A stretch of 46,874 nt of DNA, taken from Candidatus Firestoneibacteriota bacterium. GTDB taxonomy: Bacteria > Oederibacteriota > D2-FULL-39-29 > CAIOVX01. The stretch covers positions 1-46,874 of the forward strand of contig CAIOVX010000073.1 in the NCBI GenBank assembly GCA_903861835.1, in the 5' to 3' direction. Below the pieces are notes generated by a model. The model saw only the letters and a program-made list of their open reading frames with translations. It did not search any database and was not told the DNA's origin. Both the position numbers and the translations under genes were made by a program. Positions within the stretch are counted from its first letter, which is position 1, and each line of letters begins with the position of its first letter. Positions 1 through 46,874 of the stretch are shown piece by piece.

Positions 1-39
1 CAATAAGAAAAGAAAATGCAGGGGGTTTCTAACGTTCGT

Positions 40-285
40 AACGTTCTTAACGTTTATAACGAAAACATAAAAGCCGTGTATTGAGCAGTTATCGTTCTTA
101 ACGTTTGTAACGTTCTTAACGTTTATAACGTAAACATTAAATCCGCTGTATTGAGCAGTTATCGTTTTTAACGTTTGTAACGTTCTTAACGTTTATAACG
201 AAAACATAAAAGCCGTGTATTGAGCAGTTATCGTTCTTAACGTTCTTAACGTTCGAAACGTTTATAACGAAAACATTAAGAACGT
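40..285. repeat. Tandem 69-70 bp repeat built from AACGTT units
   Basis: Three consecutive units start at 40, 109 and 179 (69, 70 and 69 bp), followed by a partial unit from 248. Each unit contains AACGTT palindromes spaced 9 bp apart and a non-palindromic core reading approximately AGCCGTGTATTGAGCAGTTA. Units 1 and 3 are almost identical, while unit 2 has a few substitutions and one extra base. No gene is visible in 1-450. The flank at 286-350 contains more scattered AACGTT copies. Confidence 0.9.
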
Positions 286-350
286 ATTTTCTGGGTTTAG
301 TTCTGATTTCGGTTCTGATTTTGCCTTACGTTATGAACGTTATAAACGTT

Positions 351-430
351 ATTCTGCTATGCCAGACGTAGTCTGGCATGACAAATATCTTTCCTTACAG
401 AACATGACGCACGCAGTGCGGCATATAAAC
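351..430 (-). repeat. 80-bp two-hairpin element, copy 1
   Basis: This is the same 80-bp sequence as at 6634, 12078 and 12255. It contains two inverted repeats, TGCCAGAC/GTCTGGCA with a 3-nt loop and GCAC/GTGC with a 3-nt loop. Relative to the other copies the first stem carries paired changes (CCGGAC/GTCCGG becomes CCAGAC/GTCTGG), which keeps the pairing. It lies just 3' of the secA stop codon in the direction of secA transcription. Confidence 0.85.
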
Positions 431-450
431 TTTATGAACGTTACAAACTT

Positions 451-3102
451 TTATTCCTTCTCATCCTTCCCATGGCATTTTTTGAATTTCTTCCCGCTCC
501 CGCAAGGGCACGGATCATTCCTGCCTACTTTAGCGGCGGTACGCCGGACGGGAAGGACCGTTCCTTCCGGTTCTTCAGGATGAAGGTACGGAACCCTTGG
601 TCCTCCCATCTGCGGAGGAAGCTGCTGCTGCCTTCTCGCTTCCTGTCCCGAAAGCTGGTTCACTTCTTTGTGCTCATATGATACCCTGGCAACCGGTTTG
701 CGTTCAACCGCCTGTTCAAATTCTACCTTATCTTCGCTTCTTACCTGCACCCTTGAAAGGAACTTCAGGACTTCTACTTTGATGTTCTGTATCATCTCCG
801 AGAACATCTCGTAACCCTCTTTCTGGTATTCCAGGAGAGGATCCTTGCCTGCATAGCCGCGAAGCCCGATGCCCGACCGAAGGTGATCCATATTATACAG
901 ATGGTCCTTCCATTTATTGTCTATCGCCTGGAGCATTATCATCCGTTCAAGATGCCTGGTTATCTCGGCGCCATTCATCTGCTCCCTTGAAGAATAAGCC
1001 GCCTCAACCGACTCAGACATATGCTCCCTGAAAGTTTCGTGCGTAAAGCCCTTCATTTTTTCCGGGCCTAAGTGGATCTCAATATTGAAAACATCCAGGA
1101 GTTTTGCTTTCACTCCCGTGAGGTCCCATTCAAAAGACGTCTTCTTTTCGGGGGCGAACTCATCCATAAAGAGGTCAAGCGTGTCGTTTATCCATTTGTC
1201 AACCTGCTCTTTCACGGTATCTTTTTCCAGTATCATTCTGCGCTGGGAATAGACAATCTCTCTTTGCTTATTCATTACATTGTCATAATCAACCGTGTGT
1301 TTCCTGTACTCAAAGTTCATGCCTTCGACGCGCTTCTGGGCGCCTTCAATGGTCTTGTTTATCCACGGGTGAGTTATCGGAGTCCCTTCTTCTATCTTGA
1401 AGGTGTCCATAATTTTCACCATGCGCTCAGACCCGAAGACGCGCATAAGGTCATCGCCTAGCGAAAGGAAGAATTTTGAGGAACCCGGGTCGCCCTGCCT
1501 GGCGCAGCGTCCGCGAAGCTGGTTATCAATGCGCCTTGCCTCGTGCCTCTCGGTTCCTATCACATGCAGCCCGCCGAGGTTCGCGACGCCCTCACCGAGA
1601 ACTATATCCGTTCCTCTTCCGGCCATGTTTGTTGCGACGGTTACCTGTTTGTACTGTCCTGCAAGGGAGATGATTTCTGCTTCGCGTTCGTGGAATTTGG
1701 CGTTTAAAAGCTGGTGTTTTACTCCTCTACGGTTCAGCATTTCGGAGAGTTCTTCGTTGTGCTCAATGGAGATGGTGCCGACGAGCACCGGGCGCCCCTT
1801 CTCGTTCAGCCCTGCAATCTCTTCAACTATCGCTTTGAGCTTTTCTTTCCTTGTCTTGTATATCTCGTCATCGCCGTCCTCGCGGAGCATCGGCTTATTT
1901 GTCGGGATAATTACAACGCCGAGTTTGTACGTGTGCATCAATTCGCCGGCTTCTGTTTCGGCGGTACCGGTCATTCCCGCGAGCTTCTTGTAGAGGCGGA
2001 AATAGTTCTGGAGGGTTATGGTAGCAAGCGTCTGGTTCTCGCGCCGTATATCAACGCCTTCCTTCGCTTCTATGGCCTGGTGCATGCCGTCGCTCCAGCG
2101 CCTTCCGGGCATCAGCCTTCCCGTAAACTCGTCTACGATGAGTATCTCGCCGTCTTTGACGATATAATCAACATCCTTTTTGTAGAAGGAATGGGCTTTG
2201 AGCGCGTTGATAAGGTGATGGACATAGTCCATATGCAGGCCGTCAAAGAGGTTCGGCATTTCAAGGAGCTGTTCCGCTTTGGCAACGCCCGCATCAGTTA
2301 TGGCAAGCGTCTTATGCGCCTCTTCTACTTTGAAATCCTCTTCGCGCTTGAAGAACGGCACGAGGCGGTTGAGCTTGTAGTATTTATCGGTTGATTCGTC
2401 GGCAGCGCCCGAGATTATGAGCGGAGTCCTTGCTTCGTCTATGAGTATGCTGTCAACTTCGTCAACGATGGCGAAATTATGCTTGCGCTGGACTACCTCG
2501 CGCATGGAGGTTGCCATGTTGTCTCGCAGGTAATCAAAACCGAACTCGTTGTTCGTTCCGTAGGTAATGTCGCAGGCATAGGCGTCGCGCCGTTCGTCGG
2601 AAGAGGAATCGTTTCTGATGCAACCGACCGAAAGACCCAGGAACCTGTAGATGTTTCCCATACCCTTAAAGTTTCCTTTGCCCAAACTGTCTCGCTCTGC
2701 GAGGTAATCATTTACGGTGACTACATGCACGCCTTGGCCTGAAAGCGCGTTAAGGTACACGGGAAGCGTCCCGGCAAGCGTTTTTCCTTCGCCGGTTCTC
2801 ATCTCCGCGATATTCCCCCAGTGCATGGCTACACCGCCGAGCAGCTGGACATCAAAATGCCGAAGCCCGATGGAGCGAACCGAGGCCTCGCGAACAACGG
2901 CATAGGCTTCAGGAAGCAGGTCATCCAGTGTCTCGCCTTTGGCAAAACGCTCACGGAATTCGACTGTCTTAGCCTTGAGCGCTTCATCAGAGAACTTCTT
3001 TAGCGCCGGCTCAAAGGAATTTGCCTGCTCCACAACCGGCCACATTTTCCGAAGCAGCCTTTCGTTTTCGCTTCCGAATATTTTTGTCAGAAATTCAAAC
3101 AT
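451..3102 (-). CDS. secA: SecA preprotein translocase ATPase
   Basis: SecA is the ATP-driven motor that pushes unfolded precursor proteins through SecYEG at the inner membrane. The 883-residue product is about the usual length for the family. The Walker A motif MRTGEGKT is at residues 101-108, the Walker B-like [16 protein letters not shown] segment follows at about 215-230, and the helicase motif GRGTDIV is near 490-500. The C-terminus ends with a SEC-C zinc motif, [14 protein letters not shown], which in known SecA proteins binds SecB or ribosomes. The ATG start is 15 bp after the upstream barrel gene, and all domains are intact. The stop codon is directly followed by an AACGTT-containing sequence and an 80-bp structured element. 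Confidence 0.98.
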
Positions 3103-3117
3103 GTTGGTTTCCTTTGG

Positions 3118-4077
3118 CTATAAGCCCAGCGATAAATTAGCGAAGATCATCAGCCCGCCGTAATATGTATTATTTGCTACCGGCAGGCTCGCGCCGCCGG
3201 AAAGAGAGACTTTGTCTGTCGGATTGATGCTTATTCCCATTGCAGCTCTGCCTATTATGCTTCTGGCGAAATAGTACTCTGTGTCATATTTTGAGAGATC
3301 CGGAAGCGCGTCAAGACCGCTTCCAGCGTAAGCTGCCTTTGCCTCGTATTGCGTAATCCCGTTATATTCCATAATAAAGGAGACAGCTGTATTGACCGGG
3401 TACTCAACCGCCACATTATACTTTACCTGGTAGCTCGGCCCGACATTAATCGTTTTTTCGGCCCCATTGATAGAACTTATTGGAATTCCCGCAAAAGTGT
3501 CCGAGGACGCGCCTAAGCGGTACACATAATAAAAATTCCCGTAGAGAATAAAAGGCAACCTTTTCTCTTTTGTCGCCGCGCCGGCCAGGAAGTCCCAGGT
3601 ACCGGTGCTCGTGGGCAGCTGCGGCGCTCCTGAAGAAAAGAGGCTCTTGCCGTTAGGGAATTTCACGCCTATTTTAAGGGCAACCTTGCCTGAAAGACTC
3701 TGATTTTCCGCGCTCTGATTGCTTCCTATTAGCCAGATATCTCCCAAGGAAGCCGCGGTCAGATCCAAGCCTTTGCCCGCGTTGATATAGTGTCCGGTGA
3801 AATAGGGAACTTTTACTTCGACTTCACTCCCGAATGACGCACCATACTTAAAGTCCATTGACAGTGTCTGTTCCTGCCTGGAATCCGTTGCAGGAAAAGC
3901 CGTGTAGTTTCCGTTCCCGTCATACCAGCCCTGCGGGTTAACCACGGTGTAGCCGATGGCAATTTGGTTCTTACCATCTTTCACTATCTCTGCGTCATCG
4001 GTCACAAACGGGCGCGCCGGCAGAGTAAATGCCACCGCTAGAAGAAACGCCGACAGAAATATTTTTCTTCTATTCAT
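3118..4077 (-). CDS. Outer-membrane beta-barrel protein (Phenol_MetA_deg-like)
   Basis: The product is 319 residues. An N-terminal signal peptide (residues 1 to about 22, MNRRKIFLSAFLLAVAFTLP) is followed by RPFVTDDAEIVKDGKNQIAIGY, a pattern I associate with the MetA-pathway phenol degradation family of outer-membrane barrels. The rest alternates polar and aromatic residues in short strands and ends in a hydrophobic LSLGL, as expected for a BAM-inserted barrel. The ATG directly follows the TAG of the upstream isomerase gene, so the two are probably translationally coupled. The substrate is unknown, and the family name is inferred from motif memory. Confidence 0.7.
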   Translation of the reverse strand: MNRRKIFLSAFLLAVAFTLPARPFVTDDAEIVKDGKNQIAIGYTVVNPQGWYDGNGNYTAFPATDSRQEQTLSMDFKYGASFGSEVEVKVPYFTGHYINAGKGLDLTAASLGDIWLIGSNQSAENQSLSGKVALKIGVKFPNGKSLFSSGAPQLPTSTGTWDFLAGAATKEKRLPFILYGNFYYVYRLGASSDTFAGIPISSINGAEKTINVGPSYQVKYNVAVEYPVNTAVSFIMEYNGITQYEAKAAYAGSGLDALPDLSKYDTEYYFARSIIGRAAMGISINPTDKVSLSGGASLPVANNTYYGGLMIFANLSLGL

Positions 4078-4950
4078 CTAAATACTCTTCAGTATTTTTT
4101 TGATGTTATTCAGGCAGTAGACGCTTGATTCCTTCGCGCCTGAGGTGTACGCCTGGCCTCCGGGCCTGTTGACCACATCTTCGGACATCTTCGCCGTCTT
4201 CATCCGCCAGTGCGTCTCAAGCGAGACATAGCCGTTGTAGCCCATGTCCTTGAGCGCCTTGAACTGGCCCCAGTAGTTTATGTCCCCTTCGCCGACAGGC
4301 ACCGACTCCGGTTTGCCTTCTGCGCCCATCTTTACCGCATCTTTCATATGAAAGTGTATCATGTATTCTTTCACGAAATTAAAACCGGTAGGGAACGGGC
4401 ACTCGCCGTAGGTTAAATCGTGCCGCTCGTTCGCCGGGTCCCAGGTAGCGCGGATGAGAGGAGAATTGATATCTTTCATAAACCGTCCCAGCTGGCGGCC
4501 GGTGCCGGCAAAACAGGCGGCTTCGTTCTCAACTCCGAGAATTATCCCGTTGGCCTTCACTCTCTTTACTACCGGAACGAAATTATCAAGAATTCTTCCG
4601 TAGTAAACGTCAAAATCGCCCTTTCTCCAGAAGGTGAAACCGCGTACAATTTTTGTCCCGAGCGCGTGGGCCAACTCGGAACACTTGTCAAGTATCTCAA
4701 AGTGTTCCTTTATTTCTTTAGCATTATCAATATCACACTTAAAGAACGGGGCGGCGATGGAGCAGCACTTAATGCCGTTGTCTATGAAGGCAGACTTGAT
4801 GGTCTTGATATCTTCCTTAGTCAACTGGTGCGGCGCCTTATTCCAGGTGCTGCGGACTTCAACCGCGGCTATTTTTTCTTTTTTGCAAGTTTTAACGAGT
4901 TCATTTAAATCCTGCGAGATCTCGTCTCCGAAAGTAGCTAACTTGAACAT
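4078..4950 (-). CDS. Sugar phosphate isomerase/epimerase-like TIM-barrel protein
   Basis: This 290-residue protein belongs to the xylose isomerase-like/AP endonuclease 2 TIM-barrel superfamily. The four usual divalent-metal ligands are recognisable in order: Glu in GVENEAACF, Asp in ATWDPANE, His in HFHMKD and Glu in VSLETHW. The family isomerises or epimerises keto sugars, or dehydrates inositol derivatives; the substrate cannot be told from sequence. The start is supported by an AGGAGG ribosome binding site a few bases before the ATG. It lies upstream of the barrel protein and downstream of the homocitrate synthase-like gene, from which it is separated by about 240 bp of AACGTT repeats. There is no signal peptide, so it is cytoplasmic. 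Confidence 0.85.
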   Translation of the reverse strand: MFKLATFGDEISQDLNELVKTCKKEKIAAVEVRSTWNKAPHQLTKEDIKTIKSAFIDNGIKCCSIAAPFFKCDIDNAKEIKEHFEILDKCSELAHALGTKIVRGFTFWRKGDFDVYYGRILDNFVPVVKRVKANGIILGVENEAACFAGTGRQLGRFMKDINSPLIRATWDPANERHDLTYGECPFPTGFNFVKEYMIHFHMKDAVKMGAEGKPESVPVGEGDINYWGQFKALKDMGYNGYVSLETHWRMKTAKMSEDVVNRPGGQAYTSGAKESSVYCLNNIKKILKSI

Positions 4951-4992
4951 ATTTTCCTCCTAAAACAAGTAAGAAAACACAACCTATAGGAT

Positions 4993-5195
4993 CGTTTATA
5001 ACGTTTATAAGGTTTATAACGTTCATAACGTAAAACTAAAACGAACCGTGGCTCAACCTTATCAACATTACAAGAGAACCGTTTCGTTCGTAAAGTTTAT
5101 AAAGTTTATAAGGTTCTTAACGGAAAACTAACCTTAGCGGTATTCGTTATAAACGTTACGAACGTTATAAACGTTAAGAACGCTATGAACGTTAT
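4993..5195. repeat. AACGTT-type array
   Basis: Two degenerate clusters of AACGTT and GTTTATAA units flank a short unique segment. The right cluster, 5145-5195, is the more regular. The last unit overlaps the stop codon of the homocitrate synthase-like gene, whose TAA is the TAA of TAACGTT on the minus strand. No gene is visible between 4951 and 5191. Confidence 0.85.
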
Positions 5196-6571
5196 GCTTT
5201 ATTCATTTTTAAAACCATTTCAATTAGTTGTTCTTCCGCTATCCCCAAATCATTATAGTTTTTATAGTATTGGCTTATTTCCTTTTCATAGCTGCGAATC
5301 TTCTTTTCCCTGAGAACCTTCGCGGCATTTAAAACCTTGGCACAAAGCTCAGGAGTGGCGGTTATTCCCGCTGCCTTGAGGCGTTTCGCGTTCTTATTGA
5401 TAACATCTTCAACGGCAGAAACTCCGCTGTGCTTGCCGAACACAAATCTCTGCTCCCCGCCTACCGTCTCTTCTCTTATGAACTGGTAGATAGCCGGGTG
5501 GATAAGAATGCCGGCGGTATGGATGCCGGACTCGTGCGCGAATACGCCTTCCCCAATGATGGGTTCATGCGCCTGCACGGGTATGCCTGAATATTTCTCT
5601 ATTTCCTTGCGGAGAGTGCGGAGCAGGTCATACCGGAAGCCGGGTATTTCCACCCCGTAGAGTTCCTTCAATATAAGGACAGTCTGGTGGATGGAAGTGT
5701 TCCCGGCGCGCTCGCCGATGCCGTTCGCGGTGACTCCGGCGTAAGTCGCGCCGTGGCTCATCGCCCTCACCGTATTCAACGCGGCCATCCCGAAATCATT
5801 GTGGAAATGAGCAGTCATCGGGACGCCGTTCAGCGCCTTTATCATCTTAGGGATGTAATAATCAACCGATTCCGGAGTAAAGACGCCGCAGGTATCAGAG
5901 AAGCACATCCTCGTACCGCCCGCTTTAACGCAGGCCTTGGCCCACTTTACGCCGTACTCAATGTTCCCGCGCGAAGAATCTTCGGAGGCAAACTCTATGC
6001 GGGATATTCCCTTGGACTTCGCGTACTTGATGGCGTCGCAGACCATCCGCGTGTTTGCTTCGCGGTAATAGGCAAGCGGGGTCTCTATCCATTTATCAAG
6101 GGACTTTCCGTCTCTCTTCAGAAGGGTCTGTCCGAGCTTGTATTTAATATGAAGGTCGGAGAATGTGGAAAGCACAAGTATTGAAACATCGTCAGGCTTC
6201 CCGCCGATCTCTTTCATCGCCTTTACCACTACATCAATATCGGCAGTGTTTGACCTGCACATAGCTAATATTTCAATATCCTTGCTTATCTCGCCGTCCC
6301 TCTGCGCCTTGGCGATGAGCTTTAGCGCCTTGTAATCCGACTGTCCGCTTATGGGGAAGGCAACATCCATAACATGAACGCCAACCTTCGCCAGGAGCTT
6401 TGCCAGATGGAGTTTCTGCTCAGGAGAGAAAGCCACTCCGGGCATCTGCTCGCCGTCACGGAGGGTATCATCATAGATACGGATCCTGTCCGGACGCGGA
6501 AATTTAAGATGCTTGGTGAACTTCTTCGGTTCATTTATGAGTTTGCTCAACGGCTCTTTAAATTCTATCAT
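5192..6571 (-). CDS. Homocitrate/2-isopropylmalate synthase-family enzyme
   Basis: This 459-residue DRE-TIM metallolyase condenses acetyl-CoA (or a similar acyl-CoA) with a 2-oxoacid. The N-terminal IYDDTLRDGEQMPG carries the catalytic Arg38 and metal-binding Asp39. The metal-binding HFHNDFG motif lies near the middle, followed by NGIGERAGN and the HESGIHTAG and GKHSG motifs of the second subdomain. The C-terminal LeuA allosteric dimer domain of feedback-regulated isopropylmalate synthase is absent, so it looks more like homocitrate or citramalate synthases. No leuBCD or lysine-pathway genes are in the window, so the exact acceptor is undecided. The start has a GGAGAG site just upstream. It is downstream of the RuBisCO-like gene with a structured repeat between them. 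Confidence 0.85.
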   Translation of the reverse strand: MIEFKEPLSKLINEPKKFTKHLKFPRPDRIRIYDDTLRDGEQMPGVAFSPEQKLHLAKLLAKVGVHVMDVAFPISGQSDYKALKLIAKAQRDGEISKDIEILAMCRSNTADIDVVVKAMKEIGGKPDDVSILVLSTFSDLHIKYKLGQTLLKRDGKSLDKWIETPLAYYREANTRMVCDAIKYAKSKGISRIEFASEDSSRGNIEYGVKWAKACVKAGGTRMCFSDTCGVFTPESVDYYIPKMIKALNGVPMTAHFHNDFGMAALNTVRAMSHGATYAGVTANGIGERAGNTSIHQTVLILKELYGVEIPGFRYDLLRTLRKEIEKYSGIPVQAHEPIIGEGVFAHESGIHTAGILIHPAIYQFIREETVGGEQRFVFGKHSGVSAVEDVINKNAKRLKAAGITATPELCAKVLNAAKVLREKKIRSYEKEISQYYKNYNDLGIAEEQLIEMVLKMNKA

Positions 6572-6591
6572 GTACTCTCCGTCTTATTGTT

Positions 6592-6634
6592 TACGTTATA
6601 AACGTTAAGAACGTTAAGAACGTTAAAAACGTTA
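6592..6634. repeat. AACGTT array (9-bp period)
   Basis: Five successive TAACGTTNN-type units run directly into the 80-bp element that starts at 6634. The array lies between the RuBisCO-like gene and the homocitrate synthase-like gene. Confidence 0.9.
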
Positions 6635-6713
6635 TTCTGCTATGCCGGACTGAGTCCGGCACCAAATATATCTTACCTTACAGAACAAGACGCACGAAGT
6701 GCGGCTTACAAAC
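6634..6713 (-). repeat. 80-bp two-hairpin element, copy 2
   Basis: This full-length copy carries the hairpin GCCGGAC/GTCCGGC, whose loop is TGA instead of GGA, and the hairpin GCAC/GTGC. It ends exactly one base before the TAG stop codon of the RuBisCO-like gene, so the element begins the 3' untranslated region of that transcript. Confidence 0.9.
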
Positions 6714-8018
6714 CTATTTTGTTAAAGTGTAGTTATCCCCTTCCCCGTATACCCCGAAACGATCTATCGCCGCCTGGAGCTCCTTCTTTGACTTCGCGTA
6801 CTCGCGGAGAGGAATCTTTTTGTGTGTTGCTTCAATCGCCTGATGGAAGGCCTTAACGCCGGCCTTAAGCCCCATAGGATGGGCGTGAATACCGCCGCCT
6901 GCCCCTATTATTACATCGTTTCCGAAATCAGAAATTATCTGCGGAACAAGCCCCGCATGCATTCCCGCGGAAGGGCCCGGCCACGCTCTCTTGATATGGT
7001 AATACGGCGAAGTCAATTCCTGGGCAATGCGAATCACCCTCTCCTTCACCATCGGCACCTTGCCGAAATAGGAAGGGTAAATTACCATATCGGCGCCTGA
7101 AACACGAACCAGTTTGCCAAGTATGACATTTGAAGCCACGCCGTAGTTCGGCGAGCCGAAGAACGCTCCCGCGAAATCGGGATGGGCAAGTATGGGCACA
7201 TTTATTTCCGGGTCTTCCGCGAGCACCGAGAGCGCCGAGAAGCTGACGGTATAAACATTTACCATCAGGCAGTTCGCGCCGGCCTTGACAGCAGCCTTCG
7301 CTTTCTTAAACATCTTGTCAAACTCGTCCGTGATGTTCACGGAATAGAGAACCTTTCTTCCGGTCTCCTTCTTTATCTTAGCGACTGCCTTCATACACTC
7401 TTCAACGCGGTCTTCAACAGTGCAGAAGTTCGGGTCAGCAAGCAGCTCATCGTCTTTTATAACATCCACACCGGAAGAACCAAGATCATAAAGCATTTTG
7501 CCGAGCGCTTTCGCGTCCATGCCGATGCAAGGTTTAAACATAGCAACCATCAAAGGCCTGCCATTCACATCAAGAAGTTTTCTTATGCCTTCAATGCCGA
7601 ATTTCGGGCCCTTGTATCTTTTCACAAAGGATTTTGGCAGTATTACATCCAGCAGTTTCAGCTTGCCTGACATCGAGATGTTGCCGTAGAGCGCTGTAAG
7701 CGCCTGCGGAATTTGTTGGTTGATGTTTATCGCCGGGAAACCGATAAAAAAAATGAACTTTCTTTCTTTTACATCTTTAGGTATGGCGTCCTCGTAATGC
7801 GGTATTTCATAAACGCCGAGTACGCGGGCGACAGATCTTTCCCGTATAGCGTCCGTTTCTCCGGGAAGCTCAACCCAGGTGCCTGTGGACTGCTCCAGCG
7901 CGATAGCCTCAACCTTCTTCAATATATCTGTGGTCTCGCACTCCAGGAGATAAAGTCCTATGACATAATCGTCTGTGTTTATACTCTCGAAATCTACGAA
8001 TATCTTTGGGTCAAGCAT
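6714..8018 (-). CDS. RuBisCO-like protein (form IV type)
   Basis: This 434-residue protein is homologous to the RuBisCO large subunit. Retained active-site features are Glu42 with STGTW (44-48), Asn113, Lys162 (equivalent of spinach K175), the carbamylation/metal segment IKDDE with Lys188, His279, Lys320 in the loop-6 position, Ser350 and the phosphate-binding GGG at 374-376. Changed are Cys164 in place of K177 and MVIYPS in place of the GDHIHAG segment that contains H327. Such changes are typical of non-carboxylating form IV proteins. Known roles of that group include methionine salvage enolase or isomerase and 3-oxo-isoapionate-4-phosphate decarboxylase or hydrolase in apiose breakdown. No methionine salvage genes are nearby, so the reaction is undecided. 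A perfect AGGAGGT ribosome site and a good promoter precede it. Confidence 0.9.
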   Translation of the reverse strand: MLDPKIFVDFESINTDDYVIGLYLLECETTDILKKVEAIALEQSTGTWVELPGETDAIRERSVARVLGVYEIPHYEDAIPKDVKERKFIFFIGFPAININQQIPQALTALYGNISMSGKLKLLDVILPKSFVKRYKGPKFGIEGIRKLLDVNGRPLMVAMFKPCIGMDAKALGKMLYDLGSSGVDVIKDDELLADPNFCTVEDRVEECMKAVAKIKKETGRKVLYSVNITDEFDKMFKKAKAAVKAGANCLMVNVYTVSFSALSVLAEDPEINVPILAHPDFAGAFFGSPNYGVASNVILGKLVRVSGADMVIYPSYFGKVPMVKERVIRIAQELTSPYYHIKRAWPGPSAGMHAGLVPQIISDFGNDVIIGAGGGIHAHPMGLKAGVKAFHQAIEATHKKIPLREYAKSKKELQAAIDRFGVYGEGDNYTLTK

Positions 8019-8077
8019 TACTACCTCCTGGTTGCCGTTTCCGGCGCAAATTGACGTTTAATACCCGTAAGTAATAA

Positions 8078-8106
8078 ATTATACGGGAATAGACCAAATA
8101 ATTCAA
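8078..8106 (-). promoter_or_regulatory. Sigma-70 type promoter for the RuBisCO-like gene
   Basis: On the minus strand, a -35 TTGAAT (8101-8106) and a perfect -10 TATAAT (8078-8083) are separated by 17 bp. The start codon of the RuBisCO-like gene is about 60 bp downstream. Confidence 0.7.
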
Positions 8107-8203
8107 TGTAATTCAAAACCGGGTTTCCATGGAAAACAAACTCAGCATGCCCTAATTGCAATAACAGTTTGGCGAGAAGTCTTCCGCAAAAGCAGAATAA
8201 ACA

Positions 8204-8232
8204 TTGCGTTCAACGGATATTTAATGTATAAG
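8204..8232 (+). promoter_or_regulatory. Possible promoter for the lipoprotein gene
   Basis: TTGCGT (8204-8209) and TATAAG (8227-8232) are spaced by 17 bp, about 40 bp before the lipoprotein ATG. The -35 is weak, so the call is tentative. Confidence 0.4.
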
Positions 8233-8273
8233 ATTAGACGTTGTTAATTTCAACCAATTAACACAGGGCAGGT

Positions 8274-9122
8274 ATGAATAAATTCACTCTCGGAATACTG
8301 ATGCTTTCAGCCGTCGGAGTTCTTCTCGGCGGGTGCGCTAAATCTTCTAATTTATTGGGCTGGGCAGCCCCGACAGGCGGCAGTACGGCAGCGCTTAAAG
8401 CCGACGGCAACGCTAAATTTGCAGGGGGGGACTGGGCCGGCGCTTCTAAAAGTTTCAAGGCGGCTGTTAACGCGAACCCCGCCGACAGCGAGGCAAGGTA
8501 TAATTATGTCAAAGCGTGCTGTAAATCCGCCGGACTTGACCTTTCCGCTTTCTTAACAGACTTTTCCAATTCAAACGGCAATCTGAATTTCAATGGAAAT
8601 CCCTTCAAGTTCAGTCCCGGCTATACAATGAGCGGCGGTGATTTTATGCTTATTGACAGCACTGCCAGGATGTTCGGAATGAGCCTCACGCGGCTTGAAC
8701 CTCTTATTCAACTTATCATAGACTACCTTGATCCGATTGCGTCGGGAGCCTGCGACGGAGTAATACCCGCGAATTCGGTCGGACTGAATGTGAACCTTGC
8801 TTTCGCGCATTTGCTCCGCGGCATGTTTTGTGTGTTTGATACAGGGCTAGACGGCACTCTCAATTACAATGTTATGCAAAAAAACTCGGACGGAGTGATT
8901 CATATTTATCCCGTAAACAATTCCAACTTTCCAAACGGCGCGGAAATAATAGCCCCGACCACGGTCTTTGATTCCACAAAAGCATCGGCAAAGTCTGATT
9001 TGAGCAGCGCGATAACAAATCTGAATGTCGCTATTGCAGAAAATACGGACGGATCAGGGGGGCTCCTGGTTTCACTGAGAAATGAGCTGCTCAATATTCA
9101 GGTCTGGTTTGATACTCTATAG
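8274..9122 (+). CDS. Predicted lipoprotein with one TPR-like repeat
   Basis: The product is 282 residues. The signal peptide ends in a lipobox, LGGC, with the acylated Cys at residue 21, so the protein should be attached to a membrane facing the periplasm. Residues about 40-75 (ALKADGNAKFAGGDWAGASKSFKAAVNANPADSEARYNY) form one tetratricopeptide-like helical pair, shown here as motif positions only. The remaining 200 residues resemble no family I recognise; they are rich in Asn, Asp and small residues. It is one of the few plus-strand genes and stands alone between its own putative promoter and a terminator. Its function is unknown. Confidence 0.8.
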   Translation: MNKFTLGILMLSAVGVLLGGCAKSSNLLGWAAPTGGSTAALKADGNAKFAGGDWAGASKSFKAAVNANPADSEARYNYVKACCKSAGLDLSAFLTDFSNSNGNLNFNGNPFKFSPGYTMSGGDFMLIDSTARMFGMSLTRLEPLIQLIIDYLDPIASGACDGVIPANSVGLNVNLAFAHLLRGMFCVFDTGLDGTLNYNVMQKNSDGVIHIYPVNNSNFPNGAEIIAPTTVFDSTKASAKSDLSSAITNLNVAIAENTDGSGGLLVSLRNELLNIQVWFDTL

Positions 9123-9199
9123 AAATTCCGGCGAATTACTTCAGGATTCAGATTTTGTATATCTTTTTCGTTAGAAACTAACAAACTTTGTGAAGCTCA

Positions 9200-9215
9200 A
9201 TGCCCTCACGGGCAT
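9200..9215 (+). other. Small stem-loop with TCAC loop
   Basis: The inverted repeat ATGCCC / GGGCAT has the loop TCAC. It repeats the loop design of the terminator 80 bp downstream. No T-tract follows, so it is not a terminator by itself. Confidence 0.5.
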
Positions 9216-9281
9216 GGCTTCCCACACCAATTACACTAATTCAATCTCCGATTGTCCGCCGTCCCGGTGGATTTTCTTCAT

Positions 9282-9308
9282 CCACACCCTCACGGGTGTG
9301 GGTTTTTT
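9282..9308 (+). terminator. Rho-independent terminator of the lipoprotein gene
   Basis: A perfect 8-bp stem CCACACCC / GGGTGTGG with a TCAC loop is followed by GTTTTTT. It lies 160 bp after the lipoprotein stop codon. Confidence 0.85.
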
Positions 9309-9335
9309 AGGGTTAGGATAAACTTTTCTTTATGT

Positions 9336-10493
9336 TTACTTTATTACTACGCTTAGTTCTTTAGTATTACTCTTCTCCGTCACCTTCCCGAATATATTCT
9401 CCCTAAGAACGACCCCGTCAAAGCGGCTGTCAATGCTGATGTCGCGGTTATCACCGAGCAGGAAATATGAACCGGCAGGAATTTCAGCAGGTCCAAAATT
9501 ATCTCTGTCCCCGAAAACGCTCTTCTTGCCGTTTTGCGCCGGAAGAACCCGGGTCTCCCGAAATAGCACATAGGGCTCGTCAAGCTTGACTCCGTTGAGA
9601 AAGATCTTCTTGTCTTTTATAGAGACCCTATCCCCCGGGAGTCCGATTACCCTGAGTATCACAGGACCTGATTTCTCTCCGGCCATCTTAGCGACGACCA
9701 CATCGCCTCTCGCCACTTCCCTTCCTTTCTTTATTTCAAGGCCTAACTCAGGAATACTTATACCGTAATAAGCCCTGTCAACCGAGACAAAATCATTAGG
9801 GACAATTGCGGGAGCCATGTACTCTCCGGTCTCCATACCGCTTGTGAAAATATACTTCTCAAATACATTCTGATAGGGCAAAACGTGAATGAAGAACAGA
9901 CCAACAAGGATGAGCCCGAGGAACCAACCGCTGAAACTCGGATATTTTATCTTCTCCCCGTTCTTCTTCAGGGAATCCTCGTAAGCGTGGACCGCCGACA
10001 GCAACTTAATAAGAGGCGGAATGAACGGGCCAAGCAGGAAGGTGTCCGAAAAATATGAGGCCGCTGACGAAGCTATTATAAAAAGCAAAGCCGTGAGGAT
10101 AGAGCCGTTGTAGGCCTGCCCCACGCCCGGAAGCAGAAAAGAAACGAAAGCCGAAAGATTGGGATTTCTTCTGCCGGCGAAAGCATTTGCTTTGTTCGGG
10201 TCAAGCGCCTTTCTCGCCAAGAAAAACGCGTCAAGTATGGAATAGAACCAGAAGCCGAAGACAACGAAGATGGCGGAATAGAATGTTACAAAGTTTATAC
10301 CTTCCCTAGAGAACTTCATCGCGAGCAGAACTACGACGAAGGTGTTCGCCGCCAGCAATATCAGCCCTTTTCGTATTTTACCGGAATAGATCTGCCCCAG
10401 ACCTGTCAGAATAAAGGAAAGAAAAGCCGCCCGCCAGGGGTCAAGCTCGTTCTCTATAGGACGAACTACTTTCTCAGTCTGCAAATTCTGCAT
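9336..10493 (-). CDS. Signal peptidase I homologue lacking the catalytic Ser and Lys, with N-terminal membrane domains
   Basis: The start is ATG 10493, which has GGAGG six bases upstream; an earlier in-frame ATG at 10508 has no such site. The protein is 385 residues. Residues 20-170 contain two similar membrane modules, each opening with a GxGQxY motif (TGLGQIYSG and PGVGQAYNG), like TM2/DUF5683-type hairpins. A further membrane span at 188-205 precedes the S26 peptidase domain. Box E, GDNRDISIDSR (347-357), and box D, RVIGLPGD, are clear. However, box B reads EYMAPAI with Tyr225 where the nucleophilic Ser belongs, and Leu280 stands where the general-base Lys precedes RVIGLPGD. It is therefore probably not a working signal peptidase of the classical type. 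It overlaps the upstream deacetylase gene by 20 bp. Confidence 0.85.
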   Translation of the reverse strand: MQNLQTEKVVRPIENELDPWRAAFLSFILTGLGQIYSGKIRKGLILLAANTFVVVLLAMKFSREGINFVTFYSAIFVVFGFWFYSILDAFFLARKALDPNKANAFAGRRNPNLSAFVSFLLPGVGQAYNGSILTALLFIIASSAASYFSDTFLLGPFIPPLIKLLSAVHAYEDSLKKNGEKIKYPSFSGWFLGLILVGLFFIHVLPYQNVFEKYIFTSGMETGEYMAPAIVPNDFVSVDRAYYGISIPELGLEIKKGREVARGDVVVAKMAGEKSGPVILRVIGLPGDRVSIKDKKIFLNGVKLDEPYVLFRETRVLPAQNGKKSVFGDRDNFGPAEIPAGSYFLLGDNRDISIDSRFDGVVLRENIFGKVTEKSNTKELSVVIK

Positions 10494-11304
10494 GTGAATC
10501 CTCCGCATCCCATCTGAATATCTTGACGAAGTCCGGAAGTCTCATAAAATTTGTTACCGGCCTTCTTCTAAGTTTAAACTTGTCCGTATCCGGGAAATTC
10601 TTATCCCAGAGAACTGTTGCAGCGTTCCGATAACCTGCCTTTTTCAGGAGACGGATGACCTCATCATTGAAACTGCCGTAAGGGTAGGCAAAAAACTCAA
10701 CCTTCTTGCCGATATGCGACTCTATCTCTCCTTTCGAGCTTTCCAGCTCGCGCGAGACCCTCTTTTCATAATCCTCCGCTCCCTCGTTCTTTTGCTTTTT
10801 GGAAAGGTGCGGGTGGTTTATGGTATGAGAGCCGATGGTAATTCCCGAATCGGACATCTCTTTTATTTGGTCCCAGGTCAGAGCGCCCTTTGCCTTGAGG
10901 TTGCCGGTCTGAATATAGATGACCGCCGGAATGGAATACTTCCTGAGAATCGGGAAAGCGTACTTATAGATGCAGTCTGCCCAGCCGTCTAAGGAGACGA
11001 TCACACCGTTCTCTTTGAAAGGTTCATTCTTTTCCATCTTTCCGGCAAGCTCGTTCATGCTTGGCGTAGCGTAACTTTCCTTAAGAAACATCATTTGCTC
11101 GTCAAACTTGTCAGGCGTAACGGCGAGATAGATCGCGCGGGTGGATTTTTTCTTGTCGTCTAAACTCAAATATTCTCTGTTTTTTATCTCGGATTCCGGC
11201 GCCACTTCGTGATAATTCAGGATCTTTATCCAGTTGCGCTGAGGCGTTGCAGCGGCCTGGGTCACAAGCGGCAGAAGCAGAAGCAGGGCAAGTAAAGGTT
11301 TCAT
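10474..11304 (-). CDS. Secreted polysaccharide deacetylase-family protein with altered metal site
   Basis: This 276-residue protein has a signal peptide (residues 1 to about 19) and a NodB homology domain. The two histidines of the zinc site (SHTINH, His160 and His164) and the FAYPYG motif are present. Motif 1, normally TFDDG, reads SLDGWAD: the first Asp (residue 106, the catalytic base in this family) is kept, but the metal-binding second Asp is Gly107. Activity on peptidoglycan or another N-acetylated polysaccharide is therefore doubtful. A second, intact paralogue sits after ftsZ. The gene overlaps the signal peptidase homologue, and the nitroreductase ends 12 bp before it in the same direction. 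Confidence 0.85.
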   Translation of the reverse strand: MKPLLALLLLLPLVTQAAATPQRNWIKILNYHEVAPESEIKNREYLSLDDKKKSTRAIYLAVTPDKFDEQMMFLKESYATPSMNELAGKMEKNEPFKENGVIVSLDGWADCIYKYAFPILRKYSIPAVIYIQTGNLKAKGALTWDQIKEMSDSGITIGSHTINHPHLSKKQKNEGAEDYEKRVSRELESSKGEIESHIGKKVEFFAYPYGSFNDEVIRLLKKAGYRNAATVLWDKNFPDTDKFKLRRRPVTNFMRLPDFVKIFRWDAEDSHAEFAD

Positions 11305-11316
11305 TTTCTTTTCCTT

Positions 11317-11829
11317 TTAAAACTTATCTATATGAACTATTTCTTCCAGTTTTTTCCTGTTTTTTGCCGATGCTTTATCAGCCGGGTAGCCGAGCGGAGT
11401 CATAAGGACCGGTTTGATATATTCCGGCAGTTTAAATATTTCTTTCACCTTTAACACGTCAAAAGCTCCTACCCAGCAGGTCCCGAGCCCCTCGACTGTG
11501 GCCGCGAGTATAAGATGATCCATCGCGATAGTGAGGTCAATATCGGCAAAATCAGCGCCGTCCTTCCTCTTCCAGGAGGTCTTCGTATCAACACAACCGA
11601 CAACTATTATCGGAGCGGTCCAAAACCAATCCCGCGGGTAGGCATCCTTTATCTTTTCTTTAACAGCAGGATCTTTTACGACTATAAAATGCCAGGGCTG
11701 AAAGTTGACAGCTGAGGGGGCCAAGCGTGCAGCGTCCAAGACCCGGTTCAAGACCTCTTCAGGGATTGTTTTATTGAGGTCGTATTTTCTGACGCTTCTG
11801 CGTTCGGAGATTATTCTGTAGAGATCCAT
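11317..11829 (-). CDS. Nitroreductase-family FMN oxidoreductase
   Basis: The product is 170 residues from ATG 11829, chosen because GGAGG lies five bases upstream; an ORF extension to 11889 has no such signal. The N-terminal RRSVRKY is the FMN-binding motif of the nitroreductase family, followed by LAPSAVNFQPWHFIVV and, near the C-terminus, MTPLGYPADKA with GLGTCWVGAF in between. Proteins of this type reduce nitro compounds, quinones or flavins using NAD(P)H; the physiological substrate is not predictable. It precedes the deacetylase by 12 bp and probably shares a transcript with it. Confidence 0.9.
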   Translation of the reverse strand: MDLYRIISERRSVRKYDLNKTIPEEVLNRVLDAARLAPSAVNFQPWHFIVVKDPAVKEKIKDAYPRDWFWTAPIIVVGCVDTKTSWKRKDGADFADIDLTIAMDHLILAATVEGLGTCWVGAFDVLKVKEIFKLPEYIKPVLMTPLGYPADKASAKNRKKLEEIVHIDKF

Positions 11830-11904
11830 AAATCCTCCGCTGATAACCGGATTTTGATACAGCGCCATTATACTATATAGTGAAGGCAAATTCTATGGAC
11901 AGGA

Positions 11905-12010
11905 TGTTGGAGGGTCGGAGGCTCAGAGGCTCAGAGTCGCAAGGGCCAGCAATGGTGGAGGACGGAGGACTGTGGACTGTGGACGGAAGACAGAAGGCAG
12001 AAGGTTAGAT
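11905..12010. repeat. Purine-rich low-complexity minisatellite
   Basis: Degenerate short units of GGAGGACGGAGG and GGACTGTGGAC types run through this stretch. It is the complement of the pyrimidine-rich repeats at 33.3-33.7 kb, so it is a second copy of the same repeat class in the opposite orientation. No coding signal is seen in 11890-12326, where the remaining sequence is repeats listed separately. Confidence 0.7.
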
Positions 12011-12077
12011 GCTCGGATGGTCGGCAAAACAGGAGAGTTGTTAAAAGATTTTGTTTAGCATTTACTTTACAAACCTT

Positions 12078-12157
12078 ATTCTGCTATGCCGGACGGAGTC
12101 CGGCATGACAAATATCTTACCCTACAGAACAAGACGCACGAAGTGCGGCTTATAAAC
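12078..12157 (-). repeat. 80-bp two-hairpin element, copy 3
   Basis: This full-length copy has a perfect stem ATGCCGGAC/GTCCGGCAT with a GGA loop and the second hairpin GCAC/GTGC with a GAA loop. It has the same orientation as the other copies. It is the distal member of a tandem pair downstream of pgeF. Confidence 0.9.
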
Positions 12158-12160
12158 CTT

Positions 12161-12254
12161 ACAAACTTTTTCTTTACGTTATAAACGTTAAGAACGTTAC
12201 GAACGTTACAAACTTTTTCTTTACGTTATAAACGTTAAGAACGTTACGAACGTT
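12161..12254. repeat. Perfect 47-bp tandem duplication containing AACGTT array
   Basis: Units 12161-12207 and 12208-12254 are identical. Each starts with ACAAACTTTTTCTTTACG and continues with four AACGTT-type units at 9-bp spacing. The block lies between two 80-bp elements, so element and array form an alternating composite. Confidence 0.92.
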
Positions 12255-12334
12255 ATTCTGCTATGCCGGACGGAGTACGGCATGATAAATATCTTACCCT
12301 ACAGAACAAGCCGCACGAAGTGCGGCTTACAAAC
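12255..12334 (-). repeat. 80-bp two-hairpin element, copy 4
   Basis: In this full-length copy the first stem has one mismatch (GGAGTACGG), and the second stem is extended to CCGCAC/GTGCGG by a base change. The element overlaps the end of pgeF: its terminal TTTGTAAGCC (minus strand) supplies the last Leu codon and the TAA stop. Confidence 0.9.
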
Positions 12335-13046
12335 TTTTTTTAAGCATTATTGATGTAACCATCCTCCCCGTTCCCTTTCCGTCCCGGCGGTAGGAGTAGA
12401 AGAGATCTTTCCGGCACATTGTGCAGTGAGGATTTCTGATAATGTTTTTTTTTGGTATACCGCTCTTAACCAGCAAGGTTTCGTTCGCTCTCTCAAGGTC
12501 AAGGTAGGATTTCCCTTTCTTTACCGATACACAGGAGCTGCCGAAACGTTTAGCGAATTTCTCGGCAAGATCAGAACTTACTTCGTAGCAGCACTTTTGA
12601 ATCGAAGGTCCAAAACGGACCTGAGTATCCCCGGGGTTGGTACCATAGAGCCGCTTCATTCTGAGAACCGCGTTCTTTGCAATGCCTTTATAGGTGCTTT
12701 TCCAACCGCAGTGAACCGCGCCGATGCATTCCTTCTTTTTGTCGAAGAAAATAACAGGCAGGCAGTCAGCCGTAAATATCGAAAGAAGAAAGCCCGGCTT
12801 ATTGGTGACAAAACCGTCGGCTTCCCGAAGATTTCTGAAAGCAGGCGACTTAGCCGCGAGTATTTTAGCGCCGTGCACCTGCCTGGCATAGACAAGTTTA
12901 TCCGCGGATAGACCGATTTCTTTAAGCAGCCCGGCAATTCCTTTCTCAAACCTTTCAATACTCATATCGTAGGGTTTGAGAGTTGTGAAAGCCGAAAACT
13001 TACTTGGACTGCGCAGACACTGTATTTTTTGGGGTTTCGCCTTCAT
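12327..13046 (-). CDS. pgeF: Peptidoglycan editing factor / YfiH-family purine nucleoside phosphorylase-like protein
   Basis: The start chosen is ATG 13046 (239 residues); an in-frame ATG at 13082 would overlap the amidase gene even further, and neither has a clear ribosome site. The family signature is present: RQVHGAKI, ADGFVT, TADCLPV, HCGWKSTYKGI and FGPSIQKCCYEV, giving the His/Cys/His metal site. Members have been called laccase-like, purine nucleoside phosphorylases, or (PgeF) enzymes that prevent misincorporation of other amino acids in place of L-Ala in peptidoglycan. The last role suits the position at the end of a cell-wall operon, overlapping the amidase gene by 47 bp. The final codons and stop are contributed by an 80-bp repeat element. 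Confidence 0.85.
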   Translation of the reverse strand: MKAKPQKIQCLRSPSKFSAFTTLKPYDMSIERFEKGIAGLLKEIGLSADKLVYARQVHGAKILAAKSPAFRNLREADGFVTNKPGFLLSIFTADCLPVIFFDKKKECIGAVHCGWKSTYKGIAKNAVLRMKRLYGTNPGDTQVRFGPSIQKCCYEVSSDLAEKFAKRFGSSCVSVKKGKSYLDLERANETLLVKSGIPKKNIIRNPHCTMCRKDLFYSYRRDGKGTGRMVTSIMLKKSL

Positions 13047-14256
13047 TGTTGTCCAGGGCTTCGCTGAATTTCTGCAGACCATTGCAGATGCCTTCCGCTA
13101 CCTTCTGCCGGAACTCGGGGTCCTTCAATTTCTGTTCTTCGTTCTCATTTGTTATGAATGCGGATTCAACGAGCACCGAGGGCATAGTTGTGTTGGCAAG
13201 CACATAGAAGGGAGCTCGCATTATCTTCTTGTTCTCCCTGCCTTCCGTGCCGATGTTCTTAATGACTTCATCTTCCACAAATCCCGCCAAAAGGATGCTC
13301 GCATTCTCGTTTGATTTCTTCCCTATGTCCCCGAGTATCAGGTTTATGGCCTTGTCATACAGTCCCGGGGTGTCAAGATTCTCTCTGATGGCCTGGCGGC
13401 GCGCAGACTCATCCGAAGCTTGCGTGCCATAGATGTAGATCTCCGTGCCGGAAACGCGTTTTAAAACCGACGCGTTCATATGGATACTTACAAAGATGTC
13501 TGCCCCGGCAGTGTTCGCAATATAGCACCTCTCGGGCAGGCTGATGTATTTATCTGAGGGCCGGGTATAGACCACTTCCTTCTCCATCCTGTCCAAAACC
13601 AGCTCGCCGAGACGTTTTGCGATGTCCAGAGTGACATCCTTTTCCTCGAGTCTTCCCGGTCCAACCGCGCCTGAATCTCTGCCGCCGTGACCCGCGTCTA
13701 TAACAATTTTTCTTAAAGCGAATTTCTCTCCCCTTATTTCTTTTACGACTTTTGTTCGCGAGTCAGAGAGCGGCGGCGAGGGAGGTTCCGGCCTGCGCTT
13801 TGCCTCGGGCGAGAAGATACTGCCCTTCACAATGAATTCCTTCTTCGGAGTAACATATGCCACTTCGGCGTTCAGCAGTTTATGAAGGATTACACCTATG
13901 CCGTTCCGGGAAACATAGAGCTTGCTCTCTCTCATCGCCGGATTCTCGGGAAGGAGCTTGTTGGAATTATTGAGAAAGACCGTGCAGGACCTTTTGCCGG
14001 CTGAAAGTATAACCTTTTTATTCTTGGAGCTGTAATTATAGTCAAACTTGAGCGCTTTGCAAAGAGCCTTCAGGTGATAATAATCGTCAAACCCTCTGGT
14101 AAAACCGGAGAGCCTTATGCCTGTGCTCCCGTTATTATCCGTAACTTTTATGTCAAAGGAGGAGGTCGCAGTCCCGCCGCCTGCGGCAAGAGGCCTCACG
14201 AGGAAGAGGCAAAACGCCATAAGCGCTATGGTCCTAAAAATCCTTATCGCCGTCAT
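13000..14256 (-). CDS. N-acetylmuramoyl-L-alanine amidase (Amidase_3) with N-terminal stress/binding domain
   Basis: The 418-residue secreted zinc amidase has a signal peptide at residues 1 to about 25. Residues about 35-150 resemble a copper amine oxidase N-terminal-like domain (paired short repeats ending in VAYVTPKKEFIVKG). A Pro-rich linker follows, then the Amidase_3 domain from about residue 185. Zinc ligands are His in DAGHGGRDSG, Glu in RLEEKDV, His in SIHMNAS, and the catalytic Glu in VLVESAFI. The enzyme cuts the bond between MurNAc and L-Ala and is used in daughter-cell separation or recycling. It overlaps the upstream deacetylase by 23 bp and pgeF downstream, so the three are one unit. 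Confidence 0.93.
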   Translation of the reverse strand: MTAIRIFRTIALMAFCLFLVRPLAAGGGTATSSFDIKVTDNNGSTGIRLSGFTRGFDDYYHLKALCKALKFDYNYSSKNKKVILSAGKRSCTVFLNNSNKLLPENPAMRESKLYVSRNGIGVILHKLLNAEVAYVTPKKEFIVKGSIFSPEAKRRPEPPSPPLSDSRTKVVKEIRGEKFALRKIVIDAGHGGRDSGAVGPGRLEEKDVTLDIAKRLGELVLDRMEKEVVYTRPSDKYISLPERCYIANTAGADIFVSIHMNASVLKRVSGTEIYIYGTQASDESARRQAIRENLDTPGLYDKAINLILGDIGKKSNENASILLAGFVEDEVIKNIGTEGRENKKIMRAPFYVLANTTMPSVLVESAFITNENEEQKLKDPEFRQKVAEGICNGLQKFSEALDNNEGETPKNTVSAQSK

Positions 14257-15007
14257 TTAGTGATTTCCTCTGCTGCACAGTAAAGGTCTTAATGAAACTT
14301 TCCGGCGTGGTGCTTCTCTGGACAACCCTCCGGTTTAACCTCATCGGGTCATCCCCGGGGAAATTCTCGTAACCTCTTACCGTAAGAATAGCTTCATAGC
14401 CGGCTTTGTTTGCCTCTTCCTTGACGGTCTCGTTGTATCTGCCGTAGGGATAGGCAAAATAGCGAACCGGAAGACCGAATTCGGCTTCAAGCAGATTTTT
14501 GGAATCGACCAGCTCGTGGCGCAAACGCGCGAGATATTGTTCCTCGCTCTCCTCTTTCAACCGCTTATGCAGATAGCCGTGCGAAACCGAATGAGATCCG
14601 ATTTCCGCCCCGTAAGCAAGCATCTGCTTCATATGGTTCCACTTCATGGCGTGCGGTCCTTCTTTGACTATATTGGTATATATGAAGACGGAAAAGGGAA
14701 ACCGGTACTTCTTCAGTATGGGAAAGGCGTTATTGTAGATGCTTACATCCCCGTCGTCAAAGGTTATGACGACTGAGTTGTTCTTCAGTTCTTTTGCACG
14801 CGTTATATAATCCAATGCGTCTGAAAGGCTGATTATGTCATAGCTCGCCTTGAGATACTCCATCTGGTTCTCAAAATCCTCGACCGAGACGTCGTAAGCG
14901 GCCTCCGTTTTGACGAGCACGCGGTGATAAAGTATTATATTTATCCACGGGTCGGCGGCGTTCAGAGACAAACCTATGGAAATAACCGCTATGAGTATTT
15001 TCAGCAT
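14234..15007 (-). CDS. Secreted polysaccharide (peptidoglycan) deacetylase
   Basis: The start is ATG 15007, preceded by AAGGA; an in-frame TTG at 15022 is less likely. The protein is 257 residues with a signal peptide (MLKILIAVISIGLSLNA). The NodB domain has the intact motif TFDDG (82-86) and the zinc histidines in SHSVSH (139 and 143), plus FAYPYGRYN. It should remove N-acetyl groups from a polysaccharide; the peptidoglycan setting suggests GlcNAc or MurNAc residues in the wall. It follows ftsZ after a stem-loop and overlaps the amidase. It is a paralogue of the altered deacetylase at 10474-11304. Confidence 0.92.
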   Translation of the reverse strand: MLKILIAVISIGLSLNAADPWINIILYHRVLVKTEAAYDVSVEDFENQMEYLKASYDIISLSDALDYITRAKELKNNSVVITFDDGDVSIYNNAFPILKKYRFPFSVFIYTNIVKEGPHAMKWNHMKQMLAYGAEIGSHSVSHGYLHKRLKEESEEQYLARLRHELVDSKNLLEAEFGLPVRYFAYPYGRYNETVKEEANKAGYEAILTVRGYENFPGDDPMRLNRRVVQRSTTPESFIKTFTVQQRKSLNDGDKDF

Positions 15008-15029
15008 ATTTTTCCTTGTCAAACTTGAA

Positions 15030-15051
15030 GGGGAGGCCTCGCGGCCTCCCC
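15030..15051 (-). other. Strong stem-loop between ftsZ and the deacetylase
   Basis: The stem GGGGAGGCC / GGCCTCCCC is 9 perfect base pairs closed by a GCGA (GNRA) tetraloop on the minus strand. It starts 8 bases after the ftsZ stop and ends about 22 bases before the deacetylase start. The tail lacks a T-run, so partial termination, mRNA end protection or processing is more likely than a full terminator. Confidence 0.6.
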
Positions 15052-15059
15052 CCTTTAGA

Positions 15060-16349
15060 CTATTCTACAATATTTTCAAGGTTTCTGCGAAGAAAAGCCG
15101 GGATATCTATATCCTCTTTTTCCAGGTATTTATTCAGTCTTTCCCCCTCGTTTAATACTTCATCTTTAATGTTCTGAATGGTGATTCCGGTTGAAGGCAG
15201 TGTTGCTGCAGGAGCCTGCGCGGGTTCTGCCTGCACGGCTTCCGTAGCCGGCATCGAGACCGACGACAATACCGCTTCTAGAACCTCGGAAATAGTCTTG
15301 ACCGCGACGACTTCCTCAACCTTGGCCTCTTCCTGTACCGCCGGAATGGCCTCCTGTTTCGGAGCTTCTGCCTCTTTCGACTTGACCGAAGCGCCCGGAG
15401 TAAAACCCGTGGCAATCACCGTGATCCTGATTTCGTTCTTCATATTCTCGTCTATTACCGCGCCGACGATAATGTTCGCGTCCGGGTGGGCCCTTTCCTG
15501 GATCAGGGCTGCCGCTTCGCTGACTTCCACCAGACTCATGTCACTGCCTCCGGTGATGTTGATAAGGATGCCTTTCGCGCCATCCACCGCCACGCTCTCA
15601 AGGAGCGGGCTGGAGATAGCCATCTCGGCCGCCTTCTGAGCCCTGTTCTCGCCGCTGCCGATGCCGGTACCCATCAGGGCGCCGCCCATCTCAGCCATTA
15701 TGGTTCTTACATCCGCGAAGTCAACATTCACAAGGCCGGGGACCGTGATGATGTCAGAGATACCCTGTATGGCCTGCCTGAGCACATCATCAGCGATATT
15801 GAAAGCCTCGGAGATCGGCGTGTTCTTTTCAACGATGGAGAGCAGTTTCTCGTTTGGAACGGTGATGAGCGTGTCAACGCGGGATTTGAGGTCTTCTATG
15901 CCGGCGTCGGAGTTCGCTTTCCTTCTCTTCCCTTCAAAGTTGAAGGGCTTTGTGACCACGCCGACCGTCAGCGCTCCTATCTCCTTCGCTATCTCGGCAA
16001 CTATGGGAGCCGCGCCGGTACCGGTGCCTCCGCCCATTCCCGCCGTAACAAATACCATGTCCGCGCCCGCAAGCAGTTCCTTGAGGTGCTCACGGTCTTC
16101 TTCAGCGGCCCGTTTCCCGATATCAGGACGAGCGCCAGAACCCAAACCCTTAGTAAGTTTGGTGCCGATCTGGAGTTTAGCGCCGGCATTGTTCCGCTTG
16201 AGCTGCTGCATATCTGTGTTGACCGCTATGAATTCAACATTGCTTATCTGGGCCCGGATCATCCGGTTAATTGCGTTATTTCCAGCGCCGCCCACGCCTA
16301 CCACTTTGATATTTGCGGAAAAACTCGGTTCGTTTGAAAATTCTATCAT
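15060..16349 (-). CDS. ftsZ: Cell division GTPase FtsZ
   Basis: This 429-residue tubulin homologue forms the division ring at mid-cell. The GTP-binding signature GGGTGTGAA is at about 106-114, [13 protein letters not shown] at the N-terminus and the T7 loop [11 protein letters not shown] in the middle. After the globular core (to about residue 315) a long Ala/Glu/Val-rich linker leads to the C-terminal peptide DIPAFLRR, which binds FtsA. GGGAGGC lies just before the ATG. It is the last gene of the classical division cluster and follows ftsA by 66 bp. Confidence 0.98.
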
Positions 16350-16415
16350 AGTTGCCTCCCTGGTTTTTGCGCCTTGCGGGCGCGCTTATTGATAATAGGT
16401 TCCATCGTTGAATTT

Positions 16416-17666
16416 TTAGAATGCATTGTCCAGCCAGTGCTTAATCTTCTGCAGCATTTCGCCAAACCCTCCACCGGTTCTTGCCTGTTGCAAGGGTTGT
16501 CCCACAATCCTGTTCCTCGCGCCGTAAACCATAAGGCCTATTGCCGTCGAGTAAATCGGGCTATTCGCGACGCCCACAAGCCCCGATATTCCGATCGGGT
16601 AGCCGACCCTTACTGATAACCTTAGAACCTTCTCTGCGACCTCCTCTATGCCGCTGAGCAGAGCGCCTCCGCCGGTTACCACCACTCCCGCGGCAGCCCG
16701 ACCTTCCAAGCCGTGATCCTTCAGTTCTTTCTGCACAAAACCGAAGATCTCTTCCATTCTCGGCTGAATTATTTCCGCAACCACTCTTCTCGGCACTATC
16801 CTCTCTGTCTTTCTGCCGATGAGATTCACCTTCACCTCTTCCAGCTCGTTGACCAGCGGAGCGTAAGCGCAACCTAAGGTCTTTTTTATTTCCTCAACCT
16901 GTTCAATAGGAGCCCGAAGCCCTATAGCGAGATCATCCGTGACCTTTTGCCCGCCTATCGGGATAATCGCGGTATGCCTTACGCCGCCGTCAAGATAAAC
17001 TATCATGTCGGTGGTTCCGCCGCCGATGTCTACGCAGACCACGCCGAGTTCTTTCTCGTCATAGGTCAAACAGGCTTCCGCGGAAGCAAGCGGCTGGAGG
17101 ACAAAATCCTTAAAGAAGAAACCGGCTTTATCAATGCTCCTGACTATGTCCTGCTCTCTGGCGACGCTCGCGGTTATAAAATGAACCCTAGAACGCAGGC
17201 GGGAACCGTACATGCCGAGCGGATTTTTTATCTCGTTCTGGTCGTCAACAATATATTCCTGGGGGAGAACGTGAAGGACAGCTCGATCGCTTTGCGTGGC
17301 CGCATTGAGTTCTATGGCCTCGCTTACCCTATAAATGTCAGCCTGGTCCACCTGCTTGTTCTTCCCGGCTATCGCGACCATTGACTCGGCGTTGATGCCT
17401 TTTACGTGCTCGCCGGTTATCCCCGCGTAGACGGCGGCAACTTCAACGCCTGCCATGCGCTCGGCGTCATCGACGGCTTTTTTTATGCCCTCAATGGTCG
17501 CCTCTATGTCGCTGATTATGCCTTTGCGGACGCCCTTGGAGGGAGTCTGCCCTATACCGGTGATGTTCAGCGTATTATCGGGATTTAACTCGCCGATGAT
17601 ACAGCAGATCTTGGTGGTTCCTATATCCAGCCCCACCACTATATTATCTTTTTCTTCTTTCGCCAT
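16416..17666 (-). CDS. ftsA: Cell division protein FtsA
   Basis: This 416-residue actin-like ATPase tethers FtsZ to the membrane and recruits later division proteins. ATG 17666 is preferred because AGGAG lies 7 bases upstream; an in-frame GTG at 17681 overlaps that site. Actin-fold motifs are GLDIGTTKICCIIGE (phosphate 1), VDIGGGTTDMIVY (phosphate 2) and VVTGGGALLSGI (adenosine). The SHS2/1c domain lies between the first two. The C-terminus (MLQKIKHWLDNAF) is the amphipathic membrane-targeting helix. It lies between ftsQ and ftsZ as in most bacteria. Confidence 0.97.
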   Translation of the reverse strand: MAKEEKDNIVVGLDIGTTKICCIIGELNPDNTLNITGIGQTPSKGVRKGIISDIEATIEGIKKAVDDAERMAGVEVAAVYAGITGEHVKGINAESMVAIAGKNKQVDQADIYRVSEAIELNAATQSDRAVLHVLPQEYIVDDQNEIKNPLGMYGSRLRSRVHFITASVAREQDIVRSIDKAGFFFKDFVLQPLASAEACLTYDEKELGVVCVDIGGGTTDMIVYLDGGVRHTAIIPIGGQKVTDDLAIGLRAPIEQVEEIKKTLGCAYAPLVNELEEVKVNLIGRKTERIVPRRVVAEIIQPRMEEIFGFVQKELKDHGLEGRAAAGVVVTGGGALLSGIEEVAEKVLRLSVRVGYPIGISGLVGVANSPIYSTAIGLMVYGARNRIVGQPLQQARTGGGFGEMLQKIKHWLDNAF

Positions 17667-17706
17667 CGCTTTTCTCCTCACCCCGGCATTTTATCTATGC
17701 GCTTTA

Positions 17707-17745
17707 CGTTACGAACGTTACAAACGTTATTAACGTTATAAACTT
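17707..17745. repeat. AACGTT array inside the division cluster
   Basis: Four AACGTT-type units at 9-bp spacing end directly at the ftsQ stop codon. This is the only repeat inserted among the otherwise overlapping or tightly packed genes from mraZ to ftsZ. Confidence 0.85.
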
Positions 17746-18573
17746 TTACTTTTTAAACATCACCGCCGCTTCATCCCGAAACCGCATATCAACATAAGCT
17801 ATCTTGTTGCACCTCTCATTCAGCGTTTTCAAGAGCAGCGTTAACTTATCAAGTTTTTCGTCCCAGTTGCCCACGCCAATTCTATAGACCTTCCCGTCTT
17901 CAGTGACCAGCTTAAGTTCTTCCGCCTCGGACACATCTATGGCGGTCACTTCTGAAAGCAAAGGGGATTTCAGTTTCCCAAGCAGCGCTGCCATTTCAAG
18001 CGCCGCCTGCAATTCTTTAGAGCCGGTTTTTCTCCCGAATTCCGCCGAAACCAGCTTCACTCCGGTTATAACGTAGAGCTTCTTCCCCACTAACTGCGAC
18101 TTTAGGCTCGGAAAGATAAACCCGGAGGCGCTTATCTGCAGTTTCCGGTCCGCGCCTATAAAAGCCTCGGGGAGCCGTTCCTTTACGCTAATCTCAACCG
18201 TTTCAGGCAAGACTTTGTTCAGCGTTACTCTTTCGAACTGCGGATTGTTGGATAGTCTTTCCTTCGCTTCTTCCAGGCCAGACTGAAAGAGGCTCTTGCC
18301 CGTCTCTATTTTGGCGAGGGCGAGCACCTCATTCTTGCTTACATATTTATTTCCGGAAATGGTTACTTTCTTTAATATGAAAGAATCCGCCGCGGAAAGC
18401 GTTTTATACGCATAATACGCCCCGACGCCGGATCCGAGTATAAGCAGCACGACCAGCGCGCGCAAGAGAAATCTGGCGGCGTGAAAGAGCGGCTGCGGAA
18501 GAGTCGACGAAACCGAGGTTCTCAGTTTCCTGGCAGACCGCCCTGTATATTTCGTGTAAAGTATCTTAGACAT
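17746..18573 (-). CDS. ftsQ: Cell division protein FtsQ
   Basis: This 275-residue bitopic inner-membrane protein links early and late divisome proteins. A basic cytoplasmic tail (1-32) is followed by one membrane span (about 33-55) and the POTRA domain (SFILKKVTISGNKYVSKNEVL, about 64-130). The FtsQ beta domain continues to the C-terminus, where VAYVDMRF is the typical last strand. The start overlaps the ddl stop by 8 bp. It is separated from ftsA by an AACGTT array. Confidence 0.92.
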   Translation of the reverse strand: MSKILYTKYTGRSARKLRTSVSSTLPQPLFHAARFLLRALVVLLILGSGVGAYYAYKTLSAADSFILKKVTISGNKYVSKNEVLALAKIETGKSLFQSGLEEAKERLSNNPQFERVTLNKVLPETVEISVKERLPEAFIGADRKLQISASGFIFPSLKSQLVGKKLYVITGVKLVSAEFGRKTGSKELQAALEMAALLGKLKSPLLSEVTAIDVSEAEELKLVTEDGKVYRIGVGNWDEKLDKLTLLLKTLNERCNKIAYVDMRFRDEAAVMFKK

Positions 18574-19498
18574 TCTTCTTAAACGCTCCGTAAAGCATCC
18601 TTGCTATCAGTGTTTTAAAATCCAGCCCGGCAAGTTTCGCCGCTTCCGGAAGCAGCGAAGTTCCTGTAAGACCGGGCAGGGTGTTCGCTTCCAGCACCTC
18701 CAACCTCCCGCCCTTCCCGACAATGATATCAACTCTTGAAAAAGAACTAAGCCCGAGAGCTTTGTGAACTTCCACCGCCAGAGCCTGCGCTTTTTTGTAA
18801 TTCTTTCTATCAAGCCGCGCGGGGATTATGTGCTCCGACATCCCCTTCGCATATTTTGCTTTATAATCATAGAAGGAGGTCTTGGGAATTATCTCTATTA
18901 TTTCCAGCGCGCGTTCCTCAAATACCGGCACCGTAATTTCCCTGCCGCTCACAAACTTCTCAGCCAGGACGCGATCGCAATATCTGAACGCGTCCTTCAG
19001 CGCCTTTTTCAGAGCGCCCGGTCTTTTTACTATAGATATGCCTATGGTAGAGCCGCCGTCAACCGGCTTGATGACCATGGGAGGTTTCATCTTTGGAGTT
19101 TCGCCGCGGCTTAGGACCTCAAAGGCTGGAGTAGGAATGTTCTTCTGCAGCAGCACTAGTTTTGAAACAGCCTTATCCGCGGCCAGCGCGCTCGCAAGAG
19201 TTCCCGAACCGATATACGGGACGCCCATAAGGTCAAGCCCGCCCTGTATGGTGCCGTCCTCTCCAAATCTTCCGTGCAGCATCAGGAAGACAACCTCAAT
19301 CCTGTTCTTTTCGACGAAGGCGAAGACTTTCTTCCTGCTCTTTTCGTTAAGGTCAAACTTGAAGTATTTCAAGTTCAGCGCCTTGAAAGCCGCTTCCACA
19401 GCCGGAAAAGCCATCAGCGCGACCTTTCGCTCGCTGGAGAACCCGCCGTAAACCAGGGCGACCCTTTTGTTTTTCAGGAAACCTGCTGCGTCCTTCAT
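18566..19498 (-). CDS. ddl: D-alanine--D-alanine ligase
   Basis: This 310-residue ATP-grasp ligase makes the D-Ala-D-Ala dipeptide for MurF. ATG 19498 forms an ATGA overlap with the murB stop and has AGAGG upstream; longer in-frame extensions to 19681 lie within murB and have unrelated sequence. Recognisable parts are LVYGGFSSERKVAL at the N-terminus, MLHGRFGEDGTIQGGLDLMG, the ATP-binding PPMVIKPVDGGSTIGI, and the metal/substrate site EANTLPGLTGTSLLPE near the end. It is located as usual between murB and ftsQ. Confidence 0.96.
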   Translation of the reverse strand: MKDAAGFLKNKRVALVYGGFSSERKVALMAFPAVEAAFKALNLKYFKFDLNEKSRKKVFAFVEKNRIEVVFLMLHGRFGEDGTIQGGLDLMGVPYIGSGTLASALAADKAVSKLVLLQKNIPTPAFEVLSRGETPKMKPPMVIKPVDGGSTIGISIVKRPGALKKALKDAFRYCDRVLAEKFVSGREITVPVFEERALEIIEIIPKTSFYDYKAKYAKGMSEHIIPARLDRKNYKKAQALAVEVHKALGLSSFSRVDIIVGKGGRLEVLEANTLPGLTGTSLLPEAAKLAGLDFKTLIARMLYGAFKKNV

Positions 19499-20370
19499 CT
19501 GTCCTCTCCCACTATCTTTATCTCTTCTTGTAGCGCTATCCCTGTCTTCTCCAGGACAACGCTCTTTACCTTCTTTATAAGTTCCAGCACATCCGAGGCA
19601 TTCATTCCCCCGTTTATTATGTAGTTCGCGTGAAGCATTGAAATCTCGGCGCTGCCAACCTTTAAACCCTTCAGCCCGCATTCCTCTATAAGCCGTCCGG
19701 CAGACTTGCTTTCCGGGTTCTTAAAAACGCTTCCGGCGCTCCTGCCTTTGGGCTGGGTTTTGTTCCGCTCGGCGATTATTCCCGCCGCTACCGCCCTGAT
19801 CTCTTCAGCAACTCCGGGAACCAGCTTAAACTTAGCACCGGTGATTATTCCTTTGCCCTCGAGACTTGATCTCCTGTAACCGAACTCTATCGCGGACACC
19901 GGCAGTTCTTTCTCCTCTGACGCTTCCGTAAGCAGCGAGATCGAGGAAACTGCGTCTTTTATTTCCCCCTGCCGCGTTCCCGCGTTCCCGAAAACTGCCC
20001 CGCCGACCGTTCCCGGTATCCCCGCAAGCTTCTCTAGACCGGAAAGACCCGAATCCGCGGCGAAGGAAAGCGCCTTGACAAGAGACACGCCGGCCCCGCA
20101 GGAAAATATTTCTCCGATGACTTCCATCTCAGTGAAAGCTCCGGCGAGTTTTATGCAGGCGCCTCTGTAACCGCCGTCTTTCACGAGGAGATTTGTTCCT
20201 CCCCCTATAATAAAGAACGGAACCTTATCTTTTTTGCACTGCGCGAGTACTGCTTTCAGTTCTGACAGCGTCGCGCATTCCGCATAGATGTCTGCCGGCC
20301 CTCCGACCCCGAAGGAAGTATGCTTCGCGAGCGGTTCCAGAAGCATTATGGAATAGCCTGCCTCGCTCAA
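19495..20370 (-). CDS. murB: UDP-N-acetylenolpyruvoylglucosamine reductase MurB
   Basis: This 291-residue FAD enzyme reduces enolpyruvyl-UDP-GlcNAc to UDP-MurNAc with NADPH. FAD-binding motifs HTSFGVGG, IGGGTNLLV and AGIPGTVGGAVFGNAG are clear. The proton-donor serine is in RSAGSVFKNP, and the C-terminal Glu lies in LQEEIKIVG. The short form without the extra loop corresponds to type II MurB. It follows murC by 10 bp and overlaps ddl. Confidence 0.97.
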   Translation of the reverse strand: MSEAGYSIMLLEPLAKHTSFGVGGPADIYAECATLSELKAVLAQCKKDKVPFFIIGGGTNLLVKDGGYRGACIKLAGAFTEMEVIGEIFSCGAGVSLVKALSFAADSGLSGLEKLAGIPGTVGGAVFGNAGTRQGEIKDAVSSISLLTEASEEKELPVSAIEFGYRRSSLEGKGIITGAKFKLVPGVAEEIRAVAAGIIAERNKTQPKGRSAGSVFKNPESKSAGRLIEECGLKGLKVGSAEISMLHANYIINGGMNASDVLELIKKVKSVVLEKTGIALQEEIKIVGEDR

Positions 20371-20380
20371 AAACCCTCCG

Positions 20381-21754
20381 TTAAAAATTGGAACTGATCC
20401 GTTTATAAAACTCTTCGCCGAACTTCCTGATATCTCCTGCTCCTAGCGTCATTACCAGGTCTCCGCTTTTCGCGGTGCCGGAAAGATAGGCCGGGATGGC
20501 TTCTTTGTTTTTTATAAAGACCACTTTGTTGCCGTTCGCCTTTATGCTGTTGGCGATGAGTTCCGCCGAAACATTAGCCAGCGGTTTCTCGCCCGCCGCG
20601 TAGATATCAGTAACTATCACCAGGTCCGCGTCAACAAAGGCCGTTCCGAACTTGGGATATAAAAGCTTGCTCCTTGTGTACCTGTGCGGCTGGAATACCG
20701 CTATGGTGCGCTTCATTTTGAGATTCCTGGCCGCCTTGAGACTGGCGGCTATCTCGGTCGGGTGATGCCCGTAATCGTCTACCACCAGGATTCCCTTACT
20801 CTGACCGATGCGTTCAAATCTCCTATGAACCCCGGTGAACTTTGCCAGAGCTTTCTTCACAATCGGCCATTTAATGCCGAGTTCGAGCGCCATTCCCGCG
20901 ACCGCGAGAGAATTGAGCACATTATGCGTGCCCGGAACATTCAGAGAAACCTTCCCGTATTTCTTGCCTTTGAAAGCAAGCTCGTAGGAGCTCCCGAACT
21001 TGTCGAACTTTACCTTTGAACCCTTCACATCGGCCGCCGCTTTTATCCCGTAGGTAAGGTACTTCTTGGAGACGTTGCCTATTATGCTCATCAGAGTAGC
21101 GTCATCCGCGCAGAGCATTGAAAAACCGTAGAAGGGTATCTTGTTAATAAAGGTGATGAACATGCTCTTTAAGTTTTCCATATTGCCGTGGAAATCCAGG
21201 TGGTCATCGTCGATATTGGTGACGATGTTCACGGTTGGAGACAGGTGGAGGAAAGAACCGTCGCTCTCGTCCGCCTCTGCCACGAGGTATTCTCCGCGCC
21301 CGAGCTTGGCGTTGGACCCGATCACATTCAGCTTTCCGCCGATCACGACCGTGGGGTCAAAACCGGCTTCGCTCATCATAATCGCGGCCATCGAAGTGGT
21401 TGTGGTTTTTCCGTGCGTACCCGCGACCGCTATGCCTTTCTTCAGGCGCATAAGCTCCGCAAGTATCTCGGCCCTGGGTATTACCGGTATTTTTCTCTTC
21501 TTCGCCTCAACGACTTCCGGATTATCAGGAAGCACGGCACTTGATATTACCACCACATCTGCCGCGCCGAGATTTTTCGCCGCGTGGCCGAGATAGATCT
21601 TCGCCCCTTTCTTCGCGAGGCGGTCCGTGAGATCGCCCGCCCTAAGGTCGGAACCTGAGACCTTGTAGCCGAGATTGAGCAATACTTCCGCAATCCCGCT
21701 CATGCCAATTCCGCCAATTCCGACAAAATGTACTTTATAAGTTTTTTTCAGCAT
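20381..21754 (-). CDS. murC: UDP-N-acetylmuramate--L-alanine ligase MurC
   Basis: This 457-residue cytoplasmic Mur ligase adds L-Ala to UDP-MurNAc. Motifs are the N-terminal GIGGIGMSGIAEVL nucleotide fold, the ATP loop AGTHGKTTTTSM (about 111-122), EADESDGSFL, NIDDDHLD and GVHRRFE, with DDYGHHPTEI in the C-terminal domain. The length is typical. The start overlaps the murG stop by 7 bp. Confidence 0.98.
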   Translation of the reverse strand: MLKKTYKVHFVGIGGIGMSGIAEVLLNLGYKVSGSDLRAGDLTDRLAKKGAKIYLGHAAKNLGAADVVVISSAVLPDNPEVVEAKKRKIPVIPRAEILAELMRLKKGIAVAGTHGKTTTTSMAAIMMSEAGFDPTVVIGGKLNVIGSNAKLGRGEYLVAEADESDGSFLHLSPTVNIVTNIDDDHLDFHGNMENLKSMFITFINKIPFYGFSMLCADDATLMSIIGNVSKKYLTYGIKAAADVKGSKVKFDKFGSSYELAFKGKKYGKVSLNVPGTHNVLNSLAVAGMALELGIKWPIVKKALAKFTGVHRRFERIGQSKGILVVDDYGHHPTEIAASLKAARNLKMKRTIAVFQPHRYTRSKLLYPKFGTAFVDADLVIVTDIYAAGEKPLANVSAELIANSIKANGNKVVFIKNKEAIPAYLSGTAKSGDLVMTLGAGDIRKFGEEFYKRISSNF

Positions 21755-22824
21755 ATTAGCCCTTTTAACTCCTTTAGGATTTCTAGCCCGGCGTCATTCC
21801 CAAAAATATTTTTCGCCGCGGCAGACATTTCACCGAGTTTTTTTCCGTCAAATATTATTCCATTTATCGCTGCCGCGAGAGATTCACCGGTCAGCCCTTG
21901 CTCGTCAAGGTAGAGCCCGGCCCCGCCTTCGCTCACAAATCTCCCGTTGACCCTCTGGTGGTCAGCCGCCGAGTAAGGAAACGGCACAAGCACCGAGGGA
22001 AGACCGCACTTTAAAACCTCAAAGACCGTTGAAGCCCCTGCCCGAATCACCGCGAGATCAGCCGCCGCGTAGATAGTTTCGATATTATCAAAAAAGGGCG
22101 AAAGCACTGCCGGATTACCGTTTATTCCCGGAAGCAAGGAATACTCTTTGTATTCATTCCTTCCGGTCATCCAGACCACCTGAATCCCTTCTTTAAGAAA
22201 CGGCAGAGCTTCAGAGACCGCCTTGTTCAACCCCCTGCCGCCCTGGCTTCCGCCGATTACCGCCAGAGTCCTGATACCGGGTTTAAGCCCTAAAGACTTA
22301 ACAGCCTCTTCCTTCTTCACGCTTCCTATAGCTGCACGAACCGGCAAACCCGTTAACACCTTCCTGCCGTGCAGCCTCTTGCTTGCCCCGGCAAAAGCCA
22401 TAAAGGTCACATCAACGACACGCGAGAGCAACCTGTTCGCGAGCCCCGGATAGGCGTTCTGTTCGTGGAGCGCCGTCTTAATTCCCGCAAGTTTCGCCGC
22501 CAGCACCGACGGCGCGCAAACATAACCCCCGAACCCAATCACTAAGTCCGGCTTTTCCGTTTTCAAAAGCTTCAAAGAACCAAAGAGGCCTTTCAGCACT
22601 CTGTACATGCTCACGAAATTCTTGAATGTCAGGCGGCGGTAAAACTTCCCGCTTTCAACCGCCAGAAACCTAAGACCCGCGCCTTCCGCTATTCCTTTTT
22701 CCGGTCCGTCGGCCGTTCCCACGAAAACTGTCTCCCACCCCTCTGCCGAGAGAAGTGTCGCTACCGCAACCGCCGGGTATATGTGCCCGCCGGTGCCGCC
22801 GCTAGTTATAACGACTTTTTTCAC
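21748..22824 (-). CDS. murG: MurG lipid II synthase (undecaprenyl-PP-MurNAc-pentapeptide GlcNAc transferase)
   Basis: This 358-residue GT-B glycosyltransferase on the inner face of the membrane turns lipid I into lipid II. GGTGGHIYPAVAVA at the N-terminus, HEQNAYPGLANR, GGSQGGRGLN and the donor-binding RAGASTVFEVLKCGLPSVLVP region are all present. It starts with GTG, preceded by AAGGTGG, 23 bp inside the end of ftsW. Confidence 0.97.
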   Translation of the reverse strand: MKKVVITSGGTGGHIYPAVAVATLLSAEGWETVFVGTADGPEKGIAEGAGLRFLAVESGKFYRRLTFKNFVSMYRVLKGLFGSLKLLKTEKPDLVIGFGGYVCAPSVLAAKLAGIKTALHEQNAYPGLANRLLSRVVDVTFMAFAGASKRLHGRKVLTGLPVRAAIGSVKKEEAVKSLGLKPGIRTLAVIGGSQGGRGLNKAVSEALPFLKEGIQVVWMTGRNEYKEYSLLPGINGNPAVLSPFFDNIETIYAAADLAVIRAGASTVFEVLKCGLPSVLVPFPYSAADHQRVNGRFVSEGGAGLYLDEQGLTGESLAAAINGIIFDGKKLGEMSAAAKNIFGNDAGLEILKELKGLIC

Positions 22825-23929
22825 GATCCACCTTTGAAGCGATATTCATAAGTATCCCGGCCGCTGCCAGGTTTATTATCAGAGACGAACCGCCATAACT
22901 TATGAACGGCAGCGTCATACCTTTCGTCGGGCCCATTCCGAGAACCACGCCCATATTGAAGAAGGCCTGCAGGCCAATGTAGCCGCTGAGCCCCAGAGCG
23001 AGCAGGCGCCCGAAGATGTCTTCGGTTCTAAGCGCCGTCTGTATCCCCTTGTAAACAAAAAAACAAAAGAGCCCGAGCATCAGCGTCGCTCCGATGAGGC
23101 CGAGCTCTTCACCGATAATCGCAAAAATAAAGTCCGTATGGGCCTCCGGAAGATAAAGCAGTTTCTGCACCCCCTTGCCCAGGCCTTTCCCGAGTATGCC
23201 TCCCGACCCGAAGGCCAGGAAGGACTGCACTATCTGGAAAGCCTTGCCGCTCTGTTCTTTCCACGGGTGCAGGAAAGCCACCAGCCGGTTGTTTCTATAG
23301 CCCGACTTCATAATAAGAAGAACTACGGCCGGAACCGCCGTAAGGATGAAGCCGAGCACATGCGCCGGCTTTCCTCCGCCGACAAAAAATATAGATATCC
23401 CGATTATTGCAATCATAACTGCCGACCCCATGTCAGGCTGGAGCAACAAAACCCCCGAGAGGAAGCCGATTATAATAATATAGGGCAGCATTCCTGACGT
23501 GAAGCTTTTCATTACTGCCTGCTTCTTCGCCACTGAATCGGCCATGAAGATGATAAAAGATAGTTTCAAGAACTCGCTCGGCTCGATATTGAAGAAGGAA
23601 ACACCTATCCACCTTTTCGCCCCGTTCACTGATTTCCCCACGTGCGGGACAAATACCAGGCCCAGCAGCACGATTGCGGTAAGGAGCAGAAAGCGCGCGT
23701 GCTTCTTGTAATTCTCGTAATTCAATTTCCTGCAAAAATAGAAAACAAGAGCCCCGAGCGACAGCCAGAAGAGCTGTTTTTTGATAAAAAAGAACGAGTC
23801 GTGGTATTTGTAGTCCGCGTAGAGGGCGCTGGAGGAAAAGACCATCACCACTCCCGAGAACACAAGAATAACGAGCGCCGCCATAAGCGCGCCGTCCAAC
23901 CCCGGCCTTTTTACTTTTCTTAGATCCAA
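22802..23929 (-). CDS. ftsW: FtsW septal peptidoglycan glycosyltransferase (SEDS family)
   Basis: This 375-residue polytopic protein of the SEDS family polymerises lipid II at the septum together with FtsI. About ten hydrophobic segments are visible. Signature stretches include NGAKRWIG, LQPDMGSA (with the conserved Asp used in catalysis in SEDS enzymes), PEAHTDFIFAIIGEELG and LPFISYGGSS. The start is TTG 23929 with a GAGGAG site upstream inside the last codons of murD, a 10-bp overlap. Confidence 0.96.
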   Translation of the reverse strand: MDLRKVKRPGLDGALMAALVILVFSGVVMVFSSSALYADYKYHDSFFFIKKQLFWLSLGALVFYFCRKLNYENYKKHARFLLLTAIVLLGLVFVPHVGKSVNGAKRWIGVSFFNIEPSEFLKLSFIIFMADSVAKKQAVMKSFTSGMLPYIIIIGFLSGVLLLQPDMGSAVMIAIIGISIFFVGGGKPAHVLGFILTAVPAVVLLIMKSGYRNNRLVAFLHPWKEQSGKAFQIVQSFLAFGSGGILGKGLGKGVQKLLYLPEAHTDFIFAIIGEELGLIGATLMLGLFCFFVYKGIQTALRTEDIFGRLLALGLSGYIGLQAFFNMGVVLGMGPTKGMTLPFISYGGSSLIINLAAAGILMNIASKVDREKSRYN

Positions 23930-25293
23930 GCAGCAGACTCCTCTTTCTTGACTTTCGCAACGGCTTCTTTAAAAACCCTGCCGCGGTCGCGATAATCTTT
24001 AAACATATCGAAACTCGCGCAGGCAGGCGAGAGCATTACCACATCCCCGGGTTCAGCTGATTTATAGGCCAGCCTTACAGCCTCTTCCAGAGTGGCGGCG
24101 TCCACAAGTTCTGTGCTGCCTGAAAGCGCGGCCCGTATCTCTCCTTTCGCCTCGCCGATAAGAATAATCTTCTTCACTTTTTGTTTTACTGTGTCTGCAA
24201 GTTTCGCGAAATTCGAACCCTTGTTGCGCCCGCCCATAATAGCCACGACCGGGTTCGCGTAACTCAGGAAAGATTTTTCCACCGCGTCAATGTTCGTGCC
24301 CTGGGAGTTGTTGATGAATTTAACTCCGTTGACCTCGCCGACAAACTCCTGCCTGTGCTCCACACCCTCAAACTTCGCCAGCACCTCGCCTATGACTGAA
24401 GGCGTAATACGCATCAGCACGCCAATGAGAGAGGCAACCATCGCGTTTTCAACATTGTGCATACCTTTTACCAGCAAGTCGGAGGCCCTGATGATGCGGT
24501 ACTCGCCGCCGCGGAACCGGACGGTAATCCATCCGTCTCGCAAAAAAGCGCCTTCTTCAAGCTCAGCCTTGCTGTTGAAATAAATAATGCTGCTCGAAGC
24601 CATGCTCGTGTAAAGCGGCGTATATTTGTCATTCGCGTTGAGGATCAGGTACTCATTCCTCGTCTGGTTACGGAAGATCATGGCCTTGGCCTCGATATAT
24701 TCCTGGAGGCTCTTGTAGCGGTCCATATGATCTTCACTGACGTTGGTGATGGCCGCTATGTAGGGTTTGAATTCCTTTATAGTCTCCAGCTGGAAACTTG
24801 AGAGCTCAAGCACGAAGAGCGTGTCCGGCTCGCCGTCAACCATAGAGGCCAGAGGATTTCCTATATTTCCGGCGGTCTTTACCCTTGAACTGCCCCTTGA
24901 AAGAATCAGGCCAGTCATGGTAGTGGTGGTGGTTTTGCCCTTGGTTCCTGTTATTCCTATAAAGTTCCCTTTCAGAAGACTGTAAGCCAGTTCTATCTCT
25001 CCGATAACCGGGATACCCTTTGCCCTGACCTTCTCAAAGAGCGGCGTATTAAGAGGAACCCCCGGAGAAACTACTACCAGGTCGGCGCCCAGGAAAGCTT
25101 CCTCGCTGTGGCCGCCTGTCTCAAGTTTGTAATTCACGCCGGAAAGCATTCCGGTAAATTCCGCAAGCTCCTGCTCCGGCTTGATATCGCTCGCGGTAAC
25201 AAGCGCGCCTCTGCCTGCCAACACCTTCACCGAGCAGGCTCCGCTCCGGGCGAGCCCGGCTATGGTTATTTTCTTTCCTTTAAAATCGTTCAA
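23920..25293 (-). CDS. murD: UDP-N-acetylmuramoylalanine--D-glutamate ligase MurD
   Basis: This 457-residue Mur ligase adds D-Glu. The N-terminal Rossmann-like part GLARSGACSVKVLAG is followed by the ATP loop ITGTKGKTTTTTM (about 113-125), ELSSFQLETI, NVSEDHMDRY and EHRQEFVG. The C-terminal domain has NNSQGTNIDAVEKSF and SPACASFDMFKDYRDRGR. The length is usual for the family. It ends inside the ftsW start and begins 3 bp after mraY. Confidence 0.97.
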   Translation of the reverse strand: MNDFKGKKITIAGLARSGACSVKVLAGRGALVTASDIKPEQELAEFTGMLSGVNYKLETGGHSEEAFLGADLVVVSPGVPLNTPLFEKVRAKGIPVIGEIELAYSLLKGNFIGITGTKGKTTTTTMTGLILSRGSSRVKTAGNIGNPLASMVDGEPDTLFVLELSSFQLETIKEFKPYIAAITNVSEDHMDRYKSLQEYIEAKAMIFRNQTRNEYLILNANDKYTPLYTSMASSSIIYFNSKAELEEGAFLRDGWITVRFRGGEYRIIRASDLLVKGMHNVENAMVASLIGVLMRITPSVIGEVLAKFEGVEHRQEFVGEVNGVKFINNSQGTNIDAVEKSFLSYANPVVAIMGGRNKGSNFAKLADTVKQKVKKIILIGEAKGEIRAALSGSTELVDAATLEEAVRLAYKSAEPGDVVMLSPACASFDMFKDYRDRGRVFKEAVAKVKKEESAAWI

Positions 25294-25296
25294 TGT

Positions 25297-26370
25297 TTAC
25301 CTCAGCTTTAGAAAGCTCAAAGAGACCAGAGCGATTATTATGGTTACTATCCAGAACCTGACAACTATCTTTGTCTCGTGCACGCCCGAAAGTTCGAAGT
25401 GATGATGCAAGGGCGCCATCTTAAATATCCTCTTCCCGAGGACCCTGAAAGAGAGTATCTGGAGCAGAACGGAAACGGCCTCCACCACAAAAATTCCGCC
25501 GATGAGCACCATCAGCAGTTCCTGCTTGACCAGCACCGCTATCATGCCTATGGAAGCGCCAAGAGCCAGGGAACCGATGTCGCCCATAAAGACCTGGGCG
25601 GGATGGCAGTTGAACCAGAGGAACCCGAGGCAAGCGCCGACAACGGCAGCGCAGAAAATCACGAGTTCGCTCGCTTCTTTAACGTAGAGGATGCGGAGAT
25701 AATCCGAGAATTTGACGTTGCCGACAACATAGGCGACCACTGCGACCGAGAGCACCGAGAAGATGAGAGAGCCGGTGGCCAGACCGTCAAGCCCGTCCGT
25801 AAAGTTCACCGCGTTTGAAAAGCTGACTATTACCAGAGCTACAAAAGCAAAATATAACAGCCCGAGGTCGGCAGGGTGTTTCATTAGCGGTATTTTTATA
25901 AAAGTGTCATAATCCGGAAGGATCGGATGGCCGACAAGGTAAAGCACTACCAACCCCGCGCCTAAAAGCTGCCCCAGAAGTTTTATCCTGATGGAGATGC
26001 CCTTTGAGTTCTTCTTGGACAACTTGAGGTAATCGTCCACGCCTCCGAGCGCCGCAAACCAGGTAAAAACAAAGAGCGTCAGCCAGATAAAGTTATTATC
26101 AAGCCTGGCCCAGAGCAGCACAGAGACCAGCACGGCAATAATTATCATGATCCCGCCCATCGTGGGAGTTCCGGATTTCGCGTGATGGGATTGCGGGCCG
26201 TCGGTCCGGATTGGCTGGTCCGCTTTCATTTTTTTAAGCAATGCTATCACAAGCTTTCCTATCAGGAAAGTTATTGCCATGGCCGTTATCGCGGCCCAAA
26301 TAGCCCGGAATGTGGAGTATTTGAGCACAAAGAACATTTTATTGAGCGGAAATAAGAGCTGATAAAGCAT
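25297..26370 (-). CDS. mraY: MraY phospho-MurNAc-pentapeptide translocase
   Basis: This 357-residue inner-membrane enzyme makes lipid I from UDP-MurNAc-pentapeptide and undecaprenyl phosphate. About ten membrane spans are visible. Signature motifs are the cytoplasmic GTPTMGGIMII, the catalytic aspartates in GGVDDYLKL and NFTDGLDGLATG, FMGDIGSLALG, and the histidine motif APLHHHFE near the end. It is separated from murF by one base. Confidence 0.98.
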   Translation of the reverse strand: MLYQLLFPLNKMFFVLKYSTFRAIWAAITAMAITFLIGKLVIALLKKMKADQPIRTDGPQSHHAKSGTPTMGGIMIIIAVLVSVLLWARLDNNFIWLTLFVFTWFAALGGVDDYLKLSKKNSKGISIRIKLLGQLLGAGLVVLYLVGHPILPDYDTFIKIPLMKHPADLGLLYFAFVALVIVSFSNAVNFTDGLDGLATGSLIFSVLSVAVVAYVVGNVKFSDYLRILYVKEASELVIFCAAVVGACLGFLWFNCHPAQVFMGDIGSLALGASIGMIAVLVKQELLMVLIGGIFVVEAVSVLLQILSFRVLGKRIFKMAPLHHHFELSGVHETKIVVRFWIVTIIIALVSLSFLKLR

Positions 26371-26371
26371 G

Positions 26372-27745
26372 CTAAACCCTCCCGGTTAATTTTTCTATGA
26401 GCTCTTCCATTTTCATCCTTCTGCTTCCCTTAACCAGAACTATATCCCCCGGTTTTAAGTGCTGCTTTAAGTATCCGGCGGTCTCTTCTTTATCCATAAA
26501 GTGAACCGTCCTGCCGCTTTCCATCCCGGACTCAACCGCGCCGAAACCGATATTGCGGCTGACATCCCCGACCGTCACGAGCAGGTCAAGGCCTAATGAA
26601 CCTGCGGCCCTGCCGGTCTCAAGGTGCATCTTAGCGCTCGATTTACCGAGTTCTGCCATATCCCCGAGCACCGCTATCTTTCTGCCTGTCCCTGCCGTTG
26701 AAAGCACCGAGAAGGCGCCTTTCATTGATTCAGGATTAGCGTTGTAAGCATCGTCTATGAATAATATTCCGCCATTCTTTACCGACGCGAGCCGGTGCTT
26801 AGACTCCGGCCTATACGCTGAAAGCCCTTTCGCAAGCATTTCCACATCCAGCCCGAAAGTGTAGGCCAGACCCGCAGCCGCCAGCGCGTTGGAGATATTA
26901 TGGGTCCCGGGAACCGCAAGATGCACCCTGGCTTTCTTGCCGCGCATCGAGAGCGTGAAATCCGACCCGTCAAGTCCGGAGACCGCGTCTTCCGCGCTTA
27001 TGTCGTTCCCTGCAGCGGTCCCGTAAAGCAGGACATGCTGAAATTCCGGAGCCGCCTTCAAGAGCAGTTGATCGTCGGCGTTAAGAACCGCGGCCCCTCC
27101 GTTTTGCAGGCAGCGGGTGAGTTCAAGTTTTTCTTCAAGTATTCCTTCGCGCGTAAGAAAATGCTCTATATGCGCCGTGCCTATTCCGGTTACCGCGGCC
27201 GCTTCCGGAGAGACTATGCCGCAGAGTTCCTTGATCTCGCCCTTATGGTTTGTTCCGTACTCAAGCACCAGGGCGCCGTAACTTTTGTCGAGCTGGAGCA
27301 CCGTCAACGGCAGCCCTATTGCGTTGTTAAAGCTGCCCTCCGGTTTTAGCGTTTTGTATTTCAATGAGAGCAACTGTCCCAGCATATCCTTCACTGTGGT
27401 CTTCCCGTTGCTGCCGGTAACCCCTGCAATCCTCAAACCCGGGAAACTTTTCAGGTAGCCGCGCGCGAGCGCCTTTAGCGCCTCGCCTGTATCTTTAACT
27501 GTTATGACCGGGACCTTCCCGGCCTTGAATTTCACCTCAGAAACCAGAACTCCCGCGGCGCCTTTTGAAACCGCTTCCGCCGCGTAATCATTGCCATTAA
27601 AATTCTCGCCTTTGAGGGCGATGAAAAGCGAGCCGGCGTGTATCTTCCTTGTGTCGGTCGAGACTTCTGTAAAAACTGCGTCTGCCGGACCCGTCAGTAC
27701 CCCGCCCGAGAGGGCGGCTATTTCCGCCGCGGTCATTCTTTCCAT
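26372..27745 (-). CDS. murF: UDP-MurNAc-tripeptide--D-Ala-D-Ala ligase MurF
   Basis: The 457-residue last Mur ligase attaches the dipeptide made by Ddl. Motifs are STDTRKIHAGSLFIALKGENFNG in part at the N-terminus, the ATP loop VTGSNGKTTVKDM (about 112-124), EYGTNHKGEI, GTAHIEHF, and DDAYNANPESMKGA with LGDMAELG in the C-terminal domain. It overlaps the murE stop by 13 bp. Confidence 0.97.
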   Translation of the reverse strand: MERMTAAEIAALSGGVLTGPADAVFTEVSTDTRKIHAGSLFIALKGENFNGNDYAAEAVSKGAAGVLVSEVKFKAGKVPVITVKDTGEALKALARGYLKSFPGLRIAGVTGSNGKTTVKDMLGQLLSLKYKTLKPEGSFNNAIGLPLTVLQLDKSYGALVLEYGTNHKGEIKELCGIVSPEAAAVTGIGTAHIEHFLTREGILEEKLELTRCLQNGGAAVLNADDQLLLKAAPEFQHVLLYGTAAGNDISAEDAVSGLDGSDFTLSMRGKKARVHLAVPGTHNISNALAAAGLAYTFGLDVEMLAKGLSAYRPESKHRLASVKNGGILFIDDAYNANPESMKGAFSVLSTAGTGRKIAVLGDMAELGKSSAKMHLETGRAAGSLGLDLLVTVGDVSRNIGFGAVESGMESGRTVHFMDKEETAGYLKQHLKPGDIVLVKGSRRMKMEELIEKLTGRV

Positions 27746-29202
27746 TTGCCTCCGGCCGCTATCGCCTCAAGCACCGTTTCCTTGTCAGAGAAGTGCTTCG
27801 TTTTGCCGCCTATCAACTGGTACTCCTCGTGCCCTTTGCCGGCGACCACAACCACGTCGCCACTCTTTGCCCTGGCGACAGCCTCGTAAATGGCCCGCTT
27901 CCGGTCCGCCAGGATCAGATATTTTGTCTTATCCATTGCCGCCGTAATCTCTGCGATTATAGCCGACGGGTCCTCGCTTCTCGGATTATCGGAAGTGACT
28001 ACTGTAAGGTCCGAGAAACGTTCCGAGATTTTGCCCATCATAGGCCTCTTGGTACGGTCGCGCTCTCCGCCGCACCCGAAGACTGTTATAATTTTCCTCG
28101 CTCCCATTCCCCGAACCGCCGAAAGCAGCCGTTCCAGCGCGTCCGGCTTATGCGCATAGTCGACTACGGCAGTAAAACCCGCCGGGCTCTTATAGGCCTC
28201 AAATCTGCCAGGAACATTTTCCACGGCCTCAAGTCCGGCCTTGATAGTCTCCCAGCCGATTTTCAAACCGGCCGCCACTGCCGCAGCGGCCATCGCGTTA
28301 TAGGCGTTGTAAACGCCTTTGAGCTTAAGTTCCAGAGAGCAAACTCCGTTGCCGTGCTTTATCACGAAATTTAGCCCTGACGGAGCGTTGCACACAGCTA
28401 TTGCCCTAAGGTCCGCCCCTTCGTTGAAGCCAAAGGTCAGCACGGTCGCCGAGGCCGCTTTCACAAACTCCGCGGCGCGCGGGTCATCCGCGTTTACCGC
28501 GCAGATTTTTGGGCCATGCTTATTTCCGGCAAGCAGACCGAAGAGTTTTATTTTAGCGCCCAGATATTCCTCAAACGACCCGTGAAAGTCCATATGGTCC
28601 TGGGTCAGGTTCAGAAAAACCGCCGCGTCGAATTCTATCCCGTCCACCCTGTGAAGCGCCAGCGAATGAGACGAGACTTCCATCACGCAAGCGTTGAAAC
28701 CTTTTTGCACCATTCGCCCCAGCAGTTCCTGCAGCGTCAGAGATTCCGGAGTAGTATTTTTTGACTCAAAGATCTCTCCGTCCAGATCGTACTCTATGGT
28801 CCCGATCAGACCAGTCTTTTCTCCGTGCTTTCTGAAAATTGAGCGCAGAAGATAGGTCGTGGTGGTCTTGCCGCTGGTGCCGGTAATGCCCGCCATTATC
28901 AATTTCCCGGACGGGTTGTCAAAGAACTCCGCCGCAGCCGCCGCCAGCGCGGCCCTGGGCTCATTTACTTTTATGAACGTGACGCCCGTTTCAGAGTCCT
29001 TACCGGCTATGACCGCAACCGCCCCTGCCTTTACCGCCGCGCCGATATATGCATTTCCGTCCGTTTTATAGCCGGGAATAGCCACGAAAAGCGCGCCGGG
29101 CAATACCTTCCGCGAATCAAATTCAACAGATGAAATTTCAAGATCCTGCCTGCCGGCAACCTTTTCCGGGTTAACAGCTTTAATTATTTTTGACAAGATC
29201 AT
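27733..29202 (-). CDS. murE: UDP-MurNAc-L-Ala-D-Glu--2,6-diaminopimelate ligase MurE
   Basis: The product is 489 residues from ATG 29202, which follows AAGGATC; the longer frame to 29301 lies within ftsI and is not MurE-like. The N-terminus has SSVEFDSRKVLPGALFVAIPG, the ATP loop is TGTSGKTTTTYLL, followed by EVSSHSLALHRV and LTQDHMDFHG. The third-residue specificity motif is DNPR (TSDNPRSEDP), which in known MurE enzymes marks meso-diaminopimelate rather than lysine use. That implies Gram-negative type stem peptides. The start lies 23 bp inside the end of ftsI. Confidence 0.97.
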   Translation of the reverse strand: MILSKIIKAVNPEKVAGRQDLEISSVEFDSRKVLPGALFVAIPGYKTDGNAYIGAAVKAGAVAVIAGKDSETGVTFIKVNEPRAALAAAAAEFFDNPSGKLIMAGITGTSGKTTTTYLLRSIFRKHGEKTGLIGTIEYDLDGEIFESKNTTPESLTLQELLGRMVQKGFNACVMEVSSHSLALHRVDGIEFDAAVFLNLTQDHMDFHGSFEEYLGAKIKLFGLLAGNKHGPKICAVNADDPRAAEFVKAASATVLTFGFNEGADLRAIAVCNAPSGLNFVIKHGNGVCSLELKLKGVYNAYNAMAAAAVAAGLKIGWETIKAGLEAVENVPGRFEAYKSPAGFTAVVDYAHKPDALERLLSAVRGMGARKIITVFGCGGERDRTKRPMMGKISERFSDLTVVTSDNPRSEDPSAIIAEITAAMDKTKYLILADRKRAIYEAVARAKSGDVVVVAGKGHEEYQLIGGKTKHFSDKETVLEAIAAGGKWKE

Positions 29203-30870
29203 AGTGATCCTTTTCCAGGTATCTGAGTGTCTGTTTCGCAATCCTTGAGAAGCAGGGAGCCGCAACCGAACCGCCCCAGTAAGTGTTGTTAGGCTCGTCA
29301 ATGGAGACCAGTATCGTTAACTTCGGCTTATCTGCCGGGACAAAACCCATAAACGAGGAAACATATTTATTGGACGAATATTTTCTTGTGGCGTTGTCGA
29401 ACTTCTGGGCCGTTCCGGTCTTGCCCGCAACAGAGAACCCTTCAACCGCCGCTGCCGTGCCGGTCCCTTCCTCTACCACGCCCTTAAGTACTGAGACCAT
29501 CCTTTTTGCGATGAGCGGGTCGACAACCTGCCTGACTTCCTTCATCCCGTTCTCTTCAACTGTTTTGCCGTCACTGTTTGTAACTGACTTTATGAGCACG
29601 GGTTTTAGGAGCTTTCCTCCGTTGGCCACGACATTGAGCGCGCAGATAAGCTGCATCGGCGTGGCCGCAATTTCCTGGCCTATCGGGACGATGTAGGAAG
29701 AAATACCGGACCAGTTTGAGGGCTCGCGAAGCGTCCCCTTTACCTCTCCTGCGAGCTGAATGCCCGTCTTTTCCCCGAAACCAAAAGCCCTCGCGTAGGC
29801 GTAAAACCTGTCGGGACCCAGCCGCTGACCTATCTTGGCAGTCCCGATGTTGCTGGAAAGTTCTATGACCTGTCTGAAAGTAAGATTCCCGTATGGTACA
29901 TGGTCGTTTATCTTGCGGTTATAGACCTCCCATTTCCCCTTCTCGCAGTTGATTACTTCGTTCTCGTTCGTAACCTTCTCAGTGAGCCCGGCCGCGAGCG
30001 CAACAATCTTAAAGATGGAACCCGGTTCGTAGGCGGAGGCCACTGCCTGATTTTTCATTGAGGCCTGGTTCGCAGACTTTAAGTCATTCGGATCATATCC
30101 GGGACGCACCGCCATCGAGAGTATTTCGCCGGTAGAAGTGTTCATCACAATGGCTATGGCACCCTTGGCCTTAAACTCCTGGCAGGTGCGGTCCAGTTCC
30201 TTTTCGGTGAAGTACTGAACCATCTCGTCGATGGTCAGGTAAACATTTTCACCGTTTTTGGCCGGTTTGATTATTATTTCGTCGGAGCTCAACCTGCGTC
30301 CCTTTGCATCATTGACGGCCTCTACACTGCCGTTCTCCCCGTAAAGCCGGTCGTTCATCGAGAGCTCCACGCCTTCAAGCCCCTTACTTTCCGTGTTAAC
30401 CGCCCCGAGCACGTGCGCCAGGAGGCGGCCCCTCGGATAGACCCTCTTGCTCTCATTTTCCACCGAAATGCCCGGGATTTTCATAGTTCTTATGTTTCTG
30501 CCGGCCTCGGCGTTAATCTTTCTTCCGAGCCAGACAAAGGACTTAGGAGAGTTGAGTTTTGCCAGAACGACTTCCTTCGGCTCCTGAAGCTCGCGGCAGA
30601 TTCTTTCCGCAGCGTCTTCCTTGTCCGTAACATTTTTGGTATACGCGTATACCGAGGGCAGCACGATGCTGATGGCCAGGTCCCTGCCCTTGCAGTCGTA
30701 AATATTCCCGCGGACACCCTCCGGCTCCAGCATTTGGCGATTCTGCTTCTCGGCGCGGCTCGTAAGATTCGCGTTGTCCAAAACCTGAAGGTAGACAGCG
30801 CGCGCGAAGATTGCGACGGCAAAGACGCCAAAGATGACACCTATGATTTTAATTCTTTTTTCGATTGCAT
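29180..30870 (-). CDS. ftsI: FtsI septal D,D-transpeptidase (class B PBP) with irregular N-terminus
   Basis: The class B penicillin-binding protein cross-links septal peptidoglycan. Active-site motifs are EPGSIFK (SxxK), SSN in ELSSNIG, and KTG in AGKTGTAQ; the dimerisation domain starts at RGNIYDCKGRDLA. The uninterrupted frame with a recognised start codon begins only at TTG 30781, which would omit the membrane anchor. Upstream, the same frame encodes a clear anchor (RIKIIGVIFGVFAVAIFARA) but has no ATG, GTG or TTG before the ftsL TAA at 30884-30886. ATG 30870 is one frame off. Reading ATG CAA TCG AAA AAA and slipping back one base on the A6 run (30856-30861) gives MQSKKRIKII, an ideal FtsI start. 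A base-call error, slippage, or an ATC start at 30865 are the options. The coordinates given are for ATG 30870. Confidence 0.9.
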
Positions 30871-30883
30871 CCCCCGAGACCGC

Positions 30884-31216
30884 TTAGAATACGTACCCGA
30901 TTGTATTTGCTATCCAATCCCTGGCTGCGCCGAAAAATCCGGAGTCAGCCCTCTTTTTTTCCGGCACCAGAATATTCTCGAATTTGTCCGGAATCACCAG
31001 ACCAAGATCGTTACGAGCCATTTTTTCGACCCGTTCAGCAGAACGAAGCCCTGATATTTCCGTTCCGGTCATTCTGTTCAGGTTTAAGAGTTCTGCTTTG
31101 CGAAACTTCAGCCGGCTTATCTCGATACCGGTAGAGACACACTGAGCCGATATCCACACATAGACTATCAACCCCAGGACAATGCCTATGAGCCACCAGC
31201 TTTTTATTGGTTTCAC
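30884..31216 (-). CDS. ftsL: FtsL-like divisome protein
   Basis: This 110-residue small bitopic protein has one membrane span at about 7-28 (WWLIGIVLGLIVYVWISA), followed by a short coiled coil (about 33-75, ISRLKFRKAELLNLNRMT) with the LGLVIP ending motif common in FtsL. It starts with GTG in a GTGA overlap with the rsmH stop. The family is poorly conserved, and the assignment rests on size, topology and the position between rsmH and ftsI. Its TAA is in the same frame as the ftsI membrane anchor. Confidence 0.85.
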   Translation of the reverse strand: MKPIKSWWLIGIVLGLIVYVWISAQCVSTGIEISRLKFRKAELLNLNRMTGTEISGLRSAERVEKMARNDLGLVIPDKFENILVPEKKRADSGFFGAARDWIANTIGYVF

Positions 31217-32100
31217 AGTTTTTCCGCCACCCTGAGCTTCGCGCTCCTGCTTCTCGGATTGCTTTCCCTTTCTGCGTCGCCGGCTTCTACGGGTTTTTTT
31301 GTAAGTATCTTAAGGGAGGGAGTTTCGCATTTTGCCTTCTCCACAAAGAATCTTTTTACTATCCTGTCCTCAAGCGAGTGGAACGAGATGACCGCAATTT
31401 TACCGCCGGGATTTAGATAGCCTTCCGCTTTCACGAGAGCTTCCCGTAAACCGTTAAGTTCATCGTTGACCACAATGCGCAGCGCCTGAAAAGTCCTCGT
31501 CGCGGGATGAATTCTCCCGTGCCTGTAAGCCGGCGGAACGCTGCGGTTTATGAGATCAACAAGCTCTGCCGTGGTGCCTATGCGCTTTACCGCCCTGGCG
31601 GAACAAATATTTTTTGCTATGCGGCGCGAAAACCTTTCTTCCCCGTATTTGAAGATGGCGTCCGCAAGCTCGGTCTCTTCAGCTGTATTAACGATATCTG
31701 CTGCAGTGAGTTTCTGTGTGCGATCCATCCTCATATCCAGCGGGGAGTCGTACTTAAAAGAAAACCCCCTTTCGGGGGAATCAAGTTCAAGGGAAGAAAC
31801 TCCGAGATCAAAAAGGAAGCCATCAACTTTTTCGACGCCGAGCGCGCTCAGCGCGGCGTCAAAGTTTCTGTAGTTGTCACGGACAGTGCGCACTCTCTCT
31901 CCGTACTTCGCGAGCCTCTTTTCGGTCAGAGACATTATCTCGCCGTCCCTGTCTATGCCAATGACTTTCATCCGCGGGCAGGCTTCGAGCAGAAGTTCGG
32001 CGTGCCCCCCGGCCCCGAGCGTGGCGTCCACAAAAACCGCCGGGCATTCCGCTGTCAAAAAACTTTTTACTTCTTCTGGAAGAACGGGCACGTGGATCAT
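31213..32100 (-). CDS. rsmH: 16S rRNA (cytosine-1402-N4)-methyltransferase RsmH
   Basis: This 295-residue SAM-dependent enzyme methylates C1402 in the ribosomal P site. It begins HVPVLPEEV, with the SAM-binding VDATLGAGGHAELLL and GIDRD, followed by DGFLFDLGVSSLELDSPERGFSFK in part, GRIHPATRTFQALRI and ISFHSLEDRIVKRFF. These are all standard for the MraW/RsmH family. The start overlaps the mraZ stop by 4 bp, the usual order at the head of division clusters. Confidence 0.98.
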   Translation of the reverse strand: MIHVPVLPEEVKSFLTAECPAVFVDATLGAGGHAELLLEACPRMKVIGIDRDGEIMSLTEKRLAKYGERVRTVRDNYRNFDAALSALGVEKVDGFLFDLGVSSLELDSPERGFSFKYDSPLDMRMDRTQKLTAADIVNTAEETELADAIFKYGEERFSRRIAKNICSARAVKRIGTTAELVDLINRSVPPAYRHGRIHPATRTFQALRIVVNDELNGLREALVKAEGYLNPGGKIAVISFHSLEDRIVKRFFVEKAKCETPSLKILTKKPVEAGDAERESNPRSRSAKLRVAEKL

Positions 32101-32552
32101 TTCTTAAAGATGCCCTTGTCGAACAGTTCCTGGTGATATTTTTCAAGCGGCTGCTTGTCGAAGGCCTTTCTGTAGGTCTCCCACTTTTCTTTCGCCCACA
32201 CTTCAACCGTGTCCATCATCCCGATTACGAAAACATCTTTGGCGATGCCTACCTTCTCCCTCAATGTTCCGGGAATAAATATTCTTCCCTGCTTGTCTAT
32301 GGTAGTGGGCGAAGCGTTCGCGACAACCATCCTGACGACATATCTCGTCTTCGCGTCCGCCTGCGGAAGAGTGCCGAGTTGCTCCACGGCTTTTTTCCAT
32401 TCGCTGTCGGGATAGACTTTGAGGCACTCATCAACTCCGACGGTGACATGGAATTTATCCTCAAAGCGCTGTTCGAGTTCTTCGCGATAGGCCGAGGGCA
32501 AAATGAGCCTGCCCTTGTTATCTATCCTATGCAGATATTCGCCTACGAACAT
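32097..32552 (-). CDS. mraZ: Transcriptional regulator MraZ
   Basis: The product is 151 residues from ATG 32552, which has GGAGGG upstream; the longer frame runs into the operator. MraZ has two AbrB-like swapped-hairpin repeats. The first contains DNKGRLILPSAYR, the second DKQGRIFIPGTLRE, each with the conserved GR-(L/I)-(I/F)-(L/I)-P motif. It forms rings and represses its own division-cluster promoter by binding repeated boxes, and such boxes are visible just upstream. It is the first gene of the cluster. Confidence 0.97.
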   Translation of the reverse strand: MFVGEYLHRIDNKGRLILPSAYREELEQRFEDKFHVTVGVDECLKVYPDSEWKKAVEQLGTLPQADAKTRYVVRMVVANASPTTIDKQGRIFIPGTLREKVGIAKDVFVIGMMDTVEVWAKEKWETYRKAFDKQPLEKYHQELFDKGIFKK

Positions 32553-32562
32553 ATTTTTCCCT

Positions 32563-32609
32563 CCACTTTGCTCCACTTTCTGCCACTTCAAGTATACAAA
32601 TTACCACTT
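32563..32609 (-). promoter_or_regulatory. MraZ operator: AAGTGG boxes at 10-bp spacing
   Basis: On the minus strand, AAGTGG occurs at 32563-32568, 32573-32578 and 32583-32588, exactly 10 bp apart. A fourth copy, AAAGTGG, sits at 32604-32610 inside the promoter spacer. Repeated G-rich boxes at one helical turn are the known MraZ target layout, so autorepression of the cluster is likely. The last box is about 10 bp from the mraZ start and close to its ribosome site. Confidence 0.85.
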
Positions 32610-32619
32610 TGACTGTCAA
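32591..32619 (-). promoter_or_regulatory. Strong sigma-70 promoter of the division cluster
   Basis: A perfect -35 TTGACA (32614-32619) and a -10 TATACT (32591-32596) are separated by 17 bp on the minus strand, directly upstream of and interleaved with the MraZ boxes. It would drive mraZ through at least ftsZ, because no terminator is seen inside the cluster. Confidence 0.88.
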
Positions 32620-32661
32620 GTATTTTGTTGATTTTAATTGATGTTTTTGCTAAAAATAGGC

Positions 32662-33159
32662 ATGAAAAAGAAACTGCTCGCAACTGGGAAATTGATTAAG
32701 TTTTACGCCTCGGAAAACAAGGATTTAGTGCTCCATCCGGGCGCTTCCGTGATCGTTCCTGTAATGGACGATGGGCGTATTTTGATGGTAAAACAGAGGC
32801 GCTTCGCGATCCAGAAATGGTCGTGGGAGGTTCCGGCGGGCACGCTAGACTCGGGAGAAAAGCCGCTTACCTGCGCGAAAAGGGAACTTGAAGAAGAAAC
32901 AGGGTATAAAGCAGGAAAAATCAGGAAAATACTTGCGTTTTACTCATCTCCAGGGTTTCTGCGAGAGAAAATGCACATCTTTCTGGCCACTTCCCTCCAC
33001 AAAGGCACTCAAAACCTTGATGAAGACGAGGAAATAAGGGTTTACCCTATGAAATTAAGCCATATTCTGACCTTAATCCGCCACTCCAAGGTCCACGACG
33101 CGAAGACAATTGCGGCGATTTTGTACTACAAGGAATTCGTCAAGGGCAAACGTTTGTAA
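32662..33159 (+). CDS. Nudix hydrolase (ADP-ribose pyrophosphatase-like)
   Basis: The product is about 165 residues from ATG 32662; ATG 32641 is also possible, and neither has a strong ribosome site. The complete Nudix box is present, GTLDSGE then REL and EEETGY (G-x5-E-x7-REL-x-EE-x-TG). Upstream, WSWEVPAG and the basic VKQRRFAIQKWSW resemble ADP-sugar pyrophosphatases, which hydrolyse ADP-ribose and related nucleoside diphosphate sugars. It is divergent from mraZ, with about 110 bp between the two starts. Confidence 0.88.
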   Translation: MKKKLLATGKLIKFYASENKDLVLHPGASVIVPVMDDGRILMVKQRRFAIQKWSWEVPAGTLDSGEKPLTCAKRELEEETGYKAGKIRKILAFYSSPGFLREKMHIFLATSLHKGTQNLDEDEEIRVYPMKLSHILTLIRHSKVHDAKTIAAILYYKEFVKGKRL

Positions 33160-33294
33160 GGTTTGTAAGGTAAGGGCAAAAAGAACTAAGTAAATACATT
33201 TTCCTCAAACATCTAAAATACCGCCACTCTTCTTTCCGCATTTTTCTAATGAATTAGTTATTGTATTAAACGCCACTGTCCGCCGGCTCCGCAA

Positions 33295-33522
33295 CCGCTC
33301 CGCGGATTACTAATTACTTATTGCTGATTGCTAATTTAAGACTCACGGGTTCTATCGGTCCACCGTCCTCCGTCTTCTGTCTTCTGTCCTCCGCCCTTCG
33401 GCCTTTCCATCCAACGTCCAACCCTCCAAACATCCAACCTTCCAATCATCTGCTCTTCCGTCCACCGCTCCGCGGATTGCTAATTGATGATTACTGATTA
33501 CTAATTAAAGACTCACGGGTTC
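33295..33522. repeat. Direct repeat pair 170 bp apart with GATTACTAATT motifs
   Basis: CCGCTCCGCGGATT, a GATTACTAATTGCT-type stretch and AAGACTCACGGGTTCT occur in the same order at about 33295-33352 and 33465-33522. Between them are pyrimidine-rich CCGTCTTCTGTC-type units. The region 33160-33675 shows no convincing gene. Confidence 0.75.
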
Positions 33523-33549
33523 TGGACTTATCGGCCAACCGTCTGCTGG

Positions 33550-33715
33550 CCTCATCCCTTGCCGGCCCTTAAGCATCCAACCTTCCAAACATCTAACCAT
33601 CTGCCCTCTGCCTTCCGTCCACCGCCTTCTATCCTCATCCCTTGCCGGCCCTTAAGCATCCAACCTTCCAACCCTCTAACCATCTGCCCTCTGTCTCCTA
33701 TCTTCCGTCCTCTGC
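33550..33715. repeat. 83-bp tandem repeat, two copies
   Basis: Units begin at 33550 and 33633 with CCTCATCCCTTGCCGGCC, continue through AAGCATCCAACCTTCC, and end in CTGCCCTCTGYCT-type pyrimidine tracts. The second copy runs into the 3' end of the VOC-family gene. Confidence 0.8.
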
Positions 33716-34182
33716 CTGGCGGCTTTTTTCAATTCAGAAATATCAAACTTTATCATTTTCAACATAGCGGCATTAACCCTTGCCGCGACAGCCGGATCCT
33801 TCGACTTTATAAGTTTATATAGAATATCCGGAACGACCTGCCAGGAAACGCCGAATCTGTCGGTCAACCAACCGCATTGGACCGGCTTTCCTCCGCCCCG
33901 GAGCAAACTCTTCCAGTAATAGTCTATTTCTTTTTGATTGCCGCAGGTAACCACAAAAGAAAACGCGCTGTTCAATTTTAGGACCGGGCCGCCGTTCAAC
34001 AGGGTTACGACATTCCCGCCAAGCTTCAGAGTCACAGTCATAACGCTTCCCGGCTTTCCGCGCGGGCCTTCAGGATACCTTGAGACGCCGGTTATCCTTG
34101 CACCCTTAAAGATGGAAACATAAAACTTCGCGGCATTCTCGGCTTTCTTATTGAACCACAGGAAAGTTGAAATTCCGGGCAT
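33676..34182 (-). CDS. VOC-superfamily PhnB-like protein with repeat-derived C-terminus
   Basis: This 168-residue protein has two beta-alpha-beta-beta-beta modules of the glyoxalase/VOC fold. Sequence such as ISTFLWFNKKAENAAKFYVSIF, LNGGP, FSFVVTCGNQKEIDYYW and CGWLTDRFGVSWQVVP is typical of the PhnB/3-demethylubiquinone methyltransferase-like family. The function of these proteins is not known in most cases. The natural family end is around FDISELKKA. The last dozen residues here (RQRTEDRRQRADG) are translated from the minisatellite that starts there, so the original stop has been lost or displaced. Inverted GATTACTAATT-type repeats flank the gene. Confidence 0.85.
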   Translation of the reverse strand: MPGISTFLWFNKKAENAAKFYVSIFKGARITGVSRYPEGPRGKPGSVMTVTLKLGGNVVTLLNGGPVLKLNSAFSFVVTCGNQKEIDYYWKSLLRGGGKPVQCGWLTDRFGVSWQVVPDILYKLIKSKDPAVAARVNAAMLKMIKFDISELKKAARQRTEDRRQRADG

Positions 34183-34317
34183 ATAACCTCCGGCATCAAT
34201 GACGGTTCATCAAAAGTATCTTAACATAGCCGCGCCCGCCCCGCAAGCAATCCCCAATCCCCCCGGTTACTCGTATTCACTCAGCTTGTTATTCTCTTCC
34301 TGTTCTAGTTCTTGATT

Positions 34318-34350
34318 TTAATCAGTAATCAGCAATTAGCAATTAGTAAT
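34318..34350. repeat. AATCAGTAATCAGCAATTAG-type repeat, inverted to those at 33.3 and 33.5 kb
   Basis: This A/T-rich stretch is the reverse complement type of the GATTACTAATTGCTGATT stretches at 33305-33340 and 33475-33510. The VOC gene lies between these inverted copies. The remaining bases of 34183-34356 show no gene. Confidence 0.6.
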
Positions 34351-34356
34351 CGCCCT

Positions 34357-34393
34357 AAAAAAACGGGCGCCTCCCCTTCCGGGAAAGCGCCCG
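34357..34393 (-). terminator. Rho-independent terminator of rnpB
   Basis: On the minus strand, the stem CGGGCGC / GCGCCCG with an extended CCCGGAAGGGG loop region is followed by seven Ts (34357-34363). It lies immediately 3' of the RNase P RNA. Confidence 0.92.
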
Positions 34394-34400
34394 ATATTGC

Positions 34401-34767
34401 ACAGACAGGACCGTAAGCCGAATTCTGTTTTAGCCGGCTATTTCTCTGTTAGCGCGGGTCGCCCCGCGCTTAATGCGACCTACCCGAGGGCAAAGCAGGC
34501 CTGCTTTAGCGCCCTCCTATTTGGTCTTGCTCCGGATGGGGTTTGCCTTGCCCCGCCTGTTGCCAGGCGGGCGGTGGTCTCTTACACCGCCGTTTCACCC
34601 TTACCTGCCGGCAGTTGCCCGCCGGCGGGCGGTTTGTTTTCTGCTGCACTTTCCGTTGCCCCGGAGTTTCCCCCGAAGCCCCCTCGCGTTACGAGGCATC
34701 CTGGCCTTGCGGAGTTCGGACTTTCCTCCCCTGCCTTGCGGCAGAAGCAGCCAGCCGTCCTATCTGT
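34401..34767 (-). ncRNA. rnpB: RNase P RNA (bacterial type A-like)
   Basis: The minus strand carries the conserved 5' core GAGGAAAGTCCGAACTCC and the 3' core ACAGAATTCGGCTTACGG, both diagnostic for bacterial RNase P RNA, the ribozyme that trims tRNA 5' ends. The ends are set by the P1 helix: ACAGATAGGAC at the 5' end (34757-34767) pairs with GTCCTGTCTGT at the 3' end (34401-34411), 11 pairs including one G-U. The length of about 367 nt is normal. It lies 15 bp after the zinc-ribbon gene, from which it may be processed, and is followed by a terminator. Confidence 0.96.
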
Positions 34768-34782
34768 TTGTTTTTAAAAGTA

Positions 34783-35490
34783 TCAACCGCAGAAGATCCT
34801 TCCGCAGTCTTCGCATTCAACTATATGGGTAAACTTGTGTATCTCGATAGTTTCCTGGGGGCGCAGCATAGTTCCGCAGCCGCCGCAGGAATGATTTACC
34901 ACGGCTATTGCCGCGACGCCGTTGCCGGCATTAGCGCGTATTTGCTCGTACCTTGCAAGAAGCTTTTTGTCTTCTACAGCAGAAGCAAGAACTTCTCTCT
35001 CAGCCTTTTCCGTCTTGACCGCTTCTTCCAGCTGCTTTCCTTCGGCCTTGAGCTTCTCTTCTTCCGCCTTAAGCTTTGCCTCTTCGGCTTTTACTTCCTC
35101 GGAGCCTTTCGTCAGCTTAAGCTTGATATCGTCGTCCAGCATAAGTTTTTCTATGATGGCTTCTTCCCCCTTCAGCACATCCTCTTTCGCGTGATTTATC
35201 TCCTGCTGGAGGGCCGAGTATTCCTTGTTGGTTTTCACATCATTCAGCTGTCCGCTCAATTTCTTTATCGCCTGGTTCTTTGAGTCCACATCAAGCTCAA
35301 GGAGCTTCTTTTCCTTGGCCGCGTCCTCCGCCATTTTTTTTATGACGTGGAGAGCCTCCTGTTTCGCCTTGAGAATGTCCTGTCTTTCTTTCAACTTTTC
35401 CGGGATATCGCCGGCTTCAGTTTCCTGGTCAAGTATCTGACTGTCTTTTTCCTGCAGTTTCAAAAGTTTTGCAAGATCGTCCTTAAGCAT
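34783..35490 (-). CDS. Coiled-coil protein with C4 zinc ribbon (DUF164 family)
   Basis: In this 235-residue protein, residues 1 to about 180 form a long Lys/Glu-rich antiparallel coiled coil, and the C-terminus has a zinc ribbon, CGGCGTMLRP followed by CEDCGRIF (Cys-x2-Cys twice). The family is widespread; some members are chaperone-like or nucleic-acid-associated (CdsZ/Zn-ribbon proteins), but no general activity is established. It is followed closely by rnpB on the same strand and preceded by the transaldolase-like gene 21 bp upstream. Confidence 0.9.
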   Translation of the reverse strand: MLKDDLAKLLKLQEKDSQILDQETEAGDIPEKLKERQDILKAKQEALHVIKKMAEDAAKEKKLLELDVDSKNQAIKKLSGQLNDVKTNKEYSALQQEINHAKEDVLKGEEAIIEKLMLDDDIKLKLTKGSEEVKAEEAKLKAEEEKLKAEGKQLEEAVKTEKAEREVLASAVEDKKLLARYEQIRANAGNGVAAIAVVNHSCGGCGTMLRPQETIEIHKFTHIVECEDCGRIFCG

Positions 35491-35511
35491 ACAACTCCTT
35501 CAGAGCCCGTC

Positions 35512-36156
35512 TTATCCGTTCACCTTTTTCCAGTCCTCAATGAATTTCTTCACGCCCAGGTCGGTATACGGATGCTTGATCATAGTTTCAATAACGCTCT
35601 TCGGAATGGTAACCGAATGAGCTCCCGCCAGCGCGCACTCCAAGATGTGCTGGGTTCCCCTGATTGAAGCCGCGAGCACTTCGGTTTTCAGTCCGAAGGT
35701 TTTATAGATTTTTACAATGTCAGAAACTACTTCAGTTCCCTTTTGTCCGCCGTCATCAAGCCTGCCGACGAAAGGTATGACAAAATCAGCCCCGGCTTTC
35801 GCTGCAACCAAGGCCTGGGTTGCGGAGAAGACCAGCGTGAAACTCACCTTCATGCCTTTCTCTTTCAGCGTTCTGGAGGCTTTTATGCTTTCCTTGGTCA
35901 TAGCCAGTTTTGCTATGACATTCTTTCCGAGCTTTCCGAACTCAAGAGCTTCCTTTATTATTCCGGCAGTATCAACCGCAATCGGCTCGACATGGACCGG
36001 ACCGTTCACAAGTTTCACCACCCCTTCGATGGTCTTCATGAAATCCCTGCCCTCTTTGGCTACCAGCGTCGGATTAGTCGTTACGCCGTCGCAGAGCCCG
36101 AGGTCAACGATCTCTTTGATTTCGTTCACATTTGCGCTGTCTACGAACAATTTCAT
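35512..36156 (-). CDS. Transaldolase / fructose-6-phosphate aldolase family enzyme
   Basis: The product is 214 residues from ATG 36156, which has GGAGG at good distance; an upstream in-frame extension to 36183 is not family-like. This short single-domain class I aldolase is of the TalC/MipB group. It contains MKLFVDSANVNEI, DGVTTNPTLVAKEG, the Schiff-base lysine in VIAKLAMTKE, SFTLVFSATQALVAAKAGADFVIPFVGRLDD in segments, and SIRGTQHI. It transfers or cleaves dihydroxyacetone units in the non-oxidative pentose phosphate route. Transaldolase and fructose-6-phosphate aldolase activities cannot be separated by eye. Confidence 0.95.
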   Translation of the reverse strand: MKLFVDSANVNEIKEIVDLGLCDGVTTNPTLVAKEGRDFMKTIEGVVKLVNGPVHVEPIAVDTAGIIKEALEFGKLGKNVIAKLAMTKESIKASRTLKEKGMKVSFTLVFSATQALVAAKAGADFVIPFVGRLDDGGQKGTEVVSDIVKIYKTFGLKTEVLAASIRGTQHILECALAGAHSVTIPKSVIETMIKHPYTDLGVKKFIEDWKKVNG

Positions 36157-36190
36157 TCTTGGCCTCCGAAACATCAAAAACATTTTAAGT

Positions 36191-36220
36191 ATTATATCAG
36201 TATTGGCCTGCTATATGCAA
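36191..36220 (-). promoter_or_regulatory. Extended -10 promoter for the transaldolase gene
   Basis: On the minus strand, TATAAT (36191-36196) is preceded by TGA, giving an extended -10 TGNTATAAT. A weak -35 TTGCAT (36215-36220) lies 18 bp upstream. The transaldolase start is 35 bp downstream. Confidence 0.65.
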
Positions 36221-36238
36221 ACACCCAATTGAAAACCC

Positions 36239-37501
36239 TTACTTTACAAGGACATAAGGCCCGTTCGGGATGATCCCGAGTTTAAGCCGCGGGTTTAGTT
36301 CTTTTGCCTTTTTTAGTTCAGCTTCAATGTTACTTATCCTTTCGAGACCGGAAACACTAAAGCCGCAGGGAAGACCTTCTGAGAATATTTTCACCTTCGC
36401 TTTCTTCATCGCCTTTGCAAGTTCTTCTACCTGCCACTGATCGAGCCGAAAGAAACCCTTTGCCGATATTTCACTAATGTACGCTGCCGGATTGGTGAAA
36501 CCGGCCAGAAGTTTTTTAAAATCTCCGCTGCCAAGCCCGTCCCTGCAGCCGGAAACTACGATTATAGTGCCTCCTTTCTTCACTGCCGGAAGAGCTCCAA
36601 CAATTCCCTTGATGGTCTGATAAAAGTTTCTGTCAAGAGGAGCGCCGCCGCCTGAGGTCAGAACTATATCAAACTTTTCGCGGGCTTTAACGATTACACT
36701 TCTGCCGCAGAAAGCGACACCCTGCTGAAAAGCTCTAACCGGGTGCCCGGAAAAAACTCCCGTTACCTGCTTCTTTGCGTTAAGCGTGACATTTACCAGG
36801 AAATCTATCCCGGCAAGTTTCGAGGCCTCTCCCGCAAGCAGGTGACAGGGATTCTTTCCCAGTTTGCCGCCTTCGGCATAGGAGGATTCCAGCAGGCCCG
36901 GCGAATGGAAAACTTTTATTGTATCAAGCCCTGCTATACCCGGACAGACGCCCTTTCTCCCGCCCGAATAGCCGGCCATAAAGTGCGGCTCAATAAAGCC
37001 GGTAACTATTTTCAAGCCGGCTTCGGAGTAAGTTCTGTTTATCCATACCGGGACACCCTTTGAGGTTTTTCCGAGTAATTTTAATTTATTTTTATCACGG
37101 CAGTCGTGGTTCTCTATGCGGTATTCCCTCGGGATTTTCTCTCCCAGCAGTTCTTTAAGATATTTCCCTTCGGTAGGACCGTGCGTGCCGGTGCCGATTA
37201 GTATAGTGATGTTCTCTTTTTTTAAACCGGCTTTCTTTAAGCTGGACAATATCGGCGGCAGAATAAGTTTGTTCGGAACCGGGCGGGTCTTATCGGAGAC
37301 AACTATGCAGGCAGTTTGCTTTCCCGCGGCAAGTTCTGTCAGCGGCCGGGCGCCTAAAGGGCGCGCCAAGGACTTTGCAACTTTCTCTGCCGGAGAGATT
37401 AGCGCAGGCGCGCTTTTCATTAAGAAGATTTGAAGTGAAGGAACGTCCGGAAGAGCGACTTCGAGGCCTTTGCTGTCATAATCAAGGCGAATCACTCGCA
37501 T
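36239..37501 (-). CDS. LarA-family nickel-pincer racemase/epimerase (DUF2088)
   Basis: This 420-residue protein is homologous to lactate racemase LarA. Motifs are SDKTRPVP, GTGTHGPT (catalytic His), EPHFMAGYSGGRKGVCPGIAG with the Lys that in LarA covalently holds the pyridinium-dithio nickel cofactor, and the His in KVFHSPG that corresponds to the nickel-binding position. LarA homologues racemise or epimerise various 2-hydroxy acids, so lactate need not be the substrate. The cofactor genes larB, larC and larE are not in this window. It is convergent with nothing and lies about 55 bp upstream of the transaldolase promoter on the same strand. Confidence 0.88.
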   Translation of the reverse strand: MRVIRLDYDSKGLEVALPDVPSLQIFLMKSAPALISPAEKVAKSLARPLGARPLTELAAGKQTACIVVSDKTRPVPNKLILPPILSSLKKAGLKKENITILIGTGTHGPTEGKYLKELLGEKIPREYRIENHDCRDKNKLKLLGKTSKGVPVWINRTYSEAGLKIVTGFIEPHFMAGYSGGRKGVCPGIAGLDTIKVFHSPGLLESSYAEGGKLGKNPCHLLAGEASKLAGIDFLVNVTLNAKKQVTGVFSGHPVRAFQQGVAFCGRSVIVKAREKFDIVLTSGGGAPLDRNFYQTIKGIVGALPAVKKGGTIIVVSGCRDGLGSGDFKKLLAGFTNPAAYISEISAKGFFRLDQWQVEELAKAMKKAKVKIFSEGLPCGFSVSGLERISNIEAELKKAKELNPRLKLGIIPNGPYVLVK

Positions 37502-37598
37502 TTGGCACCCCCGCCGGTGAAGGAACGGATTAGTTCCCTGTTTAACTGATAGCCAATAATATCAGAAACCAGCCCTTTAAGCAATGGCTTCAAAAGGG

Positions 37599-37627
37599 TT
37601 GCTATTGAACGCCTTAGATTATATAAT
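37599..37627 (+). promoter_or_regulatory. Promoter of the glycoside hydrolase-like gene
   Basis: A -35 TTGCTA (37599-37604) and a perfect -10 TATAAT (37622-37627) are separated by 17 bp, about 45 bp before the ATG. Confidence 0.7.
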
Positions 37628-37672
37628 TAAATGTTATTCTCGGCGAACAGCCGGAAAACTAAAGGAGGAAAA

Positions 37673-39436
37673 ATGAAGAAATTGCTCCTGCTTCTCGCAA
37701 TTCTTTGCGTCTGTGTTTTCGCGTCGGCTCAAAACGAAGATATTGAGAAATCTTATACAACAGCATTTGAAAAGGACCACACCGAGTTTAAAGATATGGT
37801 GACCACGATGCGCTTGTGGAAAAGAATGGGCAAGATTTATACAGGTGTTTTCGACGAAAAAAACGCATTCACCATCTCTAAAGAAGACAAGGAAAAAGGT
37901 TATTCGGTTTACGCCAATAACTATTCCGTTGATATTTATCCCAATTCCAGGCCAAGCCAGAACGACCTGAAGAGGCCGCTGGGCAGTTTTGGAACGCCGG
38001 GAGAATTCAAACCCATTACCTTATGCGTTCTCCCTGAAACCGACCAGAGCTCCATTACGGTCTCTGTCTCCGAGCTTAAAAGCCAGGCTGAAAGCATCCC
38101 TGCGGAAAATGTTTCCGTCAGGCATGTTAAATATGAATATGTGCCGATAGGCGTCCAATGGTTCGTAAAGGGCAGGTATCTGGTCAAAGGCCCTGCGGAC
38201 GGGTTAGCGGGTATTCCCAGAATGTTCTGGATAACGGTAAAAATACCGGAAACAGCAGCAGCCGGGGTTTATAATGGTGAAGTAACGGTTATGGCGGGCA
38301 AGACCCCGACAAAGCTTCCTATTTCAGTGGAAGTATTTCCTTTCAAGTTTGCGGAATGGGGGGAGCACCACACTTATTGGATGTGGTATTACAACAGCTA
38401 TCCGTCAAGCCCTGAAATAGATAATGCGATGCAGAACTTGCGCGACCACGGAATGAACTGCTTTGATTCAGCAGACCCCTTTCCAGTAAAATATTCCGGG
38501 GGGAAGGTTACGGTAGATTTTTCCACCGCCGACAGAATAGTCCCTCTCCTGAAGAAATACGGCTTCACCAGCTGGATGTTCGACAGCAGCATCCAGAGCA
38601 CGCTTTGCGGGCTGACAGGAAATCATCCGTGGGGACCTGAACACAGGGCGGCGCTCAAGCAATTCGGAGACATTGTAGCCGCAAAAGCTAAAGCCGGCAA
38701 CTGGCCTAAGCTGATATTTACTTTTGATGAACCCCGCGAGGACAGCGAGCCGGGGAAAATGCGCGGTTGGATAGACATGAAGAACACTTTCGAGATACTG
38801 GGCGAAGCGGGACTTATCACCAACCCTTCTTGGGCAGGCCCGGGCGGCTTCAAGCGCAAGGATGATCCGAGCAAGATGGCAGACTACACGGAACTTATTA
38901 ATCTTCCGTACTACAACACCACGCACGCCGGCTTCGCGCCGACGCAGAAAATAATTGATAAGGTTCACGAATTAAAGAAACCGCTCCTGCTCTACAACTG
39001 CGGCGCCAACAGGTATGCGTTCGGCTTCCTGACCTGGCAGCAGGGAGCTTACGGCAACTCACAGTTCTGGTGGGGCGCGGCAAAATACGGAGTACCTACC
39101 ACTGAGTACGCTGCCTCCTCCTGCGCCGTTTACGGCAAAGAAGGAATCATTGACACAACAAACTGGGAACATATAAGAGAAGGCGTCTATGATTATAGGT
39201 ATATAATGACGCTTGAAAAGGCAATCGCAGCAAACAAAAACCCGGGAAGTGCCGGGGTAATCGCCGCGAACGCGGTCCTTTCCGAGATTAAGAATTACAA
39301 GATAGCATCCGGCAAAGGCACCGGGTATGAAGCCGACTTCCTGCAGGAAGCAATGAAGAACTTCAAGGGCGCCGATAAGATGGATGTATTAAGATACAAG
39401 ATGGCGAAGGCGATTATTAGTTTACAGGGTAAATAA
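37673..39436 (+). CDS. Secreted glycoside hydrolase-like protein with DUF4091 domain
   Basis: The product is 587 residues from ATG 37673, preceded by a perfect AGGAGG; in-frame codons back to 37631 are not needed. The signal peptide is MKKLLLLLAILCVCVFASA. An N-terminal beta-sandwich domain (to about residue 235, ending in VEVFPF) precedes a TIM-barrel-like catalytic region with FTFDEPREDSEPGKM, an acidic pair suited to catalysis. The C-terminus REGVYDYRYIMTLE matches the DUF4091 signature found in GH123-like N-acetylgalactosaminidase relatives. The substrate is unknown. It is a single-gene plus-strand unit with its own promoter and terminator. Confidence 0.82.
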   Translation: MKKLLLLLAILCVCVFASAQNEDIEKSYTTAFEKDHTEFKDMVTTMRLWKRMGKIYTGVFDEKNAFTISKEDKEKGYSVYANNYSVDIYPNSRPSQNDLKRPLGSFGTPGEFKPITLCVLPETDQSSITVSVSELKSQAESIPAENVSVRHVKYEYVPIGVQWFVKGRYLVKGPADGLAGIPRMFWITVKIPETAAAGVYNGEVTVMAGKTPTKLPISVEVFPFKFAEWGEHHTYWMWYYNSYPSSPEIDNAMQNLRDHGMNCFDSADPFPVKYSGGKVTVDFSTADRIVPLLKKYGFTSWMFDSSIQSTLCGLTGNHPWGPEHRAALKQFGDIVAAKAKAGNWPKLIFTFDEPREDSEPGKMRGWIDMKNTFEILGEAGLITNPSWAGPGGFKRKDDPSKMADYTELINLPYYNTTHAGFAPTQKIIDKVHELKKPLLLYNCGANRYAFGFLTWQQGAYGNSQFWWGAAKYGVPTTEYAASSCAVYGKEGIIDTTNWEHIREGVYDYRYIMTLEKAIAANKNPGSAGVIAANAVLSEIKNYKIASGKGTGYEADFLQEAMKNFKGADKMDVLRYKMAKAIISLQGK

Positions 39437-39450
39437 TTATTCAGACTGGT

Positions 39451-39487
39451 TCATAACGTTCCTAACGTTCTTAACGTTTGTAACGTA
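39451..39487. repeat. AACGTT array after the glycoside hydrolase gene
   Basis: Four AACGTT-type units at 9-bp spacing lie between the stop codon and the terminator hairpin. This is the only array downstream of a plus-strand gene. Confidence 0.85.
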
Positions 39488-39494
39488 AACAAGA

Positions 39495-39525
39495 AGCCGC
39501 CGGAAACCCCGGCGGCTCTTTTTTT
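39495..39525 (+). terminator. Rho-independent terminator
   Basis: AGCCGCCGG / CCGGCGGCT with loop AAACC is followed by CTTTTTTT. It lies 58 bp after the glycoside hydrolase stop. Confidence 0.92.
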
Positions 39526-39560
39526 GTTGAAAACCCTTATATTTACGTTATGACCGCTTT

Positions 39561-39602
39561 TTTGCTATGCCGGACGGAGTCCGGCATGAAACATATCTTA
39601 CT
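39561..39602 (-). repeat. 80-bp element, partial copy 5
   Basis: The first half of the element, with the perfect ATGCCGGAC/GTCCGGCAT hairpin and the following CATATCTTAC, is kept. The second hairpin is missing and is replaced by AACGTT units at 39604-39640. Confidence 0.8.
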
Positions 39603-39603
39603 G

Positions 39604-39640
39604 ATTACGTTAAGAACGTTATGAACGTTACAAACGTTAT
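39604..39640. repeat. AACGTT array next to partial element
   Basis: Four units of the 9-bp type directly follow the truncated 80-bp element and directly precede the hairpin at 39641. Confidence 0.85.
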
Positions 39641-39670
39641 GAAACTCTGCGGCCTGAAGGCCGGAGTTTC
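39641..39670. other. Large perfect hairpin GAAACTC...GAGTTTC
   Basis: The outer stem GAAACTC/GAGTTTC and the inner stem CGGCCT/AGGCCG are separated by a 2-nt bulge (TG) with a GA turn. It belongs to the repeat-rich block between the plus-strand hydrolase and tatA. A weak T-rich tail follows on the plus strand. Confidence 0.6.
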
Positions 39671-39696
39671 TCTTTATAGGTGTGTTAATATTATTC

Positions 39697-39742
39697 ATGC
39701 CGGATTCATCCTCACACTAAAGGGTGAGGTTTTCTCCGGCAT
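39697..39742. other. Nested stem-loop downstream of tatA
   Basis: Outer arms ATGCCGGA (39697-39704) and TCCGGCAT (39735-39742) enclose an inner stem CCTCAC/GTGAGG (39710-39715 and 39724-39729), followed by TTTT on the plus strand. It lies 27 bp after the tatA stop and may end transcription from either side. The outer arm repeats the arm of the 80-bp element hairpin. Confidence 0.55.
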
Positions 39743-39769
39743 CTTAAAGATAAACTTTTGTTTTTCATT

Positions 39770-39925
39770 TTACTTTTTCTTCTTATCTTCATCCTTCATC
39801 GCGTCCTTAAAGCTTTTAATGCTCTTGCCAATCTGCGACCCTATTTCCGGGAGGCGGCCTGCTCCGAATAACAGCAGGGCGATAATCAGTATGACAATCA
39901 GTTCCGGAAATCCTATGTTACCCAT
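39770..39925 (-). CDS. tatA: Twin-arginine translocase subunit TatA/TatE
   Basis: This 51-residue protein reads [20 protein letters not shown] followed by [20 protein letters not shown] and a charged KDEDKKKK tail. It has the classic TatA layout: a short N-terminal membrane helix with Glu at position 8, the [10 protein letters not shown] hinge and an amphipathic helix ending GKSIKSFK. TatA oligomers open the passage for folded proteins at the inner membrane. AGGA lies just before the ATG. No tatC or tatB is in the window. The protein is at the short end of the family because the disordered tail is brief. Confidence 0.95.
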
Positions 39926-39959
39926 TTTTTCCTCGCTTAACCAGAAAATACTTTTTATT

Positions 39960-40112
39960 GATTACGCAGATTACGAAATGCGATTACACAGATTAATGCA
40001 AATTCGAGCAAGTGCAGCCTTCTCTTTTGAGCGTTCCAAGCATTAAAAGGTTTAATTCATCTCCTTCCAAACACTTTAATTTGCGTAATCTCTTTTTCTA
40101 ATCCGTGTAATC
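39960..40112. repeat. Interrupted inverted repeat of GATTACACAGATTA type
   Basis: The left arm 39960-40003 has GATTACGCAGATTACG and CGATTACACAGATTAATG. The right arm 40077-40112 is, on the other strand, GGATTACACGGATTAG and GAGATTACGCAAATT. About 75 bp lies between them. It fills the space between tatA and the aminotransferase stop codon, and no gene is seen. Confidence 0.7.
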
Positions 40113-41282
40113 CTATAGATTCTTAACAAACTTTTGGACGCGCTCGACCGCTTTCTTGATGTTTTCCTCTGAATTGGCAAAGCAGAACCTCACATAACCC
40201 TCTCCGCTCTCGCCGAAAGAAGAACCGTTCACGGCCGAGACACCTGCTTCTTTTATCATCCTCAGAACGAATTCTTCAGATTTCATATTAAGTTTCTTGA
40301 TATTCGCAAAAACATAAAATGCGCCGTCCGGAACCAGGCAAGAGATCTTGCCTGTGGCATTCAGGCCGTCAGCGAGCAGTTTGCCTCTCTTCTTAAACTC
40401 GCCCACCATCTCGTCCACGCACTGCTGGGGGCCGGTGATTGCTGCCACGGCAGCTTTCTGGACAATGGAACTGACATGGGTAATGGAATATAGGCTTACT
40501 TTGCGGAGCGGCGCCATGATCTCTTTGTTTGCCGCGCAGTAGCCAAGCCTCCAGCCGGTCATCGCGTAGGTCTTGCTGAGCGTGAACTGGCTGATGGCAA
40601 GATCGCGCATCCCCGGGAGTGAGGCTATGCTGATGTGTTTTGAATCCCCGAGTATGAGTTTTTCGTAGGATTCATCCGAGAGGACAAATATGCCGTGCTT
40701 TTTAGCTATCTCCGCTATCCCGCGGATATTCGCCTCTGACATTACGCCGCCCGTCGGGTTATTGGGAGAGTTCAGGCAGATACATCTTGTCTTTGAGGTT
40801 ATTTTCTTCTCAACTTCTGCCGGCAGCATATTAAACTTGTCGGATTCTTTAATCGTGACAAGCACAGGTTTCGCTTCCAGGATTGCCAGTATTCCAAGGT
40901 ACACCGGCCAGACCGGATCAGAGACAATGACTTCATCTCCGGGGTTAATTATGGCCTGCAGACCGGAATAGATGGCGCCGACTCCTCCCGCAGTGACCGT
41001 TATTTCGGTCTCGGGGTCGTATTCCATCCCGTTGTCCTTCTTAAGTTTTATTGCTATCGCCTTGCGAAGTTCCATAATGCCGGGACCGACCGTGTAGTGA
41101 CTGAAACCGTCATTAATGGCCTTTATGGCTGCGTCCTTTATGTGCTGCGGGGTGTCAAAATCCGGCTCGCCAAGGTCAAATCTTATTACATCCGGCATTG
41201 TAGCCACCGAATCGGCGATCTTCCTGATGCCTGACATCGGCGCGTTCACCACATTCATATTCATTCTGCTCTTTAGGTCCAT
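40113..41282 (-). CDS. Class I/II PLP-dependent aminotransferase (aspartate aminotransferase-like)
   Basis: This 389-residue fold-type I enzyme has DLGEPDFDTP at the N-terminus, SHYTVGPGIMELRKAIA, the cofactor contacts NSPNNPTGGV and DESYEKL, and the Schiff-base lysine in TLSKTYAMTGWRLGY. The Arg binding the substrate carboxylate is in YVRFCFA near the end. It probably moves amino groups between aspartate or another amino acid and 2-oxoglutarate. An AAGGAG site precedes the ATG. It is about 80 bp downstream of the polyprenyl synthase and may belong to the pilus operon transcript. Confidence 0.95.
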   Translation of the reverse strand: MDLKSRMNMNVVNAPMSGIRKIADSVATMPDVIRFDLGEPDFDTPQHIKDAAIKAINDGFSHYTVGPGIMELRKAIAIKLKKDNGMEYDPETEITVTAGGVGAIYSGLQAIINPGDEVIVSDPVWPVYLGILAILEAKPVLVTIKESDKFNMLPAEVEKKITSKTRCICLNSPNNPTGGVMSEANIRGIAEIAKKHGIFVLSDESYEKLILGDSKHISIASLPGMRDLAISQFTLSKTYAMTGWRLGYCAANKEIMAPLRKVSLYSITHVSSIVQKAAVAAITGPQQCVDEMVGEFKKRGKLLADGLNATGKISCLVPDGAFYVFANIKKLNMKSEEFVLRMIKEAGVSAVNGSSFGESGEGYVRFCFANSEENIKKAVERVQKFVKNL

Positions 41283-41360
41283 TTAGATTTCTCCTTCAAT
41301 TGGGTTTATCGCAATACTGATTTTAGCAAACGCGGGCGCTTCTTTCAATTGCTATAAGGG

Positions 41361-42353
41361 TCAGTACTCGCGGCGGATCACGAACGAGGCAATCTCTTTG
41401 AGCGCCAGTTTGAACTCGTTATCAGGCAGCTTCCGAAGAGCCCTTATCGCTCCGTCGGCATATTTCATCGCTGTCTTGTACGAGAGGGTTATGCAGTCAT
41501 AACGCATAAGCACTGCCTTGACTTCACGCATGGTACCCTCGGTCGCGTGTTTTTTGGCCTTAAGGTCATTTACTATCAGCACAATTCTCTTTCTGTCCGA
41601 GGGTCCGGCTTTTTTGAGTACATAGATAATAGGCAGGGTGATCTTGCCTTCCGCAAGATCGGAAAGCACCGGCTTTCCAATCTCCCTGACCTCAGCGGTG
41701 TAATCCAGAATATCGTCAACTATCTGAAAGGCAATCCCGAGGTTTCTGCCGTAGCTTCTCAAGGCCCTGATGTTGGCTGCGGAAGTCCCGGCTGCGACCC
41801 CGCCGATTTCACTGCAGGCTTCAAAGAGGGCTGCGGTTTTTTTCAGCACAAGCCCTATATATTTTTTCTCCGTCATCCTGAGATTGTAGGAATTTACTAC
41901 GTCCTCTATTTCCCCCTCGCAGATGAGAGTTGAAGCGCGGGAAATCCGTTTCAATACCTCAAAGTTCTGGGTCTCAGAGACTATCTGGGAGGAAAAGGTT
42001 GAAAGCAAATCGCCTACCAGCACAGCGGTCTTGTCGCCCATAGAAGCGTTTAAGGTTTTGGTTCCCCGCCGAAGCTTCGCGCCTTCAATAACATCATCGT
42101 GAAGCAGGCTCGCCGCGTGCAGGAGTTCCACCACTGTGGCGGAATCAACAGCGGTCTTGAGTGTGCCGTTGCCTTTGAGACCCTTGAAAAGCCTATAGGA
42201 CAGGAGTAATAGAGACGGCCTTATACGTTTTCCGCCGTTAAGGATGAGCCCGCGCACTCCGGGAAGAATCCCCGCTGTCTTATTCGCGTAAAAGCCGAGC
42301 TTCTTCTCAACAAGCTTCAGGTCTTTTTTTATGCTTCCCGGTATAAGCAGCAT
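41361..42353 (-). CDS. Trans-polyprenyl diphosphate synthase
   Basis: This 330-residue all-helical prenyltransferase extends allylic diphosphates with isopentenyl diphosphate, giving a quinone side chain or carrier precursor. GGKRIRPSLLLL and the second Asp-rich motif QIVDDILDY are standard. The first Asp-rich motif is HDDVIEGAKLRRG, where the third acidic position of DDxxD is Glu instead of Asp. The chain length cannot be read reliably, but the small residues before the first motif (HAASLL) suggest a long product. It lies 7 bp after pilC on the same transcript. Confidence 0.92.
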   Translation of the reverse strand: MLLIPGSIKKDLKLVEKKLGFYANKTAGILPGVRGLILNGGKRIRPSLLLLSYRLFKGLKGNGTLKTAVDSATVVELLHAASLLHDDVIEGAKLRRGTKTLNASMGDKTAVLVGDLLSTFSSQIVSETQNFEVLKRISRASTLICEGEIEDVVNSYNLRMTEKKYIGLVLKKTAALFEACSEIGGVAAGTSAANIRALRSYGRNLGIAFQIVDDILDYTAEVREIGKPVLSDLAEGKITLPIIYVLKKAGPSDRKRIVLIVNDLKAKKHATEGTMREVKAVLMRYDCITLSYKTAMKYADGAIRALRKLPDNEFKLALKEIASFVIRREY

Positions 42354-42360
42354 GGCCCCT

Positions 42361-43578
42361 CTAACCGGCTATCTCGCCCATAGACATCATGGGCATGAAC
42401 ATGGCTATAACTATGCCGCCGATAACAACTCCGAGAAAAGCCATAATAAGCGGTTCTATCATGGACATAAGGCCTGCTACGGCGACATTTACTTCGTCGT
42501 CATAGAAATCAGCTGACCTCATCAGCATGTCGTCGAGGGAACCGGTCTCTTCGCCTACGGAAACCATCTGCACGACCATAGGAGGAAATATTCCAGATTC
42601 GCGCAGCGGCTGGGTTATGTTCTCCCCTTCCTTTATACTGGAGCGGGCTTTTAAGATGGCTTCTTCAATGACAAGGTTACCTGAAGTCCTCGCGGTAATA
42701 TCTAAGGCTTCAAGTATAGCAACGCCTGATTTAATCAGCGTGCCAAGCGTCCTGGCAAACTTCGCCACCGCGACTTTTCGAATAAGCATCCCAAAAAGCG
42801 GGAGCTTCAGCATCAGCTTATCTTTCGAAAGCTGGCCCTTCTTGGTTTTAAGGAACGAGCGAAGGAAGATCACAGCGCCGGCTACTATGACACCCTCAAT
42901 AACAATCTGGGGAAATTTGAAAAAACTTTGCATAAACTCGCTTATGCCTATCACGACCTTGGTGGGCATGGGCAATTCGTGCCCGAAGCTTTCAAAAGTA
43001 GTCTTAAAAGTCGGGATAACCGCGACGAGCAGGAAGATGGTAATGCCAAAGGCTATGGTCATGACCATGGTAGGATACATCAGCGCCGATTTTATCTTTC
43101 TGGCAAGGGCATCGTCTTTTTCGAGGTACCCGGCGAGCCTCGCGAGAATGCCTTCAAGTATACCGGCTGACTCGCCAGCCCTTATCATGTTAACGTACAG
43201 GTTTGAAAACACTGTCGGATATTTACCGAGGGCATCGGAGAGATTTGAACCCTGTCCTATATCGTCTCTGACCCTGATTACTATTTCCTTGAGCGTCTTG
43301 TTCTCCACCTGCTCAGAAATTATGTTGAGGCTCTGCAGAACGGGAACCCCCGCGCTTATCATAGTAGAGAACTGCCTTGAGAAGATGGCGAGATCTTTTA
43401 CGGTAACTCTTCTGATTTTAAAACTGCTTTTGCCCCCGCGTTTTTCCGGGGTTATCGTAACCGGCTGAAGCTTCTGGGCGCGAAGCTTCGCTCCAACGAC
43501 TTTGTCGTTGTCGCCTTCCATTGAGCCGGAGACTATCATGCCGGCAGCGGTCTTAGCTTTGTAAGAAAAATATGCCAT
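42361..43578 (-). CDS. pilC: Type IV pilus inner-membrane platform protein PilC
   Basis: This 405-residue GspF/PilC family protein begins YFSYKAKTAAGMIVSGSMEG and has two GspF domains. Each contains FSRQFSTMISAGVPVLQSL-type or FARTLGTLIKSGVAILEAL-type helices and ends in a membrane span (MVMTIAFGITIFLLVAVIP near residue 175; PLIMAFLGVVIGGIVIAMF at the C-terminus). PilC connects the motor ATPases to the pilin polymer. The proximity to pilT and pilB makes PilC more likely than type II secretion GspF. Confidence 0.95.
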   Translation of the reverse strand: MAYFSYKAKTAAGMIVSGSMEGDNDKVVGAKLRAQKLQPVTITPEKRGGKSSFKIRRVTVKDLAIFSRQFSTMISAGVPVLQSLNIISEQVENKTLKEIVIRVRDDIGQGSNLSDALGKYPTVFSNLYVNMIRAGESAGILEGILARLAGYLEKDDALARKIKSALMYPTMVMTIAFGITIFLLVAVIPTFKTTFESFGHELPMPTKVVIGISEFMQSFFKFPQIVIEGVIVAGAVIFLRSFLKTKKGQLSKDKLMLKLPLFGMLIRKVAVAKFARTLGTLIKSGVAILEALDITARTSGNLVIEEAILKARSSIKEGENITQPLRESGIFPPMVVQMVSVGEETGSLDDMLMRSADFYDDEVNVAVAGLMSMIEPLIMAFLGVVIGGIVIAMFMPMMSMGEIAG

Positions 43579-43596
43579 GCTTCCTCCGGATCCTCT

Positions 43597-44658
43597 CTAA
43601 CCCTTTATCATTCGGGCCAGGTCTTTCGGGTCAAGTGAATTGGCCAGCGCTTCGTTATAGGTGATCAACTGCTTCAGGTAGAGTTTGGAAAGGGCCGCAT
43701 TCATAGTCTGATTCCCTTCTTCCGTCGCCGTCTGCATCGTAGAATAAATCTGGTGAATCTTTTCCTCGCGTATCAGGTTCCTAATGGCCATATTCGGCAT
43801 CATGACCTCTATGGCCGCCACACGCCCGCCGGAATACGCCCTCGGGATGAGCATCTGCGCCAGCACCGCCTGCAGGACAAAAGAGAGCTGCGTCCTTATC
43901 TGCTGCTGCTGGCCTGAAGGGAAAACATCTACAATTCGGTTGATGGACTGGACCGCGTCCGAGGTGTGAAGAGTTCCAAAAACAAGATGCCCCGTCTCAG
44001 CAATCCTTAAGGCAGCTTCTATGGTCTCTAAATCGCGCATCTCGCCGATTACTATTACATCCGGGTCCTGCCTAAGGATATGTTTAAGCGAAGCCGCGAA
44101 AGAACCGGTATCGGTTCCGATCTCCCGCTGGTTCACCAGGCAGCTTTTGTGAGAATAGACATATTCAATGGGATCTTCCACCGTAATAATGTGGCCCTTC
44201 CTGTCTGCGTTGATGTAATCGATAATCGAGGCTATGGTCGTTGATTTGCCGGAGCCGGTAGGTCCGGTAACCAGCACAAGGCCCTTGGGAAGTTTTACTA
44301 TAGTTTTTGAAACAATCTCCGGCAGGCCCAGTTCCTCAAAAGTAGGTATATGGCTGGGTATGTTGCGCAGAACCGCGGCAACGGCGCCCCGCTGCCTAAA
44401 AACATTCATCCTAATGCGGCCGAGACCCTTGACGCCGAAAGCAAGATCAAGTTCGTTCTCGCGCTCGAATTTTTCCTTCTGATCGTCGGTCAGGACACTA
44501 TAGATAAGCTCCTGGCAGAGATCAGGAGAAAGTTTTTCAGCACCAAAGGAAGAAATCTCGCCGTCAACCCTCAAACTGGGAGCTGCCCCGGCGGTTATGT
44601 GAAGATCTGACGCGTTCTTTTCAAATAACGCGCGCAACAAATCGTTTACTGAAACCAT
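43597..44658 (-). CDS. pilT: Type IV pilus retraction ATPase PilT
   Basis: This 353-residue hexameric ATPase depolymerises pili. The N-terminal PAS-like part has ASDLHITAGAAPSLRVDGE; Walker A is GPTGSGKSTT, the Asp box ITVEDPIEY, Walker B VIGEMRD and the His box GHLVFGTLHTSDA. The PilT-specific AIRNLIREEKIHQIYS motif is present, which separates it from extension ATPases. It follows pilB by 16 bp and precedes pilC by 18 bp. Confidence 0.97.
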   Translation of the reverse strand: MVSVNDLLRALFEKNASDLHITAGAAPSLRVDGEISSFGAEKLSPDLCQELIYSVLTDDQKEKFERENELDLAFGVKGLGRIRMNVFRQRGAVAAVLRNIPSHIPTFEELGLPEIVSKTIVKLPKGLVLVTGPTGSGKSTTIASIIDYINADRKGHIITVEDPIEYVYSHKSCLVNQREIGTDTGSFAASLKHILRQDPDVIVIGEMRDLETIEAALRIAETGHLVFGTLHTSDAVQSINRIVDVFPSGQQQQIRTQLSFVLQAVLAQMLIPRAYSGGRVAAIEVMMPNMAIRNLIREEKIHQIYSTMQTATEEGNQTMNAALSKLYLKQLITYNEALANSLDPKDLARMIKG

Positions 44659-44674
44659 TTAACCTCCGCCAGGC

Positions 44675-46381
44675 CTAATCGGTCGTGGTAGCTCTGAACA
44701 ATTCCTCTATGCTGGTGGCGCCCTGCCGCACTTTCCTTATACCGGCCTCGCGTAGCGTCACCATACCGGTGTCGATCGCGATTTTCTTTATATCCGAAGA
44801 GGAGCTTCTTTTCAATACCGCTTTGCGTATTTCATCGTTCATGCTGAGCACTTCATATATGGCAGCCCTGCCCTTATAGCCCGTGCTGTTACAGTGCGCG
44901 CAGCCGGTGCCGCGGTAGAACATTATCTTTTCGCCTTCCTTGGGTTTGATGCCAAGTTCTCCAAGAAGCTCGTGAGAAACCTCGTAGGCCTCTTTGCATT
45001 TCGGGCAGATCTTTCTGATAAGACGTTGCGCTATTATCATAATGACCGAGGAAGAGATCAGGAAGGGCTCTATACCCATGTTGTCAAGGCGGGTAATCGC
45101 GCCCGGCGCGTCGTTGGTATGGAGCGTAGAAAGCACAAGGTGGCCGGTCAGCGCGGCGTTAATGCCGATAGAGGCAGTTTCTCCGTCGCGAATTTCTCCG
45201 ACCATTATTATATCAGGGTCCTGGCGGAGAAAAGATTTAAGGCCATTTGAGAAATTAAGACCCGCCTTTGGGTTTACCTGCACCTGGTTTATGCCCTTCA
45301 CCACGAATTCGACCGGGTCTTCAATAGTCAATATATTTACATCCGGAAAATTGAGCAGAGAAAGAGTGGAATAGAGCGTTGTTGATTTACCGGAGCCGGT
45401 AGGTCCGGTGACCAGTATCATGCCGTAGGGCGCATCAACATTTTTTTTGTAGATCTGAAGTATGTCCTGGTCGAAACCGAGCTGGGTCATATCCAGCTGG
45501 AGGTTGCTTGAGTCAAGGATACGGATAACGACTTTTTCGCCGAAAGTGGTCGGGAGGATGGAAACACGCATGTCTATTTCTTTTCCGGCTACCCGCAGTT
45601 TCGTCCTGCCGTCCTGGGGCTTTCTGCGCTCAGCTATATCAAGTTCCGAGATAATTTTAATCCTGGAAACCAGCGCGGCGTAGATTTTTTTAGGAGGAGC
45701 GGTCTTTTCGTGAAGCACGCCGTCCACGCGGTACCTGGCGCGGCAGCTCTTCTCGTAGGGCTCAAGATGAATATCGGAAGCCCCTTCTTCAATGGCTTTC
45801 TGCAGTATCGCGTTGACAAGTTTTACGATGGGAGCGTCTTCGCCGGCTTTCGCAAGTTCCTCGGCGCTTGCCTCATCCTCTCCCTCAATGACCTCTATAT
45901 CCTGCACATCCTCGAGATCCTTCATAACGTCCGCCATATCCTGGGAACTCGTGCTGAAATATTTTGATATGGCGGCCTTGATCTCGGCTTCCGTGGCCAG
46001 AGCCGGTTCCACGTCAAAACCGGTCATTAGTTTAATATCATCTATCGCTGAGACATTAAGGGGATCGGCCATAGCGATAGTAATAGTGTTGCCTTTTTTC
46101 GCGATAGGGATGAGCGCCTGCCTCTGGCAGACACTCTCCGGGACTGACTTTACCACGGCGGCGTCCAGTTCACCGAGTTCGGAAAAATTCACGGAAGGAA
46201 TACTCATCTGGGTGGCCATGAAGGCAAGTATGGCGTCTTCAGTGCTGAACCCGAGCTTTATGATAGCCTGCTCAAGGCGTATACCGCTCTCTTTGTGCTC
46301 CTTCTCGGCCTGCGCCAGCTGAGCTTCTGTTATTATCCCCTCATCAACCAGCATTTGGGCTATTTTTTTCTTCATAGACAT
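44675..46381 (-). CDS. pilB: Type IV pilus extension ATPase PilB
   Basis: This 568-residue protein has an N-terminal MshEN/GspE_N domain (about 1-150) with repeats such as LGFSTEDAILAFMATQMSIP. The ATPase domain contains ASDIHLEPYE, Walker A GPTGSGKSTT, LTIEDPVEF, Walker B IIMVGEIRD and GHLVLSTLHTNDA. The zinc-binding tetracysteine CPKC then CAHC, followed by STGYKGR, is typical of PilB/GspE. It powers pilus assembly. The start is ATG 46381 with GGAGGG about ten bases upstream; a second ATG is two codons later. It is the first gene of the pilB-pilT-pilC unit. Confidence 0.96.
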   Translation of the reverse strand: MSMKKKIAQMLVDEGIITEAQLAQAEKEHKESGIRLEQAIIKLGFSTEDAILAFMATQMSIPSVNFSELGELDAAVVKSVPESVCQRQALIPIAKKGNTITIAMADPLNVSAIDDIKLMTGFDVEPALATEAEIKAAISKYFSTSSQDMADVMKDLEDVQDIEVIEGEDEASAEELAKAGEDAPIVKLVNAILQKAIEEGASDIHLEPYEKSCRARYRVDGVLHEKTAPPKKIYAALVSRIKIISELDIAERRKPQDGRTKLRVAGKEIDMRVSILPTTFGEKVVIRILDSSNLQLDMTQLGFDQDILQIYKKNVDAPYGMILVTGPTGSGKSTTLYSTLSLLNFPDVNILTIEDPVEFVVKGINQVQVNPKAGLNFSNGLKSFLRQDPDIIMVGEIRDGETASIGINAALTGHLVLSTLHTNDAPGAITRLDNMGIEPFLISSSVIMIIAQRLIRKICPKCKEAYEVSHELLGELGIKPKEGEKIMFYRGTGCAHCNSTGYKGRAAIYEVLSMNDEIRKAVLKRSSSSDIKKIAIDTGMVTLREAGIRKVRQGATSIEELFRATTTD

Positions 46382-46401
46382 AATTCAAAGCCCTCCCCAT
46401 G

Positions 46402-46600
46402 CGGCAAGCAGCAAATCACTCAAGGCTAAATCACAAATCCCAAGCACCAAATCACTTAAGTGCAAATCTCAAATCACAAGCACCAAATCACAAATAAAAA
46501 TAAAAAACACAAACCACAAACTGACTTGATAATTACTTGTATTTTGAATTTTACTTTTTTGTTTTTTGGTATTTATTTGGTGCTTGGTGCTTGAGATGGG
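46402..46600. repeat. AAGCACCAAATCAC repeats in inverted arrangement
   Basis: CAAATCACAAGCACCAAATCAC-type units occur two to three times at 46408-46497. After an A/T-rich centre, the reverse complement type ATTTGGTGCTTGGTGCTTGAG follows at 46573-46595. The whole is a roughly 200-bp imperfect dyad, MITE-like in layout but without an identifiable gene. Confidence 0.75.
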
Positions 46601-46874
46601 TTGGGGAACACATGAAAAAGAGCTTCCGGAATTTGCCTATACCCACAAGGAAGGACCGCAAAACCAGATCTGTCTTGCCAAAATGGGTATGAATACCTGG
46701 GTCTGCACCTGGGTGCCTGATTATGATATACGCGGCATGGTAGTCCGCCATGGCGAAGCGTTTACAATTTCCGACTACCTGACTGTCAGTAAAGATGGCC
46801 AGGCCATCTACCGTCCGACGGTACATTACGCCTATTGTCCGAGTGATGCTGCTATTACGTCTCTGCATGAGCTG
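46593..46874 (+). pseudogene. 5'-truncated homospermidine synthase, running off the window
   Basis: From 46602 the plus strand reads WGTHEKELPEFAYTHKEGP, then NTWVCTWVPDYDIRG, FTISDYLTV, AIYRPTVHYAY and SLHEL. These are characteristic of the central part of bacterial homospermidine synthase, which makes homospermidine from putrescine with NAD. The N-terminal NAD-binding half is absent. Upstream, the same frame continues only into translated repeat sequence. Either the gene was cut by the repeat, or the assembly joined two places at the repeat. A short ATG at 46596 exists but has no ribosome site. The 3' part lies outside the window. Confidence 0.75.

What the first reader, a model, noticed from the sequence alone, without database searches (positions are those of the whole stretch)
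9336..10493. Signal peptidase I homologue missing both catalytic residues and fused to duplicated membrane modules
Boxes D and E of signal peptidase I are well kept, but the Ser-Lys dyad is replaced by Tyr225 (in EYMAPAI) and Leu280 (before RVIGLPGD). The N-terminus carries two GxGQxY membrane modules not found in ordinary LepB. Conservation of the fold with loss of both catalytic residues suggests a binding or chaperone role, or a regulator of another signal peptidase.
Basis: partly seen in the sequence, partly recalled or inferred. Interest (0 to 1): 0.65.

Follow-up and report, generated by a model that had tools for sequence, protein, structure and literature searches.

The report
Genus-conserved dead signal peptidase, cell-wall cluster
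In a little-known lake bacterium, a membrane protein built like the enzyme that trims export tags from proteins has lost both cutting residues yet is kept under strong selection in every close relative examined, right behind the cell-division genes, so it probably holds or positions an exported partner instead of cutting it.

Summary
The 385-aa protein at 9336-10493 (-) is an S26 signal-peptidase homologue with Tyr225 and Leu280 at the Ser and Lys positions, and two homologous GxGQxY membrane modules. It is not decay: all four genomes of this Firestonebacteria genus keep Tyr and Leu, dN/dS is 0.07-0.10, and gene order and a 20-nt overlap with the upstream gene are conserved. Two intact lepB genes exist elsewhere in the genome. 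Of 77 S26 frames collected, 68 keep Ser/Lys. The modules are not specific to the dead form: three relatives have them with an intact dyad.

New here: the gene ends an extended division/cell-wall cluster and overlaps a deacetylase-like gene that has itself lost a metal-ligand Asp. In the sister family that deacetylase has its own membrane anchor; in this genus only a signal peptide. I propose that the dead peptidase is a non-cutting, membrane-embedded binding platform, most likely for this partner (client inferred). Its nucleophile loop and substrate strand are rewritten while box E is intact, the reverse of SipA. Inactive signal peptidases are known (SipA, SpsA); this is a new variant.

The parts
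9336..10493 (-). pseudo-signal peptidase gene, 385 aa (start at 10493; an upstream in-frame ATG at 10508 is not shared by orthologues)
10194..10454 (-). membrane module 1 (aa 14-100), GLGQIYSG, DUF5683-like
9918..10169 (-). membrane module 2 (aa 109-192), GVGQAYNG, homologous to module 1
   Evidence: hhalign E 8e-14
9882..9929 (-). last transmembrane helix (aa 189-204) leading into the S26 domain
   Evidence: model secondary structure
9378..9857 (-). S26 beta domain (aa 213-372)
   Evidence: Pfam PF10502; fold match to SipA and signal peptidases
9819..9821 (-). Tyr225 codon, at the catalytic Ser position
9654..9656 (-). Leu280 codon, at the catalytic Lys position
9414..9455 (-). box E (GDNRDISIDSRFDG, aa 347-360), intact except the Trp
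10474..10493 (-). 20-nt overlap with the upstream deacetylase-like gene, same length in the four genomes
10474..11304 (-). NodB/CE4 deacetylase-like gene with motif 1 SLDGW instead of TFDDG and a signal peptide without a long anchor
10984..10986 (-). Gly107 codon of the deacetylase-like protein, where the metal-ligand Asp is expected
11317..11829 (-). nitroreductase-family gene, conserved upstream neighbour
12327..13082 (-). PgeF/YfiH-type laccase-domain gene (Cu-oxidase_4)
13000..14256 (-). N-acetylmuramoyl-L-alanine amidase (Amidase_3)
14234..15022 (-). intact deacetylase paralogue (TFDDGD)
15060..32100 (-). division and cell-wall cluster; tested and named: ftsZ, ftsA, ddl, murB, murC, murG, ftsW, mraY, ftsI-type PBP, rsmH

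Best explanation
A selectively maintained pseudo-signal peptidase. Shown: the Ser-Lys dyad is replaced by Tyr-Leu in the whole sampled genus; the fold and box E are kept; the gene is constrained in every domain; it overlaps a deacetylase-like gene and lies at the end of an extended cell-division/cell-wall cluster. Inferred: it does not cut. Its membrane modules and last transmembrane helix hold the beta domain against the outer face of the inner membrane, where the rebuilt cleft binds an exported protein without cleaving it. The likeliest client is the co-encoded deacetylase-like protein, which in the sister family carries its own membrane anchor but in this genus has only a signal peptide. 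The pseudo-peptidase would supply the membrane tether in trans and place the partner near cell-wall synthesis.
For: Y/L fixed in 4 of 4 congeners; dN/dS 0.07-0.10, within the range of the two active LepB paralogues (0.04-0.17). Two intact lepB, one directly behind an elongation factor LepA-like gene. No Lys within five residues of position 280 in any orthologue (sequences). AlphaFold model has the S26 fold; inactive SipA is the match covered best (TM-score 0.77-0.79 by target length). Changes cluster at the substrate strand and nucleophile loop (aa 217-233: 9 of 10 conserved columns changed) and at K280, while box E aa 347-360 keeps 10 of 11. 20-nt overlap and gene order nitroreductase, deacetylase-like, pseudo-peptidase conserved. 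The partner lost the second Asp of TFDDG in both families of the order. Sister-family partners have 82-92 residues before the NodB domain with a strongly hydrophobic N-terminal stretch (KD19 2.3-2.7); in this genus it is 27-28 residues, KD19 1.5-1.8, with an AXA-type site. Both genes follow ftsZ-linked cell-wall genes.
Against: No direct evidence of any interaction. The anchor-for-platform exchange is one contrast between two clades (n=1). The deacetylase-like protein lacks the pseudo-peptidase in the sister family, so it can work without it. Sequence cannot exclude residual or unusual activity. In the rewritten substrate strand the conserved Ile becomes Glu221, which could equally mean that the cleft is closed and another surface does the binding.
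Confidence: 0.45

Rival explanations
1. Regulator or decoy of the active signal peptidases: it binds signal peptides or forms mixed oligomers with LepB and tunes cleavage.
For: Fold and box E kept; two active paralogues in the same genome.
Against: No genomic link to either lepB; the strand and loop that bind signal peptides are the most changed part.
Confidence: 0.15
2. Specialised chaperone for another exported client, as SipA is for pilins, with the deacetylase-like gene only a neighbour.
For: SipA precedent: inactive, cleft kept, needed for pilus polymerisation (PMC4049620); fold match.
Against: No pilus or sortase gene next to it; in SipA the cleft is kept and the box E Ser lost, here the opposite. 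The overlap with the deacetylase-like gene favours that partner.
Confidence: 0.2
3. Still an enzyme with another nucleophile and base.
For: Strong conservation; Ser353 and Asp355 of box E, which support the Lys in active enzymes, are kept.
Against: No Lys or His close to position 280; the nearest hydroxyls shared by all orthologues are three and seven or eight residues before position 225; the substrate strand is rewritten.
Confidence: 0.07
4. Membrane-module protein whose S26 domain is only a relic or oligomerisation scaffold; the two DUF5683-like modules do the work.
For: The modules match a separate family (DUF5683) and are as constrained as the S26 domain.
Against: The S26 domain is equally constrained (pN/pS 0.14-0.21) and its box E is nearly invariant.
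Confidence: 0.1
5. Recent decay (pseudogene).
For: Long stem branch of the clade in the S26 tree.
Against: Open frames, dN/dS 0.07-0.10, Y and L fixed in four genomes although dS exceeds 1 in most pairs.
Confidence: 0.03

Closest known systems
Streptococcus pyogenes SipA (PDB 4N31, 4K8W)
   Same: S26 fold without the Ser-Lys dyad; intact signal peptidase elsewhere in the cell; the fold match covered best
   Different: SipA has Asp/Gly, a single N-terminal helix, a pilus cluster, a conserved cleft and a lost box E Ser (PMC4049620). Here Tyr/Leu, two extra membrane modules, cell-wall cluster, rewritten substrate strand, intact box E.
Staphylococcus aureus SpsA
   Same: Inactive signal peptidase I homologue beside an active one (PMC12445088)
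   Different: SpsA is described as dispensable; no double modules or deacetylase partner known to me.
Double-module S26 proteins L008, L035 (sister family) and L040 (same phylum)
   Same: Same layout, aligning over the full length at 27-30% identity
   Different: Intact Ser and Lys; different gene neighbourhood.
L109, double-module S26 protein from another phylum (G073)
   Same: Same layout and loss of the Ser
   Different: Ser to Ala with Lys kept; a single genome.

Membership tests
Type I signal peptidase (S26) as an active enzyme | Catalytic Ser in box B | tested here: not met
   Tyr225 in all four congeners
Type I signal peptidase (S26) as an active enzyme | Catalytic Lys in box D | tested here: not met
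   Leu280 in all four congeners
Type I signal peptidase (S26) as an active enzyme | S26 domain homology and fold | tested here: met
   Pfam E 7e-30; Foldseek probability 1.00
Type I signal peptidase (S26) as an active enzyme | Cleaves signal peptides | not testable with these tools
   needs biochemistry
Inactive signal peptidase homologues (SipA/SpsA type) | S26 fold with the dyad lost, active signal peptidase elsewhere | tested here: met
SipA pilus-assembly factors | Gene within a pilus/sortase cluster | tested here: not met
   neighbours are division/cell-wall genes; no whole-genome pilus search was made
SipA pilus-assembly factors | Conserved peptide-binding cleft | tested here: inconclusive
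   9 of 10 conserved columns in aa 217-233 changed, which speaks against it, but the cleft could not be measured on coordinates
Double-module (DUF5683-like) S26 fusions | Two homologous GxGQxY modules before the S26 domain | tested here: met
Active CE4/NodB deacetylase (partner gene) | TFDDG motif with metal-ligand Asp | tested here: not met
   SLDGW in four congeners, TFDGA in the sister family; activity not tested

The most novel reading that the evidence does not exclude
Two dead enzymes act as one unit: a pseudo-signal peptidase serves as a trans-acting membrane anchor for a pseudo-deacetylase at the site of cell-wall synthesis, replacing a cis anchor that the sister lineage still has.
Probability: 0.2. 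Interest if true: 0.7.

Novelty: new variant of a known kind. Interest (0 to 1): 0.45.

Why it matters
Inactive signal peptidases are described mainly from Gram-positive bacteria, with one worked-out role (pilus assembly). Here one is fixed in a genus of an uncultured phylum, with another substitution pair, another architecture and a cell-wall context, beside a second enzyme-like protein that has lost a metal ligand. It suggests that the signal peptidase fold has been turned to non-cutting use more than once and gives a specific partner to test. It also warns that automatic annotation (sigpep_I_bact, an equivalog model whose cut-off this protein passes) would name it an active signal peptidase.

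Tried and rejected
Decay: rejected by dN/dS and fixation. Sequencing error: rejected, separate assemblies agree. Only signal peptidase of the genome: rejected, two intact. Modules as a mark of the dead form: rejected (L008, L035, L040). Placing the dead clade by the S26 tree: failed, its stem of 2.4 changes per site joined another long branch, so the claim that the fusion is older than the loss rests on shared layout, not on the tree. Distances in the model: not possible, no coordinates in the Python box. Phage collection: only weak hits (about 33% identity) to the S26 part. A broad search of 384 genomes showed one further full double-module form among the listed matches, L109; relatives of that genome gave no second example. 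Some paper searches gave nothing.

Full report
Check. The reading frame 9336-10508 on the minus strand encodes an S26 signal peptidase homologue (Pfam 7e-30; NCBIfam sigpep_I_bact 2.5e-30). Tyr225 lies where the Ser should be and Leu280 where the Lys should be. The two N-terminal modules are homologous to each other and match DUF5683. One notebook entry misnumbers the Tyr; 225 is right.

Source. The close relatives that could be named are metagenome-assembled genomes of Candidatus Firestonebacteria. The window is contig C73 of a 2.18 Mb genome, 98% complete.

Orthologues. Three other genomes of the genus encode it at 77-84% identity. One of them (G001) has it on two contig ends whose overlapping parts differ, probably from strain mixture; only one of the two pieces covers position 280. 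Tyr is present wherever that position is sequenced, and so is Leu. Pairwise dN/dS is 0.07-0.10, against 0.08-0.17 and 0.04-0.10 for the two active paralogues and 0.03-0.06 for the deacetylase-like neighbour; several synonymous distances are large or saturated, so these values are approximate. Both modules and the S26 domain are constrained.

Intact paralogues. The genome has two other S26 genes with Ser and Lys: C91, next to a LepA-like elongation factor gene, and C87.

Census. Of 77 S26 frames collected, nearly all from the phylum, 68 have Ser and Lys. The others are five frames of this clade, two short homologues with Ala and Arg (L065, L072), and two pieces of one broken frame (L055). Among the further S26 proteins fetched from the broader search, only L109 lacked the Ser.

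Origin of the fusion. L008 and L035 (sister family) and L040 (another family) have the same layout and an intact dyad and align over the full length. The simplest reading is that the fusion came first and catalysis was lost later in this genus. The S26 tree does not confirm it, because the dead clade sits on a very long branch; a separate fusion is not excluded.

Which residues changed. Of 54 S26 columns at least 80% conserved in 67 active homologues, the dead clade keeps 31. Losses gather in aa 217-233 (substrate strand and nucleophile loop, 9 of 10 changed), at position 280 and in a C-terminal YW motif. Box E keeps all but its Trp, including the Ser and Asp that support the Lys in active enzymes. 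No Lys lies within five residues of position 280 in any orthologue, and the nearest shared hydroxyls before position 225 are at 222 and at 217/218, so an alternative dyad looks unlikely from sequence.

Structure. An AlphaFold2 model from 53 sequences (pLDDT 78.5, pTM 0.56) shows helical modules, a last membrane helix and the S26 beta fold; position 225 follows the first strand and 280 lies in a later strand, as Ser90 and Lys145 do in E. coli signal peptidase. Matches are signal peptidases and SipA, with SipA covered best (TM-score 0.77-0.79 by target length).

Context. Upstream on the same strand are a deacetylase-like gene (20-nt overlap, same in four genomes), a nitroreductase, a PgeF-type gene, an amidase, an intact deacetylase, then ftsZ and the division/cell-wall cluster. 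In the sister family the same cluster holds both deacetylases but no S26 gene among the frames listed. The one strong terminator-like hairpin between the gene and its convergent neighbour (9280-9303) is on the plus strand, so it more likely serves the neighbour.

The partner. Its motif 1 is SLDGW in this genus and TFDGA in the sister family, against TFDDG in active enzymes, so the second Asp is missing. CE4 enzymes coordinate the metal with an Asp-His-His triad, and a member without metal and with an altered motif 1 is known in Bacillus anthracis (PMC6115787); that the second Asp is the ligand is from my own knowledge of the family. The His motif is kept. In the sister family the protein has an N-terminal anchor-like stretch and a linker; in this genus only a signal peptide. 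This contrast, with the overlap, is the basis of the trans-anchor proposal. It is one comparison and remains an inference.

Comparison with the known. SipA is inactive, keeps its peptide cleft, has Asp/Gly for Ser/Lys and an altered box E Ser, and is needed for pilus polymerisation (PMC4049620). SpsA of S. aureus lacks two conserved catalytic residues and is dispensable (PMC12445088). By the tests made the present protein is an inactive signal peptidase homologue with a different build and setting; whether it works like SipA is open.

Verdict. Observation confirmed. A non-catalytic role is well supported (about 0.9 that it is not a signal peptidase); the specific client is uncertain.

Noticed in passing
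window 10474-11304 (-): Deacetylase-like protein with SLDGW in place of TFDDG, conserved in the genus; the sister family has TFDGA. An apparent pseudo-deacetylase near an intact paralogue at 14234-15022.
   Followed up: yes
L109 (G073:C17): Double-module S26 protein in another phylum with Ser to Ala and Lys kept; a second S26 match of that genome is on another contig (C26).
   Followed up: partly
L065 (G012:C106) and L072 (G010:C42): Short S26 homologues with Ala and Arg at the Ser and Lys positions, apparently separate losses.
   Followed up: no
window 6714-8018 (-): RuBisCO large-chain family protein (PF00016), next to a homocitrate/isopropylmalate synthase-like gene at 5192-6571 (named by eye).
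   Followed up: no
window 8274-9122 (+): Lipoprotein-like protein with a weak TPR match, convergent with the pseudo-peptidase gene; the corresponding stretch in L034 shows no frame of 100 aa or more.
   Followed up: no
L007 and L034 (G001): Overlapping parts of the pseudo-peptidase on two contigs of one MAG differ, which suggests strain mixture.
   Followed up: no
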